A stretch of 52,376 bases of DNA from Lachnospiraceae bacterium (GTDB lineage: Bacteria; Bacillota; Clostridia; Lachnospirales; Lachnospiraceae). The position numbers and the translations under genes are program-made. This document shows positions 1 through 52,376 of this stretch, one piece after another (position 1 is the first letter of the stretch; the number at the start of each line of letters is the position of its first letter). The notes below the pieces were generated by a model. The model ran no database searches. It had not been told where the DNA came from and saw only the letters and a list, made by a program, of their open reading frames with translations. The stretch lies in NCBI GenBank assembly GCA_017551665.1, contig JAFZLB010000108.1, positions 1-52,376 on the forward strand, read 5' to 3'.

Positions 1-234
1 AAGGATACGCTTGAAAAGGCAAAGACGGAGGTGCAGGAGGATACCGCGGAGGCCGTAAAGGCAAAGGCGGAATCCGTAAAGGCTGAATCCGCAAAGGCGG
101 AACCCGCAAAGGCAGAGCCCGCGAAGGCGGCGGCACAGCCCGCGCCGAAAGCGCAGGCAAATCAAGGCGCAGCGGAAGCTCCCGCTGCAAAACCGCAGGC
201 AGCAACTGACAACCACAAGAAGGAGGTAGGCAAA
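1..234 (+). CDS. Ala/Lys/Glu-rich tail open into the acyl-CoA dehydrogenase frame
   Basis: The frame is open from the first base of the window and continues without a stop into the acyl-CoA dehydrogenase that has its own start at 235. The 78 residues are low complexity, with repeated AKAE/AKAEP units followed by an Ala/Pro/Gln stretch, as in a flexible interdomain linker or a disordered C-terminus. Either an upstream protein is fused to the dehydrogenase through this linker, or it is a tail that is read through into the next gene, which also initiates internally. No domain can be recognised in this part. The true 5' end lies outside the window. Confidence 0.5.
221..226 (+). promoter_or_regulatory. 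Strong Shine-Dalgarno for internal start at 235
   Basis: AGGAGG lies 8 nt before the ATG at 235. This is an ideal ribosome binding site inside an already open frame, and it is the main argument that a separate dehydrogenase product begins at 235. Confidence 0.7.
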
Positions 235-2172
235 ATGTTGTTTCAAACCACACCGGCGCATGAAGAGCTGCGTGCAAAAGTACGCGCATTCGCCGAAAAG
301 GAGATCGCGCCGATCGCGGCCGTGCTCGATCAGAAAAACGAATTTCCTGACGAGCAGGTGAAGATGATCGGACAGAACGGCTGGATGGGACTTCCCTATC
401 CGAAGGAATACGGCGGCGCAGGCCTGGACGTGCTCAGCTACGCGATTGCGGTCGAAGAGCTGGCGCGCGTGGACGGCGGCGCGGGCGTTATTCTTTCCGC
501 GCACGTTTCTCTCGGCTCCTATCCGATTGCCGCGTTCGGCACGGAAGAACAGAAGAAAAAGTATCTGACCCCCCTTGCGAAGGGCGAAAAGATCGGCGCC
601 TTCGGTCTGACCGAAGAAAACGCGGGTTCCGATGCCGGTGGTACGGAGACAACGGCGATCGACAAGGGAGATCATTACCTCCTGAACGGCGGCAAGATTT
701 TCATCACGAACGCACCGAAGGCGGATACGTATGTTGTATTCGCGGTGACAACGCCGGATATCGGCACACGCGGCATTTCCGCCCTCATCGTGGAAAAGGG
801 CATGCCGGGCTTTGAGTTCGGTGATCACTATGACAAGCTGGGCATCCGTTCCTCGACAACCGCAGAACTGATCTTCAACGATGTCAAGGTTCCGAAGGAA
901 AACCTCCTCGGCAAGGAAGGCCAGGGCTTCAAGATCGCCATGGCGACGCTGGACGGCGGCCGCATCGGTATCGCGGCACAGGCGCTCGGTATCGCACAGG
1001 GCGCTTATGAGAAGGCACTGGAAGAGGCGAAAGAGCGCATTCAGTTCGGTAACCCCATCGGCGTCAACCAGGGTGTTTCCTTCAAGCTCGCGGATATGGC
1101 CACAAAGCTGCGTGCGGCACGTTTCCTCGTTTACTCCGCTGCGGAGCTGAAGGAAGCGCATGAGAGTTACAGCATGGAAGCGGCCATGGCAAAGATGTAC
1201 GCCTCCGACAGAGCACTCGAAATCGTCAATGACGCGCTGCAGATCTTCGGCGGCTCGGGCTTCATCAAGGGCATGGATGTGGAGCGCGCGTATCGTGACG
1301 CCAAGATCACGACAATTTACGAAGGCACCAATGAGATCCAGAGGGTCGTTATCGGTGCACACCTCCTCGGTAAGATTGGCAAGTCCGCGTCCGGCGGCGG
1401 CGGTGCAAGAAGTGTTGCCAAGAAGCCGGCGCCGGTCACGGGCGTCCGTAAAGGCCGTATCTTCCGTGAGGGTGATGCCAAGAATAAAGTCGCGGAGCTG
1501 GTTGCCGCTCTGAAGAGTGACGGCTATGACTTCTCCGTCGGTATCCCGAAGGATACACCGATTGCCGAGGCCGAGCGTGTGGTTTCCGCCGGTAAGGGTA
1601 TCGGAGACAAAGCGAACATGAAGCTGATCGAAGATCTGGCCGCAGCGGCAGGCGCTGCCATCGGCTCCTCCAGGCCGGTCGCGGAGACCCTGCAGTATGT
1701 GCCGCTCGTGCGTTATGTCGGTATGTCCGGCCAGAAGTTCACCGGCAACCTCTATATCGCCTGCGGTATCAGCGGCGCGAAGCAGCACTTAAAGGGCATC
1801 AAGGACGCGTCCACCATCGTCGCCATCAACAAGAACGGCAACGCGCCGATCTTCAAGAACTGTGACTACGGCATCATCGGTGACGTGAATGAGATTCTTC
1901 CGCTTCTGACCGAGGCACTCGGCGGAACGGCGGAGAAGAAGCCGGCACCGAAGATGGTCAAGATGAAGAGACCGCGCCCGCCGAAGGCGGAACCGATCGG
2001 ACCTTCCTTCGTCTGCAACGGCTGTGCTTACGAGTACTTCCCGGATCTCGGCGACGAAGAAGCCGAAATCGCACCCGGCACGCAGTTCAAGGATCTGCCG
2101 GAAGACTGGGTTTGCCCGGAATGCGCCGAGCCTAAAACGAATTTCGTTGCTCAGGCACACAGAGGTCTCTAA
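235..2172 (+). CDS. Acyl-CoA dehydrogenase / EtfA FAD-domain / rubredoxin fusion
   Basis: A 645-residue three-part flavoprotein. Residues about 1-385 are a short-chain acyl-CoA dehydrogenase (butyryl-CoA dehydrogenase type); the catalytic base is the Glu of the IYEGTNEIQR motif near residue 363. Residues about 405-560 match the C-terminal FAD-binding domain of electron transfer flavoprotein alpha (LYIACGISGAKQHL, then VAINKNGNAPIF). Residues about 590-635 are a rubredoxin with CNGC and CPEC iron ligands. The fusion should pass electrons between acyl-CoA, FAD and the iron centre in one cytoplasmic chain. The start at 235 is chosen from the AGGAGG site, although the frame is open further upstream. 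The next gene is a flavo-diiron protein, a known rubredoxin partner. Domain assignment is secure; the direction of electron flow is inferred. Confidence 0.93.
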   Translation: MLFQTTPAHEELRAKVRAFAEKEIAPIAAVLDQKNEFPDEQVKMIGQNGWMGLPYPKEYGGAGLDVLSYAIAVEELARVDGGAGVILSAHVSLGSYPIAAFGTEEQKKKYLTPLAKGEKIGAFGLTEENAGSDAGGTETTAIDKGDHYLLNGGKIFITNAPKADTYVVFAVTTPDIGTRGISALIVEKGMPGFEFGDHYDKLGIRSSTTAELIFNDVKVPKENLLGKEGQGFKIAMATLDGGRIGIAAQALGIAQGAYEKALEEAKERIQFGNPIGVNQGVSFKLADMATKLRAARFLVYSAAELKEAHESYSMEAAMAKMYASDRALEIVNDALQIFGGSGFIKGMDVERAYRDAKITTIYEGTNEIQRVVIGAHLLGKIGKSASGGGGARSVAKKPAPVTGVRKGRIFREGDAKNKVAELVAALKSDGYDFSVGIPKDTPIAEAERVVSAGKGIGDKANMKLIEDLAAAAGAAIGSSRPVAETLQYVPLVRYVGMSGQKFTGNLYIACGISGAKQHLKGIKDASTIVAINKNGNAPIFKNCDYGIIGDVNEILPLLTEALGGTAEKKPAPKMVKMKRPRPPKAEPIGPSFVCNGCAYEYFPDLGDEEAEIAPGTQFKDLPEDWVCPECAEPKTNFVAQAHRGL

Positions 2173-2266
2173 AGAGACCTCTGATGCGGGAGATCGCATC
2201 GCCGCACAGCGGAAGACGCTGACGCGTCGTGCGGCTCGCGGCTGCGGATTCGTCAAGACGAATCCG
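2161..2266. repeat. Cluster of three short perfect palindromes
   Basis: Three hairpin-forming inverted repeats lie in a row. At 2161-2182, AGAGGTCTCT, AA, then its complement, spanning the stop codon. At 2183-2200, GATGCG and CGCATC around a 6-nt loop. At 2245-2266, CGGATTCGTC, AA, then its complement. None is followed by a T-tract, so they are not classical terminators. They may protect the 3' end of the upstream mRNA, or they may be a small dispersed palindromic element. The rest of the 147-bp gap holds only the ribosome binding site of the next gene. Confidence 0.6.
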
Positions 2267-2319
2267 ATGGCCAGGGATAGACAGTTACTGATAATGTTTT
2301 GTATAGAGAGGAGAAATCT

Positions 2320-3564
2320 ATGTACTGCGTAAGAGAAGTCGTAGAAAACCTGTACTGGATCGGCGGCAACGATCACAGGACGCACCTGTTCGAAAACATC
2401 CACCCGATTCCGTACGGCGTTTCGTACAATTCCTACATCCTGTTAGAGGAAGAGACCGCCGTGTTTGACGCGGTTGACTGGTCCATCACCAGAGATTATC
2501 TGGAAAACATTGAACACTGCTTAAACGGCAGAAAGCTTGACTACTTTTTCTGCAACCACCTGGAGCCGGATCACTGCTCGTCCATGTTTGAGCTCTTCGT
2601 CCGCTATCCGGAGTGCAAGGTCGTCGCGACGGAAAAGGCCTTCATGATGATGCATCAGTTCGGCTACAAGATCGACGGCCATGAGCAGATCAAGGTCAAG
2701 GAAGGCGACACCTTAAAGGTCGGCTCCCACACGATGACCTTCGTGGAAGCGCCGATGGTGCACTGGCCGGAGGTTATGGTCACGCTGGATCTCAACAACG
2801 GCGTGCTCTTCTCCGCGGACGCCTTCGGTTCCTTCATCGCGCTTGACGGCAAGCTGTGGAACGACGATGTGGATTACCGTCGTGACTGGCTGGATGAAGC
2901 CCGCAGATACTTCTGCAACATCGTCGGTAAGTACGGCCCTCACGTGCAGCTGATCCTCGGCAAGGCCGCGGGCGTTCTGGACAAGATCAAATACATCTGC
3001 CCGCTGCACGGTCTGATCTGGAGAAGCGATCACATGCTTCTGATCGACAAGTACAACCACTGGTCCACCTACACGCCGGAAGAGAAGGGCGTCCTCATTG
3101 TCTACGCTTCCATGTACGGCGGAACGGAAAATGCGGCACAGTGCCTTGCGTCCAAGATCTGCGAAAAGGGCGTCACGAACGTCACGGTCTGCGACGTGTC
3201 CAACACGCATGTGTCCTACCTGATCGCGCACGCGTTCAAGCTGTCCCACATCGTGTTCGCGTCCGTGACCTACAACCTCAACATTTATCCGGTCATGCTG
3301 AACTTCCTTGAGGAGATGAAGCTGCTCAACATGCAGAACCGTATCTGCGCCATCGTTGAGAACGGCACCTGGGCCTGCAAGTCCGGTGATCTCATCGAGA
3401 AGTTCCTGACAGAGGAACTCAGAGACATGACCATCCTCAACGAGCGTCTGTCCCTGGCTTCCACGCTGCACAAAGAGAAAGCGGTGGAGCTGGACAACCT
3501 CGCGCAGGCGATCGTGGACTCCATGTCGGAAGTGTCCACGGATGTCAGCAAGCCGGGGGCATAA
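2320..3564 (+). CDS. fprA: FprA-type flavo-diiron protein (A-type flavoprotein)
   Basis: A 414-residue flavo-diiron protein, a cytoplasmic enzyme that reduces O2 to water (or NO to N2O) with electrons usually from rubredoxin. The N-terminal metallo-beta-lactamase-like domain carries the diiron ligands: the HLEPDH motif near residues 81-86, His in MVHWPE near 148, Asp in FSADAF near 167 and His in CPLHG near 229. The C-terminal flavodoxin domain begins with VLIVYASMYGGTENAA, the FMN phosphate loop. ATG 2320 is preferred over an in-frame TTG at 2299 because AGAGGAG precedes it at proper spacing. It has no rubredoxin domain of its own, but one is fused to the protein encoded just upstream. It is probably induced by oxygen; I see no operator. 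Confidence 0.93.
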   Translation: MYCVREVVENLYWIGGNDHRTHLFENIHPIPYGVSYNSYILLEEETAVFDAVDWSITRDYLENIEHCLNGRKLDYFFCNHLEPDHCSSMFELFVRYPECKVVATEKAFMMMHQFGYKIDGHEQIKVKEGDTLKVGSHTMTFVEAPMVHWPEVMVTLDLNNGVLFSADAFGSFIALDGKLWNDDVDYRRDWLDEARRYFCNIVGKYGPHVQLILGKAAGVLDKIKYICPLHGLIWRSDHMLLIDKYNHWSTYTPEEKGVLIVYASMYGGTENAAQCLASKICEKGVTNVTVCDVSNTHVSYLIAHAFKLSHIVFASVTYNLNIYPVMLNFLEEMKLLNMQNRICAIVENGTWACKSGDLIEKFLTEELRDMTILNERLSLASTLHKEKAVELDNLAQAIVDSMSEVSTDVSKPGA

Positions 3565-3605
3565 AGAAAGAGGATCCGGCAACGGGGGAGGAGAATATAC
3601 GCAGG

Positions 3606-3634
3606 CGGCGGCTCTTACGAGCCGCCGTCTTTGT
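3606..3634. terminator. Bidirectional hairpin between convergent genes
   Basis: CGGCGGCTC at 3606-3614 pairs perfectly with 3619-3627 around a TTAC loop and is followed by TCTTTGTG on the plus strand. The T-run is short. Its position between the converging fprA and the phosphatase/Nudix gene supports termination for at least the plus strand. Confidence 0.6.
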
Positions 3635-3635
3635 G

Positions 3636-4679
3636 TCATACGGGCGATTTTGAAATGAGTTCGAGCACGCGCGCCTCGCGTTCGATCATGGCCGGTTTTG
3701 CATCAGGACCGTGGGGGTGGGTGAGGTTGACTTCCGCGGCGTGGGCGGGCGTGGCGAAGGCGGGGACGAAGTCCTGCGCCTGTTCTTTTTCCGTGAGGGC
3801 GGGTGCTACGGCACCTTCTTCGGCCTCACAGGTGAAGTAGAAGTTTTCCTGGATGAAAACCTCGTCCTCGGCTTCCGTGCCCTTCTGGATGCGCGTGACG
3901 CGGCCGAAGGAGCGGATGCTTTCGGGGATGACGGTCAGCCCGGCTTCTTCCTTTGTTTCGCGGATCAGGGCCGTGTGCTGGTCTTCGCCGGGGTCAATGC
4001 CGCCGCCCGGGATTTTGTAATAATCGTTCTTGCGGCTGTAAATCAGCGCGACCTCTTCGCCGCGGCGGATGATGGCGCGGGCGCTGGGGCGGTAATAGCG
4101 CTTGCCGTTTGGATTGTAGTCCTGCAAATCCACGGTAAAGAGCAGCGGCGTTTCCGTTTGGTATTCAAAGATTTCCGCGTTGCCCGGATGCGCTACGCCG
4201 AGAAAGAGCTGGGTCAGCGTACCGTGTGTCACGACAATCACCTTTTTCAGATGCGTGTATTTTTCGAGCACGCCGTTCACGCGCGCGCGCACCATGTCCG
4301 CCGTTTCCCAGTTGTATTTCCTGTCCGGGGTGTCGATGCCGCCCAGCGCGTTCATTTCGCGAAAGCTCGCTTCCGCGTCTTCCGTTTTCGGAACCCAGCG
4401 CAGCTCGCGGTCCGCGCGCCATTCGTGGATGTTGGTCTCGACCTTCAGATCGACTTGCAGTGTTTTGGAAAGAATGGCGGCCGTGTGCATGGCTCTGCCG
4501 AAGGGCGAGGTGAGGATGAGGTCCGCGCCCGCAAGCCGCGGGTCCTTCGCGGCTTCGTTTACCTGCGCGATGCCTTTGGGAGAGAGCGTCAGCATATCAT
4601 GTCCCTGGTCGCGGTAAATGCCGGTGCCGGCTTCCCTGGTGTCGTCCTGTCCGTGGCGGATGAAACAGAATGTTGTCAT
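3636..4679 (-). CDS. Histidine phosphatase - Nudix hydrolase fusion
   Basis: A 347-residue two-domain protein. The N-terminal ~195 residues are a histidine-phosphatase (phosphoglycerate mutase-like) domain: FIRHG with the phospho-accepting His near residue 9, SPFGRAMHTA, the Glu of IHEW and the second catalytic His in VVTHGTL. The C-terminal ~150 residues are a Nudix domain with a full box near residues 222-244 (GGIDPGE, seven residues, RETKEEAGL). The pairing suggests a nucleotide-pool or nucleotide-sugar clean-up enzyme in which Nudix cleaves the diphosphate and the phosphatase removes the remaining phosphate. Mycobacterial MutT1 has the same two domains in the opposite order. It is last in the asnA operon and overlaps the preceding gene by ATGA. 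The substrate cannot be read from sequence. Confidence 0.88.
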   Translation of the reverse strand: MTTFCFIRHGQDDTREAGTGIYRDQGHDMLTLSPKGIAQVNEAAKDPRLAGADLILTSPFGRAMHTAAILSKTLQVDLKVETNIHEWRADRELRWVPKTEDAEASFREMNALGGIDTPDRKYNWETADMVRARVNGVLEKYTHLKKVIVVTHGTLTQLFLGVAHPGNAEIFEYQTETPLLFTVDLQDYNPNGKRYYRPSARAIIRRGEEVALIYSRKNDYYKIPGGGIDPGEDQHTALIRETKEEAGLTVIPESIRSFGRVTRIQKGTEAEDEVFIQENFYFTCEAEEGAVAPALTEKEQAQDFVPAFATPAHAAEVNLTHPHGPDAKPAMIEREARVLELISKSPV

Positions 4680-5365
4680 AAGGTCGGCTCTCCTTTATGT
4701 GTGGATGATGCGCCGTGACGCGCCTGCGCCCGCTTTGTCCTGACGCCGTACGCAATATAGGCTGCGCAGAACAGAAAGATCAGTGCGACAATCAGAATCG
4801 CGCAGTTGCGGAAATAGGTCTGCGGCAGAATGCGGATGATTTCGTCCGCTTGCCAGTCGAAAATCCAGTTTGTTTTTCCGGGAAAAAAGATCCGGTGAAA
4901 AACCGTAAAGGCGCGGTCGAAATTGAGTGACGCCAGCGCGGTGACGCAGGCAAAAAAGGCAATCATGCCCGCAGCGGCATAATACGCGGGCGGATAGCCG
5001 TGAAAATGATGGACGCGCAGTTTTTTGCGGAAGAGGAAAAACAGCAACAGCAGCAGCGCGGTGATGCCGAGGATCCACAGATCCAGATGAAAGAGCACAC
5101 GCACATCCGCGAAGTGTTGCATGCCGTCCTCGGACCATTGCAACTGTCCCGTCGAAAAAGGCGCGCCCTTCAGCTCAAAATCCATCATGGCGTCAAAGGC
5201 TTCACGGATGACGCTTTCGCTGTAGCCCGTCGTCTCCGGCAGAGACAGCGCGTCAATGTGCAGGTAATAAAAGCCGCGCCACAGAACGGGCACGGCCACG
5301 GAAGCGCTCACGGCAAAGAGCGCGAGCGCCAAAGTAAACAGAATGGAAAGTGTTTTTTCCTTCAC
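4676..5365 (-). CDS. TIGR01906 / DUF1461 family integral membrane protein
   Basis: A 229-residue membrane protein with about four hydrophobic segments: an N-terminal helix (residues about 7-30), one near 95-112, one near 125-145 and a C-terminal one near 190-210. Between the first two is an extracytoplasmic region of about 60 residues containing a YSESVIREAFDAMMDFELKG-like stretch, typical of this family. The tail is basic (VRTKRAQARH). The molecular function of the family is not established. It overlaps both neighbours by 4 bp (5362-5365 with asnA, 4676-4679 with the Nudix fusion), so it is translated from the asnA operon mRNA. Confidence 0.8.
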   Translation of the reverse strand: MKEKTLSILFTLALALFAVSASVAVPVLWRGFYYLHIDALSLPETTGYSESVIREAFDAMMDFELKGAPFSTGQLQWSEDGMQHFADVRVLFHLDLWILGITALLLLLFFLFRKKLRVHHFHGYPPAYYAAAGMIAFFACVTALASLNFDRAFTVFHRIFFPGKTNWIFDWQADEIIRILPQTYFRNCAILIVALIFLFCAAYIAYGVRTKRAQARHGASSTHKGEPTL

Positions 5366-6372
5366 AGCAGTTGAATGCCGTGTGCACGGCAGTCTTTGAT
5401 CATTTCTTCCGGCCAGAGCGAGGACTGCACCTCGCCGATGTGGGCCTTGCGCAGGAAGAACATGCAGATGCGGGACTGGCCGATGCCGCCGCCGATCGTG
5501 AAGGGCAGGGCATCTTCCAGAATGGCCTTCTGATACGGCAGTGCGGCGCGTTCTTCGCAGCCGGCTTTTTTCAACTGCGCAGCAAGCGCTTCGGCGTCCA
5601 CGCGCACGCCCATGGAGGACAGCTCCAGCGCGATGTCCAGCAGCGGATAATACACCAGGATGTCCGCATTGAGCGACCAGTCGTCGTAGTCCGGGGCGCG
5701 GCCGTCATGCGGCGCACCGGAAGCGAGCGTGTCGCCGATCTGCGTGATACAGACGGCACCGTGTTCCTTTGTGATCAGGTATTCGCGCTCCTTCGGCGTC
5801 TTGTCCGGATATTGGTCTTCGAGCTCCTGCGAGGAAATGAAAAAGATTTCCCGCGGCAGGAAGGTCTCAATGTAATCGTATTCGATGGCCATGAACTGCT
5901 CCGTTTTGCGCAGCGCCTTGTAGACCTGGCGGACGTGCTCCTCCAGCGTTTCGACCGTGCGCTCTTCGCGTGTGATGACCTTTTCCCAGTCCCACTGGTC
6001 CACGAAGATGGAATGGATGTTGTCGCATTCCTCGTCCCGGCGGATGGCGTTCATGTCCGTGTAAAGCCCCTTGCCGACGTAGAAATCATATTCCTTCAGC
6101 GCATAGCGCTTCCACTTCGCGAGCGACTGCACGACCTCGCCCGTGTGGTCCCTGTCGTTTAAGATGTCGAAGGCCACGGGCCGCTCGACGCCGTTTAAGT
6201 TATCGTTCAGACCGGTCTTCGGATCCACGAAGAGCGGCGCGGACACACGCAGGAGATTGAGCCTTGCGGACAGCATCCCCTGGAAGGTATCCTTGACTTT
6301 TTTGATCGCGACCTGCGTCTCGTGCAGATCCAGTGCGGACTTGTAGTGTTCCGGAAGAATCAATGCGGACAT
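5362..6372 (-). CDS. asnA: Aspartate--ammonia ligase (asparagine synthetase A)
   Basis: A 336-residue AsnA, the ammonia-dependent, class II tRNA-synthetase-like enzyme that makes asparagine from aspartate and ATP in the cytosol. Family hallmarks include the opening LPEHYKSALDLHETQVAIK, the VSAPLFVDPKTGLNDNLNGVERPV segment and the C-terminal GGGIGQSRICMFFLRKAHIGEVQ, which resembles the class II motif 3 region. The length matches the ~330-residue E. coli enzyme. The start has an upstream GGAGG and a TATAAT-containing promoter. It is the first gene of a three-gene minus-strand operon with 4-bp overlaps. No T-box or other leader structure is evident. Confidence 0.95.
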   Translation of the reverse strand: MSALILPEHYKSALDLHETQVAIKKVKDTFQGMLSARLNLLRVSAPLFVDPKTGLNDNLNGVERPVAFDILNDRDHTGEVVQSLAKWKRYALKEYDFYVGKGLYTDMNAIRRDEECDNIHSIFVDQWDWEKVITREERTVETLEEHVRQVYKALRKTEQFMAIEYDYIETFLPREIFFISSQELEDQYPDKTPKEREYLITKEHGAVCITQIGDTLASGAPHDGRAPDYDDWSLNADILVYYPLLDIALELSSMGVRVDAEALAAQLKKAGCEERAALPYQKAILEDALPFTIGGGIGQSRICMFFLRKAHIGEVQSSLWPEEMIKDCRAHGIQLL

Positions 6373-6413
6373 ACGTTTGCCTCCATCATAAACGAAAACC
6401 TGTATCAGATAGT

Positions 6414-6438
6414 ATTATACCCTATTTTGTGCTAAAAT
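6414..6438. promoter_or_regulatory. Overlapping divergent promoters for asnA and acyl-CoA synthetase
   Basis: On the minus strand TATAAT lies at 6419-6414, about 42 bp before the asnA ATG, with no good -35. On the plus strand an extended -10, TGC-TAAAAT, lies at 6430-6438 with no clear -35, about 40 bp before the synthetase ATG. The two -10 boxes are only 14 bp apart, so the two promoters should compete for polymerase. No separate operator is visible in the 105-bp gap. Confidence 0.55.
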
Positions 6439-6477
6439 AAGTAGGTTGTGCGAATTTTTTTCTGAAACGGAGGCATT

Positions 6478-8199
6478 ATGGAAACGGAACATCAGGTTAA
6501 GACGCCTTGGGTCGCGCATCTGGGGAGTGTTCCCGCGCATCTGGATTATTTCCAGGGGACGATCTACGAGGCGGTGGAACGGACGGCAAAGAAATACCCG
6601 AACGCGGTGGCCTTTGACTTTATGGGAAAGTCCACCACTTACAAAGCCATGGTGGAAAACATCAACGCCTGCGCGAAATCCCTGCGCACGCTGGGTGTCC
6701 GCAAGGATGACCGCGTGACGATCGCGATGCCGAACTGCCCGCAGGCCATTTACATGTTCTACGCGGTCAACCTCATCGGCGCCGTGGCCAACATGATTCA
6801 TCCGCTTTCCGCGGAGAAGGAAATCGAGTTTTATCTGAACGTCTCGAACAGCGTTACCGCGATCACGCTGGATCAGTTTTATCACAAGTTCGAAAAGATC
6901 CGCGCGAATACGCCGGTGTACAACATCATCATCGCCAGCATCAAGGACGCGCTCTCCAAGCCGCTGAAGGCGGGCTACATGCTGACGGAGGGACGCAAGA
7001 TGAAAAAGATCCCCGCCGACGCGCCGGTGATCCGCTGGAAGGAATTCATGCGTCTCGGAACGCATTGCTTTTACAATTACAAGACAAAGCGCGAAGCGCA
7101 TGACACGGCGGCCATTCTCTATTCCGGCGGCACGACGGGCACAACGAAGGGCATCGAACTGACGAACCTCAACTTCAACGCGCTGGGGCAGCAGGTGGAG
7201 GCTTCTTCCGAGATTTTCCGGCCGGGGGACAAGATGCTGGCGGCCATGCCGATATTCCACGGCTTCGGCTTAGGCGTCTGCATCCACACCATGCTTTCCC
7301 GCGGCGGGCGCTGCATTCTTGTGCCGCGCTTCACGCCGCAGTCCTATGCGAAGCTGATCACAAAATACCGCTGCAATCTCATTGCCGGTGTTCCCACGCT
7401 GTTTGAGGCACTGCTGCGTCTGCCCTCCATGGACAAGGCGGATTTGAGCTGCCTGAAGGGCGTGTTCTCCGGCGGTGATTCTTTGTCGATTGAGCTCAAA
7501 AAGAAGATGGACAAATTCCTCGTGGACCACAAGGCCGCCATCCAGGTGCGCGAGGGCTACGGCACGACGGAGACGGTGACGGCCTGCTGTCTGACACCGC
7601 GCGAACGCTATAAGGAAGGCAGCATCGGCCTGCCCTTCCCGGATACGTATATCAAGATCGTCAAGCCGGACACGGAGGAGGAGCTTCCTTACGGTGAGGA
7701 AGGCGAGATTCTTCTGGCCGGTCCGACGGTGATGAAATGCTACATGGACAAGCCGGAGGAAACGGCAAAGACGCTGCGCAAACACGCGGACGGTCTGACA
7801 TGGGTGTACACCGGAGACCTCGGCACGATGGACGAGGAGGGCTTCGTGTATTTCAAGGGACGCGCAAAGCGCATGATCGTCAGTGCCGGCTACAACATTT
7901 ATCCGGCGCAGATGGAAAATATTTTCGATGCGCACGAGAAGGTGCAGATGAGCTGTGTTATCGGTGTGCCGGATCCGATCCGCATCCGCGTCGTGAAGGT
8001 GTTTGTCATGCTGAAACCGCAGTATCATCCCGACGAGGAAACGCGTCAGGAGCTCATGGCTTACGCGAGAGAGCATGTCGCGAAATACGCCATGCCGAAG
8101 GAAATCGAGTTCCGCGACGAGCTGCCGAAGACCCTGGTCGGCAAGGTGGCGTACCGGCAGCTGGAAGAAGAGGAAGAAGCGAAAACAAAAGGCAACTGA
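6478..8199 (+). CDS. Acyl-CoA synthetase (AMP-forming, long-chain type)
   Basis: A 573-residue ANL-superfamily ligase that activates a carboxylic acid as acyl-adenylate and transfers it to CoA. Visible motifs are the P-loop YSGGTTGTTKG near residues 215-225, the adenine-binding YGTTET near 361-366, YTGDLG near 443-448 and the C-terminal catalytic Lys in PKTLVGKVAYRQL. The fatty acid chain length cannot be read, though overall features resemble FadD-like proteins rather than acetyl-CoA synthetase. GGAGG precedes the ATG by 5 nt. The next gene starts 12 nt after the stop, so the two are probably co-transcribed. The C-terminus is Glu/Lys-rich. Confidence 0.88.
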   Translation: METEHQVKTPWVAHLGSVPAHLDYFQGTIYEAVERTAKKYPNAVAFDFMGKSTTYKAMVENINACAKSLRTLGVRKDDRVTIAMPNCPQAIYMFYAVNLIGAVANMIHPLSAEKEIEFYLNVSNSVTAITLDQFYHKFEKIRANTPVYNIIIASIKDALSKPLKAGYMLTEGRKMKKIPADAPVIRWKEFMRLGTHCFYNYKTKREAHDTAAILYSGGTTGTTKGIELTNLNFNALGQQVEASSEIFRPGDKMLAAMPIFHGFGLGVCIHTMLSRGGRCILVPRFTPQSYAKLITKYRCNLIAGVPTLFEALLRLPSMDKADLSCLKGVFSGGDSLSIELKKKMDKFLVDHKAAIQVREGYGTTETVTACCLTPRERYKEGSIGLPFPDTYIKIVKPDTEEELPYGEEGEILLAGPTVMKCYMDKPEETAKTLRKHADGLTWVYTGDLGTMDEEGFVYFKGRAKRMIVSAGYNIYPAQMENIFDAHEKVQMSCVIGVPDPIRIRVVKVFVMLKPQYHPDEETRQELMAYAREHVAKYAMPKEIEFRDELPKTLVGKVAYRQLEEEEEAKTKGN

Positions 8200-8211
8200 A
8201 GAAGAGAAGCG

Positions 8212-10152
8212 ATGGAAGAAGGCAGAGAAGAACAAAACACCGGGAAGAACAATGAACTGATTGCGTATGTGGATCTGACGAACCGGATCCGGGCGCTTTC
8301 CGCGCCGCGGGTGGATGCCATCAACGGTGAGGAAGATTACCGCATGACGCTTTTGGAAAACTTTGTCCGCATCGGGGAACTGGCCCGTGCCAACGGCAGG
8401 ATTCTGGAAAACTATTTTCTGCCGCTGATGGACGAAGGACGGCAGCTGAGCGACCGCGATGTCAACAATCTCCGCAGTTTCGGCAAGGCTATTCTGGACG
8501 CGCGCAATGCGGAAAACCTGGATCAGATGATGGTCTTTCTGCAGGCGCAGCGCCTGATGCAGGACGCGGAGCTGAAGGGAGACGTGCCGGCACTGATCCG
8601 CGCGCTGGATGACATGGTGGCCGCAGCGGGTGCGATGGCGGTGATGACGCTCCGGCTGTATCCCGTCTGCAGGGATTTCATCAACTACCGTGCGCTGGGG
8701 CTTGCCGCCGCGGTGAAGCTGTTGTCCTTTCTGGAGCCGGAACGTTTTGCGACGCTCACGCCGGAGCAGAAGGAATCCGTGCTGATCAACTCGCGTTATG
8801 TCTGCATTTTGTTCCAGCGGGAGGATCTGCTCGGAGACGCGAAAACGAACGCCTACGATTTAGAGACGATGATCCGGGCGCTGCGGATTGCTGAGGATCC
8901 CTTCTACCGCGAGCAGGCGCCGGAGTATGACTGGGACTATCACATCTTCCGCGCCCTGCAATACATCTGCCTTCCGACGGAATACAACAATTACAGGGGA
9001 TTTTCCGCAGAACAGCTGACGGTGATCGAAGGCTATGCCGGGCAGCTGAAGGACTTTTTCGAAGAAAACTATGAGAAGCTTTCTGCCGTCAACAGCAGGG
9101 AGTCCGTGGATCTGATCGTCAACCGCGCCAGATACCTGAGCGGAAAAATGTCCGAAGAGGACTATTTCGATTTCCTGCGGACCATGCCGTCGCTGGCGGA
9201 TGAAAACGACTTTTCTTATGATGCCTGCTTTTTGAAGATTCTCGCGCCCATCGAATACCTCAGCACGCTGGATCACGAACATCTGACGGCGGCGCAGGAA
9301 AAGGAGATCGACGCCTTCTATCGCGGGCTTGTGCTGCATCTGCACCGCCTGCCGCAGAAGGGAACGCAGATGTATCTGCTGGGCGATCTGGCCAACGTGA
9401 TGAAGAACTACATCGACGTGCCGGGCGGCCTCGGCTTTGAAAACTTCTGTCTGGAGCTGACGGCGGCGGTGCATCCGCCAACCTACGTGCATGTCTTAAG
9501 CGTCGCGGACTTTACCGTCTGTCTGACGCGGCAGCTGCTGAAACGGCATCCGGAGCTCTTTGTCGGGATGCCGGGCTATGACTCGATTGACGCGGTGGTG
9601 AAGGGGACGGATGATATCATCAGCTTTGCCGGGCACGCGGCGCTCTGCCATGACATCGGCAAGCTCTTTATCGTGGAGACGATCATCACCTACGGCAGAC
9701 CGCTCTTTGACTGCGAATTCGGATGGATCAAAACACATCCCGATATCGGCGCGAATCTTCTGGAACAGCACGAGTCCACAAAGCGCTACGCGAATGTGGC
9801 CAGGGGACATCACCGCTGGTTCAACAACGGCGGCGGTTATCCGGAAAACTATGATTTCCAGGCGGCGCCGGACAAGGTGATGGTGGCGATCGTGGAATGC
9901 GCGGACTGTCTGGACGCTTCGACGGACAGCGTCGGCCGCAGTTATAAAACGGGGAAAACGCTGGAGGATTTCATCGGCGAGGTGCAGGCGGGTTCCGGCA
10001 CGCGTTACGCGCCCTATCTCGCGGAGCTGCTTTTGATTCCGGAGGTGCAGTCGGATCTTCGGAAGATCTTAAAGAGCGGCCGCGATGAAAACTACCGCAG
10101 GGCTTACGAAATCATTGAAGAGTTTTTCCATACGGAGGAAGAGGAACGATGA
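8212..10152 (+). CDS. HD-GYP-like phosphohydrolase with long helical N-terminus
   Basis: A 646-residue protein. The first ~400 residues are predicted mostly helical and match no family I recognise. The last ~220 residues are an HD domain of HD-GYP type: YVHVLSVADFTV, the metal-binding CHDIGK, HPDIGANLL, then GHH and GGGYP. The usual HHE...DGxGYP block is altered to HHRWFNNGGGYP, so the acidic residue after the His pair is missing. HD-GYP enzymes cleave cyclic-di-GMP or related dinucleotides, and whether this variant does is uncertain. It lies between an acyl-CoA synthetase and pheS and overlaps pheS by ATGA. The start may instead be the ATG at 8251. Confidence 0.8.
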   Translation: MEEGREEQNTGKNNELIAYVDLTNRIRALSAPRVDAINGEEDYRMTLLENFVRIGELARANGRILENYFLPLMDEGRQLSDRDVNNLRSFGKAILDARNAENLDQMMVFLQAQRLMQDAELKGDVPALIRALDDMVAAAGAMAVMTLRLYPVCRDFINYRALGLAAAVKLLSFLEPERFATLTPEQKESVLINSRYVCILFQREDLLGDAKTNAYDLETMIRALRIAEDPFYREQAPEYDWDYHIFRALQYICLPTEYNNYRGFSAEQLTVIEGYAGQLKDFFEENYEKLSAVNSRESVDLIVNRARYLSGKMSEEDYFDFLRTMPSLADENDFSYDACFLKILAPIEYLSTLDHEHLTAAQEKEIDAFYRGLVLHLHRLPQKGTQMYLLGDLANVMKNYIDVPGGLGFENFCLELTAAVHPPTYVHVLSVADFTVCLTRQLLKRHPELFVGMPGYDSIDAVVKGTDDIISFAGHAALCHDIGKLFIVETIITYGRPLFDCEFGWIKTHPDIGANLLEQHESTKRYANVARGHHRWFNNGGGYPENYDFQAAPDKVMVAIVECADCLDASTDSVGRSYKTGKTLEDFIGEVQAGSGTRYAPYLAELLLIPEVQSDLRKILKSGRDENYRRAYEIIEEFFHTEEEER

Positions 10153-11168
10153 CGGAGAAACTGAAGGAACTGCGCGAGCGCGCGCTGGCGCAGATCAAAG
10201 AGGGTGTCACACCGGAAAAGTTGGAGGAAGCGCGTGTCGCCTTTCTCGGTAAAAAGGGCGAGCTGACCGCGATGCTCAAGTCCATGAAGGAGCTTTCCGC
10301 GGAGGAGCGGCCGAAGTTCGGGCAGGCGGTGAATGAGCTGCGCGACGAGCTGGAGCATGTCATCGAAGAAGCGCAGACGCGCATGAAGAACGCGATGCGG
10401 GAGCAGCAGCTTTCGTCCGAAGCCATTGACGTGACGCTGCCCGCGAAGCGCAGGGCGGTCGGGCACAGGCATCCGAACGCGCTGGCACTGGAGGAAGTGG
10501 AGCGCATCTTCATCGGCATGGGCTATGAGGTGGTATCCGGTCCCGAGGTGGAAAAGGATTATTACAATTTCGAGGCGCTCAACATTCCGGCCGATCATCC
10601 GGCCAAGGACGAGCAGGATACCTTTTATCTCGGCGGGGATTTTCTGCTGCGCACGCAGACCTCTTCGGCACAGGTGCATGAAATGGAGAAGGGACGCATC
10701 CCGATCAAGATGATTTCGCCGGGGCGCGTGTTCCGTTCCGATGAGGTGGACGCGACGCATTCGCCGAACTTCCATCAGATCGAGGGTCTGCTGATTGACA
10801 AGAATATCACCTTTGCGGATTTGAAGGGAACGCTTGCCGTGTTCGCGCAGGAGTTTTTCGGAGAGGAAACGAAGGTCAAATTCCGTCCGCATCATTTCCC
10901 TTTTACGGAGCCTTCCGCGGAGATGGATGTTTCCTGCTTCAAGTGCGGCGGGAAGGGCTGCCGCTTCTGCAAGGGCAGCGGCTGGATTGAGATTTTAGGC
11001 TGCGGCATGGTGCATCCGCATGTGCTGGAAATGAGCGGCATTGATCCGGAAACCTACACCGGCTTTGCCTTCGGTGTGGGCCTGGAGCGGATTACGCTGC
11101 TGAAGTATGAGATTGAGGATATGCGGTTGCTGTATGAGAATGATATCCGGTTTTTAAGTCAGTTCTAA
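10149..11168 (+). CDS. pheS: Phenylalanine--tRNA ligase alpha subunit
   Basis: A 339-residue PheS. It has an N-terminal coiled coil (about residues 1-90), which binds tRNA, and a class II catalytic core. Motif 2 region FRSDEVDATHSPNFHQIEGL, the Cys-rich CFKCGGKGCRFCKGSGW loop common in bacterial PheS and motif 3 FAFGVGLERITLLKY are all visible. It forms the alpha2beta2 enzyme with PheT, encoded 14 nt downstream. It overlaps the HD-domain gene by 4 bp, so it is probably translated from the same mRNA. No T-box leader precedes it. Confidence 0.97.
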   Translation: MTEKLKELRERALAQIKEGVTPEKLEEARVAFLGKKGELTAMLKSMKELSAEERPKFGQAVNELRDELEHVIEEAQTRMKNAMREQQLSSEAIDVTLPAKRRAVGHRHPNALALEEVERIFIGMGYEVVSGPEVEKDYYNFEALNIPADHPAKDEQDTFYLGGDFLLRTQTSSAQVHEMEKGRIPIKMISPGRVFRSDEVDATHSPNFHQIEGLLIDKNITFADLKGTLAVFAQEFFGEETKVKFRPHHFPFTEPSAEMDVSCFKCGGKGCRFCKGSGWIEILGCGMVHPHVLEMSGIDPETYTGFAFGVGLERITLLKYEIEDMRLLYENDIRFLSQF

Positions 11169-11182
11169 GGAGAGTACAGAGT

Positions 11183-13738
11183 ATGAACGCAAGTATGTCA
11201 TGGTTGAAAGCATACGTTCCGTCGCTGGATGTGAGCGACACGGAATTCACCGACGCGATGACCCTTTCCGGCACGAAGGTGGAGGGCTATGAGCGCCGCG
11301 ATAAAAACTTAGAGCGCATCGTCGTCGGACAGATCAAACAAATCGAGGCGCATCCCGACGCGGAAAAGCTCGTCGTCTGTCAGGTCGACGTGGGTGACGC
11401 CGCCGCGCGTTTTGAACTGCAAAACGAAAACGGCGTGGTGCAGATCGTGACCGGCGCGAAGAACATGAAGGAAGGCGATCTCGTGCCGGTGGTGCTGGCC
11501 GGCGGGCGCGTCGCGGGCGGCCATGACGGCGGTCCGATGCCGGAAGAGGGCATTGCGATCAAGGCCGGGAAGCTGCGCGGCGTGGAGTCCAACGGGATGA
11601 TGTGCTCCATTGAGGAGCTGGGCAGCACGAAGGATTTCTATCCGGAGCAGCCGGAGGACGGCCTTTACATTTTCGAAGCGGACGCTACCGTGCAGCCGGG
11701 CGACGACGCGCTGGAAGCGCTGGGTCTGCATGACACGGTGTTTGAGTTTGAGATCACCTCGAACCGCGTGGACTGCTATTCGATTCTGGGCATCGCAAGG
11801 GAAGCGGCGGCGACCTTCGGCAAGGACTTTGTCGCGCCCGAAGTGAAGCTGCATGAGACGGAAGATAAATGCGCAGACTATATCAGCGTGGAGGTGCGGG
11901 ATAAGGATCTTTGCACGCGCTACTGCGGTCGCGTCTGCACGGACATCACGATCGCGCCTTCGCCGAAGTGGATGCAGCGGCGTCTGGCGTCCTGCGGCAT
12001 CCGCCCGATCAACAATCTTGTGGACATTACGAATTATGTGATGCTGGAATACGGGCAACCGATGCATGCCTTTGATTTGAGCACCGTCGCGGGGAACAAG
12101 ATCATCGTGAAACGCGCGGCGGACGGAGAGAAGTTCGTGACGCTGGACGGCCAGGAACGGACGCTGGACAAGGACGTGCTGATGATCTGCGACGCGGAAA
12201 AGGAGATCGGCATCGCGGGCATCATGGGCGGCGAAAATTCCATGATCACGGACAGCGTGAAGACGGTGCTGTTTGAGGCAGCCACCTTCAACGGCGCGAA
12301 CGTGCGGAAATCCGCCAAGCGCATCGGCCTGCGCACGGATTCGTCCTCTTTGTTTGAAAAGGGACTGGATCCGGCGAATGCCGAGGCCGCGATCAACCGC
12401 GCCTGCCAGTTAGTGGAAGAGCTGCAATGCGGAAAGGTGACGAAGGGCATTGTGGAGGATTCCGAAGCGATCGCGCCGCTGCGCACGATTGCCTTTGATC
12501 CGGAGAAGATCAACGCGCTGCTCGGAACGGAGATTACAAAAGAGCAGATGCTCGCGTATTTCAAGCCGCTGGAAATCGCTTATGACGAAAAGACGAATCT
12601 GCTGACCGTGCCCTCCTTCCGCCAGGATCTTTTGGCGCTCTGCGATATCGCGGAAGAGGTCGCAAGGTTCTACGGCTATGACAAAACACCGACCACGCTG
12701 CCGCTGTCTTCCGCGACAACCGGGAAGCGCTCATGGCAGATGACGGTGGAAAACCGCTTAAAGGAAATCGCGATCTACGCGGGCTTTTCGCAGGGCTTCA
12801 GTTATTCCTTCGAAAGCCCGAAGGTCTTTGATAAGCTGCAGTTGCCGCAGGACGCGAAGGAGCGTGAGGCGATCAAAATCACCAATCCGCTGGGCGAGGA
12901 TTTTTCGATCCTGCGCACGCTGCCGCTGCACGGTCTGCTGACCAGTCTTGCGACGAACTACAATCATCGCAACAAAAACGTGCGGCTCTTTGAGATGGGC
13001 AATGTCTATCTGCCGAAGTCGCTGCCGCTTGCGGAACGTCCCGACGAGCGCATGCAGCTGACGCTCGGCTGCTTCGCGGATGACGCGAAGGCGGCGGCAA
13101 GGGGCGAACTCTTCTTTGAACTGAAGGGCGTCGTGGAAGAAATGCTGGATAGCCTGGGACTGTCCGGTGAGGTGCGCTTCTGTGCGCCGAAGGCGGGAGA
13201 AGAATGCTGCGCCGCGCGTCCGTATTTGCATCCCGGAAGACAAGCGGAGATTTGTGTGAAATCTTCGGGAAAATGCTGCTGCGGTGGCGGAGCGGAAGAT
13301 GCCGCGCAGGAATGCTGCTGTATCGGTTACCTCGGCGAACTGCATCCCGCGGTGCAGGATGCGTATGAGATCGGCGCGCGCAGCTGTGTCGCGGTACTGG
13401 ACATTCCTGCGCTGCTGCCTTACGCTTCCTTTGACCGCGTCTATCATCCGCTCGGCAGATTCCCGGCGGTCACGCGTGACATTTCCATGCTGGTGCCGAA
13501 GGGCGTGACGCACGCGGAGATTGATGCCGTCATCCGTCAGCGCGGCGGCAAGACCCTGGAGCAGGTGTCGCTCTTTGATATTTACGAAGGCGCACAGGTG
13601 AAGGAAGGCTGCAAGTCCATGGCCTACGCGCTTTCCTTCCGCAGTCCGGAAAAAACACTTTCGGACGAGGACGTGAACGCCTCGATGAAAAAGATTCTGA
13701 ACGGCCTCGAAAGCCTTGGTGCGGAACTGCGCTCCTGA
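11183..13738 (+). CDS. pheT: Phenylalanine--tRNA ligase beta subunit
   Basis: An 851-residue PheT with the usual order: an N-terminal tRNA-binding OB domain (about residues 40-160), the B3/B4 editing domain, B5, the synthetase-like core and the C-terminal ferredoxin-fold anticodon-binding domain (FPAVTRDISMLVP near 765). It is somewhat longer than the ~800-residue norm. One reason is a cysteine-rich insertion at residues 698-713, where two CCC triplets flank a Gly/Ala/Glu spacer exactly between the conserved HPGRQAEI and IGYLGELHP segments. Additional Cys pairs precede it near residue 672. The role of the insertion is unknown. AAGGAG precedes the ATG. Confidence 0.96.
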   Translation: MNASMSWLKAYVPSLDVSDTEFTDAMTLSGTKVEGYERRDKNLERIVVGQIKQIEAHPDAEKLVVCQVDVGDAAARFELQNENGVVQIVTGAKNMKEGDLVPVVLAGGRVAGGHDGGPMPEEGIAIKAGKLRGVESNGMMCSIEELGSTKDFYPEQPEDGLYIFEADATVQPGDDALEALGLHDTVFEFEITSNRVDCYSILGIAREAAATFGKDFVAPEVKLHETEDKCADYISVEVRDKDLCTRYCGRVCTDITIAPSPKWMQRRLASCGIRPINNLVDITNYVMLEYGQPMHAFDLSTVAGNKIIVKRAADGEKFVTLDGQERTLDKDVLMICDAEKEIGIAGIMGGENSMITDSVKTVLFEAATFNGANVRKSAKRIGLRTDSSSLFEKGLDPANAEAAINRACQLVEELQCGKVTKGIVEDSEAIAPLRTIAFDPEKINALLGTEITKEQMLAYFKPLEIAYDEKTNLLTVPSFRQDLLALCDIAEEVARFYGYDKTPTTLPLSSATTGKRSWQMTVENRLKEIAIYAGFSQGFSYSFESPKVFDKLQLPQDAKEREAIKITNPLGEDFSILRTLPLHGLLTSLATNYNHRNKNVRLFEMGNVYLPKSLPLAERPDERMQLTLGCFADDAKAAARGELFFELKGVVEEMLDSLGLSGEVRFCAPKAGEECCAARPYLHPGRQAEICVKSSGKCCCGGGAEDAAQECCCIGYLGELHPAVQDAYEIGARSCVAVLDIPALLPYASFDRVYHPLGRFPAVTRDISMLVPKGVTHAEIDAVIRQRGGKTLEQVSLFDIYEGAQVKEGCKSMAYALSFRSPEKTLSDEDVNASMKKILNGLESLGAELRS

Positions 13739-13750
13739 TGGCGGTGAGTG

Positions 13751-13765
13751 TGGTATAATAGTTAT
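13751..13765 (+). promoter_or_regulatory. Extended -10 promoter directly abutting the AI-2E gene start
   Basis: TGG-TATAAT occupies 13751-13759, with only six nt between the -10 box and the ATG at 13766. Transcription should start at or next to the A of the ATG, giving a leaderless mRNA. No Shine-Dalgarno and no -35 are visible. Confidence 0.65.
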
Positions 13766-15013
13766 ATGAACACAGGCGAAGATAAAAAATACAGCGGCAC
13801 CGGGAAACTGGCGCTGGCCTTTTGTGCCGGTGTCGTGCTGTATGTGGCCCTGGAGCACGGATGGGTCAGGCTTCTGCTGAATATTTTCTATCCCGTGACG
13901 GCGGGCGCGGCCATCGCCTATATGGTGGATCCTTTGGCGCGTTTCGCGGAATACAAGATCTTTCAAAAGGTGCCGTCGGAGCGGCGCAGACGCGTGTACG
14001 CCTGCGTGTTCGCGATCCTGACGGTAATCCTCGCCATCGTGTTGCTTCTGCTGTTCCTGATCCCGCAGATCATTGACAGTATCAATCTCTTCGTCGGAAA
14101 CCTTGCCTCGTACTTTGCCTCGCTCCGCGCCTGGCTTTCGGACGTGGCGGCGCAGTTTACGGCGGGAGACGGTATTTTGCCGCTGGACGCGAACCGCGTC
14201 AACGATCTCTTCGGCAGCGTGGATACGACGCTGGAAGGATTCCTGGGATGGCTCATGGACAACATCGGCAGCATCGGCGGTTCCACCTTTGAAGTCGGCA
14301 GGGGCATCGTCAATTTCTCCGTGGATCTGATGATCCGCCTGATGAACGGCGGCCTTGCGGTGATCCTCGCCATCTACTTCCTTTTCGGCAAGAAGGGGAT
14401 TCTGGAAAACGGCAAGCGCATCGCGCAGGCGGCGATGAACGGGGAACAGTACAAGCACTTCAATTATTTCCTCGCGCACTGCAACGCCATCCTCATCCGC
14501 TACATTATCTTCGATCTTGTGGACGCGCTGATCGTGGGCGTGGCGAACGGCATTTTCATGGCGGTCATGGGCATGCCCTATGTCGTGATCGTTTCCCTGA
14601 TTGTGGGTGTGACGAATCTTGCGCCGACCTTCGGCCCCATTGTGGGCGGCGTCCTGGGAGGGCTCTTCCTTTTGCTGGTCAATCCCTGGTACGCGCTGTG
14701 GTTCATCATTTTTACGCTTGTGCTTCAGACGATCGACGGTTATATCATCAAGCCGAAGCTTTTCGGCGACCAGCTCGGCATCAGCTCCGTGCTGGTGTTG
14801 GTGTTCATCATCGTGGGCGGACGCCTCGTCGGTATTTACGGCGTGCTGCTCTCCATCCCCTGTGCGGCCATCGTGGATTTCGTGTACCGGGATTACCTGC
14901 TGGGCTACCTCACGAGGCGCAAGGAGCGGAAACAGTATGAGAAGGCGCGGCGCATGGCCATTGCCAGCGGCGCGATGTCAAAAAAGAAGAGGGAGGTAAA
15001 AGAAGATGAGTAA
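13766..15013 (+). CDS. AI-2E family transporter (UPF0118 membrane protein)
   Basis: A 415-residue polytopic membrane protein of the AI-2E/PerM family (PF01594), with about seven to eight transmembrane segments and a large extracytoplasmic loop near residues 115-190. The C-terminal family signature is clear: TNLAPTFGPIVGGVLGGLFLLLVNPWYALWF, then GYIIKPKLFGDQLGISSVLVLV. Members export small molecules or ions (autoinducer-2, or Na+/H+ exchange in others), and the substrate here is unknown. The ATG at 13766 is chosen because a TATAAT box lies just before it; an in-frame GTG at 13748 would fall upstream of that box. The C-terminus is very basic. deoD overlaps its end by 8 bp. Confidence 0.88.
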   Translation: MNTGEDKKYSGTGKLALAFCAGVVLYVALEHGWVRLLLNIFYPVTAGAAIAYMVDPLARFAEYKIFQKVPSERRRRVYACVFAILTVILAIVLLLLFLIPQIIDSINLFVGNLASYFASLRAWLSDVAAQFTAGDGILPLDANRVNDLFGSVDTTLEGFLGWLMDNIGSIGGSTFEVGRGIVNFSVDLMIRLMNGGLAVILAIYFLFGKKGILENGKRIAQAAMNGEQYKHFNYFLAHCNAILIRYIIFDLVDALIVGVANGIFMAVMGMPYVVIVSLIVGVTNLAPTFGPIVGGVLGGLFLLLVNPWYALWFIIFTLVLQTIDGYIIKPKLFGDQLGISSVLVLVFIIVGGRLVGIYGVLLSIPCAAIVDFVYRDYLLGYLTRRKERKQYEKARRMAIASGAMSKKKREVKEDE

Positions 15014-15734
15014 GCCTGTGGAAACTCCGCATATCAAGCCGAAGGAGGGGACGCATTTCGCGCCGGTGGTACTGATGCCGGGCGACCCGCTCCGCGCGAA
15101 ATTCATCGCGGAGAACTATCTGGAGAACCCGGTGCTTGTCAATGACGTGCGCAACATGCTGGGCTTTACCGGAACCTACGAGGGGAAGGAAGTCTCCGTC
15201 ATGGGCAGCGGCATGGGCATTCCGTCCATCTCTTTGTATGTGCATGAGCTGTACAGCTTCTTCGGCGTGGAGACCGTCATCCGCGTGGGCAGCGCGGGCG
15301 GCCTCGCGGAGGATGTGAAGCTCAGGGATGTGGTGATCGCCATGAGCGCGTCCACGAACAGCACGATTTTGGACGCCATCAACGTGCCCGGCATCATTGC
15401 GCCGACGGCGGATTATGAGCTCGTGGAACTGGCGGTGGGTGCCGCGAAGGAGCTTGGCGCGCGCTACAAGGTGGGCAACGTCTTCAGCTCCGACTACTTC
15501 TATCATCCGAACGACACGATCAACGAAAAGCTTCGTTCCTACGGTGTGCTTGCGGTGGAGATGGAGGCCGCGGGACTGTTCCTCGAAGCGAAGCGCTGCC
15601 AGAAAAAGGCGCTTGCCGTGATGACGGTTTCGGATCATATTTTCACCGGAGAAGCACTCTCCGCCGAAGACCGGCAGGAGAGCTTCCGCGAGATGATGGA
15701 GATCTCGTTGAAGACGGCGGTTCGAAGTATGTGA
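15006..15734 (+). CDS. deoD: Purine-nucleoside phosphorylase, DeoD type
   Basis: A 242-residue hexameric-type purine nucleoside phosphorylase, which splits (deoxy)inosine, guanosine or adenosine with phosphate into base and pentose-1-phosphate. Family motifs are present: MPGDPLRAKFIAE near the start, SGMGIPSISLYVHEL (phosphate and ribose site), VIRVGSAGG, the VEMEAAGLF ribose-contact motif and the SDH triad with its catalytic Asp. Length and order are normal. GGGAGG lies upstream of the ATG, and the gene overlaps the AI-2E transporter by 8 bp, suggesting translational coupling. It converges on pyrI 47 bp away, with no convincing terminator between them. Confidence 0.95.
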   Translation: MSKPVETPHIKPKEGTHFAPVVLMPGDPLRAKFIAENYLENPVLVNDVRNMLGFTGTYEGKEVSVMGSGMGIPSISLYVHELYSFFGVETVIRVGSAGGLAEDVKLRDVVIAMSASTNSTILDAINVPGIIAPTADYELVELAVGAAKELGARYKVGNVFSSDYFYHPNDTINEKLRSYGVLAVEMEAAGLFLEAKRCQKKALAVMTVSDHIFTGEALSAEDRQESFREMMEISLKTAVRSM

Positions 15735-15781
15735 AAAATATTATTGCAAAGCGCGGAGGTGACGGTTGTCGGGTGTCCTCC

Positions 15782-16216
15782 CTACGCCGTGGCCTCCGTG
15801 TAGCGTTCGTCGCAGTAGCGGCAGCGGTAGATCTCGTTTTTCTCATCCGCTAAGTAAAAGACATGCTTCAGGCCCTGCTCGATGGAGGTGATGCAGCGGG
15901 GGTTGAGGCAGCGGCAGACGTTTTCGATGGTGCGCGGCAGTTCGAGGGCGCGTTTTTCGACGATCTCGCCGTCCTTGATGACGTTGACCGTGATGTTGTG
16001 ATCGATGAAGGCGAGGATGTTTAAGTCCAGCGTATCGATGTCGCACTCGACTTTCAGAATATCTTTCTTACCGAGCTTGCCGCTTCTGGCGTTCTTGATG
16101 ATGGCGACGGTGCAGTCCAGGGTGTCCAGGCCCAGCATGTGATAAATGGACAGGCTCTTTCCCGCCTTGATGTGATCCAGCACAAAGCCTTCTTCGATTT
16201 TTCCCACAGTCAGCAT
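15782..16216 (-). CDS. pyrI: Aspartate carbamoyltransferase regulatory chain
   Basis: A 144-residue PyrI, the subunit that binds CTP/ATP and holds two catalytic trimers together in the allosteric aspartate transcarbamoylase. The zinc site is intact: CLNPRC (C-x4-C) and CRYC (C-x2-C) in the C-terminal third. The nucleotide-binding N-terminal half includes LDHIKAGKSLSIYHML. Its start is preceded by GGAGGG and it lies 18 nt after pyrB. Presence of both chains predicts feedback control of pyrimidine synthesis by nucleotides. Confidence 0.96.
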   Translation of the reverse strand: MLTVGKIEEGFVLDHIKAGKSLSIYHMLGLDTLDCTVAIIKNARSGKLGKKDILKVECDIDTLDLNILAFIDHNITVNVIKDGEIVEKRALELPRTIENVCRCLNPRCITSIEQGLKHVFYLADEKNEIYRCRYCDERYTEATA

Positions 16217-16234
16217 TGCAATTCCCTCCGGAGA

Positions 16235-17191
16235 TTATTTCTGTGTCAGTAAGCCCTCGTTGATATGGGCATCGGTTTTGCTCAGCAGCGTCAGGATCAG
16301 CGCCATGCGCACGTACATACCGAACTGCACCTGGCGGAAATACGCGGCCCGCGGGTCGGCGTCCACATCCACCGCGATCTCGTTGACGCGGGGCAGGGGA
16401 TGGAGCACGAACATTTCGGGCTTGGCCAGACGCATCTTGGCGGCGTCCAGAATATAGTAATCCTTTAAGCGGATGTAATCCTCTTCGTTGAAGAAGCGCT
16501 CGCGCTGGACACGGGTCATGTACAGAAAGTCCAGTCCCACGATGGCGTCGTCGAGGCGCCTGGTGCTGATATAAGGGATTTCCTTATCATCCAGCATTTC
16601 TGTGATGTAGTCCGGAATCTGCAGCTCCTTCGGGGAGATGAAGACGAAGCGGATGCCCTCGTAGCGCGTGAGCGCGTGGATCAGGGAATGCACCGTGCGG
16701 CCGAATTTTAAGTCGCCGCAAAGACCGATGGTGAAGCCGTTTAAGTTGCCGCGCAGGGTGCGGATGGTGAGCAGGTCCGTCAGGGTCTGCGTGGGGTGGT
16801 GATGGCCGCCGTCGCCGGCGTTGATGACGGGAATGAGGGACTGCTGGGCCGCCACAAAGGGCGCGCCTTCCTTCGGGTGCCGCATGGCGCAGATGTCCGC
16901 GAAGCAGGAGATCGTGCGGATGGTGTCCGCGACGCTTTCGCCCTTGGCGGCGGAAGAAGAGGACGCGTCCGCAAAGCCGATGACGCTGCCGCCTAAGCGC
17001 AGCATCGCCGTCTCGAAGCTTAAGCGCGTTCTTGTGCTGGGCTCATAGAAGCAGGTGGCCAGCACCTGTCCGTCACAGCAGTGCAGATAGTCTCCGGAAT
17101 GCGCGCGGATGTCATCCGCCACAGTGAAGAGCGCCTCCAGTTCCTCCACGGAAAAATCCATCGGCGTCATCAGATGTCGCAAAGTCCCCAT
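16235..17191 (-). CDS. pyrB: Aspartate carbamoyltransferase catalytic chain
   Basis: A 318-residue PyrB, which condenses carbamoyl phosphate with aspartate in the second step of pyrimidine synthesis. The carbamoyl-phosphate loop [20 protein letters not shown] near residues 52-72 and the [19 protein letters not shown] segment (normally HPTQ with aspartate-site residues) are intact. The C-terminal [14 protein letters not shown] is also conserved. Length is normal. It precedes pyrI and follows the DUF5050 gene by 23 nt. No pyrimidine attenuator or PyrR-type leader is visible in that short gap. Confidence 0.97.
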
Positions 17192-17214
17192 ATTCCCTTA
17201 TTCCCCCTTTTTGT

Positions 17215-18309
17215 TCAGTCGGAGCTGACCTCCGGCAAAAATGCCCCCGGCATCGGAGTCCCGCTCAGCGGGATGTGGAAGAACTGGTTCTCCGTGCCGA
17301 ACATTTTATAATACAGATAATTGCTTGTCAGGTGCAGGGCGGTGTACGCGCCGTTCAGCAGCTGCTCGTTTCCGCTGCCGTCGAGGCGCACGCGGTAGAG
17401 CCCCGGCGACGGAGCTTCCTGCGTATCGTAATAAATATGCGTGCCGTTTAAGTTATAGCAGTCCGCGCCGTAGGGCGTCAGCGTTTCCAGCGAGCCCGTC
17501 GTCACATGATAGCGGCAGACCTTGTAGCCGTCCGCGGCATTTAAGAAATACACATAAGGTGCCTGCACGATGGGCTGATAGACATTGCTCTGGAACACGG
17601 CGCGGGAAGATGCCGGTTCGGCTTCCACGTTGAGCTGGTACAGGCTGTAACCCGTCTGCAGGCTGTTGTAATAAATCATGCCGTTTTCGTAAGAGGCGGG
17701 ATTGATGCGTTCGTTGAAAAAGCTGGGCGTGTTGCCGTAGCCGGTGCGCCCCTGCTTTGTGGTGCTGATGCGCTCCAGCGTTCCCAGAGCCTCATCGCCC
17801 ACCTGATAATACAGGTAATTGCCGCCCAGCTGCACGGCGCCGACGCGCACCCGCAGCAGACAGACATTGTACTTGCCGTCGTTGCGCATGCGGTAAATGC
17901 CGTATTCCTCCACGGCGGCCCCGAGTCCCGAGGAGACGGATTTTGTGTGCTCGTCCATCACGAAGTAAAGGAAATTGCCGGCGCTCAGAATGTTGCATAC
18001 GCTGATGGCGGAAAGCTTTTGGTAATTGCTTTCGTTGGCATCCATGGAATAAAGCGTGTTGCTGTCGGAAGGATTGGCGAAGTAGACCTTGCCCTCCGAT
18101 TCACAGAAGTAGCCGCCGTTGTAGATGTTGCCGGGGGTGTTGCCGCGGACGCTCGAGGGATTGTCCGGGACGGAGCGGGAAATAAACTGGAGGGTGGCGA
18201 AAACGCCGACACCGGCGAGAATGAGCAGTATCGAAAGGATAATGATCAGTTTGCGTCCGCCTGACAAATCCGCAGCCTCCTTTCCCGTACAAGCGCTTGC
18301 GCGCTTCAT
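17215..18309 (-). CDS. Membrane-anchored DUF5050-type protein (six-bladed propeller-like repeats)
   Basis: A 364-residue protein with a cytoplasmic basic start, a transmembrane helix near residues 20-43 (KLIIILSILLILAGVGVF) and a large extracytoplasmic domain. The domain is built from repeated units of the type 'NYLYY...G..YR....G', for example NGGYFCESEGKVYFANPSD and TSNYLYYKMFG, typical of DUF5050 proteins that fold as beta-propellers. Function is unknown; related proteins sit on the outer face of the membrane. Start 18309 is chosen because the TATAAT on the minus strand overlaps the alternative ATG at 18318. It heads the pyrBI operon, with 23 nt between them, although no functional link is evident. 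Confidence 0.72.
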   Translation of the reverse strand: MKRASACTGKEAADLSGGRKLIIILSILLILAGVGVFATLQFISRSVPDNPSSVRGNTPGNIYNGGYFCESEGKVYFANPSDSNTLYSMDANESNYQKLSAISVCNILSAGNFLYFVMDEHTKSVSSGLGAAVEEYGIYRMRNDGKYNVCLLRVRVGAVQLGGNYLYYQVGDEALGTLERISTTKQGRTGYGNTPSFFNERINPASYENGMIYYNSLQTGYSLYQLNVEAEPASSRAVFQSNVYQPIVQAPYVYFLNAADGYKVCRYHVTTGSLETLTPYGADCYNLNGTHIYYDTQEAPSPGLYRVRLDGSGNEQLLNGAYTALHLTSNYLYYKMFGTENQFFHIPLSGTPMPGAFLPEVSSD

Positions 18310-18396
18310 ACTCCTCATTATATAGCGAACAGCGGCTTTTTTCAAATCCGAGGCACCCCTTGATAGGAAACGGAAAAATGGTATAAAATAGAAGGC
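18309..18396. promoter_or_regulatory. Divergent promoters giving nearly leaderless mRNAs
   Basis: The minus-strand -10 TATAAT is at 18322-18317, seven nt before the ATG at 18309. The plus-strand extended -10 TGG-TATAAA is at 18379-18387, nine nt before the ATG at 18397. Start sites predicted by usual spacing fall within about three nt of both ATGs. The 87-bp gap holds no other signal I can identify. Confidence 0.55.
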
Positions 18397-19704
18397 ATGA
18401 AACCGGACGAATTGATGATCTTCCGGAAGCTGGCGGATGTGGGGCTGATCGGCGCCATGACGGCCTGCGCCGGAGAAGAGGAAGCGGGCAGCGGAGAGGT
18501 CTTTCGCGAGAGCCTCACCGCCTGTGTCCACGCGCTGATTGCCTTTGCCGCGTCCCAGGGCTTTACGGGCAATCTGTTTCATGCTTTTCTGACGGAGCGT
18601 CTCGTGAATGACGAAAACGCCTTTTCCCTCGCCTGCGAGGGACTGCGCGGGAAGGAAGCGGACAAAACGCTCAGCCCTTCCCTGCGGGCGGCGGCGCTTG
18701 CGGACCTGGAACAGATTGCCGCATGGTACGCCTTTGACTGGGCGGCCTTTGGCGTGCGCGCGCAGATTCCGGCGCTTGCGCATATCGTTGATTTCCGGCA
18801 GGAGACGGAGAACAGCCAGAGTTACAGCCACTCTGTCCGGGACGCCATCGCCGCGCTTTCCCTTGCGCTTGCGGCGGCGAAGGACGCGGAAGCAATGCTG
18901 GAATTGCTGAAGGACTTTTTCCTGCGGTGGGGGGTCGGCAATCTGGGTCTGCACAAGGCCTTCCGCGTGACGGAGGACGCCGCGGGGGCAGGCATTGTCC
19001 CGGTGCGCAACATCCGTCATGTGCAGCTGAAGGATCTCGTCGGCTACGAGGACGCGAAGCATGCCCTCACGGAAAACACGGAGGCCTTCCTTGCGGGCAG
19101 GGGCGCCAACAACTGCCTGCTGTACGGCGACGCCGGCACCGGCAAGTCCAGCAGCATCATGGCCATCACCAACATGTACTTTGCCAAAGGGCTTCGGGTC
19201 ATTGAGCTCTACAAGCACCAGGCCCATCTGCTGCATGCGGTGATAGATCAAATTAAGAATAGAAATTATCGTTTTATCGTTTATATGGATGACCTGAGTT
19301 TTGAGGATTTCGAGACGGATTACAAGTACCTCAAGGCGGTGATCGAAGGCGGGCTGGAAATGCGGCCGGAAAACGTCCTCATTTACGCCACCTCCAACCG
19401 CCGTCATCTCATCCGCGAATCCTTCCGCGACAAGCCGGATATTCTGGACGATGACCTGCACCGGGGCGATACCGTGCAGGAAAAACTCTCCCTGGCCTAT
19501 CGCTTCGGCCGCACGATTTATTTCGGCTCGCCCGGAAAGACGGAGTTTGAGGAGATCGTTCTGGAGCTGGCGAAGCGCGCGGGGCTGAAGACGGATGAGA
19601 AAACACTGCTGGCGGAAGCGTCGCGCTTTGAAATGCGGCACGGCGGCAGAAGCGGACGCACGGCGGCGCAGCTGGTGGAATACCTGAAGGGAATCACGGA
19701 ATAA
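18397..19704 (+). CDS. DUF815-family AAA+ ATPase
   Basis: A 435-residue protein with a ~200-residue N-terminal helical region followed by a AAA+ domain of the DUF815 family. Walker A is GDAGTGKSS near residues 245-253, Walker B is RFIVYMDDLSFE near 290-300 and a sensor-like IYATSNRRHLI follows. The C-terminal lid contains FGRTIYFGSPGKTEF. The family's cellular role is not established. It starts a plus-strand gene array, with its stop one nt before the ppx start, so the two are likely co-transcribed. The ATG lies just behind an extended -10 box, and the GAAGG before it would be largely outside the mRNA. Confidence 0.87.
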   Translation: MKPDELMIFRKLADVGLIGAMTACAGEEEAGSGEVFRESLTACVHALIAFAASQGFTGNLFHAFLTERLVNDENAFSLACEGLRGKEADKTLSPSLRAAALADLEQIAAWYAFDWAAFGVRAQIPALAHIVDFRQETENSQSYSHSVRDAIAALSLALAAAKDAEAMLELLKDFFLRWGVGNLGLHKAFRVTEDAAGAGIVPVRNIRHVQLKDLVGYEDAKHALTENTEAFLAGRGANNCLLYGDAGTGKSSSIMAITNMYFAKGLRVIELYKHQAHLLHAVIDQIKNRNYRFIVYMDDLSFEDFETDYKYLKAVIEGGLEMRPENVLIYATSNRRHLIRESFRDKPDILDDDLHRGDTVQEKLSLAYRFGRTIYFGSPGKTEFEEIVLELAKRAGLKTDEKTLLAEASRFEMRHGGRSGRTAAQLVEYLKGITE

Positions 19705-19705
19705 G

Positions 19706-21262
19706 ATGCAGAAGACAAAGGTATTTGCGGCAATCGATATCGGCAGCTATGAGCTGGCCATGAAGATCTTTGAGCTCTCCGGCACAAAGGGTGTCCGGGA
19801 GTTGGACCATGTCGTCCATCGTCTGGACCTCGGGACGGAGACCTATGCCACGGGGAAAATATCCGCGCACCATGTCCGCGAGATCGTGGAGATTCTCAAA
19901 GAATATCAGGACATCATGCGCGGCTATGAGGTGAAAAACTACCGCGCCGTGGCCACCAGCGCCTTCCGCGAGACGAAGGACAAAGAGATCGTCATGAATC
20001 TGCTGGAGCAGCAGACGGGCGTGGCCGTGCAGGTGCTCAGCAATTCCGAACAGCGCTTCATCAACTACAAGGCCATCGCGTTGCGCGGCGAGCGCTTTCA
20101 TTCCTTCATCGAAAAGCCCACCGCCATCCTGGATCTTGGCGGCGGTTCCATTTAGCTGTCGATCTTTGACAAGGACAAGCTGGTCGCCACCCAGAACATG
20201 CGCCTCGGGATTCTGCGCATGCAGCATCTGCTGCAGCTTTTGGACGCGCCGCCGGAGCAGTACCGGCCGCTTGTCGCGGAGCTGGCGGAGGCCCAGGTGG
20301 AAGCCTTCTGCAAGATGTATCTGCGGGACCGCCGGATGCGCAACCTCATTGTCGTGGATGATTATATCGCGCCTTATCTTCAGACGCACCGCATGGGGAG
20401 CAACGGCGACGGCTTCGCGGAGATCACGGAGTTAAAGCGGATGCTTGCCGCGAGCGAGAAGATGTCCCGCGCGGAGCTGGCGCGGCGGACGGACATGCCG
20501 ATTGAGCGCATTCCGCTGATGCGGATCTCCGCCCTGTTGATTGACTACATCGCGTCCGCGCTCGGTGCGGAAATGCTCTGGGCGCCGGGGGCGACGCTCT
20601 GTGACGGCATTGCCTATGATTATGCCGAAGAGAAAAAATACATCGCCTCCTCCCATGACTTTGACCGCGACATTCTCGCCAGTGCGGCCAGCATGGCCAA
20701 GCGATACATGTGCGGAAAGAAGAAGGCGGAAGCCTTACAGGCGACGGCGCTGAAGCTCTTTGATCTGCTGAAAAAAGAACACGGACTCTCCGGCAGGGAA
20801 AAGCTGCTCTTGCAGATTTGCACGCTGCTGCACGAATGCGGCAGGTTCATCAGCATGCTGAACACGGCGGAGAGCGCCTATCACATCATCATGTCCACGG
20901 AGATGATCGGTCTTTCCCACCGGGAACGCGAGATCGTCGCACAGACGGTGCGCCTGTCCCAACTGCACCGGGACGAGCTTCTGGCACACAGCGCGCGCTT
21001 CGTTTCCGATAAAAGCGAGGATACGCTGCTCGTCGCAAAGCTCTCCGCGATCCTGCAGCTGGCCGGCGGTCTGACAAGGACGCAGGAGCAGAAGGTCGGG
21101 AACATCAAGCTCAAACGCAAGGAACGGGAGCTGGTGATCTCGGTGTCGGAGCAGGTGTCCACGGTGGTGGAACGCGGCTTTTTGAAGGACAGCGCGGCGC
21201 TGTTTACGGAAGTATACGGGATTGAACCGTTTATTCGCAGAAAGGGCACGGACGGGAACTGA
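19706..21262 (+). pseudogene. ppx: Exopolyphosphatase/GppA-type phosphatase with in-frame amber stop
   Basis: The gene would encode about 518 residues: an Ppx/GppA sugar-kinase-fold phosphatase (AAIDIGSYELAMKIFEL at the start, ATSAFRETKD, then the second phosphate loop LDLGGGSI) plus a C-terminal HD domain (LLHECGRFI). A TAG at 20153-20155 interrupts it right after GGGSI, and the same frame continues at once with LSIFDKDKLVATQNMRLG, which is normal family sequence. A single C-to-T change of a CAG Gln codon explains it. No frameshift is present. The downstream part could restart at ATG 20198 but would lack the ATPase-fold N-lobe. It overlaps ppk1 by one nt (TGATG). It could be a real nonsense mutation, readthrough, or a sequence error. 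Confidence 0.85.
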
Positions 21263-23433
21263 TGGCGGGAAAAAAGAAAGCACAGAAAAAGAAGGCGGAG
21301 AAGACCGCGGTTCCGGGGAACGGCAGATGCATCAACCGGGAGCTGTCCTGGCTTCAGTTTAACGGACGCGTACTGGAGGAAGCGAGGGATACGGACAACC
21401 CGCTCTTTGAGCGCGTGAAGTTTCTTGCGATCAGCGCCAGCAACCTCGACGAGTTCGTGATGGTGCGCATGGCTTCGCTCTATGACCTCGAGGACGCGGA
21501 CATCAAGGAGCCGGACATCGCGGGGCTTCTGCCGAAGGAACAGATCGCGAAGGTGACGGAGGCGGTGCATGCCTTTACGGAGGAGCAGTACAATGTCTAC
21601 CGCCGCATGATCCTGCCGGCCCTGCATGCCGCGGGCGTGGAGATTGCGGAGGATCTTTCGGCGCTGTCTGCCGGGGAGCAGGAACGCCTGGACCGCTACT
21701 TTGACGAAGAGGTCTATCCGGTGCTGACGCCGATGGCGGTGGATGCCGCAAGGCCCTTCCCGCTCGTGCGCAACCGCGCGGTGTATATCGGCGCGCTGGT
21801 CAGGGAAAAGAAAAAAGAGCCGGGCGAAACGGATCTTTGTCTCGTGCAGGTGCCGGAGGTGCTGCCCAGGCTCTATGAGGTGAGTGCGAAAAACGCCTCT
21901 CCGCGCCGCTTTGTGCTGTTGGAGGATGTCATCGCGAGACAGCTGGAAAAGCTCTTTTTGAATTACGATATTCTTTGCAGATATCCCTTCCGCGTGCTGC
22001 GCAGCGCGGACTTGGAAATTGACGAGGACGACGCGCCGGACCTTCTCATCGAGATCGAGAACCGGCTGAAGCAGCGCCGCTGGGGCGACGCCTTGCGCAT
22101 GGAGGTACCCTCGGACGCGGACCGGCGTCTGGTGCAGCGTCTGTCGGAGGAGCTGCAGGTGGAAGAGGAGGAGCTGTACCGTTTGAACGGGCCTCCGGAC
22201 CTCACCTTCCTGCAAAAGCTGTACGCCGCCGAGGGCTTTTCGCAGTACAAGGAAAAGCGTTACCGCGCGCCCTGGCCGCATCCGGCCTTCGAAAAGGACG
22301 GCGATATTTTCGAAGAGCTGCGGCAGGGGGATGTGCTGCTGCATCATCCCTATGATTCCTTTTCGCCGGTCGTGCGCTTTATCGAGCAGGCCGCGCAGGA
22401 CGAGCGGGTGCTGGCCATCAAACAGACGCTGTACCGCGTCAGCGCGGATTCTCCCATCATCGCGGCATTGGCCTTTGCGGCGGAGCGCGGCAAGCAGGTC
22501 TTTGTGCTCGTGGAATTGAAGGCGCGTTTTGATGAGGAAAACAACATCGTCTGGGCAAGACGTCTGGAGAAGGCCGGCTGTCACGTGATTTACGGCCTGA
22601 CCGGTTTGAAGACCCACTGCAAGATCACGCTCATTGTCCGTCGCGATGACGACGGCATCCGCAGATACGTGCATCTGGGCACCGGCAATTACAATGATTC
22701 CACGGCGAGGCTGTACACGGATCTCGGCATGTTCACCTGTAAGGAAGCCTACGGCGCGGACGCGACCGCGGTCTTCAACATGCTCTCCGGGTATTCGGAG
22801 CCGCGTGCCTGGAACCGCCTGATTCTCGCGCCGCTCTGGCTGAAGGAACGGCTGCTCTATCTCATCCGCCGCGAGGGAGAGCGGGCGGCGGCGGGAGAGC
22901 CGGCGCACATCATTGCCAAGATGAACGCGCTCTGTCACGCGGAGGTCATTGATGCGCTCTATGCCGCGGCCGCGGCGGGGGCGGAGATTGATCTCATCGT
23001 TCGCGGGATCTGTTCTCTCCGGACGGACCTTCCGGAATGCGAGGGCCGCATCCGCGTGCGCTCCATCGTCGGAAACTTTTTGGAACACAGCCGCGTCTTT
23101 TACTTTGAAAACGGCTATCAGCCGGAGTTGTATCTCGCGAGCGCGGACTGGATGATACGGAACTTGGAGCGCCGCGTGGAAATCATGTTCCCGGTGGAGG
23201 ACGAGGCCCTGCGTGCGGAGGTGAAGCATATTCTGGAAACGGAGCTCGCGGACACGGAGAAGGCGAGGGTGATGCTTGCGGACGGCCGGTACGGCCGCGT
23301 GGATAAGAGGGGTAAGAAGCGGGTGAACGCGCAGCGTCAGTTCTGCGAGGACGCGGCGGCCCGTGCGCGGCATGAGAGCGCAGCGAATACGCGTGTCTTT
23401 CATCCGCGGACGCCGAAGGAAAAAGAGGGCTGA
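21262..23433 (+). CDS. ppk1: Polyphosphate kinase 1
   Basis: A 723-residue PPK1, which reversibly polymerises the gamma-phosphate of ATP into polyphosphate. The four-domain layout is complete: N-terminal CINRELSWLQFNGRVLEEA, head domain, then two phospholipase-D-like domains. The autophosphorylated His lies in RYVHLGTGNYNDSTARLYTD near residue 470, and the second essential His is in VGNFLEHSRVFYF near 609. The C-terminus is basic. It starts within the TGA of the ppx gene, so it is translationally coupled to it. With ppx interrupted, this enzyme may be unopposed unless another exopolyphosphatase exists. Confidence 0.96.
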   Translation: MAGKKKAQKKKAEKTAVPGNGRCINRELSWLQFNGRVLEEARDTDNPLFERVKFLAISASNLDEFVMVRMASLYDLEDADIKEPDIAGLLPKEQIAKVTEAVHAFTEEQYNVYRRMILPALHAAGVEIAEDLSALSAGEQERLDRYFDEEVYPVLTPMAVDAARPFPLVRNRAVYIGALVREKKKEPGETDLCLVQVPEVLPRLYEVSAKNASPRRFVLLEDVIARQLEKLFLNYDILCRYPFRVLRSADLEIDEDDAPDLLIEIENRLKQRRWGDALRMEVPSDADRRLVQRLSEELQVEEEELYRLNGPPDLTFLQKLYAAEGFSQYKEKRYRAPWPHPAFEKDGDIFEELRQGDVLLHHPYDSFSPVVRFIEQAAQDERVLAIKQTLYRVSADSPIIAALAFAAERGKQVFVLVELKARFDEENNIVWARRLEKAGCHVIYGLTGLKTHCKITLIVRRDDDGIRRYVHLGTGNYNDSTARLYTDLGMFTCKEAYGADATAVFNMLSGYSEPRAWNRLILAPLWLKERLLYLIRREGERAAAGEPAHIIAKMNALCHAEVIDALYAAAAAGAEIDLIVRGICSLRTDLPECEGRIRVRSIVGNFLEHSRVFYFENGYQPELYLASADWMIRNLERRVEIMFPVEDEALRAEVKHILETELADTEKARVMLADGRYGRVDKRGKKRVNAQRQFCEDAAARARHESAANTRVFHPRTPKEKEG

Positions 23434-23436
23434 GGA

Positions 23437-23973
23437 ATGAAACAGGTTTTGTTGGTCATTGACATGCAGAAGGATTTTATCGACGGGGCGCTCGGCACGA
23501 AGGAAGCGGAGGCCGTTGTGCCTGCCGTGCTGGCGAAGATCCGCGCCTATGATATCGCGGATGTGTTCGTCACGATGGATCTGCATGAAGAGGATTATCT
23601 GGACACGCAGGAGGGGAAGTTTCTGCCGGTACGTCACTGCATTCGGGGAACGGAAGGGCAGCAGATGCCTTCGGAGCTCGAGGAAGCTTTGCGGGGCGCG
23701 ACCGTCTTTGAGAAAGGCGGCTTCGGCAGCGTGGAACTGATGCAGAAACTCACGGAGCTGAGCGGGCAGGAGGAACTTTCCATAGAGATCGTCGGCCTGT
23801 GCACGGATGTCTGCGTCGTCACGCACGCGCTGATGATGAAGGCCGCCATGCCGTCCGTGCCTGTCAGCGTGGACGCGTCCTGCTGCGCGGGCATTACACC
23901 GGAGGGGCACCGGGACGCGATCGCGACCATGCGCGCCTGTCAGATCATCATCAAGGAAGGGGAGAGCGCATGA
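23437..23973 (+). CDS. Nicotinamidase-like cysteine hydrolase (isochorismatase fold)
   Basis: A 178-residue enzyme of the isochorismatase/nicotinamidase family. The catalytic triad is visible: Asp in VIDMQKDF near residue 9, Lys in FEKGGFGS near 90 and Cys in GLCTDVCVVTHAL near 129. The DLHEEDY and PVRHCIRGTEG segments resemble the metal-binding and substrate region of nicotinamidases, so hydrolysis of nicotinamide to nicotinate in NAD salvage is the best guess. It begins 3 nt after ppk1 and overlaps the PurF-like gene by ATGA. Other amidase substrates are possible. Confidence 0.82.
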   Translation: MKQVLLVIDMQKDFIDGALGTKEAEAVVPAVLAKIRAYDIADVFVTMDLHEEDYLDTQEGKFLPVRHCIRGTEGQQMPSELEEALRGATVFEKGGFGSVELMQKLTELSGQEELSIEIVGLCTDVCVVTHALMMKAAMPSVPVSVDASCCAGITPEGHRDAIATMRACQIIIKEGESA

Positions 23974-25397
23974 GCGGATTTTTTGGCGTTGCGGCAAAGG
24001 AAGACTGTGTCTTCGACCTGTTTTACGGAACGGATTATCATTCCCATCTCGGCACGAAGCGCGCCGGGATGGCGGTGTATGACGCGGAGCGCGGATTTGA
24101 CCGCGCGATTCACAACATTGAAAACACGAACTTCCGGCCCAAGTTTGAGGGTGACGCGAAGCGGATGAAGGGCTGTCTCGGCATCGGCTACATCTCGGAT
24201 TTCGAACCGCAGCCTCTGATCGTGCGCGCGCACCACGGCACCTACGCCATCGCGACGGTCGGCAAGATCAACAATGACGAGGAGCTGGTGCGGATGCTCT
24301 TTCAGGACGGGCACGCGCACTTTATGGAGATGAGCGGCGGCGGCGTCAATCCGACGGAGCTGACGAGCGTGCTCATCAACCGCTGTGATTCCATCGCAGA
24401 GGGCATCCGCTACGCGCAGGAACAGATCCGCGGTTCCATGACGATGCTGGTCATGACGCAGGACGCGGTCTACGCGGCGAGAGACCCGCACGGCCGCACG
24501 CCCGTCGTGATCGGAAAGCGCGAGGGCGCGTATTGCGCCTGCTTTGAGAGCTTTTCCTTTTTCAATTTAGGCTATACGGAGGAGCGGGAGTTGGGCCCCG
24601 GCGAGATCGTGAAGCTGACGCCGGAGGGCGCGGAAACGGTACTCCCCGCAAAGGAAGAAGCGCAGCTGAAGATCTGCACCTTCCTCTGGATTTATTACGG
24701 CTTTCCGGCTTCCTCTTATGAAGGCAGAAACGTGGAGACGGTGCGCAACCGCTGCGGCGCGCTGCAGGCGAAGCGGGACCTTGCGAAGGGCATGCCCGAA
24801 GTCGACAGCGTGGCCGGGGTTCCGGATTCCGGCGTGGCGCATGCCATCGGCTACGCGACGGCCTCGGGCATTCCCTTCCAGCGGCCCTTTGTGAAATACA
24901 CGCATACCTGGCCGCGCTCCTTTATGCCCTCACTTCAGGAAAAACGCGATCTGATCGCAAAGATGAAAATGATTCCCGTGCATGAACTGATCCGGGAAAA
25001 GCGCCTGCTCATGATCGACGATTCCATCGTGCGCGGCACGCAGCTCAAAGAGACCACGCGCTTTCTGTATGAGAACGGCGCGAAGGAGGTGCACATCCGC
25101 ACGGCCTGTCCGCCGCTGCTGTACAGCTGCCCCTATCTGAATTTTTCCCGTTCTTCCTCCGAGATGGAGCTGATCAGCCGCCGCATCATCGAGCGTCTGG
25201 AAGGCAGGAAGACGGCGTCGGAGGAGCTGCTTTCGGATTACGCGGATCCGGACAGCGCACGCTATGAGACCATGGTAAAGGAGATCGGTAAGGAAATGGA
25301 GTTTACCTCCTTAAGCTACAACAGACTGGATGACATGATCGAAGCGGTGGGGCTTTCCCCCTGCCATCTTTGCACCCATTGCTGGAACGGGCACTGA
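23970..25397 (+). CDS. PurF-like glutamine amidotransferase/phosphoribosyltransferase lacking the catalytic Cys
   Basis: A 475-residue amidophosphoribosyltransferase paralogue. The N-terminal Ntn-glutaminase domain begins MSGFFGVAAKEDC, so Ser replaces the nucleophilic Cys that follows the initiator Met in PurF (typically MCGVFG or CGIVG). The phosphoribosyltransferase domain retains the PRPP loop MIDDSIVRGTQLKE near residues 349-362. Cysteines that in the Bacillus-type enzyme hold an iron-sulfur cluster appear kept (KICTFLWIYY, SCPYLNFS, PCHLCTHC). It probably uses ammonia or another amine donor, or has another role, rather than acting as ordinary PurF. ATG 23970 overlaps the preceding stop. 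The frame is open further upstream inside the previous gene but without similarity there. Confidence 0.88.
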   Translation: MSGFFGVAAKEDCVFDLFYGTDYHSHLGTKRAGMAVYDAERGFDRAIHNIENTNFRPKFEGDAKRMKGCLGIGYISDFEPQPLIVRAHHGTYAIATVGKINNDEELVRMLFQDGHAHFMEMSGGGVNPTELTSVLINRCDSIAEGIRYAQEQIRGSMTMLVMTQDAVYAARDPHGRTPVVIGKREGAYCACFESFSFFNLGYTEERELGPGEIVKLTPEGAETVLPAKEEAQLKICTFLWIYYGFPASSYEGRNVETVRNRCGALQAKRDLAKGMPEVDSVAGVPDSGVAHAIGYATASGIPFQRPFVKYTHTWPRSFMPSLQEKRDLIAKMKMIPVHELIREKRLLMIDDSIVRGTQLKETTRFLYENGAKEVHIRTACPPLLYSCPYLNFSRSSSEMELISRRIIERLEGRKTASEELLSDYADPDSARYETMVKEIGKEMEFTSLSYNRLDDMIEAVGLSPCHLCTHCWNGH

Positions 25398-25402
25398 GAA
25401 AC

Positions 25403-26161
25403 ATGCGGATCAGGCCCTCTCTTTCGGAAAAGAAGATCGTGGTGGAGCGGAAGAACCGCTATTTTTCGCTGTCGCGCCACGGGCGTCTCGAGGTCACGGA
25501 CACCGTGGAAAACGGCGCGGAGATCCGGCTGCTCACCGTGAACGGGACGCGGGAATCCGCGACGTTCTTGCGACCGGGTCTGCGCAATCTGCCGGTCTTT
25601 GAGTACATCCGCACCATCGGCGAAATCCTCAGAAAGAACGATTTCATCAAGGACACGCTGCTGATCGGCGGCGCGGGTTTTTCCCTGCCGAAGTTTTACA
25701 TTTCCTTTTTTCCGGGGAAGCGGATGGACGTGGTGGAAAACAATCCGGAGATGCTGGAAATCGCCAAGCGCTTTTTCTTTCTGGATGAGCTCAAGGACAT
25801 CGACGAACACAGCGGCGAAGCGCGGCTTTGCACCTATATCGACGACGGCCTGCACCATGTACAGACGACGGAGCGCAGTTATGATCTGGTGATCAACGAC
25901 GCCTTTGTGGGGCGTGTGGCGGATTCCAATCTCTCGACGGAGCAGGGCATCCGCGCGATTTACGAGCGCCTGCGGCCCGGCGGCCTCTATCTGGTCAATG
26001 CTATCACGGCAAGGGCGGGACAGGGCTCCATGCCGGGCGTGCTGGCCGTGGAGCGAATCAGCCGTGTCTTCGGGAAGGCGGAGATGATTCCCGTGCGGGA
26101 GGATTATCCGCTGCATGAGAGCCAGAACGTCATACTGTACGCAAAGAAAGGGATGTACTGA
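25403..26161 (+). CDS. Spermidine-synthase-like protein
   Basis: A 252-residue protein with a Rossmann methyltransferase-like fold resembling spermidine synthase. LLIGGAGFSLPKFYISFFPGKRMDVVENNPEMLEIAK contains the glycine loop and the acidic residue for the adenosyl ribose, and YDLVINDAF occupies the position of the family's catalytic Asp segment. The N-terminal ~60 residues are beta-rich, as in aminopropyltransferases. No S-adenosylmethionine decarboxylase is nearby, so polyamine synthesis is not established. ATG 25403 lies 5 nt after the PurF-like stop. A TTG at 25370 is a possible alternative that would overlap it. Confidence 0.7.
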   Translation: MRIRPSLSEKKIVVERKNRYFSLSRHGRLEVTDTVENGAEIRLLTVNGTRESATFLRPGLRNLPVFEYIRTIGEILRKNDFIKDTLLIGGAGFSLPKFYISFFPGKRMDVVENNPEMLEIAKRFFFLDELKDIDEHSGEARLCTYIDDGLHHVQTTERSYDLVINDAFVGRVADSNLSTEQGIRAIYERLRPGGLYLVNAITARAGQGSMPGVLAVERISRVFGKAEMIPVREDYPLHESQNVILYAKKGMY

Positions 26162-26172
26162 GGATAGAGAAT

Positions 26173-29013
26173 TTGAAGAGCAGGAAGCGGCAGAAAAAGA
26201 AAACAGCGTGCGGCAGGGCAGCGGGAAGGACGCTGCTTTTGTTGCTCTGCGCTTTTGTGCTTTTTGTTTCGCGCGTCGCCGCTTTGCGCGTACGTGCGGA
26301 GGAAGAGCCCAAGCCGCCGTCCTGGCCGGAAGGCATCCTGTCGGGGGATTTTTCGGGACTGACGGGGACAGACGCGGAGACCGCGGCCGTCCTTGGCAAA
26401 ACCTATGAACGACTGTACCGGGATTCCCGCTTTGAACTGCGGGATCTCAACCATGACGCGGTGGAGGAGCTGCTCTGGCTGTACGGCGGCGCGGAGGAGG
26501 ATCCCCTGTATCTGCTGGCGGTGTTTGCGGAGGATGCCGGAGATGCGCGCCTCGTGATGCATATGCCGGAGGACGGGGGCGCCGGTTTCATTGATCCTTC
26601 CGGAGACAGGGCCGCCTTTTACATCGCCCACGGGGAACAGATTCTGTATTTGCAGCACAACAGCTGGACGGTGTCCGAGGTGCATTGCGCGGAGGTGCTG
26701 TTTGACCGGCAGCTGGATCTGTACGCGGGCGAAGCGCTGATGATGTATCTGGTGGAGGACGCGGAGGCTTACGGGAGCAGCGTCGACGCAGCGGTCCGCA
26801 GAGGCCTGTCCTTTGTGGACGGACGCGGTGTCTGGTATTTCCGGCTGCCGACGGGAAGAGCGACGGATGAGGGCATCCGGATCGGTGCGGACGCCTTTAT
26901 GACGGCCTTCCGCGAACGCTGCGGAACGTCCTTCGCACAGCTCTTGCCCGCCTATGAAACCATGCGCACCGGCATTGAGCGGGGCGTCGCCAGACAGCAG
27001 TTTCAGTACCGCTCAGGCCGGGCGGAAGAGCAGCTGTCCTTTTCCGTCACCTGGCCGCAGATTGCGGAGGGTGCCAGTTCCTTTTCCCCCGTGATCAACA
27101 CATTACTGAAGCAGGAGGCCTTTGCGCTGACAAATGCCTATGACCCAGCGGCGGATGAGGCCGCGGCACCGGAGCAGGCGGTACAGAAACGCCTGTCCGC
27201 CGGGGAGGGGGAAAACGAGGAGGTGCGTTACCGCATTCTGCATGACGACGATACCATGATCAGCGTGCTCTTCCGCCACCGGGCCGGCGATGCGCAGACA
27301 CTGAAGCTTCTGACGGTGAGCAAGCTGAACGGCAGACAGATCCAGATCGGCGACCTGACGACGACGGAGCGTCTGACGAAGGCGCTGGGGAAGGAAACGG
27401 CGGAGGTCTTTGTGCCGGACGAGGATCTGAAGCGCAGACGCGACGAAACGAAGCGCAGGGAGGAAATCCAAAGCGTTTTTGAGGCGACAACGGCATCTTC
27501 CGGGGACTGGAAGAGCATCGGTCTGGACGAGCAGTATCTGTATCTGGTGCTGCGGGAGGAGGGCGCGGAGCCCTTTTTGCTGCGTGTGCCGCGCTGGGAG
27601 GCCGGCGTGGATTCTCCGGGGCACATGCATCTGCTTTCGATGCACCGCGCCTATCCGTTTCTGAAGGATGTGCTGGATGACGCGGAATGCCTGACCGTGC
27701 GCAGACGCATGGGCGGCTTTGATATCGAATATCGCACAACGGACGGCGGCAGCGTCAGCGCGAGACTGTCAGACGCGCAGGACATGCCGAAGGCCTACGA
27801 TTCCCCGGATCGGGCAAGGGACGCGTATATGGCAAAGTACGCGGATGTCACGGGCTTTGTGACGGGCAGCTTTGCATGGGAAAACCCGGCCGCGGGAGAG
27901 ACTGTGGAAGCGTCCTTTGACACCGTGGAAACGGCCTACGGCGAGGGCGGCCGCGCCTTTTTGTCCGTGGACGGGAAGGGCTATGAACTGACCCAGCGCT
28001 GCAGTGCGACCCGCGGCGGCTTTCTGCTGCGGGAGGAGGACGGCAGCCTGCGGGTCTCCGCGGTTCTGCGAATGGAAGAGGACGGGAACGGAGACTGGGT
28101 CAATACGGAACAGAAGGGCATGACCGTGTTCCGGAATGTCTCGGAAGAAACACGCCTCCGCCTGGTGCTGTCGGAGCCTTCGGAGGCGCTGGTGCGGATG
28201 GAGGTGTTTTCGGAGAGGGAAGAGGAAGAACGGCGGATTCTTCAGACGGAATTTGAGGAAGCGGAACTGCCCGTCCTGCACTTTCCGGATCTGAACGCGG
28301 ACGGGACGGATGATTTGGAGCTGCGCTTCGCAGAGCTGTCATATCTGTATATGTATGATCCCGAGGAAGATGCCCTGAGGGCGCTTCCGGAGCTGCGGGA
28401 ACGTTATGCGGCAGGGGAGACGGAGGGCTTTGTGTCCGTCCGTTATGATCCCGGTGCGGGTGCCATGATCGTGACCCTCTATGACGGAGACAGGAAGGAG
28501 CAGGAGCGCCTGCTGCATCTGACGGAGCAGCCCGAGGTCGCGGTCCGGGAATACCGCAGCGAAGAAAAGGACGGCGAGCGGCGCTTTGTCGTGACGGATC
28601 CGACGCAGGACCCTGCGGAGACGATTGCCGTCTTCCGGGCACCGTCCGCCTCACCGGAGGCGGAGCGCATGCGGCATCTGGCGGAGGATCTGTTCCGCGC
28701 TGTCTATGTCTTTGACGAAGGGCTGCCAATGCCGGCACCGGCGGGGGAAGAGGGAGAAGGCAGGACGCTGCGTGTCATCCTGGGGCAGCTGTACCAGCCG
28801 GATCTTTTTTCGCCGGGATACAAAAACCGGCTCTATGTGCTGGAAGAAGGAGGAGAACTGCTGTATACTTATGATATCCCCGCGGAGGAGAAAGTGACGG
28901 GCGTCACGAAGGGCTATGCGAACGGAGAAGAGTCTCTCCTGATGCAGACGGAAGGCGGGGAGCCCTTCACGCTGCCGCTGAGCGGATTGTATGAATCCCT
29001 TCCGAATCCCTAA
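26173..29013 (+). CDS. Large secreted protein of unknown function
   Basis: A 946-residue protein I cannot assign. The N-terminus is strongly basic (KSRKRQKKK), followed by a hydrophobic core TLLLLLCAFVLFVSRVAAL and a likely signal-peptidase site at VRA before EEEPK, so it is exported. The mature chain is acidic and beta-rich. It contains two segments of the form F-x-D-L-N-x-D-x-x-x-E/D-L (FELRDLNHDAVEELLWLYGG near residue 80 and FPDLNADGTDDLELRFAEL near 705), resembling calcium-binding FG-GAP/EF-like loops. No cell-wall anchor motif is visible. Start is TTG at 26173, supported by TGAGGAT six nt upstream. It begins 11 nt after the spermidine-synthase-like gene and overlaps trmK. Confidence 0.7.
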   Translation: MKSRKRQKKKTACGRAAGRTLLLLLCAFVLFVSRVAALRVRAEEEPKPPSWPEGILSGDFSGLTGTDAETAAVLGKTYERLYRDSRFELRDLNHDAVEELLWLYGGAEEDPLYLLAVFAEDAGDARLVMHMPEDGGAGFIDPSGDRAAFYIAHGEQILYLQHNSWTVSEVHCAEVLFDRQLDLYAGEALMMYLVEDAEAYGSSVDAAVRRGLSFVDGRGVWYFRLPTGRATDEGIRIGADAFMTAFRERCGTSFAQLLPAYETMRTGIERGVARQQFQYRSGRAEEQLSFSVTWPQIAEGASSFSPVINTLLKQEAFALTNAYDPAADEAAAPEQAVQKRLSAGEGENEEVRYRILHDDDTMISVLFRHRAGDAQTLKLLTVSKLNGRQIQIGDLTTTERLTKALGKETAEVFVPDEDLKRRRDETKRREEIQSVFEATTASSGDWKSIGLDEQYLYLVLREEGAEPFLLRVPRWEAGVDSPGHMHLLSMHRAYPFLKDVLDDAECLTVRRRMGGFDIEYRTTDGGSVSARLSDAQDMPKAYDSPDRARDAYMAKYADVTGFVTGSFAWENPAAGETVEASFDTVETAYGEGGRAFLSVDGKGYELTQRCSATRGGFLLREEDGSLRVSAVLRMEEDGNGDWVNTEQKGMTVFRNVSEETRLRLVLSEPSEALVRMEVFSEREEEERRILQTEFEEAELPVLHFPDLNADGTDDLELRFAELSYLYMYDPEEDALRALPELRERYAAGETEGFVSVRYDPGAGAMIVTLYDGDRKEQERLLHLTEQPEVAVREYRSEEKDGERRFVVTDPTQDPAETIAVFRAPSASPEAERMRHLAEDLFRAVYVFDEGLPMPAPAGEEGEGRTLRVILGQLYQPDLFSPGYKNRLYVLEEGGELLYTYDIPAEEKVTGVTKGYANGEESLLMQTEGGEPFTLPLSGLYESLPNP

Positions 29014-29500
29014 GCGGCTGGAGGAGCTGGCGCAGATGATCCGCGCGTTTTGCGAGACGCTGCCCGAAGAGGAGCGGACGCTGGCGGACATCGGCTGTGA
29101 CCACGGGAAGCTGCCGCTGAAGTTGTTGCGGGAGGAAGTCATTTCCTTCGCCGTCGCCTCGGACGTGAAGGAAGGGCCGCTCTCCCGGGCAAGGGAGAAC
29201 GCGGCGCTTGCGGGATATGAAGCGCGGCTGCGCTTCTGCCTCGCGGACGGTCTTGCGGGCCTTGCACCCGGCGAGGTGCGGATGGCGGTGATTGCCGGCA
29301 TGGGCGGTGAGACGATCCGCGGCATTCTGACACCGGAAGAAACGGAGCGGACGCGGGTGAAGGATTTCTTTCTTTCCCCGCAGTCGAAGGTACCGGACCT
29401 GCGTGCCTTCCTTGCGGAGCAGGGATATCGGTATATCGAAGAGCGCAGCGTGCGGGACCGGAAGAAAGAGTATCTGCTGCTGCATGTGCGCAGAGCGTAG
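28991..29500 (+). CDS. trmK: Short TrmK-type tRNA (adenine-N1)-methyltransferase
   Basis: A 169-residue class I methyltransferase of the TrmK family, which methylates adenine 22 of tRNA. Motifs: LADIGCDHGKLPLKLL (SAM loop), ASDVKEGPLSRARENA and the family-typical VIAGMGGETIRGIL. The usual NPPY-like segment is replaced by LSPQSKVPDLRAFL, as in TrmK. It ends at YLLLHVRR, so the C-terminal coiled-coil domain of Bacillus TrmK (about 60 residues) is absent. The gene overlaps the secreted-protein gene by 23 nt in another frame. It ends in TAG, showing amber is a stop in this genome. Next to Nif3, the usual neighbour. Confidence 0.8.
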   Translation: MNPFRIPKRLEELAQMIRAFCETLPEEERTLADIGCDHGKLPLKLLREEVISFAVASDVKEGPLSRARENAALAGYEARLRFCLADGLAGLAPGEVRMAVIAGMGGETIRGILTPEETERTRVKDFFLSPQSKVPDLRAFLAEQGYRYIEERSVRDRKKEYLLLHVRRA

Positions 29501-29517
29501 AAAGGAGTGATACCGAA

Positions 29518-30300
29518 GTGAAATGCAGTGAGATCATCGAGCGTCTGGAACAGCATTCGCCGCCTTCCCTCGCGGAGGACTGGGACAATGTGGGGCTGTT
29601 GGCCGGACGCAGGGAAAAGGAGGTGTCCTCGGTTTTCGTGTCACTGGACGCGAGCGATGAGCTGATCGACGAGGCCATCCGTCTGGAAGCGGACATGATC
29701 ATCACGCATCATCCGATGCTCTTCCGGGCGATCAAGCGCGCGACGGATGAGGACTTCATCGGCGCGCGGCTCGTGAAGCTGCTGCGTTATGACATCAGCT
29801 ACTACGCCATGCACACGAACTTTGACGTCATGGGAATGGCGGACGCCGCGGCGGACAATCTGCAGCTGACGGAGCGCAAGGTGCTGGATGTCACCTTTGA
29901 GGACGAGCTGTCCACGGAGGGCATCGGGCGCACGGGACGCCTGCCCGTGGCCATGCCGCTCAAGGACTGCGCGACGTTGGTGAAGAGCGCCTTTGACGTG
30001 CCGGATGTGCGCGTCTACGGGGATCTGGAACGAACGGTGGAAACGGTGGCGCTCTGCCCCGGCTCCGGCCGCAGCATGATCCCCCACGCGCTGGCGCAAA
30101 AGACGGAGGTGCTGATCACCGGCGACATCGATTATCACACCGGCATCGACGCGGTGGCGCAGGGTCTTTGCATCATCGACGCGGGACATTACGGGATTGA
30201 GAAACTGTTTATTCCCTACATGCGGGATTTCCTGCACAGGGAACTGCCGGCGCTGACGGTTCATACGGCAGGCATCAAGGAACCGTATGTGACAATATAA
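29518..30300 (+). CDS. Nif3-like dinuclear metal centre protein
   Basis: A 260-residue member of the NIF3/YqfO family (often annotated GTP cyclohydrolase I type 2 without firm evidence). Metal ligands are visible in IITHHPMLFR near residues 61-68 and in DAGHYGIEK near 220-228, with the ITGDIDYHTGIDA segment between. It is the short form that lacks the central PII-like insert of Bacillus YqfO. The start is GTG 29518 with AAAGGAG upstream. It follows trmK by 17 nt. The true substrate is unknown. Confidence 0.9.
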   Translation: MKCSEIIERLEQHSPPSLAEDWDNVGLLAGRREKEVSSVFVSLDASDELIDEAIRLEADMIITHHPMLFRAIKRATDEDFIGARLVKLLRYDISYYAMHTNFDVMGMADAAADNLQLTERKVLDVTFEDELSTEGIGRTGRLPVAMPLKDCATLVKSAFDVPDVRVYGDLERTVETVALCPGSGRSMIPHALAQKTEVLITGDIDYHTGIDAVAQGLCIIDAGHYGIEKLFIPYMRDFLHRELPALTVHTAGIKEPYVTI

Positions 30301-30340
30301 GAACAACAGGAGAGATCATTTTTCAGAACAGGAGGCCGAC

Positions 30341-31996
30341 ATGCCAAAGCTGACCATCCACGGAGAAAAGAAAGACTTTGCGAAGGGGACGACATACGAG
30401 ACCATCGCGAAAAAATACCAGAAGGAATATCTGGACAAAATCGCGCTCGTGACCTTTAACGGAAAGATCCGGGAGCTGATCAAAAAACCGGACAGGGACG
30501 GAACGGTGGAGTTCCTGACCTTAGGTTCCAACATCGGGCACAAGAGCTACGAGCGCACGGCCATCATGATGCTGATCAAGGCATTGCATGATGTTTCCGG
30601 CTCTTACAGCGTCGGGGTGAAGGTGGAGTTTTCCATCGGCCACGGCTGCTACTGCACGGTGAAGGAGCTGCCGATGCGCCTGACGGCGGCCTTCATCAAA
30701 AAAGTGCAAAAGCGCATGGAGGAGCTTCGGGACGCGAAGCTTCCGATCACCAAAATGGACATGGGGCTGGACGACGCGATTGAGATTTTCAAAAAGCAGA
30801 ACATGCCGGACAAGGTGGAGCTCTTCCGTTACCGCGGAAGCTCCTGGGTGAATGTGTATCAGCTGGACGGCTTTTATGATTACTATTACGGCTTTATGCT
30901 GCCGAACACTTCGTATGTCTCGGCCTTCCGTCTGGAGCCTTATCACGGCGGCATCCTCATGGTACTGCCCCCGCAGGAGGACAGCGCGAAGCTGCACAAG
31001 TCGGATCCCAGGGAGCAGGTCTTCTCCCAGATGGAGCTGGCGACGCAGTGGGGCGACACGATGGGCGTGCAGAACGTGGCGGATCTGAACAACCGCATCT
31101 GCGCGGGCGACATCGGGGATCTGATCCTCGTGCAGGAGGCGCTGTTCGAGCGGCGTATCGCTTCGATTGCCTGGAACATCGCCCACAGGGACAGCGTGAA
31201 ATTCGTCATGATTTCCGGACCCTCTTCCTCCGGCAAGACGACCTTTGCCCATCGCTTAAGCGTACAGCTGCGCACCTTCGGCTTAAACCCGCACATGATC
31301 AGCCTGGACAATTATTTCAAGAACCGCGAGGACACGCCGCTCAATGCCGACGGCTCTTACAACTTCGAGTGCCTCGAGGCCATGGACGTGGAGCAGTTCA
31401 ATGACGACATGGTGCGGCTCTTAGACGGCGAAGAGGTGCAGATGCCGACGTTTAACTTCCTGACCGGACAGCGGGAGATGAAGGGCAATACCTTACAGCT
31501 GCATGAGGGAGACATCCTTGTCATCGAGGGCATCCACGGCCTGAACGAAAAGATGAGCTACGCGCTGCCGGCGTCTTCGAAGTACAAGGTCTACATCAGC
31601 GCGCTGACGACGCTTAATATCGATGACCACAACCGCATCCCGACGACGGACGGAAGACTGTTGCGCCGCATGGTGCGTGACGCCCGCACGAGAGGCGCGA
31701 CGGCGCACCGCACGATCGGCATGTGGAAGAGCGTGCGTGCTGGCGAAGAGGAATACATCTTCCCCTTCCAGGAGAGCGCCGACGAAATGTTCAATTCCGC
31801 CGCAATCTATGAGCTCGCGGTGTTGAAGCAGTACGCGGAACCGCTGCTGTACAGCATCCGCCGGGGAGATCCGGAATACTACGAGGCCAAGCGACTGCTG
31901 AAATTCCTGGATTACTTCATCCCCGTGGACAGCTCCATGCTGCCGATGAACAGCATCTGCAGGGAGTTTGTGGGAGGTTCTTTGTTTAACGTTTGA
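30341..31996 (+). CDS. Nucleoside (uridine) kinase with TGS and synthetase-like N-terminus
   Basis: A 551-residue protein. Residues about 1-60 form a TGS-like domain, about 60-200 resemble the second additional domain of threonyl-tRNA synthetase (the IGHG segment occurs near residue 102), and about 285-480 form a uridine kinase/phosphoribulokinase P-loop domain with Walker A ISGPSSSGKTTFAHRL. Downstream MISLDNYFKNREDTP and VIEGIHGLNEKMSYALP are typical of uridine kinases. It likely phosphorylates uridine/cytidine, and the N-terminus may sense RNA or amino acids. AGGAGG precedes the ATG. rnpB begins about 3 nt after its stop. Confidence 0.9.
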   Translation: MPKLTIHGEKKDFAKGTTYETIAKKYQKEYLDKIALVTFNGKIRELIKKPDRDGTVEFLTLGSNIGHKSYERTAIMMLIKALHDVSGSYSVGVKVEFSIGHGCYCTVKELPMRLTAAFIKKVQKRMEELRDAKLPITKMDMGLDDAIEIFKKQNMPDKVELFRYRGSSWVNVYQLDGFYDYYYGFMLPNTSYVSAFRLEPYHGGILMVLPPQEDSAKLHKSDPREQVFSQMELATQWGDTMGVQNVADLNNRICAGDIGDLILVQEALFERRIASIAWNIAHRDSVKFVMISGPSSSGKTTFAHRLSVQLRTFGLNPHMISLDNYFKNREDTPLNADGSYNFECLEAMDVEQFNDDMVRLLDGEEVQMPTFNFLTGQREMKGNTLQLHEGDILVIEGIHGLNEKMSYALPASSKYKVYISALTTLNIDDHNRIPTTDGRLLRRMVRDARTRGATAHRTIGMWKSVRAGEEEYIFPFQESADEMFNSAAIYELAVLKQYAEPLLYSIRRGDPEYYEAKRLLKFLDYFIPVDSSMLPMNSICREFVGGSLFNV

Positions 31997-31998
31997 GT

Positions 31999-32359
31999 TG
32001 ATGTCAGCAGGCCGAATGATCGCGGGCGTTTATCGCCTGAGGAAAGTCCGGGCTTCGCAGGGCAGGATGCCGGATAACGTCCGGTCGGGGTGACCCGGGG
32101 AAAGTGCCACAGAAAGCAAACCGCCTGCCGCAAGGCGGGTAAGGGTGAAAGGGCGGTGTAAGAGACCACCGCGCACATGGTAACATGTGCGGCAGGGTAA
32201 ACCCCATCCGAAGCAAGACCAAGTTTGCGCACGCGGGCTTGCCCGGCCCGCCGCGAAAGCGGCTGCGCAATGGTAGGTCGCTTGAGGCCGTTGGTAACAG
32301 CGGTCCCAGATGGATGATCATTCAAGACAGAACCCGGCTTACAGGTCTGCTGACATCCT
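31999..32359 (+). ncRNA. rnpB: RNase P RNA, bacterial class A
   Basis: The catalytic RNA of RNase P, which trims tRNA 5' ends. The diagnostic GAGGAAAGTCCGGGCT block is at 32039-32054, and the 3' partner AGACAGAACCCGGCTTACAG is near 32325-32344. The 5' GATGTCAGCAG pairs with CTGCTGACATC near 32347-32357 to form helix P1. The J-loop sequence GAAAGTGCCACAGAAA and the GGTAACAGCGGT-type segment fit class A. The 5' end is practically at the stop codon of the kinase gene, so its promoter must lie in that gene or it is processed from its mRNA. Confidence 0.96.
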
Positions 32360-32367
32360 GTTTTTTT
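32341..32367 (+). terminator. rnpB terminator
   Basis: ACAGG at 32341-32345 can pair with CCTGT at 32357-32361, followed by a run of T to 32367. The stem is short and competes with helix P1, but the T-run at the 3' end of the RNA supports it. Confidence 0.55.
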
Positions 32368-32378
32368 CCCATGGTTTA

Positions 32379-32387
32379 TGGTATAGT
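32379..32387 (+). promoter_or_regulatory. Extended -10 promoter of the opp operon
   Basis: TGG-TATAGT lies just after the rnpB T-run and about 73 nt before the oppA start. No clear -35 is present. The leader carries AGGGAGG at 32448-32454 as ribosome binding site. Confidence 0.5.
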
Positions 32388-32459
32388 ATTTTTGTGAAAA
32401 CATTGTAAAGAGAATCGGACGCGGGGGAGCATGCGGACGGTTCGGAGAGGGAGGTACTC

Positions 32460-34211
32460 ATGAAAAGAAAGGCAGCATTGTTGTTGGCGGGATGTGTGTT
32501 TCTTGCGGCCTGTTCCGGCGGGGGCGGAACGGCTTCGTCCACGGCGTCTTCGCAGGCGGCGGAGGAAGTGAGCCAGGCGCAGGAAGAGACGAGCCAGGCG
32601 GAGACCGCGGAAACGGAAGCGGAGGAAACACCCGCGGATACGGCAGAGGGACAGTATTACAGCTCCTTTATGGACGCGGATCCGGCAACACTGGACATCA
32701 GCCTTCGCGCGGATTCCTATTCCAGCGAAATCATGCTGAACACGATGGAAGGCCTTGTCCGCACGGGTGAGGAAAACGGCAGCTACGTGATTCTGCCGGC
32801 CCTGGCCGAGACATGGGAAGTCAATGAGGACGGCACGGTCTGGACCTTCCACCTGAGAGACAGCGTCTGGGAGGACGGCGAAAAGGTGACGGCGGATCAG
32901 TTCGTCTATTCGCTGCGCAGAAGCGCGGATCCGGCGACGGGTTCTCCGAGCGCATTTTTCCTTCAGCCGATTCTGAACTTCGGTGAAATCAATGCCGGCG
33001 AAAAGCCGGTGGAGGAGCTGGGCGTCGAGGCGCCGGATGACAATACGCTCGTCATCACGCTGTCGCAGCCCACGCCTTCCTTTATGATGATGATCGACGC
33101 GACGGTCTATTATCCGCAGAGAGAGGACAAGATCGCGGAATTCGGCGACAAATCCGGTTCCGAGGCGGAGTACTATATTTCCAACGGCCCGTACCGTCTG
33201 GAAAGCTGGGTGCACAACAATTCCATCGTGCTGGTCAAGAACGAGAATTACTGGGACGCGGACAATGTCAGTATCGAGACTGTGACGATCAAGATCATGG
33301 GCGACATCACCACGGCCTATAACGCCTTCCAGAGCGGCGAAATCGATTCCGTTTACGCCGAGGCGCTGGAGTGGAGAGAAACCTTTGAGGCGCAGGGCGA
33401 CTGCTTCCCGGTGGATTATCCTTCCGCCAGCATGGGCTTCGCGACCTTCAACAACAAGGACGAGCTCTTCTCCAACGTCAATATGCGCAAGGCCTTTACC
33501 CTGGCGATTGATCTGGACGAGATGAACGAAATGTGCTTCTCCGGGATGCGTTCCCCGGCACAGGGCTGGGTCTGCGATTCCATGTCCGTCGAGGAAACCA
33601 ATTATCGTGACCGCGCCGGCAACATGATGCAGGCGATGCGCGATGACATGGAAGCGGAAGGCATGACGCCGCAGGATGTTTTGCTGAAGGGCATGGAAGA
33701 GCTGGGCCTCGGCGATGATCCTTCCACCTTACAGGTGACCATGGGCATCGGCGGCACGGACGAATGGTACCGGACGCTGGGCGAATATCTGCAGCAGGTC
33801 TGGAAGACGGAGCTGGGCGTGGATGTGACCATTGATTACAACGAATGGGGCATTTTCGTGGACAACATCATGACCGGCAATTACCAGATCGGTTTCTTGA
33901 GCTGGGGCGCGTATTACAATGATCCTTATGACGTGTTGAGCCTGTATCTGACGGATCTCGACATGGTCATGACCGGCTTCTCCAACGCGGAATTTGACGC
34001 GCTGGTGACGGCTGCGGCCTCCGAAATGGATCTGGAAAAACGCATTCAGAATTACATCGACGCGGAAGAAATCCTGATCCGTCAGGAATGCGTCGTCTGC
34101 CCGGTGGCCTGTGCGGAAGCGCATTATTACTACAAGAATTACGTGAAGGGCTACGCGACCATGAACTTCAACAAAATCGGACTGAAGGGCATGTCGACGG
34201 GAGAAAGATAA
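32460..34211 (+). CDS. oppA: Oligopeptide ABC transporter substrate-binding lipoprotein
   Basis: A 583-residue extracellular solute-binding protein, family 5 (peptide/nickel binding). The signal peptide ends in a lipobox LAAC with the lipidated Cys at residue 18, followed by a low-complexity Ser/Ala/Glu/Thr linker to about residue 65. The body shows family features: PATLDISLRADSYSSEIMLNTMEGLV, LPALAETWEVNEDGTVWTFHLRD and FVYSLRRSADP. It delivers peptides to the OppBCDF importer encoded next. The Shine-Dalgarno is strong. A stable hairpin follows the stop and probably raises its level relative to the permeases. Confidence 0.95.
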   Translation: MKRKAALLLAGCVFLAACSGGGGTASSTASSQAAEEVSQAQEETSQAETAETEAEETPADTAEGQYYSSFMDADPATLDISLRADSYSSEIMLNTMEGLVRTGEENGSYVILPALAETWEVNEDGTVWTFHLRDSVWEDGEKVTADQFVYSLRRSADPATGSPSAFFLQPILNFGEINAGEKPVEELGVEAPDDNTLVITLSQPTPSFMMMIDATVYYPQREDKIAEFGDKSGSEAEYYISNGPYRLESWVHNNSIVLVKNENYWDADNVSIETVTIKIMGDITTAYNAFQSGEIDSVYAEALEWRETFEAQGDCFPVDYPSASMGFATFNNKDELFSNVNMRKAFTLAIDLDEMNEMCFSGMRSPAQGWVCDSMSVEETNYRDRAGNMMQAMRDDMEAEGMTPQDVLLKGMEELGLGDDPSTLQVTMGIGGTDEWYRTLGEYLQQVWKTELGVDVTIDYNEWGIFVDNIMTGNYQIGFLSWGAYYNDPYDVLSLYLTDLDMVMTGFSNAEFDALVTAAASEMDLEKRIQNYIDAEEILIRQECVVCPVACAEAHYYYKNYVKGYATMNFNKIGLKGMSTGER

Positions 34212-34237
34212 TCCGCTGTCAGGCAGCAAATAACACA

Positions 34238-34275
34238 GGCAGGCGGCTGCAAAGCTTTGCGAGCGGCCGCCTGCC
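34238..34275 (+). promoter_or_regulatory. Stable intercistronic hairpin between oppA and oppB
   Basis: GGCAGGCGGC at 34238-34247 is exactly complementary to 34266-34275, and the loop contains a second palindrome GCAAAGCTTTGC (34249-34260). No T-tract follows. This suits a 3' mRNA stabiliser that lets the binding protein be made in excess over the permeases. Confidence 0.65.
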
Positions 34276-34299
34276 GGGTGCAACAACACGGAGTGGTCA

Positions 34300-35229
34300 G
34301 TGGCAAAATACATTCTGAAACGAGTTCTCTTTATGGTGATCACGCTGCTTGCCGTGACGACGCTGACCTTTTTTCTGATGCGTGCGATCCCGGGGGATCC
34401 CCTGAGTTCGCTGGCCCGAGTGCTTCCGGAGCAGATCAGGGCAAATTATTACGCCAAATACGGGCTGGATCAGCCACTGTTCACACAGTATCTCATGTAT
34501 ATGAAAAGCCTTTTGCGGGGGGATCTCGGCGAAAGCCTCGTGAATCCGGGACGGAGCGTGACGGCCACGATCCTGGAAACCTCGCCGATTTCCGCGCAGG
34601 TCGGCGGGATTGCGCTGCTGGTCGGTCTGGTGATCGGGATTGCGCTCGGTGTCATTGCCGCGCTGTATAAGAACCGCTGGCCGGATGTGCTCGTGATGTT
34701 TGTCGCCATCATCGGCGTCACGGTGCCGGTCTTTGTGCTGGCTTCCCTGATGCAGTATTATTTCAGCGTGCGCCTGCGCTGGCTGCCGACCTCCGGCTGG
34801 GGAGAGGCAAAGCACATGATCATTCCGGTGATTGTGCTGAGCTTCGGCACGATCGCGACTTACGCGCGTTATATCAAATCCAGCATGCTGGAGGTATTGT
34901 CGCAGGACTATATCCTGACGGCGGAGGCCAAGGGACTGAGCACCGGACAGGTGATCCGCAGGCATGTGCTCCGCAATTCCCTGCTTCCCGCCATCACGAT
35001 TTTAGCGGGCAGAATCGTCGGCATTTTCACAGGAGCCTTTGTCATTGAGCGGATGTTTTCCATTCCCGGCATCGGCTTTTATTATGTCAGCTCCATTAAC
35101 AATAAAGATTACTCCATGATCATGGGAACGACGGTGTTTTACGCTGCGCTCTTTGTGATCATGCAGCTCATCGTGGATATTGTTTACACTGTCGTGGATC
35201 CCAGGATCCGCCTGCAGAACAAGGACTAA
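34300..35229 (+). CDS. oppB: Oligopeptide ABC transporter permease
   Basis: A 309-residue permease of the DppB/OppB type with six transmembrane segments: an N-terminal helix (YILKRVLFMVITLLAVTTLTFFLM), the family loop RAIPGDPL and the EAA coupling motif ILTAEAKGLSTGQVIRRHVLRNSLLPAI near residues 205-232. It forms the membrane channel with OppC. Start is GTG 34300 with a weak GGAG upstream. It lies 88 nt after oppA, a gap filled mainly by a hairpin, and 4 nt before the oppC start. Confidence 0.93.
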   Translation: MAKYILKRVLFMVITLLAVTTLTFFLMRAIPGDPLSSLARVLPEQIRANYYAKYGLDQPLFTQYLMYMKSLLRGDLGESLVNPGRSVTATILETSPISAQVGGIALLVGLVIGIALGVIAALYKNRWPDVLVMFVAIIGVTVPVFVLASLMQYYFSVRLRWLPTSGWGEAKHMIIPVIVLSFGTIATYARYIKSSMLEVLSQDYILTAEAKGLSTGQVIRRHVLRNSLLPAITILAGRIVGIFTGAFVIERMFSIPGIGFYYVSSINNKDYSMIMGTTVFYAALFVIMQLIVDIVYTVVDPRIRLQNKD

Positions 35230-35233
35230 GCTT

Positions 35234-36172
35234 TTGGAAGAACAGGAACGGACGGAAACGATTCCGCAGGAAAAGTTCATCATTGAAGGATGCCGGGAGG
35301 GCGAGGCGGAACAGATGGCGCGTCCCCACATCGGCTATGTGCGGGATGCCTGGCGCAGATTCCGGAAAAACAAGGTGGCGCTGATCGCCTTTATCATTCT
35401 CTGCATCCTGGTTTTCCTGACGATCTTCGGCCCGTCCATCAGCGGCTATGCCTTTGAGGAAATGGACAAGACCGCGCGAAACCAGGGACCCTCTGCCGCG
35501 CACTGGTTCGGCACGGACAAGCTGGGGCGTGATCTCTTTGCCAGGGTCTGGCAGGGCGGCAGGGTGTCCATGCTGATCGGTCTGACCGGCGCACTCGTGT
35601 CCAGTGTCATCGGCTGCATTTACGGCGGCATTGCCGCGTATTTCGGCGGTATCGTGGATGACGTGATGATGCGCATTGTGGAGATTCTGATCAGCGTTCC
35701 TTATCTGATCGTCGTCATTCTGCTGTCCGTGGTGCTGCAGAGCAAGAGCATCGGCACGCTGATTCTCGCGCTGACCCTGACCGGATGGTGCGGGGTGGCA
35801 AGGCTCGTGCGGGCACAGATGCTGCAGATCAAGAGCCAGGAATTTGTCATGGCGGCAAACTGCCTCGGCGTCAGCTCCCGGCGGATCATTCTCAGGCATT
35901 TGCTTCCGAATACGATTTCCGTGGTCATCGTGACCATTACCTTTGATATTCCGGGCTATATTTTCTCCGAGGCCTTCTTAAGCTACATCGGCCTCGGCGT
36001 GCAGGCCCCCGATACGAGCTGGGGCGCGCTGGCGTCCCTCGCACAGGCGAACTTTACCTTTTATCCTTACCAGCTGTTTTTCCCGTCACTGATGATTGCG
36101 CTGACGATGCTGGCCTTCACCCTGATGGGCGACGGCCTGAGAGACGCGCTTGACCCGAGGCTCCGGACGTAA
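35234..36172 (+). CDS. oppC: Oligopeptide ABC transporter permease
   Basis: A 312-residue permease of the OppC/DppC type. An N-terminal ~60-residue cytoplasmic stretch precedes helix one (KVALIAFIILCILVFLTIFGP). The family markers HWFGTDKLGRDLFARVWQGGR and the EAA loop FVMAANCLGVSSRRIILRHLLPNT are present, as is the C-terminal GDGLRDALDPRLR. TTG 35234 is chosen as start because AAGGA lies eight nt before it; it could start at the ATG near 35312, leaving a shorter tail. The next gene starts directly after the stop. Confidence 0.92.
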   Translation: MEEQERTETIPQEKFIIEGCREGEAEQMARPHIGYVRDAWRRFRKNKVALIAFIILCILVFLTIFGPSISGYAFEEMDKTARNQGPSAAHWFGTDKLGRDLFARVWQGGRVSMLIGLTGALVSSVIGCIYGGIAAYFGGIVDDVMMRIVEILISVPYLIVVILLSVVLQSKSIGTLILALTLTGWCGVARLVRAQMLQIKSQEFVMAANCLGVSSRRIILRHLLPNTISVVIVTITFDIPGYIFSEAFLSYIGLGVQAPDTSWGALASLAQANFTFYPYQLFFPSLMIALTMLAFTLMGDGLRDALDPRLRT

Positions 36173-37213
36173 ATGACACAGGCAGACGAACATCTTTTAG
36201 AGGTGGAACACCTGCGGGTTTCCTTTCATACATACGCCGGAGAGGTGAAGGCGGTCCGGGATGTTTCCTTTTTCCTGGACGAGGGGGAGACCCTTGCCTT
36301 TGTCGGGGAATCGGGCTGCGGAAAGAGCGTAACAAGCAAGGCGCTGATGCGTCTGTTGAAGCCGCCGGTGGCAAGGATTGACGAGGGCAGCAGGATTTCT
36401 TTCTGCGGCGAGGATGTGCTTCGCATGGACAAGAAACGTCTGCGGGCGCTGCGCGGCGCGGAGATTTCCATGATCTTCCAGGATCCCATGACCTCGCTCA
36501 ATCCCACGATGACCTGCGGCAAACAGATCATGGAAACGCTGATGCTGCACCGCGGCATGGACAAGGCCGCCGCGCGGAAGGAAGCAATACGGATGCTGGA
36601 GACGGTACGGATCCCGGACGCGGAAAAGCGCGTGGACCAGTATCCACACCAGATGTCCGGCGGGATGCGGCAGCGTGTGATGATCGCGATCGCTTTGGCC
36701 TGCAATCCGAAGATCCTGATCGCGGACGAACCGACGACCGCGCTGGACGTGACCATCCAGGCGCAGATTCTGGAGCTTCTGCAGAACCTAAGAGAGGAGC
36801 TGCACACCGCCGTCATTTTAGTGACGCATGATCTCGGCGTGGTGGCGAACTTTGCGGACCGCATCCAGGTCATGTACGCGGGGCAGATTGTGGAGCGCGG
36901 AACGGTGCGGGAAATCTTCCGCGAGGCGAAGCACCCCTATACCTGGGCGCTGCTGCGCTCGGTGCCGAAGCTGGCCAAGGAAACGAAGCAGGAACTCTAT
37001 ACGCTGAAGGGGACGCCGCCGGATCTCATTCTGCCGCTGGCGCACTGTCCCTTTGCGGCGCGCTGCGAATACTGCATGCCGATCTGCAGGGAACGGATGC
37101 CGGAAGAGACTTCGCTTTCCGGCACGCACGGCGTCTGCTGTCACCTGCAGCACCCGATGGCGCCGAAGGTAGAAGGATTTACGACGATGCAGGGAGGAAG
37201 TGCCGGTGGCTGA
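36173..37213 (+). CDS. oppD: Oligopeptide ABC transporter ATP-binding protein
   Basis: A 346-residue ATPase. Walker A GESGCGKSVTSK near residues 43-54, Q-loop FQDPMTSLNPTMT, signature MSGGMRQRVMIAIAL and Walker B ILIADEPTTALD are all intact. The C-terminal oligopeptide-type extension holds a Cys-rich segment (LAHCPFAARCEYCMPIC) like that which binds an iron-sulfur cluster in some Opp/Dpp ATPases. ATG directly follows the oppC stop, and its end overlaps the oppF start by 8 nt. It powers peptide import with OppF. Confidence 0.95.
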   Translation: MTQADEHLLEVEHLRVSFHTYAGEVKAVRDVSFFLDEGETLAFVGESGCGKSVTSKALMRLLKPPVARIDEGSRISFCGEDVLRMDKKRLRALRGAEISMIFQDPMTSLNPTMTCGKQIMETLMLHRGMDKAAARKEAIRMLETVRIPDAEKRVDQYPHQMSGGMRQRVMIAIALACNPKILIADEPTTALDVTIQAQILELLQNLREELHTAVILVTHDLGVVANFADRIQVMYAGQIVERGTVREIFREAKHPYTWALLRSVPKLAKETKQELYTLKGTPPDLILPLAHCPFAARCEYCMPICRERMPEETSLSGTHGVCCHLQHPMAPKVEGFTTMQGGSAGG

Positions 37214-38183
37214 TTGTCTCGTTGAGGTCCGGGACCTCTGTAAATATTTTCCGGTGGCCGGAAAGAAGACGCTGAAGGCGGTCGATCATGTTTCCTTTAC
37301 GATTGAAAAGGGACAGACGCTCGGCATCGTCGGCGAATCCGGCTGCGGCAAGACCACCTGCGGACGCACGCTCATCGGCCTGTATCCGAAGACCTCCGGG
37401 GAGATTCTCTTTGCCGGGCAGGACGTGACGGAGCTCGCCGGAAAAGAGCGGCTGCGCTTCAAGAAGCGGGCGCAGATGATTTTCCAGGACCCGTATTCCT
37501 CGCTGGATCCGCGCATGACGATTGCGGAAATCGTCGCGGAGGGTCTGCAGGTGCATACGAATCTGTCGCGGAAGGAACGGCAGGAGCGGGCAGCAGAGGA
37601 GCTGCTGGCGGTGGGCTTAACGCGGGATTACCTCAACCGCTTCGCGCATGAGCTCTCCGGCGGACAGCGGCAGCGCGTCGGCATCGCCAGGGCCCTGGCG
37701 GTGGAACCGGAATTCATCGTCTGCGACGAGCCGATTTCCGCGCTGGACGTTTCCATCCAGGCGCAGATCGTCAATCTGCTGATCCGTCTGCAGAAGGAAC
37801 GCGGCCTGACCTATCTCTTTATTTCGCATGATCTTTCCATGGTGCGGCATATTTCGGACTATGTCGGCATCATGTATCTCGGGGCGCTCGTGGAATACGG
37901 CACGGGCGCGCAGGTGTTTTCGGAAGCCCTGCATCCCTATACGAAGGCATTGATCAGCGCCATCCCGGACCCGGATCCGGATTCCGGTCACGAGGAAAAG
38001 AAGATCCGGCTTTCGGGCGAGGTGCCGAGTCCGGTGGATCCGCCGCCGGGCTGCCGCTTCGCGCCGCGCTGTGCCTTTGCCTGCGAAGCCTGCCACGCGC
38101 AAATGCCCGCCTGGGAACACGCGGGAGAGGGGCGTTATGTGGCCTGTCACCGATGGAAGGAAATCAAGGAAAAAGGGGTATGA
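37206..38183 (+). CDS. oppF: Oligopeptide ABC transporter ATP-binding protein
   Basis: A 325-residue ATPase partner of OppD. Walker A GESGCGKTTCGRTL, Q-loop FQDPYSSLDPRMT, signature LSGGQRQRVGIARAL and Walker B FIVCDEPISALD are intact. The C-terminal extension again carries cysteines (GCRFAPRCAFACEACHAQMP). Start GTG 37206 is preferred over GTG 37200 because GGAGG at 37193-37197 is then properly spaced. It overlaps oppD by 8 nt and the beta-lactamase-like gene's region by a few nt. Confidence 0.94.
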   Translation: MADCLVEVRDLCKYFPVAGKKTLKAVDHVSFTIEKGQTLGIVGESGCGKTTCGRTLIGLYPKTSGEILFAGQDVTELAGKERLRFKKRAQMIFQDPYSSLDPRMTIAEIVAEGLQVHTNLSRKERQERAAEELLAVGLTRDYLNRFAHELSGGQRQRVGIARALAVEPEFIVCDEPISALDVSIQAQIVNLLIRLQKERGLTYLFISHDLSMVRHISDYVGIMYLGALVEYGTGAQVFSEALHPYTKALISAIPDPDPDSGHEEKKIRLSGEVPSPVDPPPGCRFAPRCAFACEACHAQMPAWEHAGEGRYVACHRWKEIKEKGV

Positions 38184-38185
38184 CG

Positions 38186-40114
38186 ATGAACAAGTCCCTG
38201 ACAAAAACACTGAGCGCCATGGTGGAGCGCGCCCTGCCGAAGGAATACACTTCCGTTTCCTACGCGATCATGATCGACGGGGAAATTGTCTGTGCGGACG
38301 CCTTGGGATACCGCAATCTGCGGCAGGAGAAAAAGGAAAAGCAGAAGGCGAAAGGCAAACAGCAGGAAGAGAAAAAAGAGAAGGCGACGCTGCGCATGAC
38401 CTATAACGTGGCTTCCGTTTCCAAGATTTACATGACGGTGGCGGTGATGCAGCTTGTCGAGCAGGGCCTGCTGTCGTTGGATACGCCGGTCTGCCGCTAT
38501 CTGCCGCGCTTTGTGATGCCGCTGGACAACCGCTACAAAAAGATTACGCTGCGGCACTGTCTCACGCATACGAGCGGCCTGCCGGGGACACAGTGGCGGG
38601 GCTTTTCCGTTTCGGACGCGGAAGGGGAAACCTACGAGGACGACGTTTACGACTATCTGTCCAAGAGTACGCTGAAGGCGGCACCGGGCAGTTATTCCGT
38701 GTACTGCAACGACGGCTTTACGCTGGCGGAGTTTGTCGTGGCGGAGGTCAGCGGCATGCCCTTTGCGGAATACTGCAAGAAGTACATCACGGAGCCGATC
38801 GGGGCGCATTCCACCAGAATGGCCGGAACCTACAACCGGGCGTATCCGATGATTTCGGAAAAGGACAAACCCGCGGAGGAACTCTTAATTCGCGGCGGTG
38901 CCGGCATTACGACGAACATGATCGATCTTTGCAAATTCGGCGACCGGTTTCTGACAAAGAGTCCGCTGCTCACGGAAAAGAGCAAGCGGGAGATGCAGAA
39001 GCGGCAGGGCAAAACCTTTTTGAAAAACGATACGCGCGCGGCGCTCTACGGCCTCGGCTGGGACCAGGTGTCCTACACGGATCCGGACATGGATCTTGGC
39101 AGCCATGTGCTGTTCAAGGGCGGCAACAGCTTCCAGTTTGACACACAGTTTTTTGTGCTGCCCGACTACAACGCGGTGCTGGCCATGAGCGAAACGCATG
39201 ACTGCCGGCTGGATCTGAACCGGATGCTGCTTCGGCTCTTTGCCGTTGTGATGATGGAGCGCGGCGTCAACATTTATTACGATTACAAGCGGGTGCCGGC
39301 GGATACGCGCCGCCGCTATGAGGGCATCTATCTCATTCCGAGCGGACGGCTGCGCTTTTCCGCGGAGGGCGCGACGGCGGACATCGTCTACGAAAACAGC
39401 AGGGGAGAGCGGGAGCGCGTCTACAAGGATCTGTGGTGGGACGGCAAATGCTTTCACGGCGAAAAGGACCAGGAATTCTTTTTGGAAGCGCAGGGAAAGG
39501 ACCTGTTTTTACTGCAACGCTTCCGGGGAAGGGTCTTTGGCGAGGCGATGAAGGCGCGGCATTTCCCCGCGGGCGGGAAGGCCTGGAAGGAACGCGTCGG
39601 AAAGGATTATATCGTCTGCAACACGGACGCGACGGATTATGTGATTCACGAGCTGATGAGCGGTGTGCGGATCAGCTCGCTCAAGGGGGCGCGGGGCGTG
39701 TATGTGCTGTCCTTTGCGGGGAAGGCGGAGAGCGGTGTCTACGGCTATTTTGACGCGCCGGTCCGCGCGGTGTCCGCAGAGCGCGGCAGGGGCTTTTTGC
39801 GCACGCCGGACAATCCGGGCAGGGACCTGATGGATCCCGTGTTTTCCAAACAGGGCAAAACGGAATATCTGGAAGCGGCGTCCTACCGTTACCGCGAGGC
39901 GTCTTCGCTTCCGATCTGGAAGGGACAGCCCTTTCCGAAACGCAGGCGCGCGAACGGCGTTTACCGTATCAAGAGCAGGTTGAAACGTCTGCCGCGCATC
40001 CCGAAGGGCTGCCGCGTCATGGTGCTGAATGAGGAAATGGTCTGTGAATATGATTCTCTGTTCCCCGGGAAGTACCAGCCCGTGGAAAAGGGATATATTC
40101 TGCTGATCCGTTAA
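38186..40114 (+). CDS. Serine beta-lactamase-like hydrolase (class C / penicillin-binding family)
   Basis: A 642-residue protein whose first ~350 residues are a serine beta-lactamase-family domain: the nucleophile motif SVSK near residues 78-81, YCN near residue 174 and KGG near 311 in place of the usual KTG. A lysine/glutamate/glutamine-rich insertion (residues about 48-69) separates the first two strands. The C-terminal ~290 residues are beta-rich and unassigned. There is no signal peptide, so it probably acts inside the cell, for example on imported peptides or D-amino esters; that is an inference from its place at the end of the opp operon. ATG 38186 has AAGGGG seven nt upstream; ATG 38180 is an alternative. 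Its stop overlaps that of the convergent regulator. Confidence 0.82.
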   Translation: MNKSLTKTLSAMVERALPKEYTSVSYAIMIDGEIVCADALGYRNLRQEKKEKQKAKGKQQEEKKEKATLRMTYNVASVSKIYMTVAVMQLVEQGLLSLDTPVCRYLPRFVMPLDNRYKKITLRHCLTHTSGLPGTQWRGFSVSDAEGETYEDDVYDYLSKSTLKAAPGSYSVYCNDGFTLAEFVVAEVSGMPFAEYCKKYITEPIGAHSTRMAGTYNRAYPMISEKDKPAEELLIRGGAGITTNMIDLCKFGDRFLTKSPLLTEKSKREMQKRQGKTFLKNDTRAALYGLGWDQVSYTDPDMDLGSHVLFKGGNSFQFDTQFFVLPDYNAVLAMSETHDCRLDLNRMLLRLFAVVMMERGVNIYYDYKRVPADTRRRYEGIYLIPSGRLRFSAEGATADIVYENSRGERERVYKDLWWDGKCFHGEKDQEFFLEAQGKDLFLLQRFRGRVFGEAMKARHFPAGGKAWKERVGKDYIVCNTDATDYVIHELMSGVRISSLKGARGVYVLSFAGKAESGVYGYFDAPVRAVSAERGRGFLRTPDNPGRDLMDPVFSKQGKTEYLEAASYRYREASSLPIWKGQPFPKRRRANGVYRIKSRLKRLPRIPKGCRVMVLNEEMVCEYDSLFPGKYQPVEKGYILLIR

Positions 40115-41130
40115 GAGAGCAGTCCCGCGGCGAGTGCCTCGTCCGTGATCAGGACGTTGATGAGTCCCGCGCGCAGTGCGCCGCGCACGGAGGACTGCTT
40201 GTACGCGCCGCAGGCGACACCGATCGTCATCTTATTCGCGCGGATGTCCGCGAAGGGCATGCCGATGCATTTCTCGTTCCATTCGCAGGAAAGATAATTC
40301 CCCTGAATGTCATAATACTGTGCGCAGACGCTGCCGACGGCGCCTTTTTCGTTCAGCTCGCGCATCATGTCGTCCGTCAGGTATTCCCGGAAGGCACCGC
40401 GTCTGGCGGCCTTCGGAATCTGCTTGAAGCCGCCGATGCCCGTGAGCAGGATGTCGCATTCGCGCATCCGGTCAAAGACGGCGGAGACGGAGGGTTCCTG
40501 CAAGAGACGTTCCTTCGCGTAACTGTCTTCCATGAAAATCGGCGTGTTGAGAAAGTAGCTGCGTCCGCCGGGGAAGATGCCGGAGATCCGCGTGACGAGC
40601 TCCCTGGACTCCACATCCTGATAGGTGTTGGAGCCGGAGCCGATGATCTGCACGGTGTCCAGCTCACAGGGGTGAATGCGGTGCAGCTTGCCGGTGATTT
40701 TGTTGACGGCGTTGCCGTTGGAAACGCCGAGCGTTTTTTTGCCGCGCAGCAGATCGGAAACATAGACGGAGGCGAAGTCCGTCACGGTTTCCAGCGCCTG
40801 CTCGTAGTCCTCGTCCCCGAAGGAGCTGATGACGATCGCGTCCTTCAGGCCGAAGGCTTCCGTCAGCTGCTTTTCGATTTCACGCAGACGGTCGACGATG
40901 CGGCGGACGCGGATTTCGACGACGCCCTTTTCTCTTGCCGCGGCCAGCAGCCGGGACACCTTGGCGGCAGAAAAGGAGAGTGAGGCCGCGATTTCCGCCA
41001 CCTTCATGCCGCGCGTGTAATACATGTCCGCCACGAGAGAATACAGGGCGTATTCGGAGAGCAGCGGCGCGTCCTGCCCCAGCTGTACGCGTGTCAGCTC
41101 CGCTTGTTCCCGTTGCAGTTCTTCCATCAT
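40111..41130 (-). CDS. SorC-family sugar-responsive transcriptional regulator
   Basis: A 339-residue SorC/DeoR-type regulator. An N-terminal helix-turn-helix (residues about 25-60: ALYSLVADMYYTRGMKVAEIAASLSFSAAKVSRLLAAAREKG) is followed by the PF04198 sugar-phosphate-binding domain (KTLGVSNGNAVNKI, VQIIGSG, LLTGIGGF, IGVACGAYK). Effectors of this family are phosphorylated sugars. Start at 41130 overlaps the kinase stop by ATGA, so both come from one mRNA. It probably controls the divergent transporter/ula operon and its own operon through palindromes at 42664 and 42772. It ends in a TTAA shared with the facing hydrolase gene. Confidence 0.9.
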   Translation of the reverse strand: MMEELQREQAELTRVQLGQDAPLLSEYALYSLVADMYYTRGMKVAEIAASLSFSAAKVSRLLAAAREKGVVEIRVRRIVDRLREIEKQLTEAFGLKDAIVISSFGDEDYEQALETVTDFASVYVSDLLRGKKTLGVSNGNAVNKITGKLHRIHPCELDTVQIIGSGSNTYQDVESRELVTRISGIFPGGRSYFLNTPIFMEDSYAKERLLQEPSVSAVFDRMRECDILLTGIGGFKQIPKAARRGAFREYLTDDMMRELNEKGAVGSVCAQYYDIQGNYLSCEWNEKCIGMPFADIRANKMTIGVACGAYKQSSVRGALRAGLINVLITDEALAAGLLS

Positions 41131-42605
41131 CCCGTTCCTCCGGGAAGTGCATGATAAACCTCTTCCGTTTCCGTAAGCAGGGCGTCGTACAGTGCGCGAT
41201 TGGCGGCGTCCGGCGTGAAGCGTTTGTGCGGCGCGTTTCCGCGGACTGCGGCGAAGGCGCTTTTCTCGTCGGGATACCATCCGCAGGTGACGGCGGCGCT
41301 CAAGAAAGCGCCGAGGGCGGTGGCTTCGCCGTCGTCATAGCGGACAAGCTCCTTGCCGGACATGTCCGCAAGAATCTGCGCGAAGAGATCGCTCTTTGTC
41401 ATGCCGCCGCCAAGCGAAGCGACAGGCGCGGAGGAAAGCGAAGCCGGCAGTGCGCGGATGCTTTTTGTAATCTCCGCGGCAATCCCTTCCAGCAGGGCGC
41501 GTGCAAGATGGGCACGCGTATGCGTCAGATTTAAGGAAGTAAAGGAAGCGCGTGCCGCCGGATTCCAGTCTCTTGTGCCGCAGCCCTGGAACATCGGGAC
41601 ACAGCGCACCCCGCAGGCGCCGGGCGGAACGGAGGCCGCCAGCGCGTTGAAGGCCGCAAGATCGGGACATCCGTCGCAACGCAGATCGGGCAAGAGCTCC
41701 CGCAAAAACCAGTCCAGTGCCGCAGCGGAGGAAAGGATGTTGGATTCCAGAATGTATTTGCCCCGCACGGCTGCCACGTTGCAGATCATGGCGGGAGAGG
41801 TCAGCAGCGGTTCGTCGCATTGTCCGATGACAAAGGAGCCGGTACCGCAGTTGATGACAAGGGAAGAAGCGTCCAGCGCACCGAGGCCGAGCGCGCCGCA
41901 TTGCTGGTCACCGCCGGCGGTGATGACGGGGATGCCCTCCGGCAGTCCGCTTTCCTTCGCGAAGGAAGGCAGGACATGTCCGTAGACGGAGCCCTGCGGA
42001 ATCAGATCCGCAAGGATGTCTTCCGGAAGCGAAAACAGTGCACAGAGTTCGCTGTCCCAGGCGCAGTCTTTGATGTGCATCAGGGAAGTCCGGCTGCCGT
42101 AGGTGTAATCCGTATGAAATTCGCCGGTCATCCGGCACATGAGATAGTCCGGGACGATCAGCGCCTTATGGGCTTTTTCGAAGAGCGCGGGTGTCTCCTC
42201 TTTGAACCAGGTGATCTTCGAGGCGGTGAAGACGGCGTTGATGCCCGCGCCTGTTTTTTGGAAGACGGCGTCGTTTTGTGCAAGCAGCCGTTCGCAGATG
42301 GCGCGGTTGCGCGTGTCCTGCCACATGATGAAATTGGTCAGCGCCTTTCCGTCCCGGTCCACGAGTGCCGGCGCGGAGCGGAAGGCGGTCAGCACCAGGG
42401 CCGCCGGCTGCGCGTGTTTCGTCAGACTGCGGATGATTTGTAAGAGTGCGTCGTCAAAGGTCTCCGCGCTTTGTTCAATGAAGTCCCCGTGTTTGACCAG
42501 CGGTGTGGCGACGCTTTCCGTGGCAAGCGGCTGTCCCGCTTCATCATAAAGAATGCCGCGCATGCTTGTCGTGCCGACGTCAATGCTCAGAATCTGTCCT
42601 GTCAT
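41127..42605 (-). CDS. FGGY-family sugar kinase
   Basis: A 492-residue kinase of the FGGY family (xylulokinase, lyxose/L-xylulose kinase and relatives). The N-lobe phosphate loop SIDVGTTSMRGILYD starts at about residue 7, MWQDTRN near 88 is a family marker, the catalytic-Asp segment AGGDQQCGALGLG is near 253 and the C-lobe ASLGGGMTKSDLFAQILAD is near 420. The substrate is not readable. Its divergent neighbours, an ABC importer and ula lactonase/epimerases, suggest L-ascorbate or a keto-L-gulonate/L-xylulose-type compound. ATG 42605 has GGGGG upstream; the open frame further upstream is A/T-rich promoter DNA. Confidence 0.9.
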   Translation of the reverse strand: MTGQILSIDVGTTSMRGILYDEAGQPLATESVATPLVKHGDFIEQSAETFDDALLQIIRSLTKHAQPAALVLTAFRSAPALVDRDGKALTNFIMWQDTRNRAICERLLAQNDAVFQKTGAGINAVFTASKITWFKEETPALFEKAHKALIVPDYLMCRMTGEFHTDYTYGSRTSLMHIKDCAWDSELCALFSLPEDILADLIPQGSVYGHVLPSFAKESGLPEGIPVITAGGDQQCGALGLGALDASSLVINCGTGSFVIGQCDEPLLTSPAMICNVAAVRGKYILESNILSSAAALDWFLRELLPDLRCDGCPDLAAFNALAASVPPGACGVRCVPMFQGCGTRDWNPAARASFTSLNLTHTRAHLARALLEGIAAEITKSIRALPASLSSAPVASLGGGMTKSDLFAQILADMSGKELVRYDDGEATALGAFLSAAVTCGWYPDEKSAFAAVRGNAPHKRFTPDAANRALYDALLTETEEVYHALPGGTG

Positions 42606-42629
42606 GGCCCTGTGTCCCCCTTTTGTTCC

Positions 42630-42658
42630 ACAGTAACACGGCAGGAAAAAGAAGTCAA
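42630..42658 (-). promoter_or_regulatory. Promoter of kinase-regulator operon
   Basis: On the minus strand TTGACT (42658-42653), a 17-nt spacer and an extended -10, TGT-TACTGT, ending at 42630, about 25 nt before the kinase ATG. A 16-bp palindrome lies five nt upstream of the -35. Confidence 0.6.
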
Positions 42659-42663
42659 TACGA

Positions 42664-42679
42664 ATGAAAATATTTTCAT
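42664..42679. promoter_or_regulatory. Perfect 16-bp palindrome, probable SorC operator
   Basis: ATGAAAAT followed by its exact complement ATTTTCAT. It lies just upstream of the minus-strand -35. A near copy sits in the matching place for the plus-strand promoter, so it is probably a regulator site. The sequence resembles but does not match a catabolite (cre) site, since the central CG is missing. Confidence 0.65.
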
Positions 42680-42771
42680 CCAAAATCGTAAGAAATGCAC
42701 AGATAGAACAGTAAAAACTGTGAAAAACTGACAAAAAGATAGAAACAGATACTGTTTTCAAAGAAAAATCG

Positions 42772-42785
42772 TGAAAATATTTGCA
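42772..42785. promoter_or_regulatory. Second copy of the operator palindrome
   Basis: TGAAAATATTTGCA matches the palindrome at 42664 in 13 of 14 positions (G for T in the right half). It ends seven nt before the plus-strand -35 box. Confidence 0.6.
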
Positions 42786-42792
42786 AAAGCAC

Positions 42793-42822
42793 TTGACATT
42801 CGCGGCGGGGCGGGCGTACAAT
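42793..42822 (+). promoter_or_regulatory. Sigma-A-type promoter of sugar importer / ula operon
   Basis: TTGACA at 42793-42798, an 18-nt spacer and TACAAT at 42817-42822. The consensus -35 is exact. The leader of about 55 nt carries GGGAGG at 42871-42876. Confidence 0.75.
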
Positions 42823-42883
42823 GATGACCGTGGGGGGATTCATTCCCAAAACTGCAACAATCTTACATGAGGGAGGTATCAAC

Positions 42884-43960
42884 ATGAAACTGAAAAGACT
42901 CATCAGTGTTATGACGGCAGCGGTTCTCGCGTTTTCCGTGGTGTCCTGCGGTGCCGCAAATCAGCAGAATTCCGGCGGCGGCGGCTCCCAGGCGCCCGCT
43001 GAGACTTCGACGGCTGCACCTTCGGGCGGCGAGACAGCCTCCGGCGGCATCGGCTTCAAGGAAGGCGGCAAGAATCCGTACACGGATCCGCTGAAGATCG
43101 CCTGGATTCCGACGGCTGCTTCCGAAGCGAACGGCACGGCATGGGGCAAGGGCATCGCACAGGAGCTGGAGTACTGGTCGAATGTGGAGTTCAATATCTT
43201 CGACGGCGAGAAGAGCGCGGAGAAGCAGACCGAGATCATCGCGGACCTGATCGCGCAGGGCTATGACGGCATCGTCCTTCAGGCATGGAACTCCGACGCC
43301 TGCGCACAGGCGGTCAAGGACGCGGAAGCGGCGGGCATCCCCGTGGTCTGCATCAACATTGACGTCAATACACCGCACGCGGGTCTGGTGGCCATGACGG
43401 ACGTCGAGGCCGGCTATGCCATCGGCGAGCGCATCGCTGCGGATCTCGGCGGCGAAGGCAATGTCGTGATCATCGAAGCAACCCCGGGCGCGGCGCGCGG
43501 CGAAAACCTGCAGACCGGCTTCAAGCAGGCCATGGAAAATCACCCGGGCATCAACATCCTGGATTCCCAGACGGCGGAGTGGAACATGGAAAAGGCCAAC
43601 ACGCTGATGCAGAACTACCTGACGACGCACGGCGATCAGATCAACGCGGTGTTCGCACACAATGACCAGATGGCGGAAGGCGCGGGCGAAGCCTGCAAGA
43701 ACGCGGGTCGCGACGACATCATGATCTGGGGCGCGAACGGCGAGACGAAGGCGCTGGAATACATCGAAGACGGCACGATCACCGGCACGGTCTACACGAA
43801 CTGCTACAACCAGGGCGCGACGGCGGCACGTCTGCTGATGATGTACATCGGCTCCAACATCGACACCTCTTCCTTCTCCAAGACCCCTGTCATCAAGATG
43901 CCTCCGATGACGGTGGACAAGGACAACGTGGGCAGCATTACGCCGGATATGAGGTGGTAA
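42884..43960 (+). CDS. Sugar ABC transporter substrate-binding lipoprotein (RbsB-like)
   Basis: A 358-residue periplasmic-binding-protein type 1 lipoprotein (Peripla_BP_4). The signal peptide ends at a lipobox VVSC with Cys near residue 22, followed by a Gly/Ser/Pro linker to about residue 55. The binding domain shows WIPTAASEANGTAWGKGIAQELE, IVLQAWNSDACAQAVKDA, VVCINIDVNTPHAG and FAHNDQMAEGAGEA, as in ribose/galactose-type proteins. It should capture the sugar handled by the downstream ula enzymes. ATG 42884 follows a strong GGGAGG. A hairpin/terminator-like region after the stop probably boosts its level relative to the permeases. Confidence 0.94.
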   Translation: MKLKRLISVMTAAVLAFSVVSCGAANQQNSGGGGSQAPAETSTAAPSGGETASGGIGFKEGGKNPYTDPLKIAWIPTAASEANGTAWGKGIAQELEYWSNVEFNIFDGEKSAEKQTEIIADLIAQGYDGIVLQAWNSDACAQAVKDAEAAGIPVVCINIDVNTPHAGLVAMTDVEAGYAIGERIAADLGGEGNVVIIEATPGAARGENLQTGFKQAMENHPGINILDSQTAEWNMEKANTLMQNYLTTHGDQINAVFAHNDQMAEGAGEACKNAGRDDIMIWGANGETKALEYIEDGTITGTVYTNCYNQGATAARLLMMYIGSNIDTSSFSKTPVIKMPPMTVDKDNVGSITPDMRW

Positions 43961-43977
43961 GTTCGTATCGCGATAAG

Positions 43978-44102
43978 GCATGCATCGAACGGGCGGCGCA
44001 TGCTTGCATGTGACCGCCTGTTTCGATATATGCCGCGCGCAGCGAGCGAGGAATCGCGAAGCGATTTCGAGCCGGCGCGATGCGCAGGCAATCCGGCTTT
44101 TT
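43978..44102 (+). promoter_or_regulatory. Intercistronic hairpins and leaky terminator after binding-protein gene
   Basis: This 174-bp gap holds three structures. First is a long imperfect hairpin (43978-43996 with 44014-44033) enclosing CATGC-TT-GCATG. Second is AATCGC-GAA-GCGATT at 44052-44066. Third is a terminator-like stem AGCCGG (44070-44075) with CCGGCT (44093-44098) followed by five T, with an inner GCGC-GAT-GCGC. Together they should reduce transcription into the permease genes and stabilise the binding-protein message. The middle part may be a dispersed palindromic repeat. Confidence 0.6.
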
Positions 44103-44134
44103 ACTAAAAACTCAGCTTATGCGAGGAAGCGCTT

Positions 44135-45151
44135 ATGAGACAAGAAACCTTACGACGCTTTATTTCCTTCGGTCTGCTGCTGTTGCTGGTCATCATCTTT
44201 TCCGCCACGACAGATTCCTTCCTGACCTGGGGAAATATCAACACACTGCTCAGGGAATGCTCCGTCATCGGGATTCTGGCCATCGGTGTCACGATGGCGA
44301 TCATCACCGGCGGCAATGATCTTTCCTGCGGACATCTGATGGGAACGGTCTGTATGCTCTTTTCCTTCCTGTATTACTATACGGGGATGTCCCTGATCAT
44401 GATCCTTTTGATTTCCCTGCTGATGGCACTTGCGGGCGGACTCTTAAACGGCTTTTCCGTCGCGGTGCTGCAGATTCCGGACTTCATTGCGACGCTGTCC
44501 AGCCAGTTCATCTTTGCGGGTCTGACGTATATTTTCGCCATCCGCAACGAGTACGGCTCGATCACGCAGACGCAGATCAACAACCCGACGATCACCGCGC
44601 TGGGCGGGCAGATCGGAAGCAGCGGTCCTTATTATGTGACGATCGCCTTCTTTGTGCTCGCGGCCGTCGCCCAGTTTTTCTTAAAGAAAACAAAGCGGGG
44701 CACGTACATTTACGCAATCGGCGCGAACCGCAAATCCGCGGAATACTCCGGTGTGAGCTTTGTCAAAACCAAGGTGACGGCCTTTGTGATCTCCGGCCTC
44801 TGCGCCTTTATCGCGGCGATGTTTACGCTGGGCAGACTGCATACCTCGGAGGTCGCGACGGGACAGACCTTTGCGTTGCAGGCGATTTCCGCCTCCGTCA
44901 TCGGCGGCGCTGCCTTCACCGGCGGCCGCGGCGATATGGTCGGCACGACGATCGGCGTGCTGTTCATGCAGGTGCTCCGGAACGGGATGCGCAAGTACGG
45001 CTTTACGACGCAGGTGGTCGCGGTGGTCTCCGGTATCGTCATCGTTATGGTGCTGGTCTTTGACGTATATTATAACGAGTTCATGCAGAAACGCATCAAG
45101 AGAGCGGCCGCTGCGGCGCGCGAAAAGAAGGCGGTGAGTGCGAATGGCTGA
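44135..45151 (+). CDS. Sugar ABC transporter permease (RbsC-like)
   Basis: A 338-residue BPD_transp_2-type permease with eight to ten hydrophobic segments. The family motif near the start, ILAIGVTMAIITGGNDLSCGHLMG (residues about 46-69), and IYAIGANRKSAEYSGV before VISGLCAFIAAMFTLGR are typical of ribose/xylose permeases. The C-terminus is basic. It probably pairs with the second permease at 46664 as a heterodimer, since only one ATPase gene is present. GAGGAAG precedes the ATG. The ATPase gene overlaps its end by 8 nt. Confidence 0.92.
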   Translation: MRQETLRRFISFGLLLLLVIIFSATTDSFLTWGNINTLLRECSVIGILAIGVTMAIITGGNDLSCGHLMGTVCMLFSFLYYYTGMSLIMILLISLLMALAGGLLNGFSVAVLQIPDFIATLSSQFIFAGLTYIFAIRNEYGSITQTQINNPTITALGGQIGSSGPYYVTIAFFVLAAVAQFFLKKTKRGTYIYAIGANRKSAEYSGVSFVKTKVTAFVISGLCAFIAAMFTLGRLHTSEVATGQTFALQAISASVIGGAAFTGGRGDMVGTTIGVLFMQVLRNGMRKYGFTTQVVAVVSGIVIVMVLVFDVYYNEFMQKRIKRAAAAAREKKAVSANG

Positions 45152-46667
45152 AAAAGATTTGTTGTTTGAAATGCGCGAAATCGAAAAAATCTTTGCCCAT
45201 GTGCACGCACTGGATCATGTCAATTTTGACGTGCGCAAGGGCGAAGTCCACGCGCTGCTCGGGGAGAACGGCGCGGGCAAATCCACGCTGATCAAAATCC
45301 TGACCGGCGTTTATCCCAAGGACGGCGGACAGATTTTCCTGGACGGCAGGGAGGTGGAAATCACCTCCAGGGAAAGCGCGGCGGCGCTCGGCATCGCCTG
45401 CATTTTCCAGGAGCTGTCGCTCGTGCCGACGCTGTCCGTGTATCAGAACGTCATGCTCGGCAAAGAGATTTCCAAATTCGGCATTGTCCGGGCGTCCGCG
45501 GAACGCAGGCAGATCCAGGATCTGATCGATCACTACGGCTTTCCCGTGGGGGCCAATGACATCGTGGAAACGCTGTCCGTGGCGCAGATGCAGATGGTCG
45601 AAATCTTAAAGGCGCTCGCGACGGACGCGCGTCTCATCATCATGGATGAGCCGACGGCGTCGCTGTCTTCGAGAGAGTCGGAGCTGCTGTATAAGATCAT
45701 TCACCAGCTGCGGGAGAAGGGCGTTTCCATCATTTACATTTCCCACCGCCTCGAGGAAGTCTTCAATCTGTCCGACCGCATCACCATTCTGCGCGACGGT
45801 AAGAACGCAGGCGTTGTGGAAAAGGAAAATATCGTGCCCTCCGAGATCATCAAAATGATGATCGGCAAGGAGGTCAGCGAGGCCACGGCCTCCCGCGAAC
45901 TGAAGACCTCTTCGGCGGAGCCGGTGCTGACGCTGAAAAATCTGACGAGACTCGGTGCGTATAACGACGTGTCCTTTGAGGTGAAGCGCGGCGAGGTGGT
46001 CGTGCTGACGGGGCTTGTGGGCAGCGGCCGCACGGAAATCGTCCGCACGGTCTACGGTGCGGATCCCTATGACTCCGGCGAGATTCTTCTGGAGGGCAGT
46101 CCCTACAGCCCGAAGATCGGCAGGAGTGTGGCGACGGGCTTCGGCCTGATTCCCGAGGACAGAAGAACGCAGGGCTTTTCGCCGCTGCTGTCCGTGACGG
46201 GCAACGTCGCCGTGACAAATTACGACAAGCTGTCCAAGAAGGGCTTTGTCAACCGCGCGGATGAGGACGCGCTCGGGCACCGTGCGGTGGAGCTTGTGGA
46301 CTTACGTCCGCCGAATCCGAACGTGCAGGTCGGGAATCTGTCCGGCGGCAACCAGCAAAAGGCCGTGCTCGGCAAGTGGCTGACGCGTGACCTCAAGGTC
46401 ATGCTGATTGACGAGCCGACGGTCGGCATTGATATCGGCGCGAAGGATGAGATCTATGAGATCATTGAACGCCTGTCCAACGAAGGCGTGGCGGTGCTCA
46501 TGGTTTCCTCGGATATCGCCGAGGTGCTGCGCGTCGCGCACCGCATTCTCGTGATGCGCGGCGGCAGAATCACAAAAGAATTCAACAGCGGTGTCGCGAC
46601 GCAGGAGGATATTCTCATGGCCTCTTCCGGCTTCACCGGTGAGGAAGGAAAGGAGGATGCGGCATGA
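45144..46667 (+). CDS. Sugar ABC transporter ATP-binding protein (RbsA-like, two ABC domains)
   Basis: A 507-residue tandem ATPase. Domain one has Walker A LLGENGAGKSTLIK near residues 38-50 and Walker B LIIMDEPTASL. Its signature motif is degenerate (ETLSVAQMQMVEILKAL), as usual in RbsA/MglA. Domain two has the typical altered Walker A TGLVGSGRTEIV near residues 288-299, signature LSGGNQQKAVLGKWL and Walker B VMLIDEPTVGID. It powers import with both permeases. ATG 45144 is preferred over GTG 45138. It overlaps the next gene by ATGA. Confidence 0.95.
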   Translation: MAEKDLLFEMREIEKIFAHVHALDHVNFDVRKGEVHALLGENGAGKSTLIKILTGVYPKDGGQIFLDGREVEITSRESAAALGIACIFQELSLVPTLSVYQNVMLGKEISKFGIVRASAERRQIQDLIDHYGFPVGANDIVETLSVAQMQMVEILKALATDARLIIMDEPTASLSSRESELLYKIIHQLREKGVSIIYISHRLEEVFNLSDRITILRDGKNAGVVEKENIVPSEIIKMMIGKEVSEATASRELKTSSAEPVLTLKNLTRLGAYNDVSFEVKRGEVVVLTGLVGSGRTEIVRTVYGADPYDSGEILLEGSPYSPKIGRSVATGFGLIPEDRRTQGFSPLLSVTGNVAVTNYDKLSKKGFVNRADEDALGHRAVELVDLRPPNPNVQVGNLSGGNQQKAVLGKWLTRDLKVMLIDEPTVGIDIGAKDEIYEIIERLSNEGVAVLMVSSDIAEVLRVAHRILVMRGGRITKEFNSGVATQEDILMASSGFTGEEGKEDAA

Positions 46668-47701
46668 AAGAGAAAAGCGGAACGAACGCGGCGGCAGGCG
46701 TAAAGAAGCTCCTGGCGAACAGCCGCATCATTGTGCTGATTGTTCTCGTGGCCTTTTTGTCCCTGACCACGAAGGGAAAATTCTTCACCTACGGGAACGT
46801 CGTCAGCATCCTGTATTCGATTTCCCTGACGGGCATCATGATCTGCGGCGCAACCTTTGCCGTGCTGCTCGGCGGCATCGACCGTACGGTCTCCGGAAAC
46901 GCAGCGGTCTGCGGTGCGATGGCGGCGACGGTCGTGCTGGCCTTCGGACAGTCCAACGGCGGTGCGCTTGTCGCGCTGCTGGCGGGTCTTGCCTGCGGCA
47001 TTGTCAGCGGCTTCTTCCACGGCCTGGTGCTGTCGCGCTTCGCGATCCCGGCCTTTCTGCTGACGCTTGCGACGAACGAGGTGCTGTACGGCATCGTGCA
47101 GTTCATCACGGGCAACCAGCTGATCAACGTGATGCGCTGCGACCTGATGAACTGGATCGGCGAAAGCCGTCTGCTCGGGATTCCGATTCCCGTTTATATC
47201 CTTGCGGTCTGCTTTGTGGTCTGCTACTTTGTGCTGAACCACACGGTCTACGGGCGTTACGTCTACGCGACCGGCGGCAACCGCCAGGCCTCGGAGCTTT
47301 CCGGCATCCCGACGCGGCGCGTCATCATCATCGCCTATACGATTTCCGGCTTTATGGGCGCGCTGTCCGGCTTTGTCATGAGCTGTATGAACAAGCAGGC
47401 CTCGGCCTCGCAGGCGCAGGGTTATGAAAACGACGTGCTGGCGGCCATCGTCATCGGCGGCGTCTCCATGCGCGGCGGTTCGGGCTCTTTGCAGGGCGCG
47501 ATGCTCGGCGCAGTGCTGATCGGCGTTATCACGAACGGTCTGCAGCTGTTGGGCGTTCCCTCGATTTATCACAACCTGGTCAAGGGCGTGATCATCATCG
47601 TCGCGATCGCCTGGGATATGCTGTCCGCCGCGCGGAAATCCGGCACGGCGACGAATCCCTTTGCGGGGCTGTTCAAGAGCAAGAAAAAAGTTACGGCATA
47701 A
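46664..47701 (+). CDS. Second sugar ABC transporter permease (RbsC-like)
   Basis: A 345-residue BPD_transp_2-type permease with about eight to ten hydrophobic segments and the motif GIMICGATFAVLLGGIDRTVSGNAAVCG near residues 44-71. RYVYATGGNRQASELSGIPTRR is the coupling-helix region. It differs clearly from the permease at 44135, so the pair likely forms a heterodimeric channel around the single double-ATPase. ATGA overlap with the ATPase gene. The lactonase gene follows after 14 nt. Confidence 0.92.
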   Translation: MKEKSGTNAAAGVKKLLANSRIIVLIVLVAFLSLTTKGKFFTYGNVVSILYSISLTGIMICGATFAVLLGGIDRTVSGNAAVCGAMAATVVLAFGQSNGGALVALLAGLACGIVSGFFHGLVLSRFAIPAFLLTLATNEVLYGIVQFITGNQLINVMRCDLMNWIGESRLLGIPIPVYILAVCFVVCYFVLNHTVYGRYVYATGGNRQASELSGIPTRRVIIIAYTISGFMGALSGFVMSCMNKQASASQAQGYENDVLAAIVIGGVSMRGGSGSLQGAMLGAVLIGVITNGLQLLGVPSIYHNLVKGVIIIVAIAWDMLSAARKSGTATNPFAGLFKSKKKVTA

Positions 47702-47715
47702 ACAGGAGGTAATAT

Positions 47716-48819
47716 ATGAGCACCATATCCGAAATGACAAGAGACAAGTGGATTGAAAAGACCTTCCCCGAATGGGGCACCTGGCTGGTGGAAGAGATTG
47801 AGCAGACGAAGGTGCCGAAGGGCAACGTCAGCATGTGGTGGCTGGGCTGCACCGGCATCTGGATGAAGACACCGAAGGGGACGAACCTGACGGTGGATTT
47901 CTGGAACGGCAACGGCAAGCGCACGCACGGCGACGGCAAGATGGCCCCCGGTCACCAGATGGCCAACATGGGCGGTGTGCGCAAGATGCAGCCCAATCTG
48001 CGCAACGTGCCCTTTGTCGCTGACCCCTTCGCCTTCAAGCATGTGGACGCGGTGCTGGCGACGCACTATCATCAGGATCACTTAAGCGCGGAATGGGCGG
48101 CGCATGTCATCAATTCCAAAATGATGACGACGGACGCGAAGGGAAAGAAGATTCCCGTGCCCTTCATCGGGCCGCTGAAGGCTGCGGAAATCTGGATGAA
48201 GTGGGGCGTGCCGAAGAACCGGATTAAGATCGTCAAGCCCGGTGATAAGATTAAGGTCGGCGAGATCGAGATCATCTGCCTGGATTCCTTTGACCGCACC
48301 TGTCTGGTCACGACGGATTCCACCGGTCCCGACCGCGAGGAGCTGACCGGGAAATGCCCGGACAACATGGACGAGAAGGCCGTGAACTATCTGTTCAAGA
48401 CACCGGGCGGCAACATTTATCATTCCGGGGATTCGCATTTCTCGACCTACTTCGCGAAGCACGGCAAGGATCACAAGGTGGACGTCGCCTTCGGTGCCTT
48501 CGGGGAAAACCCGGTCGGCATCCAGGACAAGATGACCTCCGTTGACATTCTGCGCATGGCGGAGAGCCTGCGCTGCAAGGTCGTTATCCCGATTCACCAC
48601 GATGTCTGGTCCAATTTCCAGGCGGACACCGAAGAGATCCGTCTGCTCTGGGAGTTCAAGAAACCGCGTAATCTCTACACCTTTACGCCCTTCTTCTGGC
48701 AGGTCGGCGGACGCTACACCTATCCGCAGGACAAGGAGATCATGTACTATCATCATCCGCGCGGCTTTGAGGACTGCTTTGAGCATCCGTCGAATATACC
48801 GTTCCGCTCGCTGATGTAA
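47716..48819 (+). CDS. ulaG: L-ascorbate-6-phosphate lactonase
   Basis: A 367-residue metallo-beta-lactamase-fold lactonase closely resembling E. coli UlaG along its whole length, including [14 protein letters not shown] at the start, [38 protein letters not shown] and the C-terminal [13 protein letters not shown]. The metal motif is THYHQDH near residues 115-121 (HxHxDH), with further ligands in YHSGDSHFS and [15 protein letters not shown]. It opens the lactone of L-ascorbate-6-phosphate to 3-keto-L-gulonate-6-phosphate. AGGAGG precedes the ATG. It is the first enzyme gene after the importer. Recognition is strong; the exact substrate here is inferred. Confidence 0.95.
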
Positions 48820-48876
48820 GCAACAGCGGAGCTGCGTCAGCCCGGGGTTGATTCACAAGACAGAGGCGAGGAATAT

Positions 48877-49725
48877 ATGAACAGACAATACAAACTTGGC
48901 ATGTACGAAAAGGCGGTTCCGAAGGAGCTGTCCTGGAAGGAGAAATTCGAGGCCGCGAAGACGGCGGGCTTTGATTTCATCGAGCTCTCGGTGGACGAGA
49001 CGGACGAGAAGCTGGCGCGGCTTTGCTGGACGCAGGAGGAGCGCCGCGATCTCTTACGCATCGCGGAAGACTGCGGCATGCCCTTACGTTCCATGTGTCT
49101 TTCCGGGCACCGCAAGTATCCCATCGGCAGCGCCGACAAGGCAACACGCGAGCGCGGCATGGAGATTATGGAGCAGGCCCTGGCTTTGGCCGCGGATCTC
49201 GGCATCCGCATGATACAGCTGGCCGGCTACGACGTCTACTACGAAGACTCCACGGAAGAGACGCGCGCGCTCTTTGAGAAAAACCTGCACATCGCGACGG
49301 AGCTGGCGGCGCGCTACGGCGTCATCATGGGCTTTGAGACCATGGAAACGCCCTTCATGAACACCGTGGAGAAGGCCATGTCCTTCGTGGACATGGTGAA
49401 CCTCCCCTACCTTCAGGTCTATCCGGACCTCGGCAACATCACGAACGCGGCTGTGGAGTACGGCACGCGCGTCGCGGATGACCTCGAGACGGGCCGCGGG
49501 CATCTCATCGCGATGCACCTGAAGGAAACCGTCCCCGGCGTCTTCCGCGAAGTGCCCTTCGGCACCGGGCATGTGGACTTCGACGCGGGCATTCGCAAGG
49601 CGTGGATGCTGGGCGTGCGGCGCTTCGTCACGGAGTTCTGGTATACCGGGGAGTCGAACTGGCGCGAGATTGCGGCGGAGGCCTGTGCGATGATGAGGGG
49701 GAAATTGGATGTTTTGTGCAAATAA
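48877..49725 (+). CDS. ulaE: L-xylulose-5-phosphate 3-epimerase (UlaE/SgbU type)
   Basis: A 282-residue TIM-barrel epimerase of the xylose-isomerase-like superfamily, converting L-xylulose-5-phosphate to L-ribulose-5-phosphate. Metal ligands are visible: Glu in MGFETMETPF near residue 151, Asp in YPDLGNITNA near 188, His in MHLKET near 213 and Glu in FVTEFWY near 251. Length and N-terminus (LGMYEKAVPKELSWKEKFEAAK) match UlaE. GAGG precedes the ATG. The following gene overlaps its end by 17 nt. Confidence 0.93.
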   Translation: MNRQYKLGMYEKAVPKELSWKEKFEAAKTAGFDFIELSVDETDEKLARLCWTQEERRDLLRIAEDCGMPLRSMCLSGHRKYPIGSADKATRERGMEIMEQALALAADLGIRMIQLAGYDVYYEDSTEETRALFEKNLHIATELAARYGVIMGFETMETPFMNTVEKAMSFVDMVNLPYLQVYPDLGNITNAAVEYGTRVADDLETGRGHLIAMHLKETVPGVFREVPFGTGHVDFDAGIRKAWMLGVRRFVTEFWYTGESNWREIAAEACAMMRGKLDVLCK

Positions 49726-50887
49726 AAAAGTAATAGGTCAGTTGACAAAATGTTACAGTGTTGCCAAGATTAGCGACGGTGGGGAGAGTAAGCTGCTCTG
49801 TGCGGCGGAGAAGCAGGATCCCTGTTACATGTTTCATGTGGACGGGGAGAAGGTGGATACGCTGTGGGAAGGCCCGGGCGGGGTGATGACGCTGGAGCAG
49901 TTTCCCTGCGAGGATGAGACGGTCGTGATGGCGACGCGGAAGTTTTATTCGCCGAATGATTCCGCGGACGCGAAGATTGTGTATTATACGCGGGACGGCG
50001 GCGGTTGGAAGGAGCGGGTGCTCTGTGATCTGCCCTTTGTGCATCGCTTCGGTCTGTTGCAAAGGGGCGGCAGGCGGTATCTGATTGCCTGCACCTTAAA
50101 GAGTGATCACGCGTTTAAGAACGACTGGAGCTGTCCCGGGCGCGTCTGGGTGGCGGAGTTGTCCGGGGATATCCGGGAGTACAGCGCGGAGCAACAGCTT
50201 GCGTTGACGCCGCTCGTCAGCGGCTTGTATCATAATCACGGCTTCGCGAAGGTGACGGAAGAGGACGGCACGGTCTGGGCGCTGGTCGGCACGGACAAGG
50301 GTGTGCTGAAGGTGGTTCCGCCGGCGGAAGCGGAGGGTGCATGGGAGACGGAGCTGCTCCTTGCGGAAGCGACCTCTGACATGCTCTATGAGGATTTTGA
50401 CGGCGACGGCAAACGGGAGCTGCTGGTGATGGCACCCTTCCACGGCGAAAAGCTCGCGGTCTTTCATGAGGCCGGAGAGGGTCTTGCGGCACCGGTCTTC
50501 GGGGACGCGCCCGTCACGGAGGTGACCCCCGGCGTACAGGGCGTAAAGGTGCTGACAGCCGACGGCGCAAAGGAGATCAGCGCGTCGTCCAAGCGCTTTG
50601 AAAAGGTCTGGCAGTATCCGGAGGACATGCCCTTTCTCCACGCGATTTACACCGCCGGGGTTGCGGGAAAGAAGCTTGCGATTGTCGGTGCGCGGGAAGG
50701 GAAGAAGGAGCTGCTGGCGCTGTATTATGACAGTGAGACAAAAAGTTATGTGACCGATGTTTTGGACGAGGGAGCCGGCCCGGCGAACGCGCTGTTCTTT
50801 ACGGAGGACGGCAGGGACATGGTGCTGGCCGCCAACCGCGAGACGGACGAAATCGCGCTGTATGAGATCACAATGAAGGAGAACTGA
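49709..50887 (+). CDS. Cytosolic propeller-like protein of unknown function in the ula operon
   Basis: A 392-residue protein without signal peptide or membrane segment. It is beta-rich with repeated strand patterns ending in hydrophobic Val/Leu-Val/Met, and one segment, YEDFDGDGKRELLVMAPF near residues 228-245, is an FG-GAP/calcium-loop type motif. A six- or seven-bladed propeller is likely; HNHGFAKVTEEDGTVWALVGTDKG is a second blade-like unit. I recognise no enzyme family. It overlaps ulaE by 17 nt and ends 2 nt before ulaF, so it belongs to the operon. It could be a sugar-binding or lactone-handling enzyme, or replace the missing step. Confidence 0.75.
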   Translation: MFCANKKVIGQLTKCYSVAKISDGGESKLLCAAEKQDPCYMFHVDGEKVDTLWEGPGGVMTLEQFPCEDETVVMATRKFYSPNDSADAKIVYYTRDGGGWKERVLCDLPFVHRFGLLQRGGRRYLIACTLKSDHAFKNDWSCPGRVWVAELSGDIREYSAEQQLALTPLVSGLYHNHGFAKVTEEDGTVWALVGTDKGVLKVVPPAEAEGAWETELLLAEATSDMLYEDFDGDGKRELLVMAPFHGEKLAVFHEAGEGLAAPVFGDAPVTEVTPGVQGVKVLTADGAKEISASSKRFEKVWQYPEDMPFLHAIYTAGVAGKKLAIVGAREGKKELLALYYDSETKSYVTDVLDEGAGPANALFFTEDGRDMVLAANRETDEIALYEITMKEN

Positions 50888-50889
50888 CG

Positions 50890-51585
50890 ATGCTCGAAGA
50901 ATTAAAGCAACGTGTTTATGAAGCGAATATGCTTTTGCCGCGTTACGGCCTGGTGACATTTACCTGGGGGAACGCCTCCGAAATTGACCGGGAGAGCGGC
51001 ATTTTCGCGATCAAGCCCTCCGGCGTGGATTATGAGAAATTACGACCGGAGGATATGGTGCTGGTCGATCTGGAGGGGAAGGTGGTCGAGGGAGAGTTGA
51101 ACCCGTCCTCCGACACCGCGACCCATGTCGAGCTCTTCAAGTCCTTTCCGGACATCGGCGGCGTTGTGCATACACATTCCTCTTACGCGACGAGCTGGGC
51201 GCAGTCCGGGCGGGACATTCCCTGCTACGGCACGACGCATGCGGATTATTATTACGGCCCCGTGCCCTGTCTGCGCGTGCTGACGAAGGAGGAACTGGAC
51301 GAGGGCTATGAGAAGAACACGGGCGTGCTCATCGTGAAGGAATTTGAGCGGCAGTCCATTGACCATACGGCGGTGACGGCCTGTCTTTGCAAGAACCACG
51401 GGCCCTTCTGCTGGGGGAAGAGCGCGACGGACGCCGTGCACGGCGCGGTTGTCCTGGAGGAAGTCGCGAAGATGGCTTACCGGACGGAGCTGATCAATAG
51501 TAAAGTCGAACCGGCTCCGCAGTATTTGCAGGACAAGCATTACTTCCGCAAACACGGCAAGGACGCGTATTACGGACAGAAATAA
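50890..51585 (+). CDS. ulaF: L-ribulose-5-phosphate 4-epimerase (UlaF/AraD type)
   Basis: A 231-residue class II aldolase-fold epimerase converting L-ribulose-5-phosphate to D-xylulose-5-phosphate, which enters the pentose phosphate pathway. Motifs: FTWGNASEIDRESG near residues 20-33, the zinc-binding HTHSSYATSWAQSG (two His near 95 and 97), the TTHADYYYG acidic loop and the third His in CKNHGPFCWGKS near 171. Length fits the AraD/UlaF/SgbE group. It starts 2 nt after the propeller gene and ends before a strong terminator. Confidence 0.95.
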   Translation: MLEELKQRVYEANMLLPRYGLVTFTWGNASEIDRESGIFAIKPSGVDYEKLRPEDMVLVDLEGKVVEGELNPSSDTATHVELFKSFPDIGGVVHTHSSYATSWAQSGRDIPCYGTTHADYYYGPVPCLRVLTKEELDEGYEKNTGVLIVKEFERQSIDHTAVTACLCKNHGPFCWGKSATDAVHGAVVLEEVAKMAYRTELINSKVEPAPQYLQDKHYFRKHGKDAYYGQK

Positions 51586-51590
51586 GAAAA

Positions 51591-51623
51591 CGCCCCACTG
51601 CGGACAGCGGGGCGCTTTTTTTT
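51591..51623. terminator. Strong terminator after ulaF, likely bidirectional
   Basis: CGCCCC-A-CTG pairs with CAG-C-GGGGCG (51591-51614, loop CGGA) and is followed by eight T at 51616-51623. The A-rich sequence on the left side gives a T-tail for the facing PepSY gene as well. Confidence 0.9.
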
Positions 51624-51637
51624 CGTCCGTTTCGGCT

Positions 51638-52114
51638 TCAGTCATCGTATACGGATTCCGCATCAAATTCCCGTATGGCACCGGAAGACGCGTCGATCTC
51701 ATATTCATACTCCGTGGTACCGGCGATGAATTCGATTTCGAAGACAAGCCGTCCGTCATCATAGTCCTGCTTGGCTTTTGTGAAGACGGCGTTGCCCGCG
51801 GAGACACCGGCGTGCTGTAAGGCGATGCTCTTGGCCTTGTCCAGCGTGATGCTGCCGGTCTGCTGCTGCGCGGGCTGCTGCGGTTCCGGAGCAGGAGCGG
51901 GAGCGGGCGCGGGAGCAGGCGCCGGTGCCGGGGTGGCGATCACATAATCTTCTACATCAAAGTCAAATTCCAGGATGGCGCCGCTGAGCGCGTCGATCTC
52001 ATAATCGTATTCCGTCATGTCCTTATAAAATTCCACGTCATAGACGTATCTGCCGTCATCGAAGTCCAGATGGCATTTGATGAAGAAAACGTCCTGTTCC
52101 GAAAGCTGCGCGTG
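51638..52114 (-). pseudogene. PepSY-domain protein, 5' end cut off
   Basis: The frame encodes two PepSY repeats joined by a Pro/Ala-rich linker (PAPA repeats). The C-terminal repeat is complete (SITLDKAKSIALQHAGVS through EFD). The N-terminal repeat begins only at HAQLSEQDVFF, directly after a TGA at 52117-52115 on the minus strand. The preceding DKAKSIALQ-like helix and any signal peptide are missing. The only start in the open part is GTG 52036, inside the domain, which would give 132 residues. PepSY proteins are usually secreted or membrane-anchored. Loss of the 5' part by insertion, deletion or a misjoin is likely. Confidence 0.75.
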
Positions 52115-52117
52115 TCA

Positions 52118-52376
52118 ATCGACCTCAGGGAATGCTGTAAGCCACATAGCTCCGCCAACAGTAGAGAAAAACGCGTGGCGTTGGCAGCCTTGTCGCCATC
52201 CTACGGCACTCTATGGCAGATTACCCCGCCAACCTTTCGGAAGAACGACAGTTCACGGCACTCAAATCCATACTGGTTGGCCATACCACAACTGCTGCGG
52301 CGTCGCTCCGCTCCGAGTTCGTGGGGCGTCTGCCTGTTCCGTGACTTCCCCTGCTGAGGGAGGGAGGAACTCCCCC
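52118..52376. other. Gene-less right end, possible dispersed repeat
   Basis: No convincing gene on either strand. The sequence joins abruptly to the PepSY remnant and ends in G/C-rich tracts such as GAGGGAGGGAGGAACTCCCCC with a small GGAG-GAA-CTCC hairpin. A short open frame across it (52070-52357, plus strand) overlaps the PepSY gene, lacks a Shine-Dalgarno and has a Ser/Arg/Pro-rich composition typical of non-coding DNA. It could be part of a dispersed element or a contig-end artefact. Confidence 0.4.

Follow-up and report, generated by a model that had tools for sequence, protein, structure and literature searches.

A predicted beta-propeller protein as probable replacement for UlaD in an ABC-importer and kinase variant of the L-ascorbate operon

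In E. coli, L-ascorbate is taken up by the phosphotransferase system (PTS) UlaABC, which delivers ascorbate 6-phosphate, the substrate of UlaG, and the pathway continues through UlaD, a TIM barrel of about 215 aa, and UlaE and UlaF, with UlaR as the regulator. In the yia/LyxK route of the same organism, an FGGY kinase acts on keto-gulonate/L-xylulose and is accompanied by UlaE/UlaF-like epimerases and the UlaD homologue SgbH. Vitamin C fermentation is usually inferred from the E. coli gene set, and by this measure all 13 UlaG genomes that we sampled in the class of the bacterium studied here, having no UlaD, seem to carry a broken pathway.

We analysed a stretch of 52,376 nucleotides (the window; contig JAFZLB010000108.1) from a Lachnospiraceae bacterium, the operon carrier being a gut-type organism. 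Its operon shares UlaG, UlaE and UlaF with the E. coli ula system and, we infer, also the intermediates past ascorbate 6-phosphate. Unlike the E. coli system, it has an ABC importer and an FGGY kinase and no UlaABC, a protein that we call P9 and no UlaD, and a SorC-type regulator beside the kinase rather than UlaR. It is probably an operon for L-ascorbate catabolism in which two parts of the E. coli ula system have been replaced, UlaABC by importer plus kinase and UlaD by P9. The locus is laid out as follows:

40111..41130, minus strand: SorC/DeoR-type sugar-responsive regulator, 339 aa (PF04198, Sugar-bind domain, 191 bits)
41127..42605, minus strand: FGGY carbohydrate kinase, 492 aa, proposed L-ascorbate 6-kinase (PF00370/PF02782)
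42793..42822, plus strand: promoter-like site of the importer/ula operon, TTGACA-18-TACAAT (11/12 consensus bases; consensus match only)
42884..43960, plus strand: substrate-binding lipoprotein of a ribose-type ABC importer (PF13407, Peripla_BP_4; lipobox VVSC by eye)
44135..45151, plus strand: ABC permease 1 (PF02653)
45138..46667, plus strand: double ATPase (two ABC_tran stretches)
46664..47701, plus strand: ABC permease 2 (PF02653)
47716..48819, plus strand: UlaG, L-ascorbate-6-phosphate lactonase (NF008688, 589.5 bits, cut-off 306)
48877..49725, plus strand: UlaE, L-xylulose/L-ribulose-5-phosphate 3-epimerase (NF009689 and TIGR00542, both over cut-off)
49709..50887, plus strand: P9, 392 aa, proposed decarboxylase (co-occurrence/exclusion across genomes, predicted fold)
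50890..51585, plus strand: UlaF, L-ribulose-5-phosphate 4-epimerase (NF009625, 380.7 bits, cut-off 369)
51587..51618, no assigned strand (listed on minus): terminator-like hairpin of 14 pairs, directly 3' of ulaF

The kinase and regulator genes are divergent from the importer and ula genes. The regulator ORF spans 41280 to 40111, and the likely start, at 41130 (MMEEL...), was chosen to match the 339-aa homologue in the nearest named relative, L032, the two proteins being 85% identical; with this start the gene shares two bases with the kinase stop codon. For the lipoprotein, the listed ORF start at 42821 was judged too early and was moved to 42884. UlaE and UlaF are encoded in the same gene run as UlaG, and the P9 ORF lies between their genes, overlapping the end of ulaE by 17 bases and stopping two bases 5' of ulaF. 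Since the stretch holds 8 promoter-like and 14 terminator-like sites in total, against shuffle means of 4.0 and 12.6, such sites are to be read as consensus matches only. Pfam/NCBIfam matches confirmed the SorC regulator, FGGY kinase, ribose-type ABC importer, UlaG, UlaE and UlaF named in the initial annotation, which had, however, missed the 392-residue P9 ORF. Aligned with E. coli UlaG (2wyl), the UlaG of the operon has the same residue at 209 of 353 positions (59%).

The ABC-plus-kinase variant of the ula pathway, proposed earlier from the window, is real and recurrent. An FGGY kinase was found near ulaG in 10 of the UlaG loci examined; an ABC importer was recognised in five of these ten, and none in the examined DNA of the other five. 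The window kinase groups with other ula-linked FGGY kinases in a comparison that included three outgroup kinases, glycerol-kinase-like by reading of the sequence, and it falls below every listed NCBIfam equivalog cut-off (best XylB, 262 bits against a cut-off of 380). On the UlaG tree, in which L082 was labelled 'unknown' despite weak PTS-like labels upstream, the kinase-linked UlaGs need four label changes among the PTS-linked ones. Genes at these loci were labelled by their best BLAST hit in a set made up of window and neighbour proteins, and Pfam/NCBIfam served to check representatives; the genes were chosen by a greedy longest-ORF rule, which mispicked some, and tblastn was used to recover the UlaGs of L035 and L068.

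The reported lack of UlaD in the window was borne out and extends to the whole genome, where the UlaD model NF009832 again matched nothing and the sole PF00215 match was PyrF (TIGR02127, 248 bits); because the genome is 91.4% complete, this absence is not absolute. Decarboxylation had been assigned either to an enzyme encoded elsewhere or to another protein. We rejected a UlaD hidden elsewhere in the genome, PyrF being all that was found there, and the other protein is very probably P9. Among seven named relatives, UlaD exceeded its cut-off in none, with two matches of about 20 bits. Across 391 genomes of the window's class, P9 and UlaG occurred in the same 13, and in 38 UlaG genomes from three draws P9 was present in 32 and UlaD over cut-off in 6, with no genome having both and none having neither. 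These P9 and UlaG counts come from the same genome draws, as judged from equal numbers and handles, and class names were deduced from L032 being a Lachnospiraceae assembly and G483 an Erysipelotrichaceae. One P9 genome (G614) has a UlaD-like gene on another contig, 10 bits below the cut-off, and in G717 a 114-bit UlaD match is interrupted by an internal stop codon. P9 and UlaD swap in otherwise alike operons. The genomes share ancestry, and the decarboxylase label changes only three times on the UlaG tree, where L089 counts as UlaD-type on the strength of a UlaD gene that lies on a different contig of its genome. The gene content of six P9 operons is ulaG-C-A-B-P9-F-E only; as P9 alone has no assigned role in these operons and decarboxylation alone no assigned enzyme, the pattern of co-occurrence and exclusion, together with the predicted fold, indicates that P9 is very probably a non-orthologous replacement of UlaD.

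UlaD and P9 would thus share a reaction as well as their mutually exclusive place in ula operons, whereas P9, at 340-390 aa, is the larger protein and a predicted seven-bladed propeller. P9 matched no Pfam or NCBIfam family at E 0.001 and no model of the OMP decarboxylase suprafamily (PF00215/NF009832). The AlphaFold prediction is confident, and for two divergent members the highest-Z solved match was the propeller of aldos-2-ulose dehydratase from Phanerochaete (PDB 4a7k, 4a7y, 4a7z; 12-14% identity), which has the same overall seven-bladed form; by Foldseek E-value, human LGI1 structures ranked above the dehydratase in both lists. PDB sequence searches with a P9 profile and with single members from L079 and L073 gave no link to the dehydratase. 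Of 25 P9 members, just one touched its Pfam propeller, PF22301, at E 0.031; the family matched none of 299 phylum genomes, and as control genomes were silent too, the empty result is no evidence of absence. According to its entry titles, the dehydratase is a keto-sugar enzyme whose active site contains a metal; it is a fungal protein of about 880 residues that dehydrates and isomerises, whereas P9 is a single bacterial propeller and a proposed decarboxylase.

Weak matches at E up to 1 also linked P9 to the VCBS/FG-GAP propellers (PF13517 in 19 and PF01839 in 15 of 25 members); the window's P9 was below both gathering cut-offs, and the best member reached E 0.00062. With these propellers P9 shares a DxDxDG...E loop, located in blade 5 (D229, D231, D233, E237), but it differs from them in an invariant, His-rich top face. 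The alignment of the window's P9 with 24 others, from which the P9 of L032 was left out because of frame breaks (it reads in two frames), showed His112, His177, His245, His311, Glu34, Asp139 and Asn176 to be invariant. We assigned top and bottom faces from DSSP strands, and in the predicted model the invariant His, Asp and Arg residues of the top face resemble an active site. Judged by eye, the N terminus of P9 has no signal-like sequence, and we rejected a role as a secreted lectin or scaffold on this ground. A search of the L073 P9 against plasmids gave no match.

In the pathway we propose, the ABC importer would bring free ascorbate into the cell and the divergent FGGY kinase would phosphorylate it at O6, in place of UlaABC. 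UlaG would then open the ring of ascorbate 6-phosphate to give 3-keto-L-gulonate 6-phosphate, P9, a propeller without an evident signal peptide, would convert this to L-xylulose 5-phosphate and CO2, and UlaE and UlaF would lead on to D-xylulose 5-phosphate. In aldos-2-ulose dehydratase, zinc polarises the keto group; by analogy, top-face residues among the seven listed above may hold a divalent metal that polarises the 3-keto group and stabilises the enediolate after CO2 departs. By crude proportion alone, His112 lies close to the position of His155, the proposed catalytic residue of the dehydratase. We know of no beta-propeller decarboxylase. On balance we lean towards P9 as the founder of a new family of metal-dependent beta-propeller 3-keto-L-gulonate 6-phosphate decarboxylases, independent of the TIM-barrel UlaD and commoner than it in the two bacterial classes sampled, and towards the FGGY kinase as the first L-ascorbate 6-kinase, repeatedly exchanged with the ascorbate PTS. 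The CC-licensed PMC literature, outside which most subscription papers lie, yielded no ascorbate kinase, UlaD replacement or propeller decarboxylase. If our reading is correct, a conserved protein of unknown function acquires a precise reaction, one step of a classic pathway turns out to have been solved a second time by unrelated means, in a propeller fold, the kinase represents a new activity on vitamin C itself, and the ascorbate pathway annotation of gut and rumen genomes can be put right.

The order of the early steps could differ, with UlaG opening free ascorbate and the kinase acting later, on 3-keto-L-gulonate in the manner of LyxK, while P9 still decarboxylates; this was the alternative offered in the initial annotation. 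Open-chain keto sugars are frequent substrates of FGGY kinases, the kinase gene and ulaG lie divergently, and the kinase misses all the equivalog cut-offs listed. We nevertheless regard this order as somewhat unlikely, as none of the 88 UlaG columns invariant in 31 PTS-type rows is kinase-specific: the 10 kinase-linked rows depart in six, at position 25 (V in 6 of 10) and at five other columns in one or two rows each. The two UlaGs that adjoin a TctABC-type transporter, near which no kinase was recognised, both differ at H80 and P312. Because the kinase-linked UlaGs sit at several separate places within the PTS-linked set and show no kinase-specific residue, the initial preference for a kinase that makes ascorbate 6-phosphate is favoured, short of proof, and sequence comparison makes an L-ascorbate 6-kinase the likelier reading, ahead of a 3-keto-L-gulonate kinase.

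Given that 3-keto acids can decarboxylate without an enzyme, P9 might be a helper (mutarotase, second lactonase, sensor or scaffold), with CO2 lost spontaneously or through another enzyme. PMC8023676 presents propellers as frequent scaffolds. Yet such a helper would have no reason to be lost each time UlaD is present, and the per-genome exclusion of P9 and over-cut-off UlaD, their exchange in alike operons and the active-site-like top face make this role unlikely. A pathway for another lactone or sugar acid appears quite unlikely. PMC3219644 allows that some ula operons possibly serve related metabolites, and the ligands of solved relatives of the binding protein are other sugars or are not stated; against this, UlaG, besides its identity to the E. 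coli enzyme, scores above its equivalog cut-off and keeps almost all of the 88 columns that are invariant in PTS-type UlaGs, and the best matches of the PTS proteins at the L083 locus include ascorbate-type PTS models, all below cut-off. It is very improbable that UlaF, which has a class II aldolase fold, decarboxylates here in the manner of 3-oxo-tetronate 4-phosphate decarboxylases: the family relationship is visible in a 51-bit match to NF043034, but that model asks for 250 bits, whereas UlaF passes the 4-epimerase cut-off (381 against 369 bits). Similar proteins in UlaD-type loci led us to reject both UlaF and UlaE as the decarboxylase, and the UlaF of those loci is as similar to the window's (52-59%) as is the UlaF of many P9-type loci.

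The ula locus in the window comprises ten genes in two divergent units. The plus-strand unit encodes, in order, a substrate-binding lipoprotein, a permease, a double ATPase, a second permease, UlaG, UlaE, the predicted seven-bladed propeller P9 and UlaF, while the minus-strand unit encodes the FGGY kinase and a regulator whose start codon overlaps the kinase stop codon. The initial annotation's description of an ABC importer followed by ula enzymes, with a divergent kinase and regulator, stands, but P9 was omitted from its gene list. The P9 gene shares 17 bases with ulaE and stops two bases short of ulaF, and so lies within the run of genes. The features are:

40111-41130, minus strand: SorC-type regulator, after the FGGY kinase (start chosen by us)
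41127-42605, minus strand: FGGY kinase, first gene of its unit
42793-42822: promoter-like site flanking the plus-strand unit, consensus match only
49709-50887, plus strand: P9, 392 residues, unnamed, between ulaE and ulaF
51587-51618: 14-pair hairpin on the other flank of the plus-strand unit, consensus match only

Between the lipoprotein gene and the first permease gene, a G+C-rich stretch (43955-44140) folds strongly (-82.7 kcal/mol, z -4.05, 200 shuffles); the one part of it tested for repeats has no other copy in the window. Blade 5 of the window's P9 carries nearly 40 extra residues (about 258-295, partly of low confidence in the model) that none of the 24 other members in the alignment has.

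In E. coli, the available text of PMC3219644 places UlaD between UlaG and UlaE, with 3-keto-L-gulonate 6-phosphate as its substrate. The reported lack of UlaD, for which a genome-wide search had been proposed, extends to the window's genome (91.4% complete), where the sole PF00215 match is PyrF and the UlaD model NF009832 has no match. Because UlaE and UlaF are retained, something must still supply their substrate. In the available text of PMC7873064, ulaD pseudogenes, not a replacement, are described in two Erysipelothrix strains, and literature searches, with subscription papers mostly outside their coverage, returned nothing relevant on a UlaD substitute, an ascorbate kinase or a propeller decarboxylase in the ula pathway.

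P9 follows the distribution of UlaG. Within the window's class, P9 and UlaG (over the curated cut-off of NF008688) are each found in 13 of 391 genomes, and the two lists are identical. In a second class, to which the Erysipelotrichaceae genome G483 belongs, the 346 genomes include 19 with UlaG and 15 with P9, and 14 are common to both; in the fifteenth P9 genome, G778, P9 lies in a ula operon and the UlaG reading is broken by undetermined bases. UlaG also accompanied P9 in 7/7 loci from named assemblies (goat, sheep, yak and 'RUG' metagenome genomes), and none of these seven genomes, which include G483, has UlaD over the cut-off.

P9 and UlaD also exclude one another. The 13 window-class genomes and five more of the order (G061, G073, G091, G094, G097) carry P9 with no UlaD match, G081 carries UlaD (307 bits) and no P9, and in the second class the 19 genomes with UlaG divide into 14 with P9 and five with UlaD over the cut-off. 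In total, 32 of 38 UlaG genomes (G483 among them) have P9, six have UlaD over the cut-off, and by this measure none has both or neither. A naive count for this exclusion gives 3.6e-7, a figure that ignores the kinship of these related genomes; traced on the 46-row UlaG tree, the decarboxylase label switches three times. Several matches count against a strict reading, namely a UlaD-like gene in G614 that scores 240 bits against a cut-off of 250 and lies on a different contig from the adjoining UlaG and P9 genes, a 114-bit match with an internal stop codon in G717, and a few others scoring 20-24 bits.

Operon comparison points the same way. UlaD-type operons read ulaA-(HAD)-C-G-B-D-E-F-regulator (L081, L088, L090, L101, L102), whereas L079, and with the same gene set and order L080, which shares a family with L081, read P9-ulaA-C-G-B-E-F-regulator: ulaD is gone, P9 is gained and the rest is alike. 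The common P9-type order is ulaG-C-A-B-P9-F-E, and in six loci (L075, L077, L092, L093, L094, L096) the same-strand run, defined by gaps under 250 bases, holds these genes only, leaving P9 as the sole gene without a role and decarboxylation as the sole step without an enzyme. Our central conclusion is that P9 has very probably taken the place of UlaD. The ula pathway here is a new variant of an already known pathway, and P9, if confirmed as an enzyme, would represent a new enzyme family. HAD phosphatase and P9 genes are adjacent in L097 and L074, and form a single 642-residue reading frame in L095 (7884-9812, minus strand). In the window's closest relative (UlaG 98% identical), P9 lies in two frames (L032:10001-11166), reflecting error or decay.

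The relatives bear on the proposed kinase route as well. An FGGY kinase lies near UlaG in ten loci, five of which have a recognised ABC importer (window, L032, L033, L034, L070), so that the ABC-plus-kinase variant recurs; the L070 importer is different, with a single permease, and the kinase of that locus lies at a distance of over 3 kb. All ten kinases cluster together when compared with a thin outgroup of three other FGGY kinases. On the UlaG tree, the kinase label changes four times among PTS-linked UlaGs, three of these forced by starred branches, indicating that PTS and kinase were swapped repeatedly. In the UlaG alignment, 88 columns do not vary among 31 PTS-type sequences, that of E. 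coli among them; the kinase-linked rows, ten in number, differ at six of these columns, at five of the six in only one or two rows, and none is kinase-specific. His119, Asp121, Asp226 and His228, which the available text of PMC3219644 mentions around the metal site, are conserved throughout. Kinase-linked UlaG therefore most likely still acts on ascorbate 6-phosphate, to judge from these alignments, and the kinase would have to make it, which favours the initial reading. In L033 and L034, ABC-type operons from two Erysipelotrichia-like assemblies, an additional esterase gene separates ulaG from ulaE, and ulaF is followed by genes for an AHL-lactonase-like metallo-hydrolase and a PRK02399-family protein.

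In L072 (9511-16619) and L084 (3287-11734), UlaG and P9 lie beside a TctABC-type tripartite transporter (Pfam-confirmed for L084), and no kinase was recognised near UlaG within the DNA examined. In L084 neither ulaE nor ulaF is alongside, and the UlaG-P9 pair fits P9 action next to UlaG. Both UlaGs deviate at H80 and P312 from all aligned PTS and kinase types, as would be expected if they work without phosphate; we treat this as a lead only, and these loci may represent a third, unphosphorylated version of the pathway.

UlaG exceeds the cut-off in none of 60 other species of the window's genus. The ula locus is therefore rare in the genus, and that of the window was possibly acquired by transfer. 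Elsewhere in the window, a plus-strand ORF of 946 residues (26173-29013) has no Pfam match at E 0.001, and a single plus-strand ORF (31-2172) joins acyl-CoA dehydrogenase, an ETF-alpha FAD-binding domain and rubredoxin in an electron-transfer fusion.
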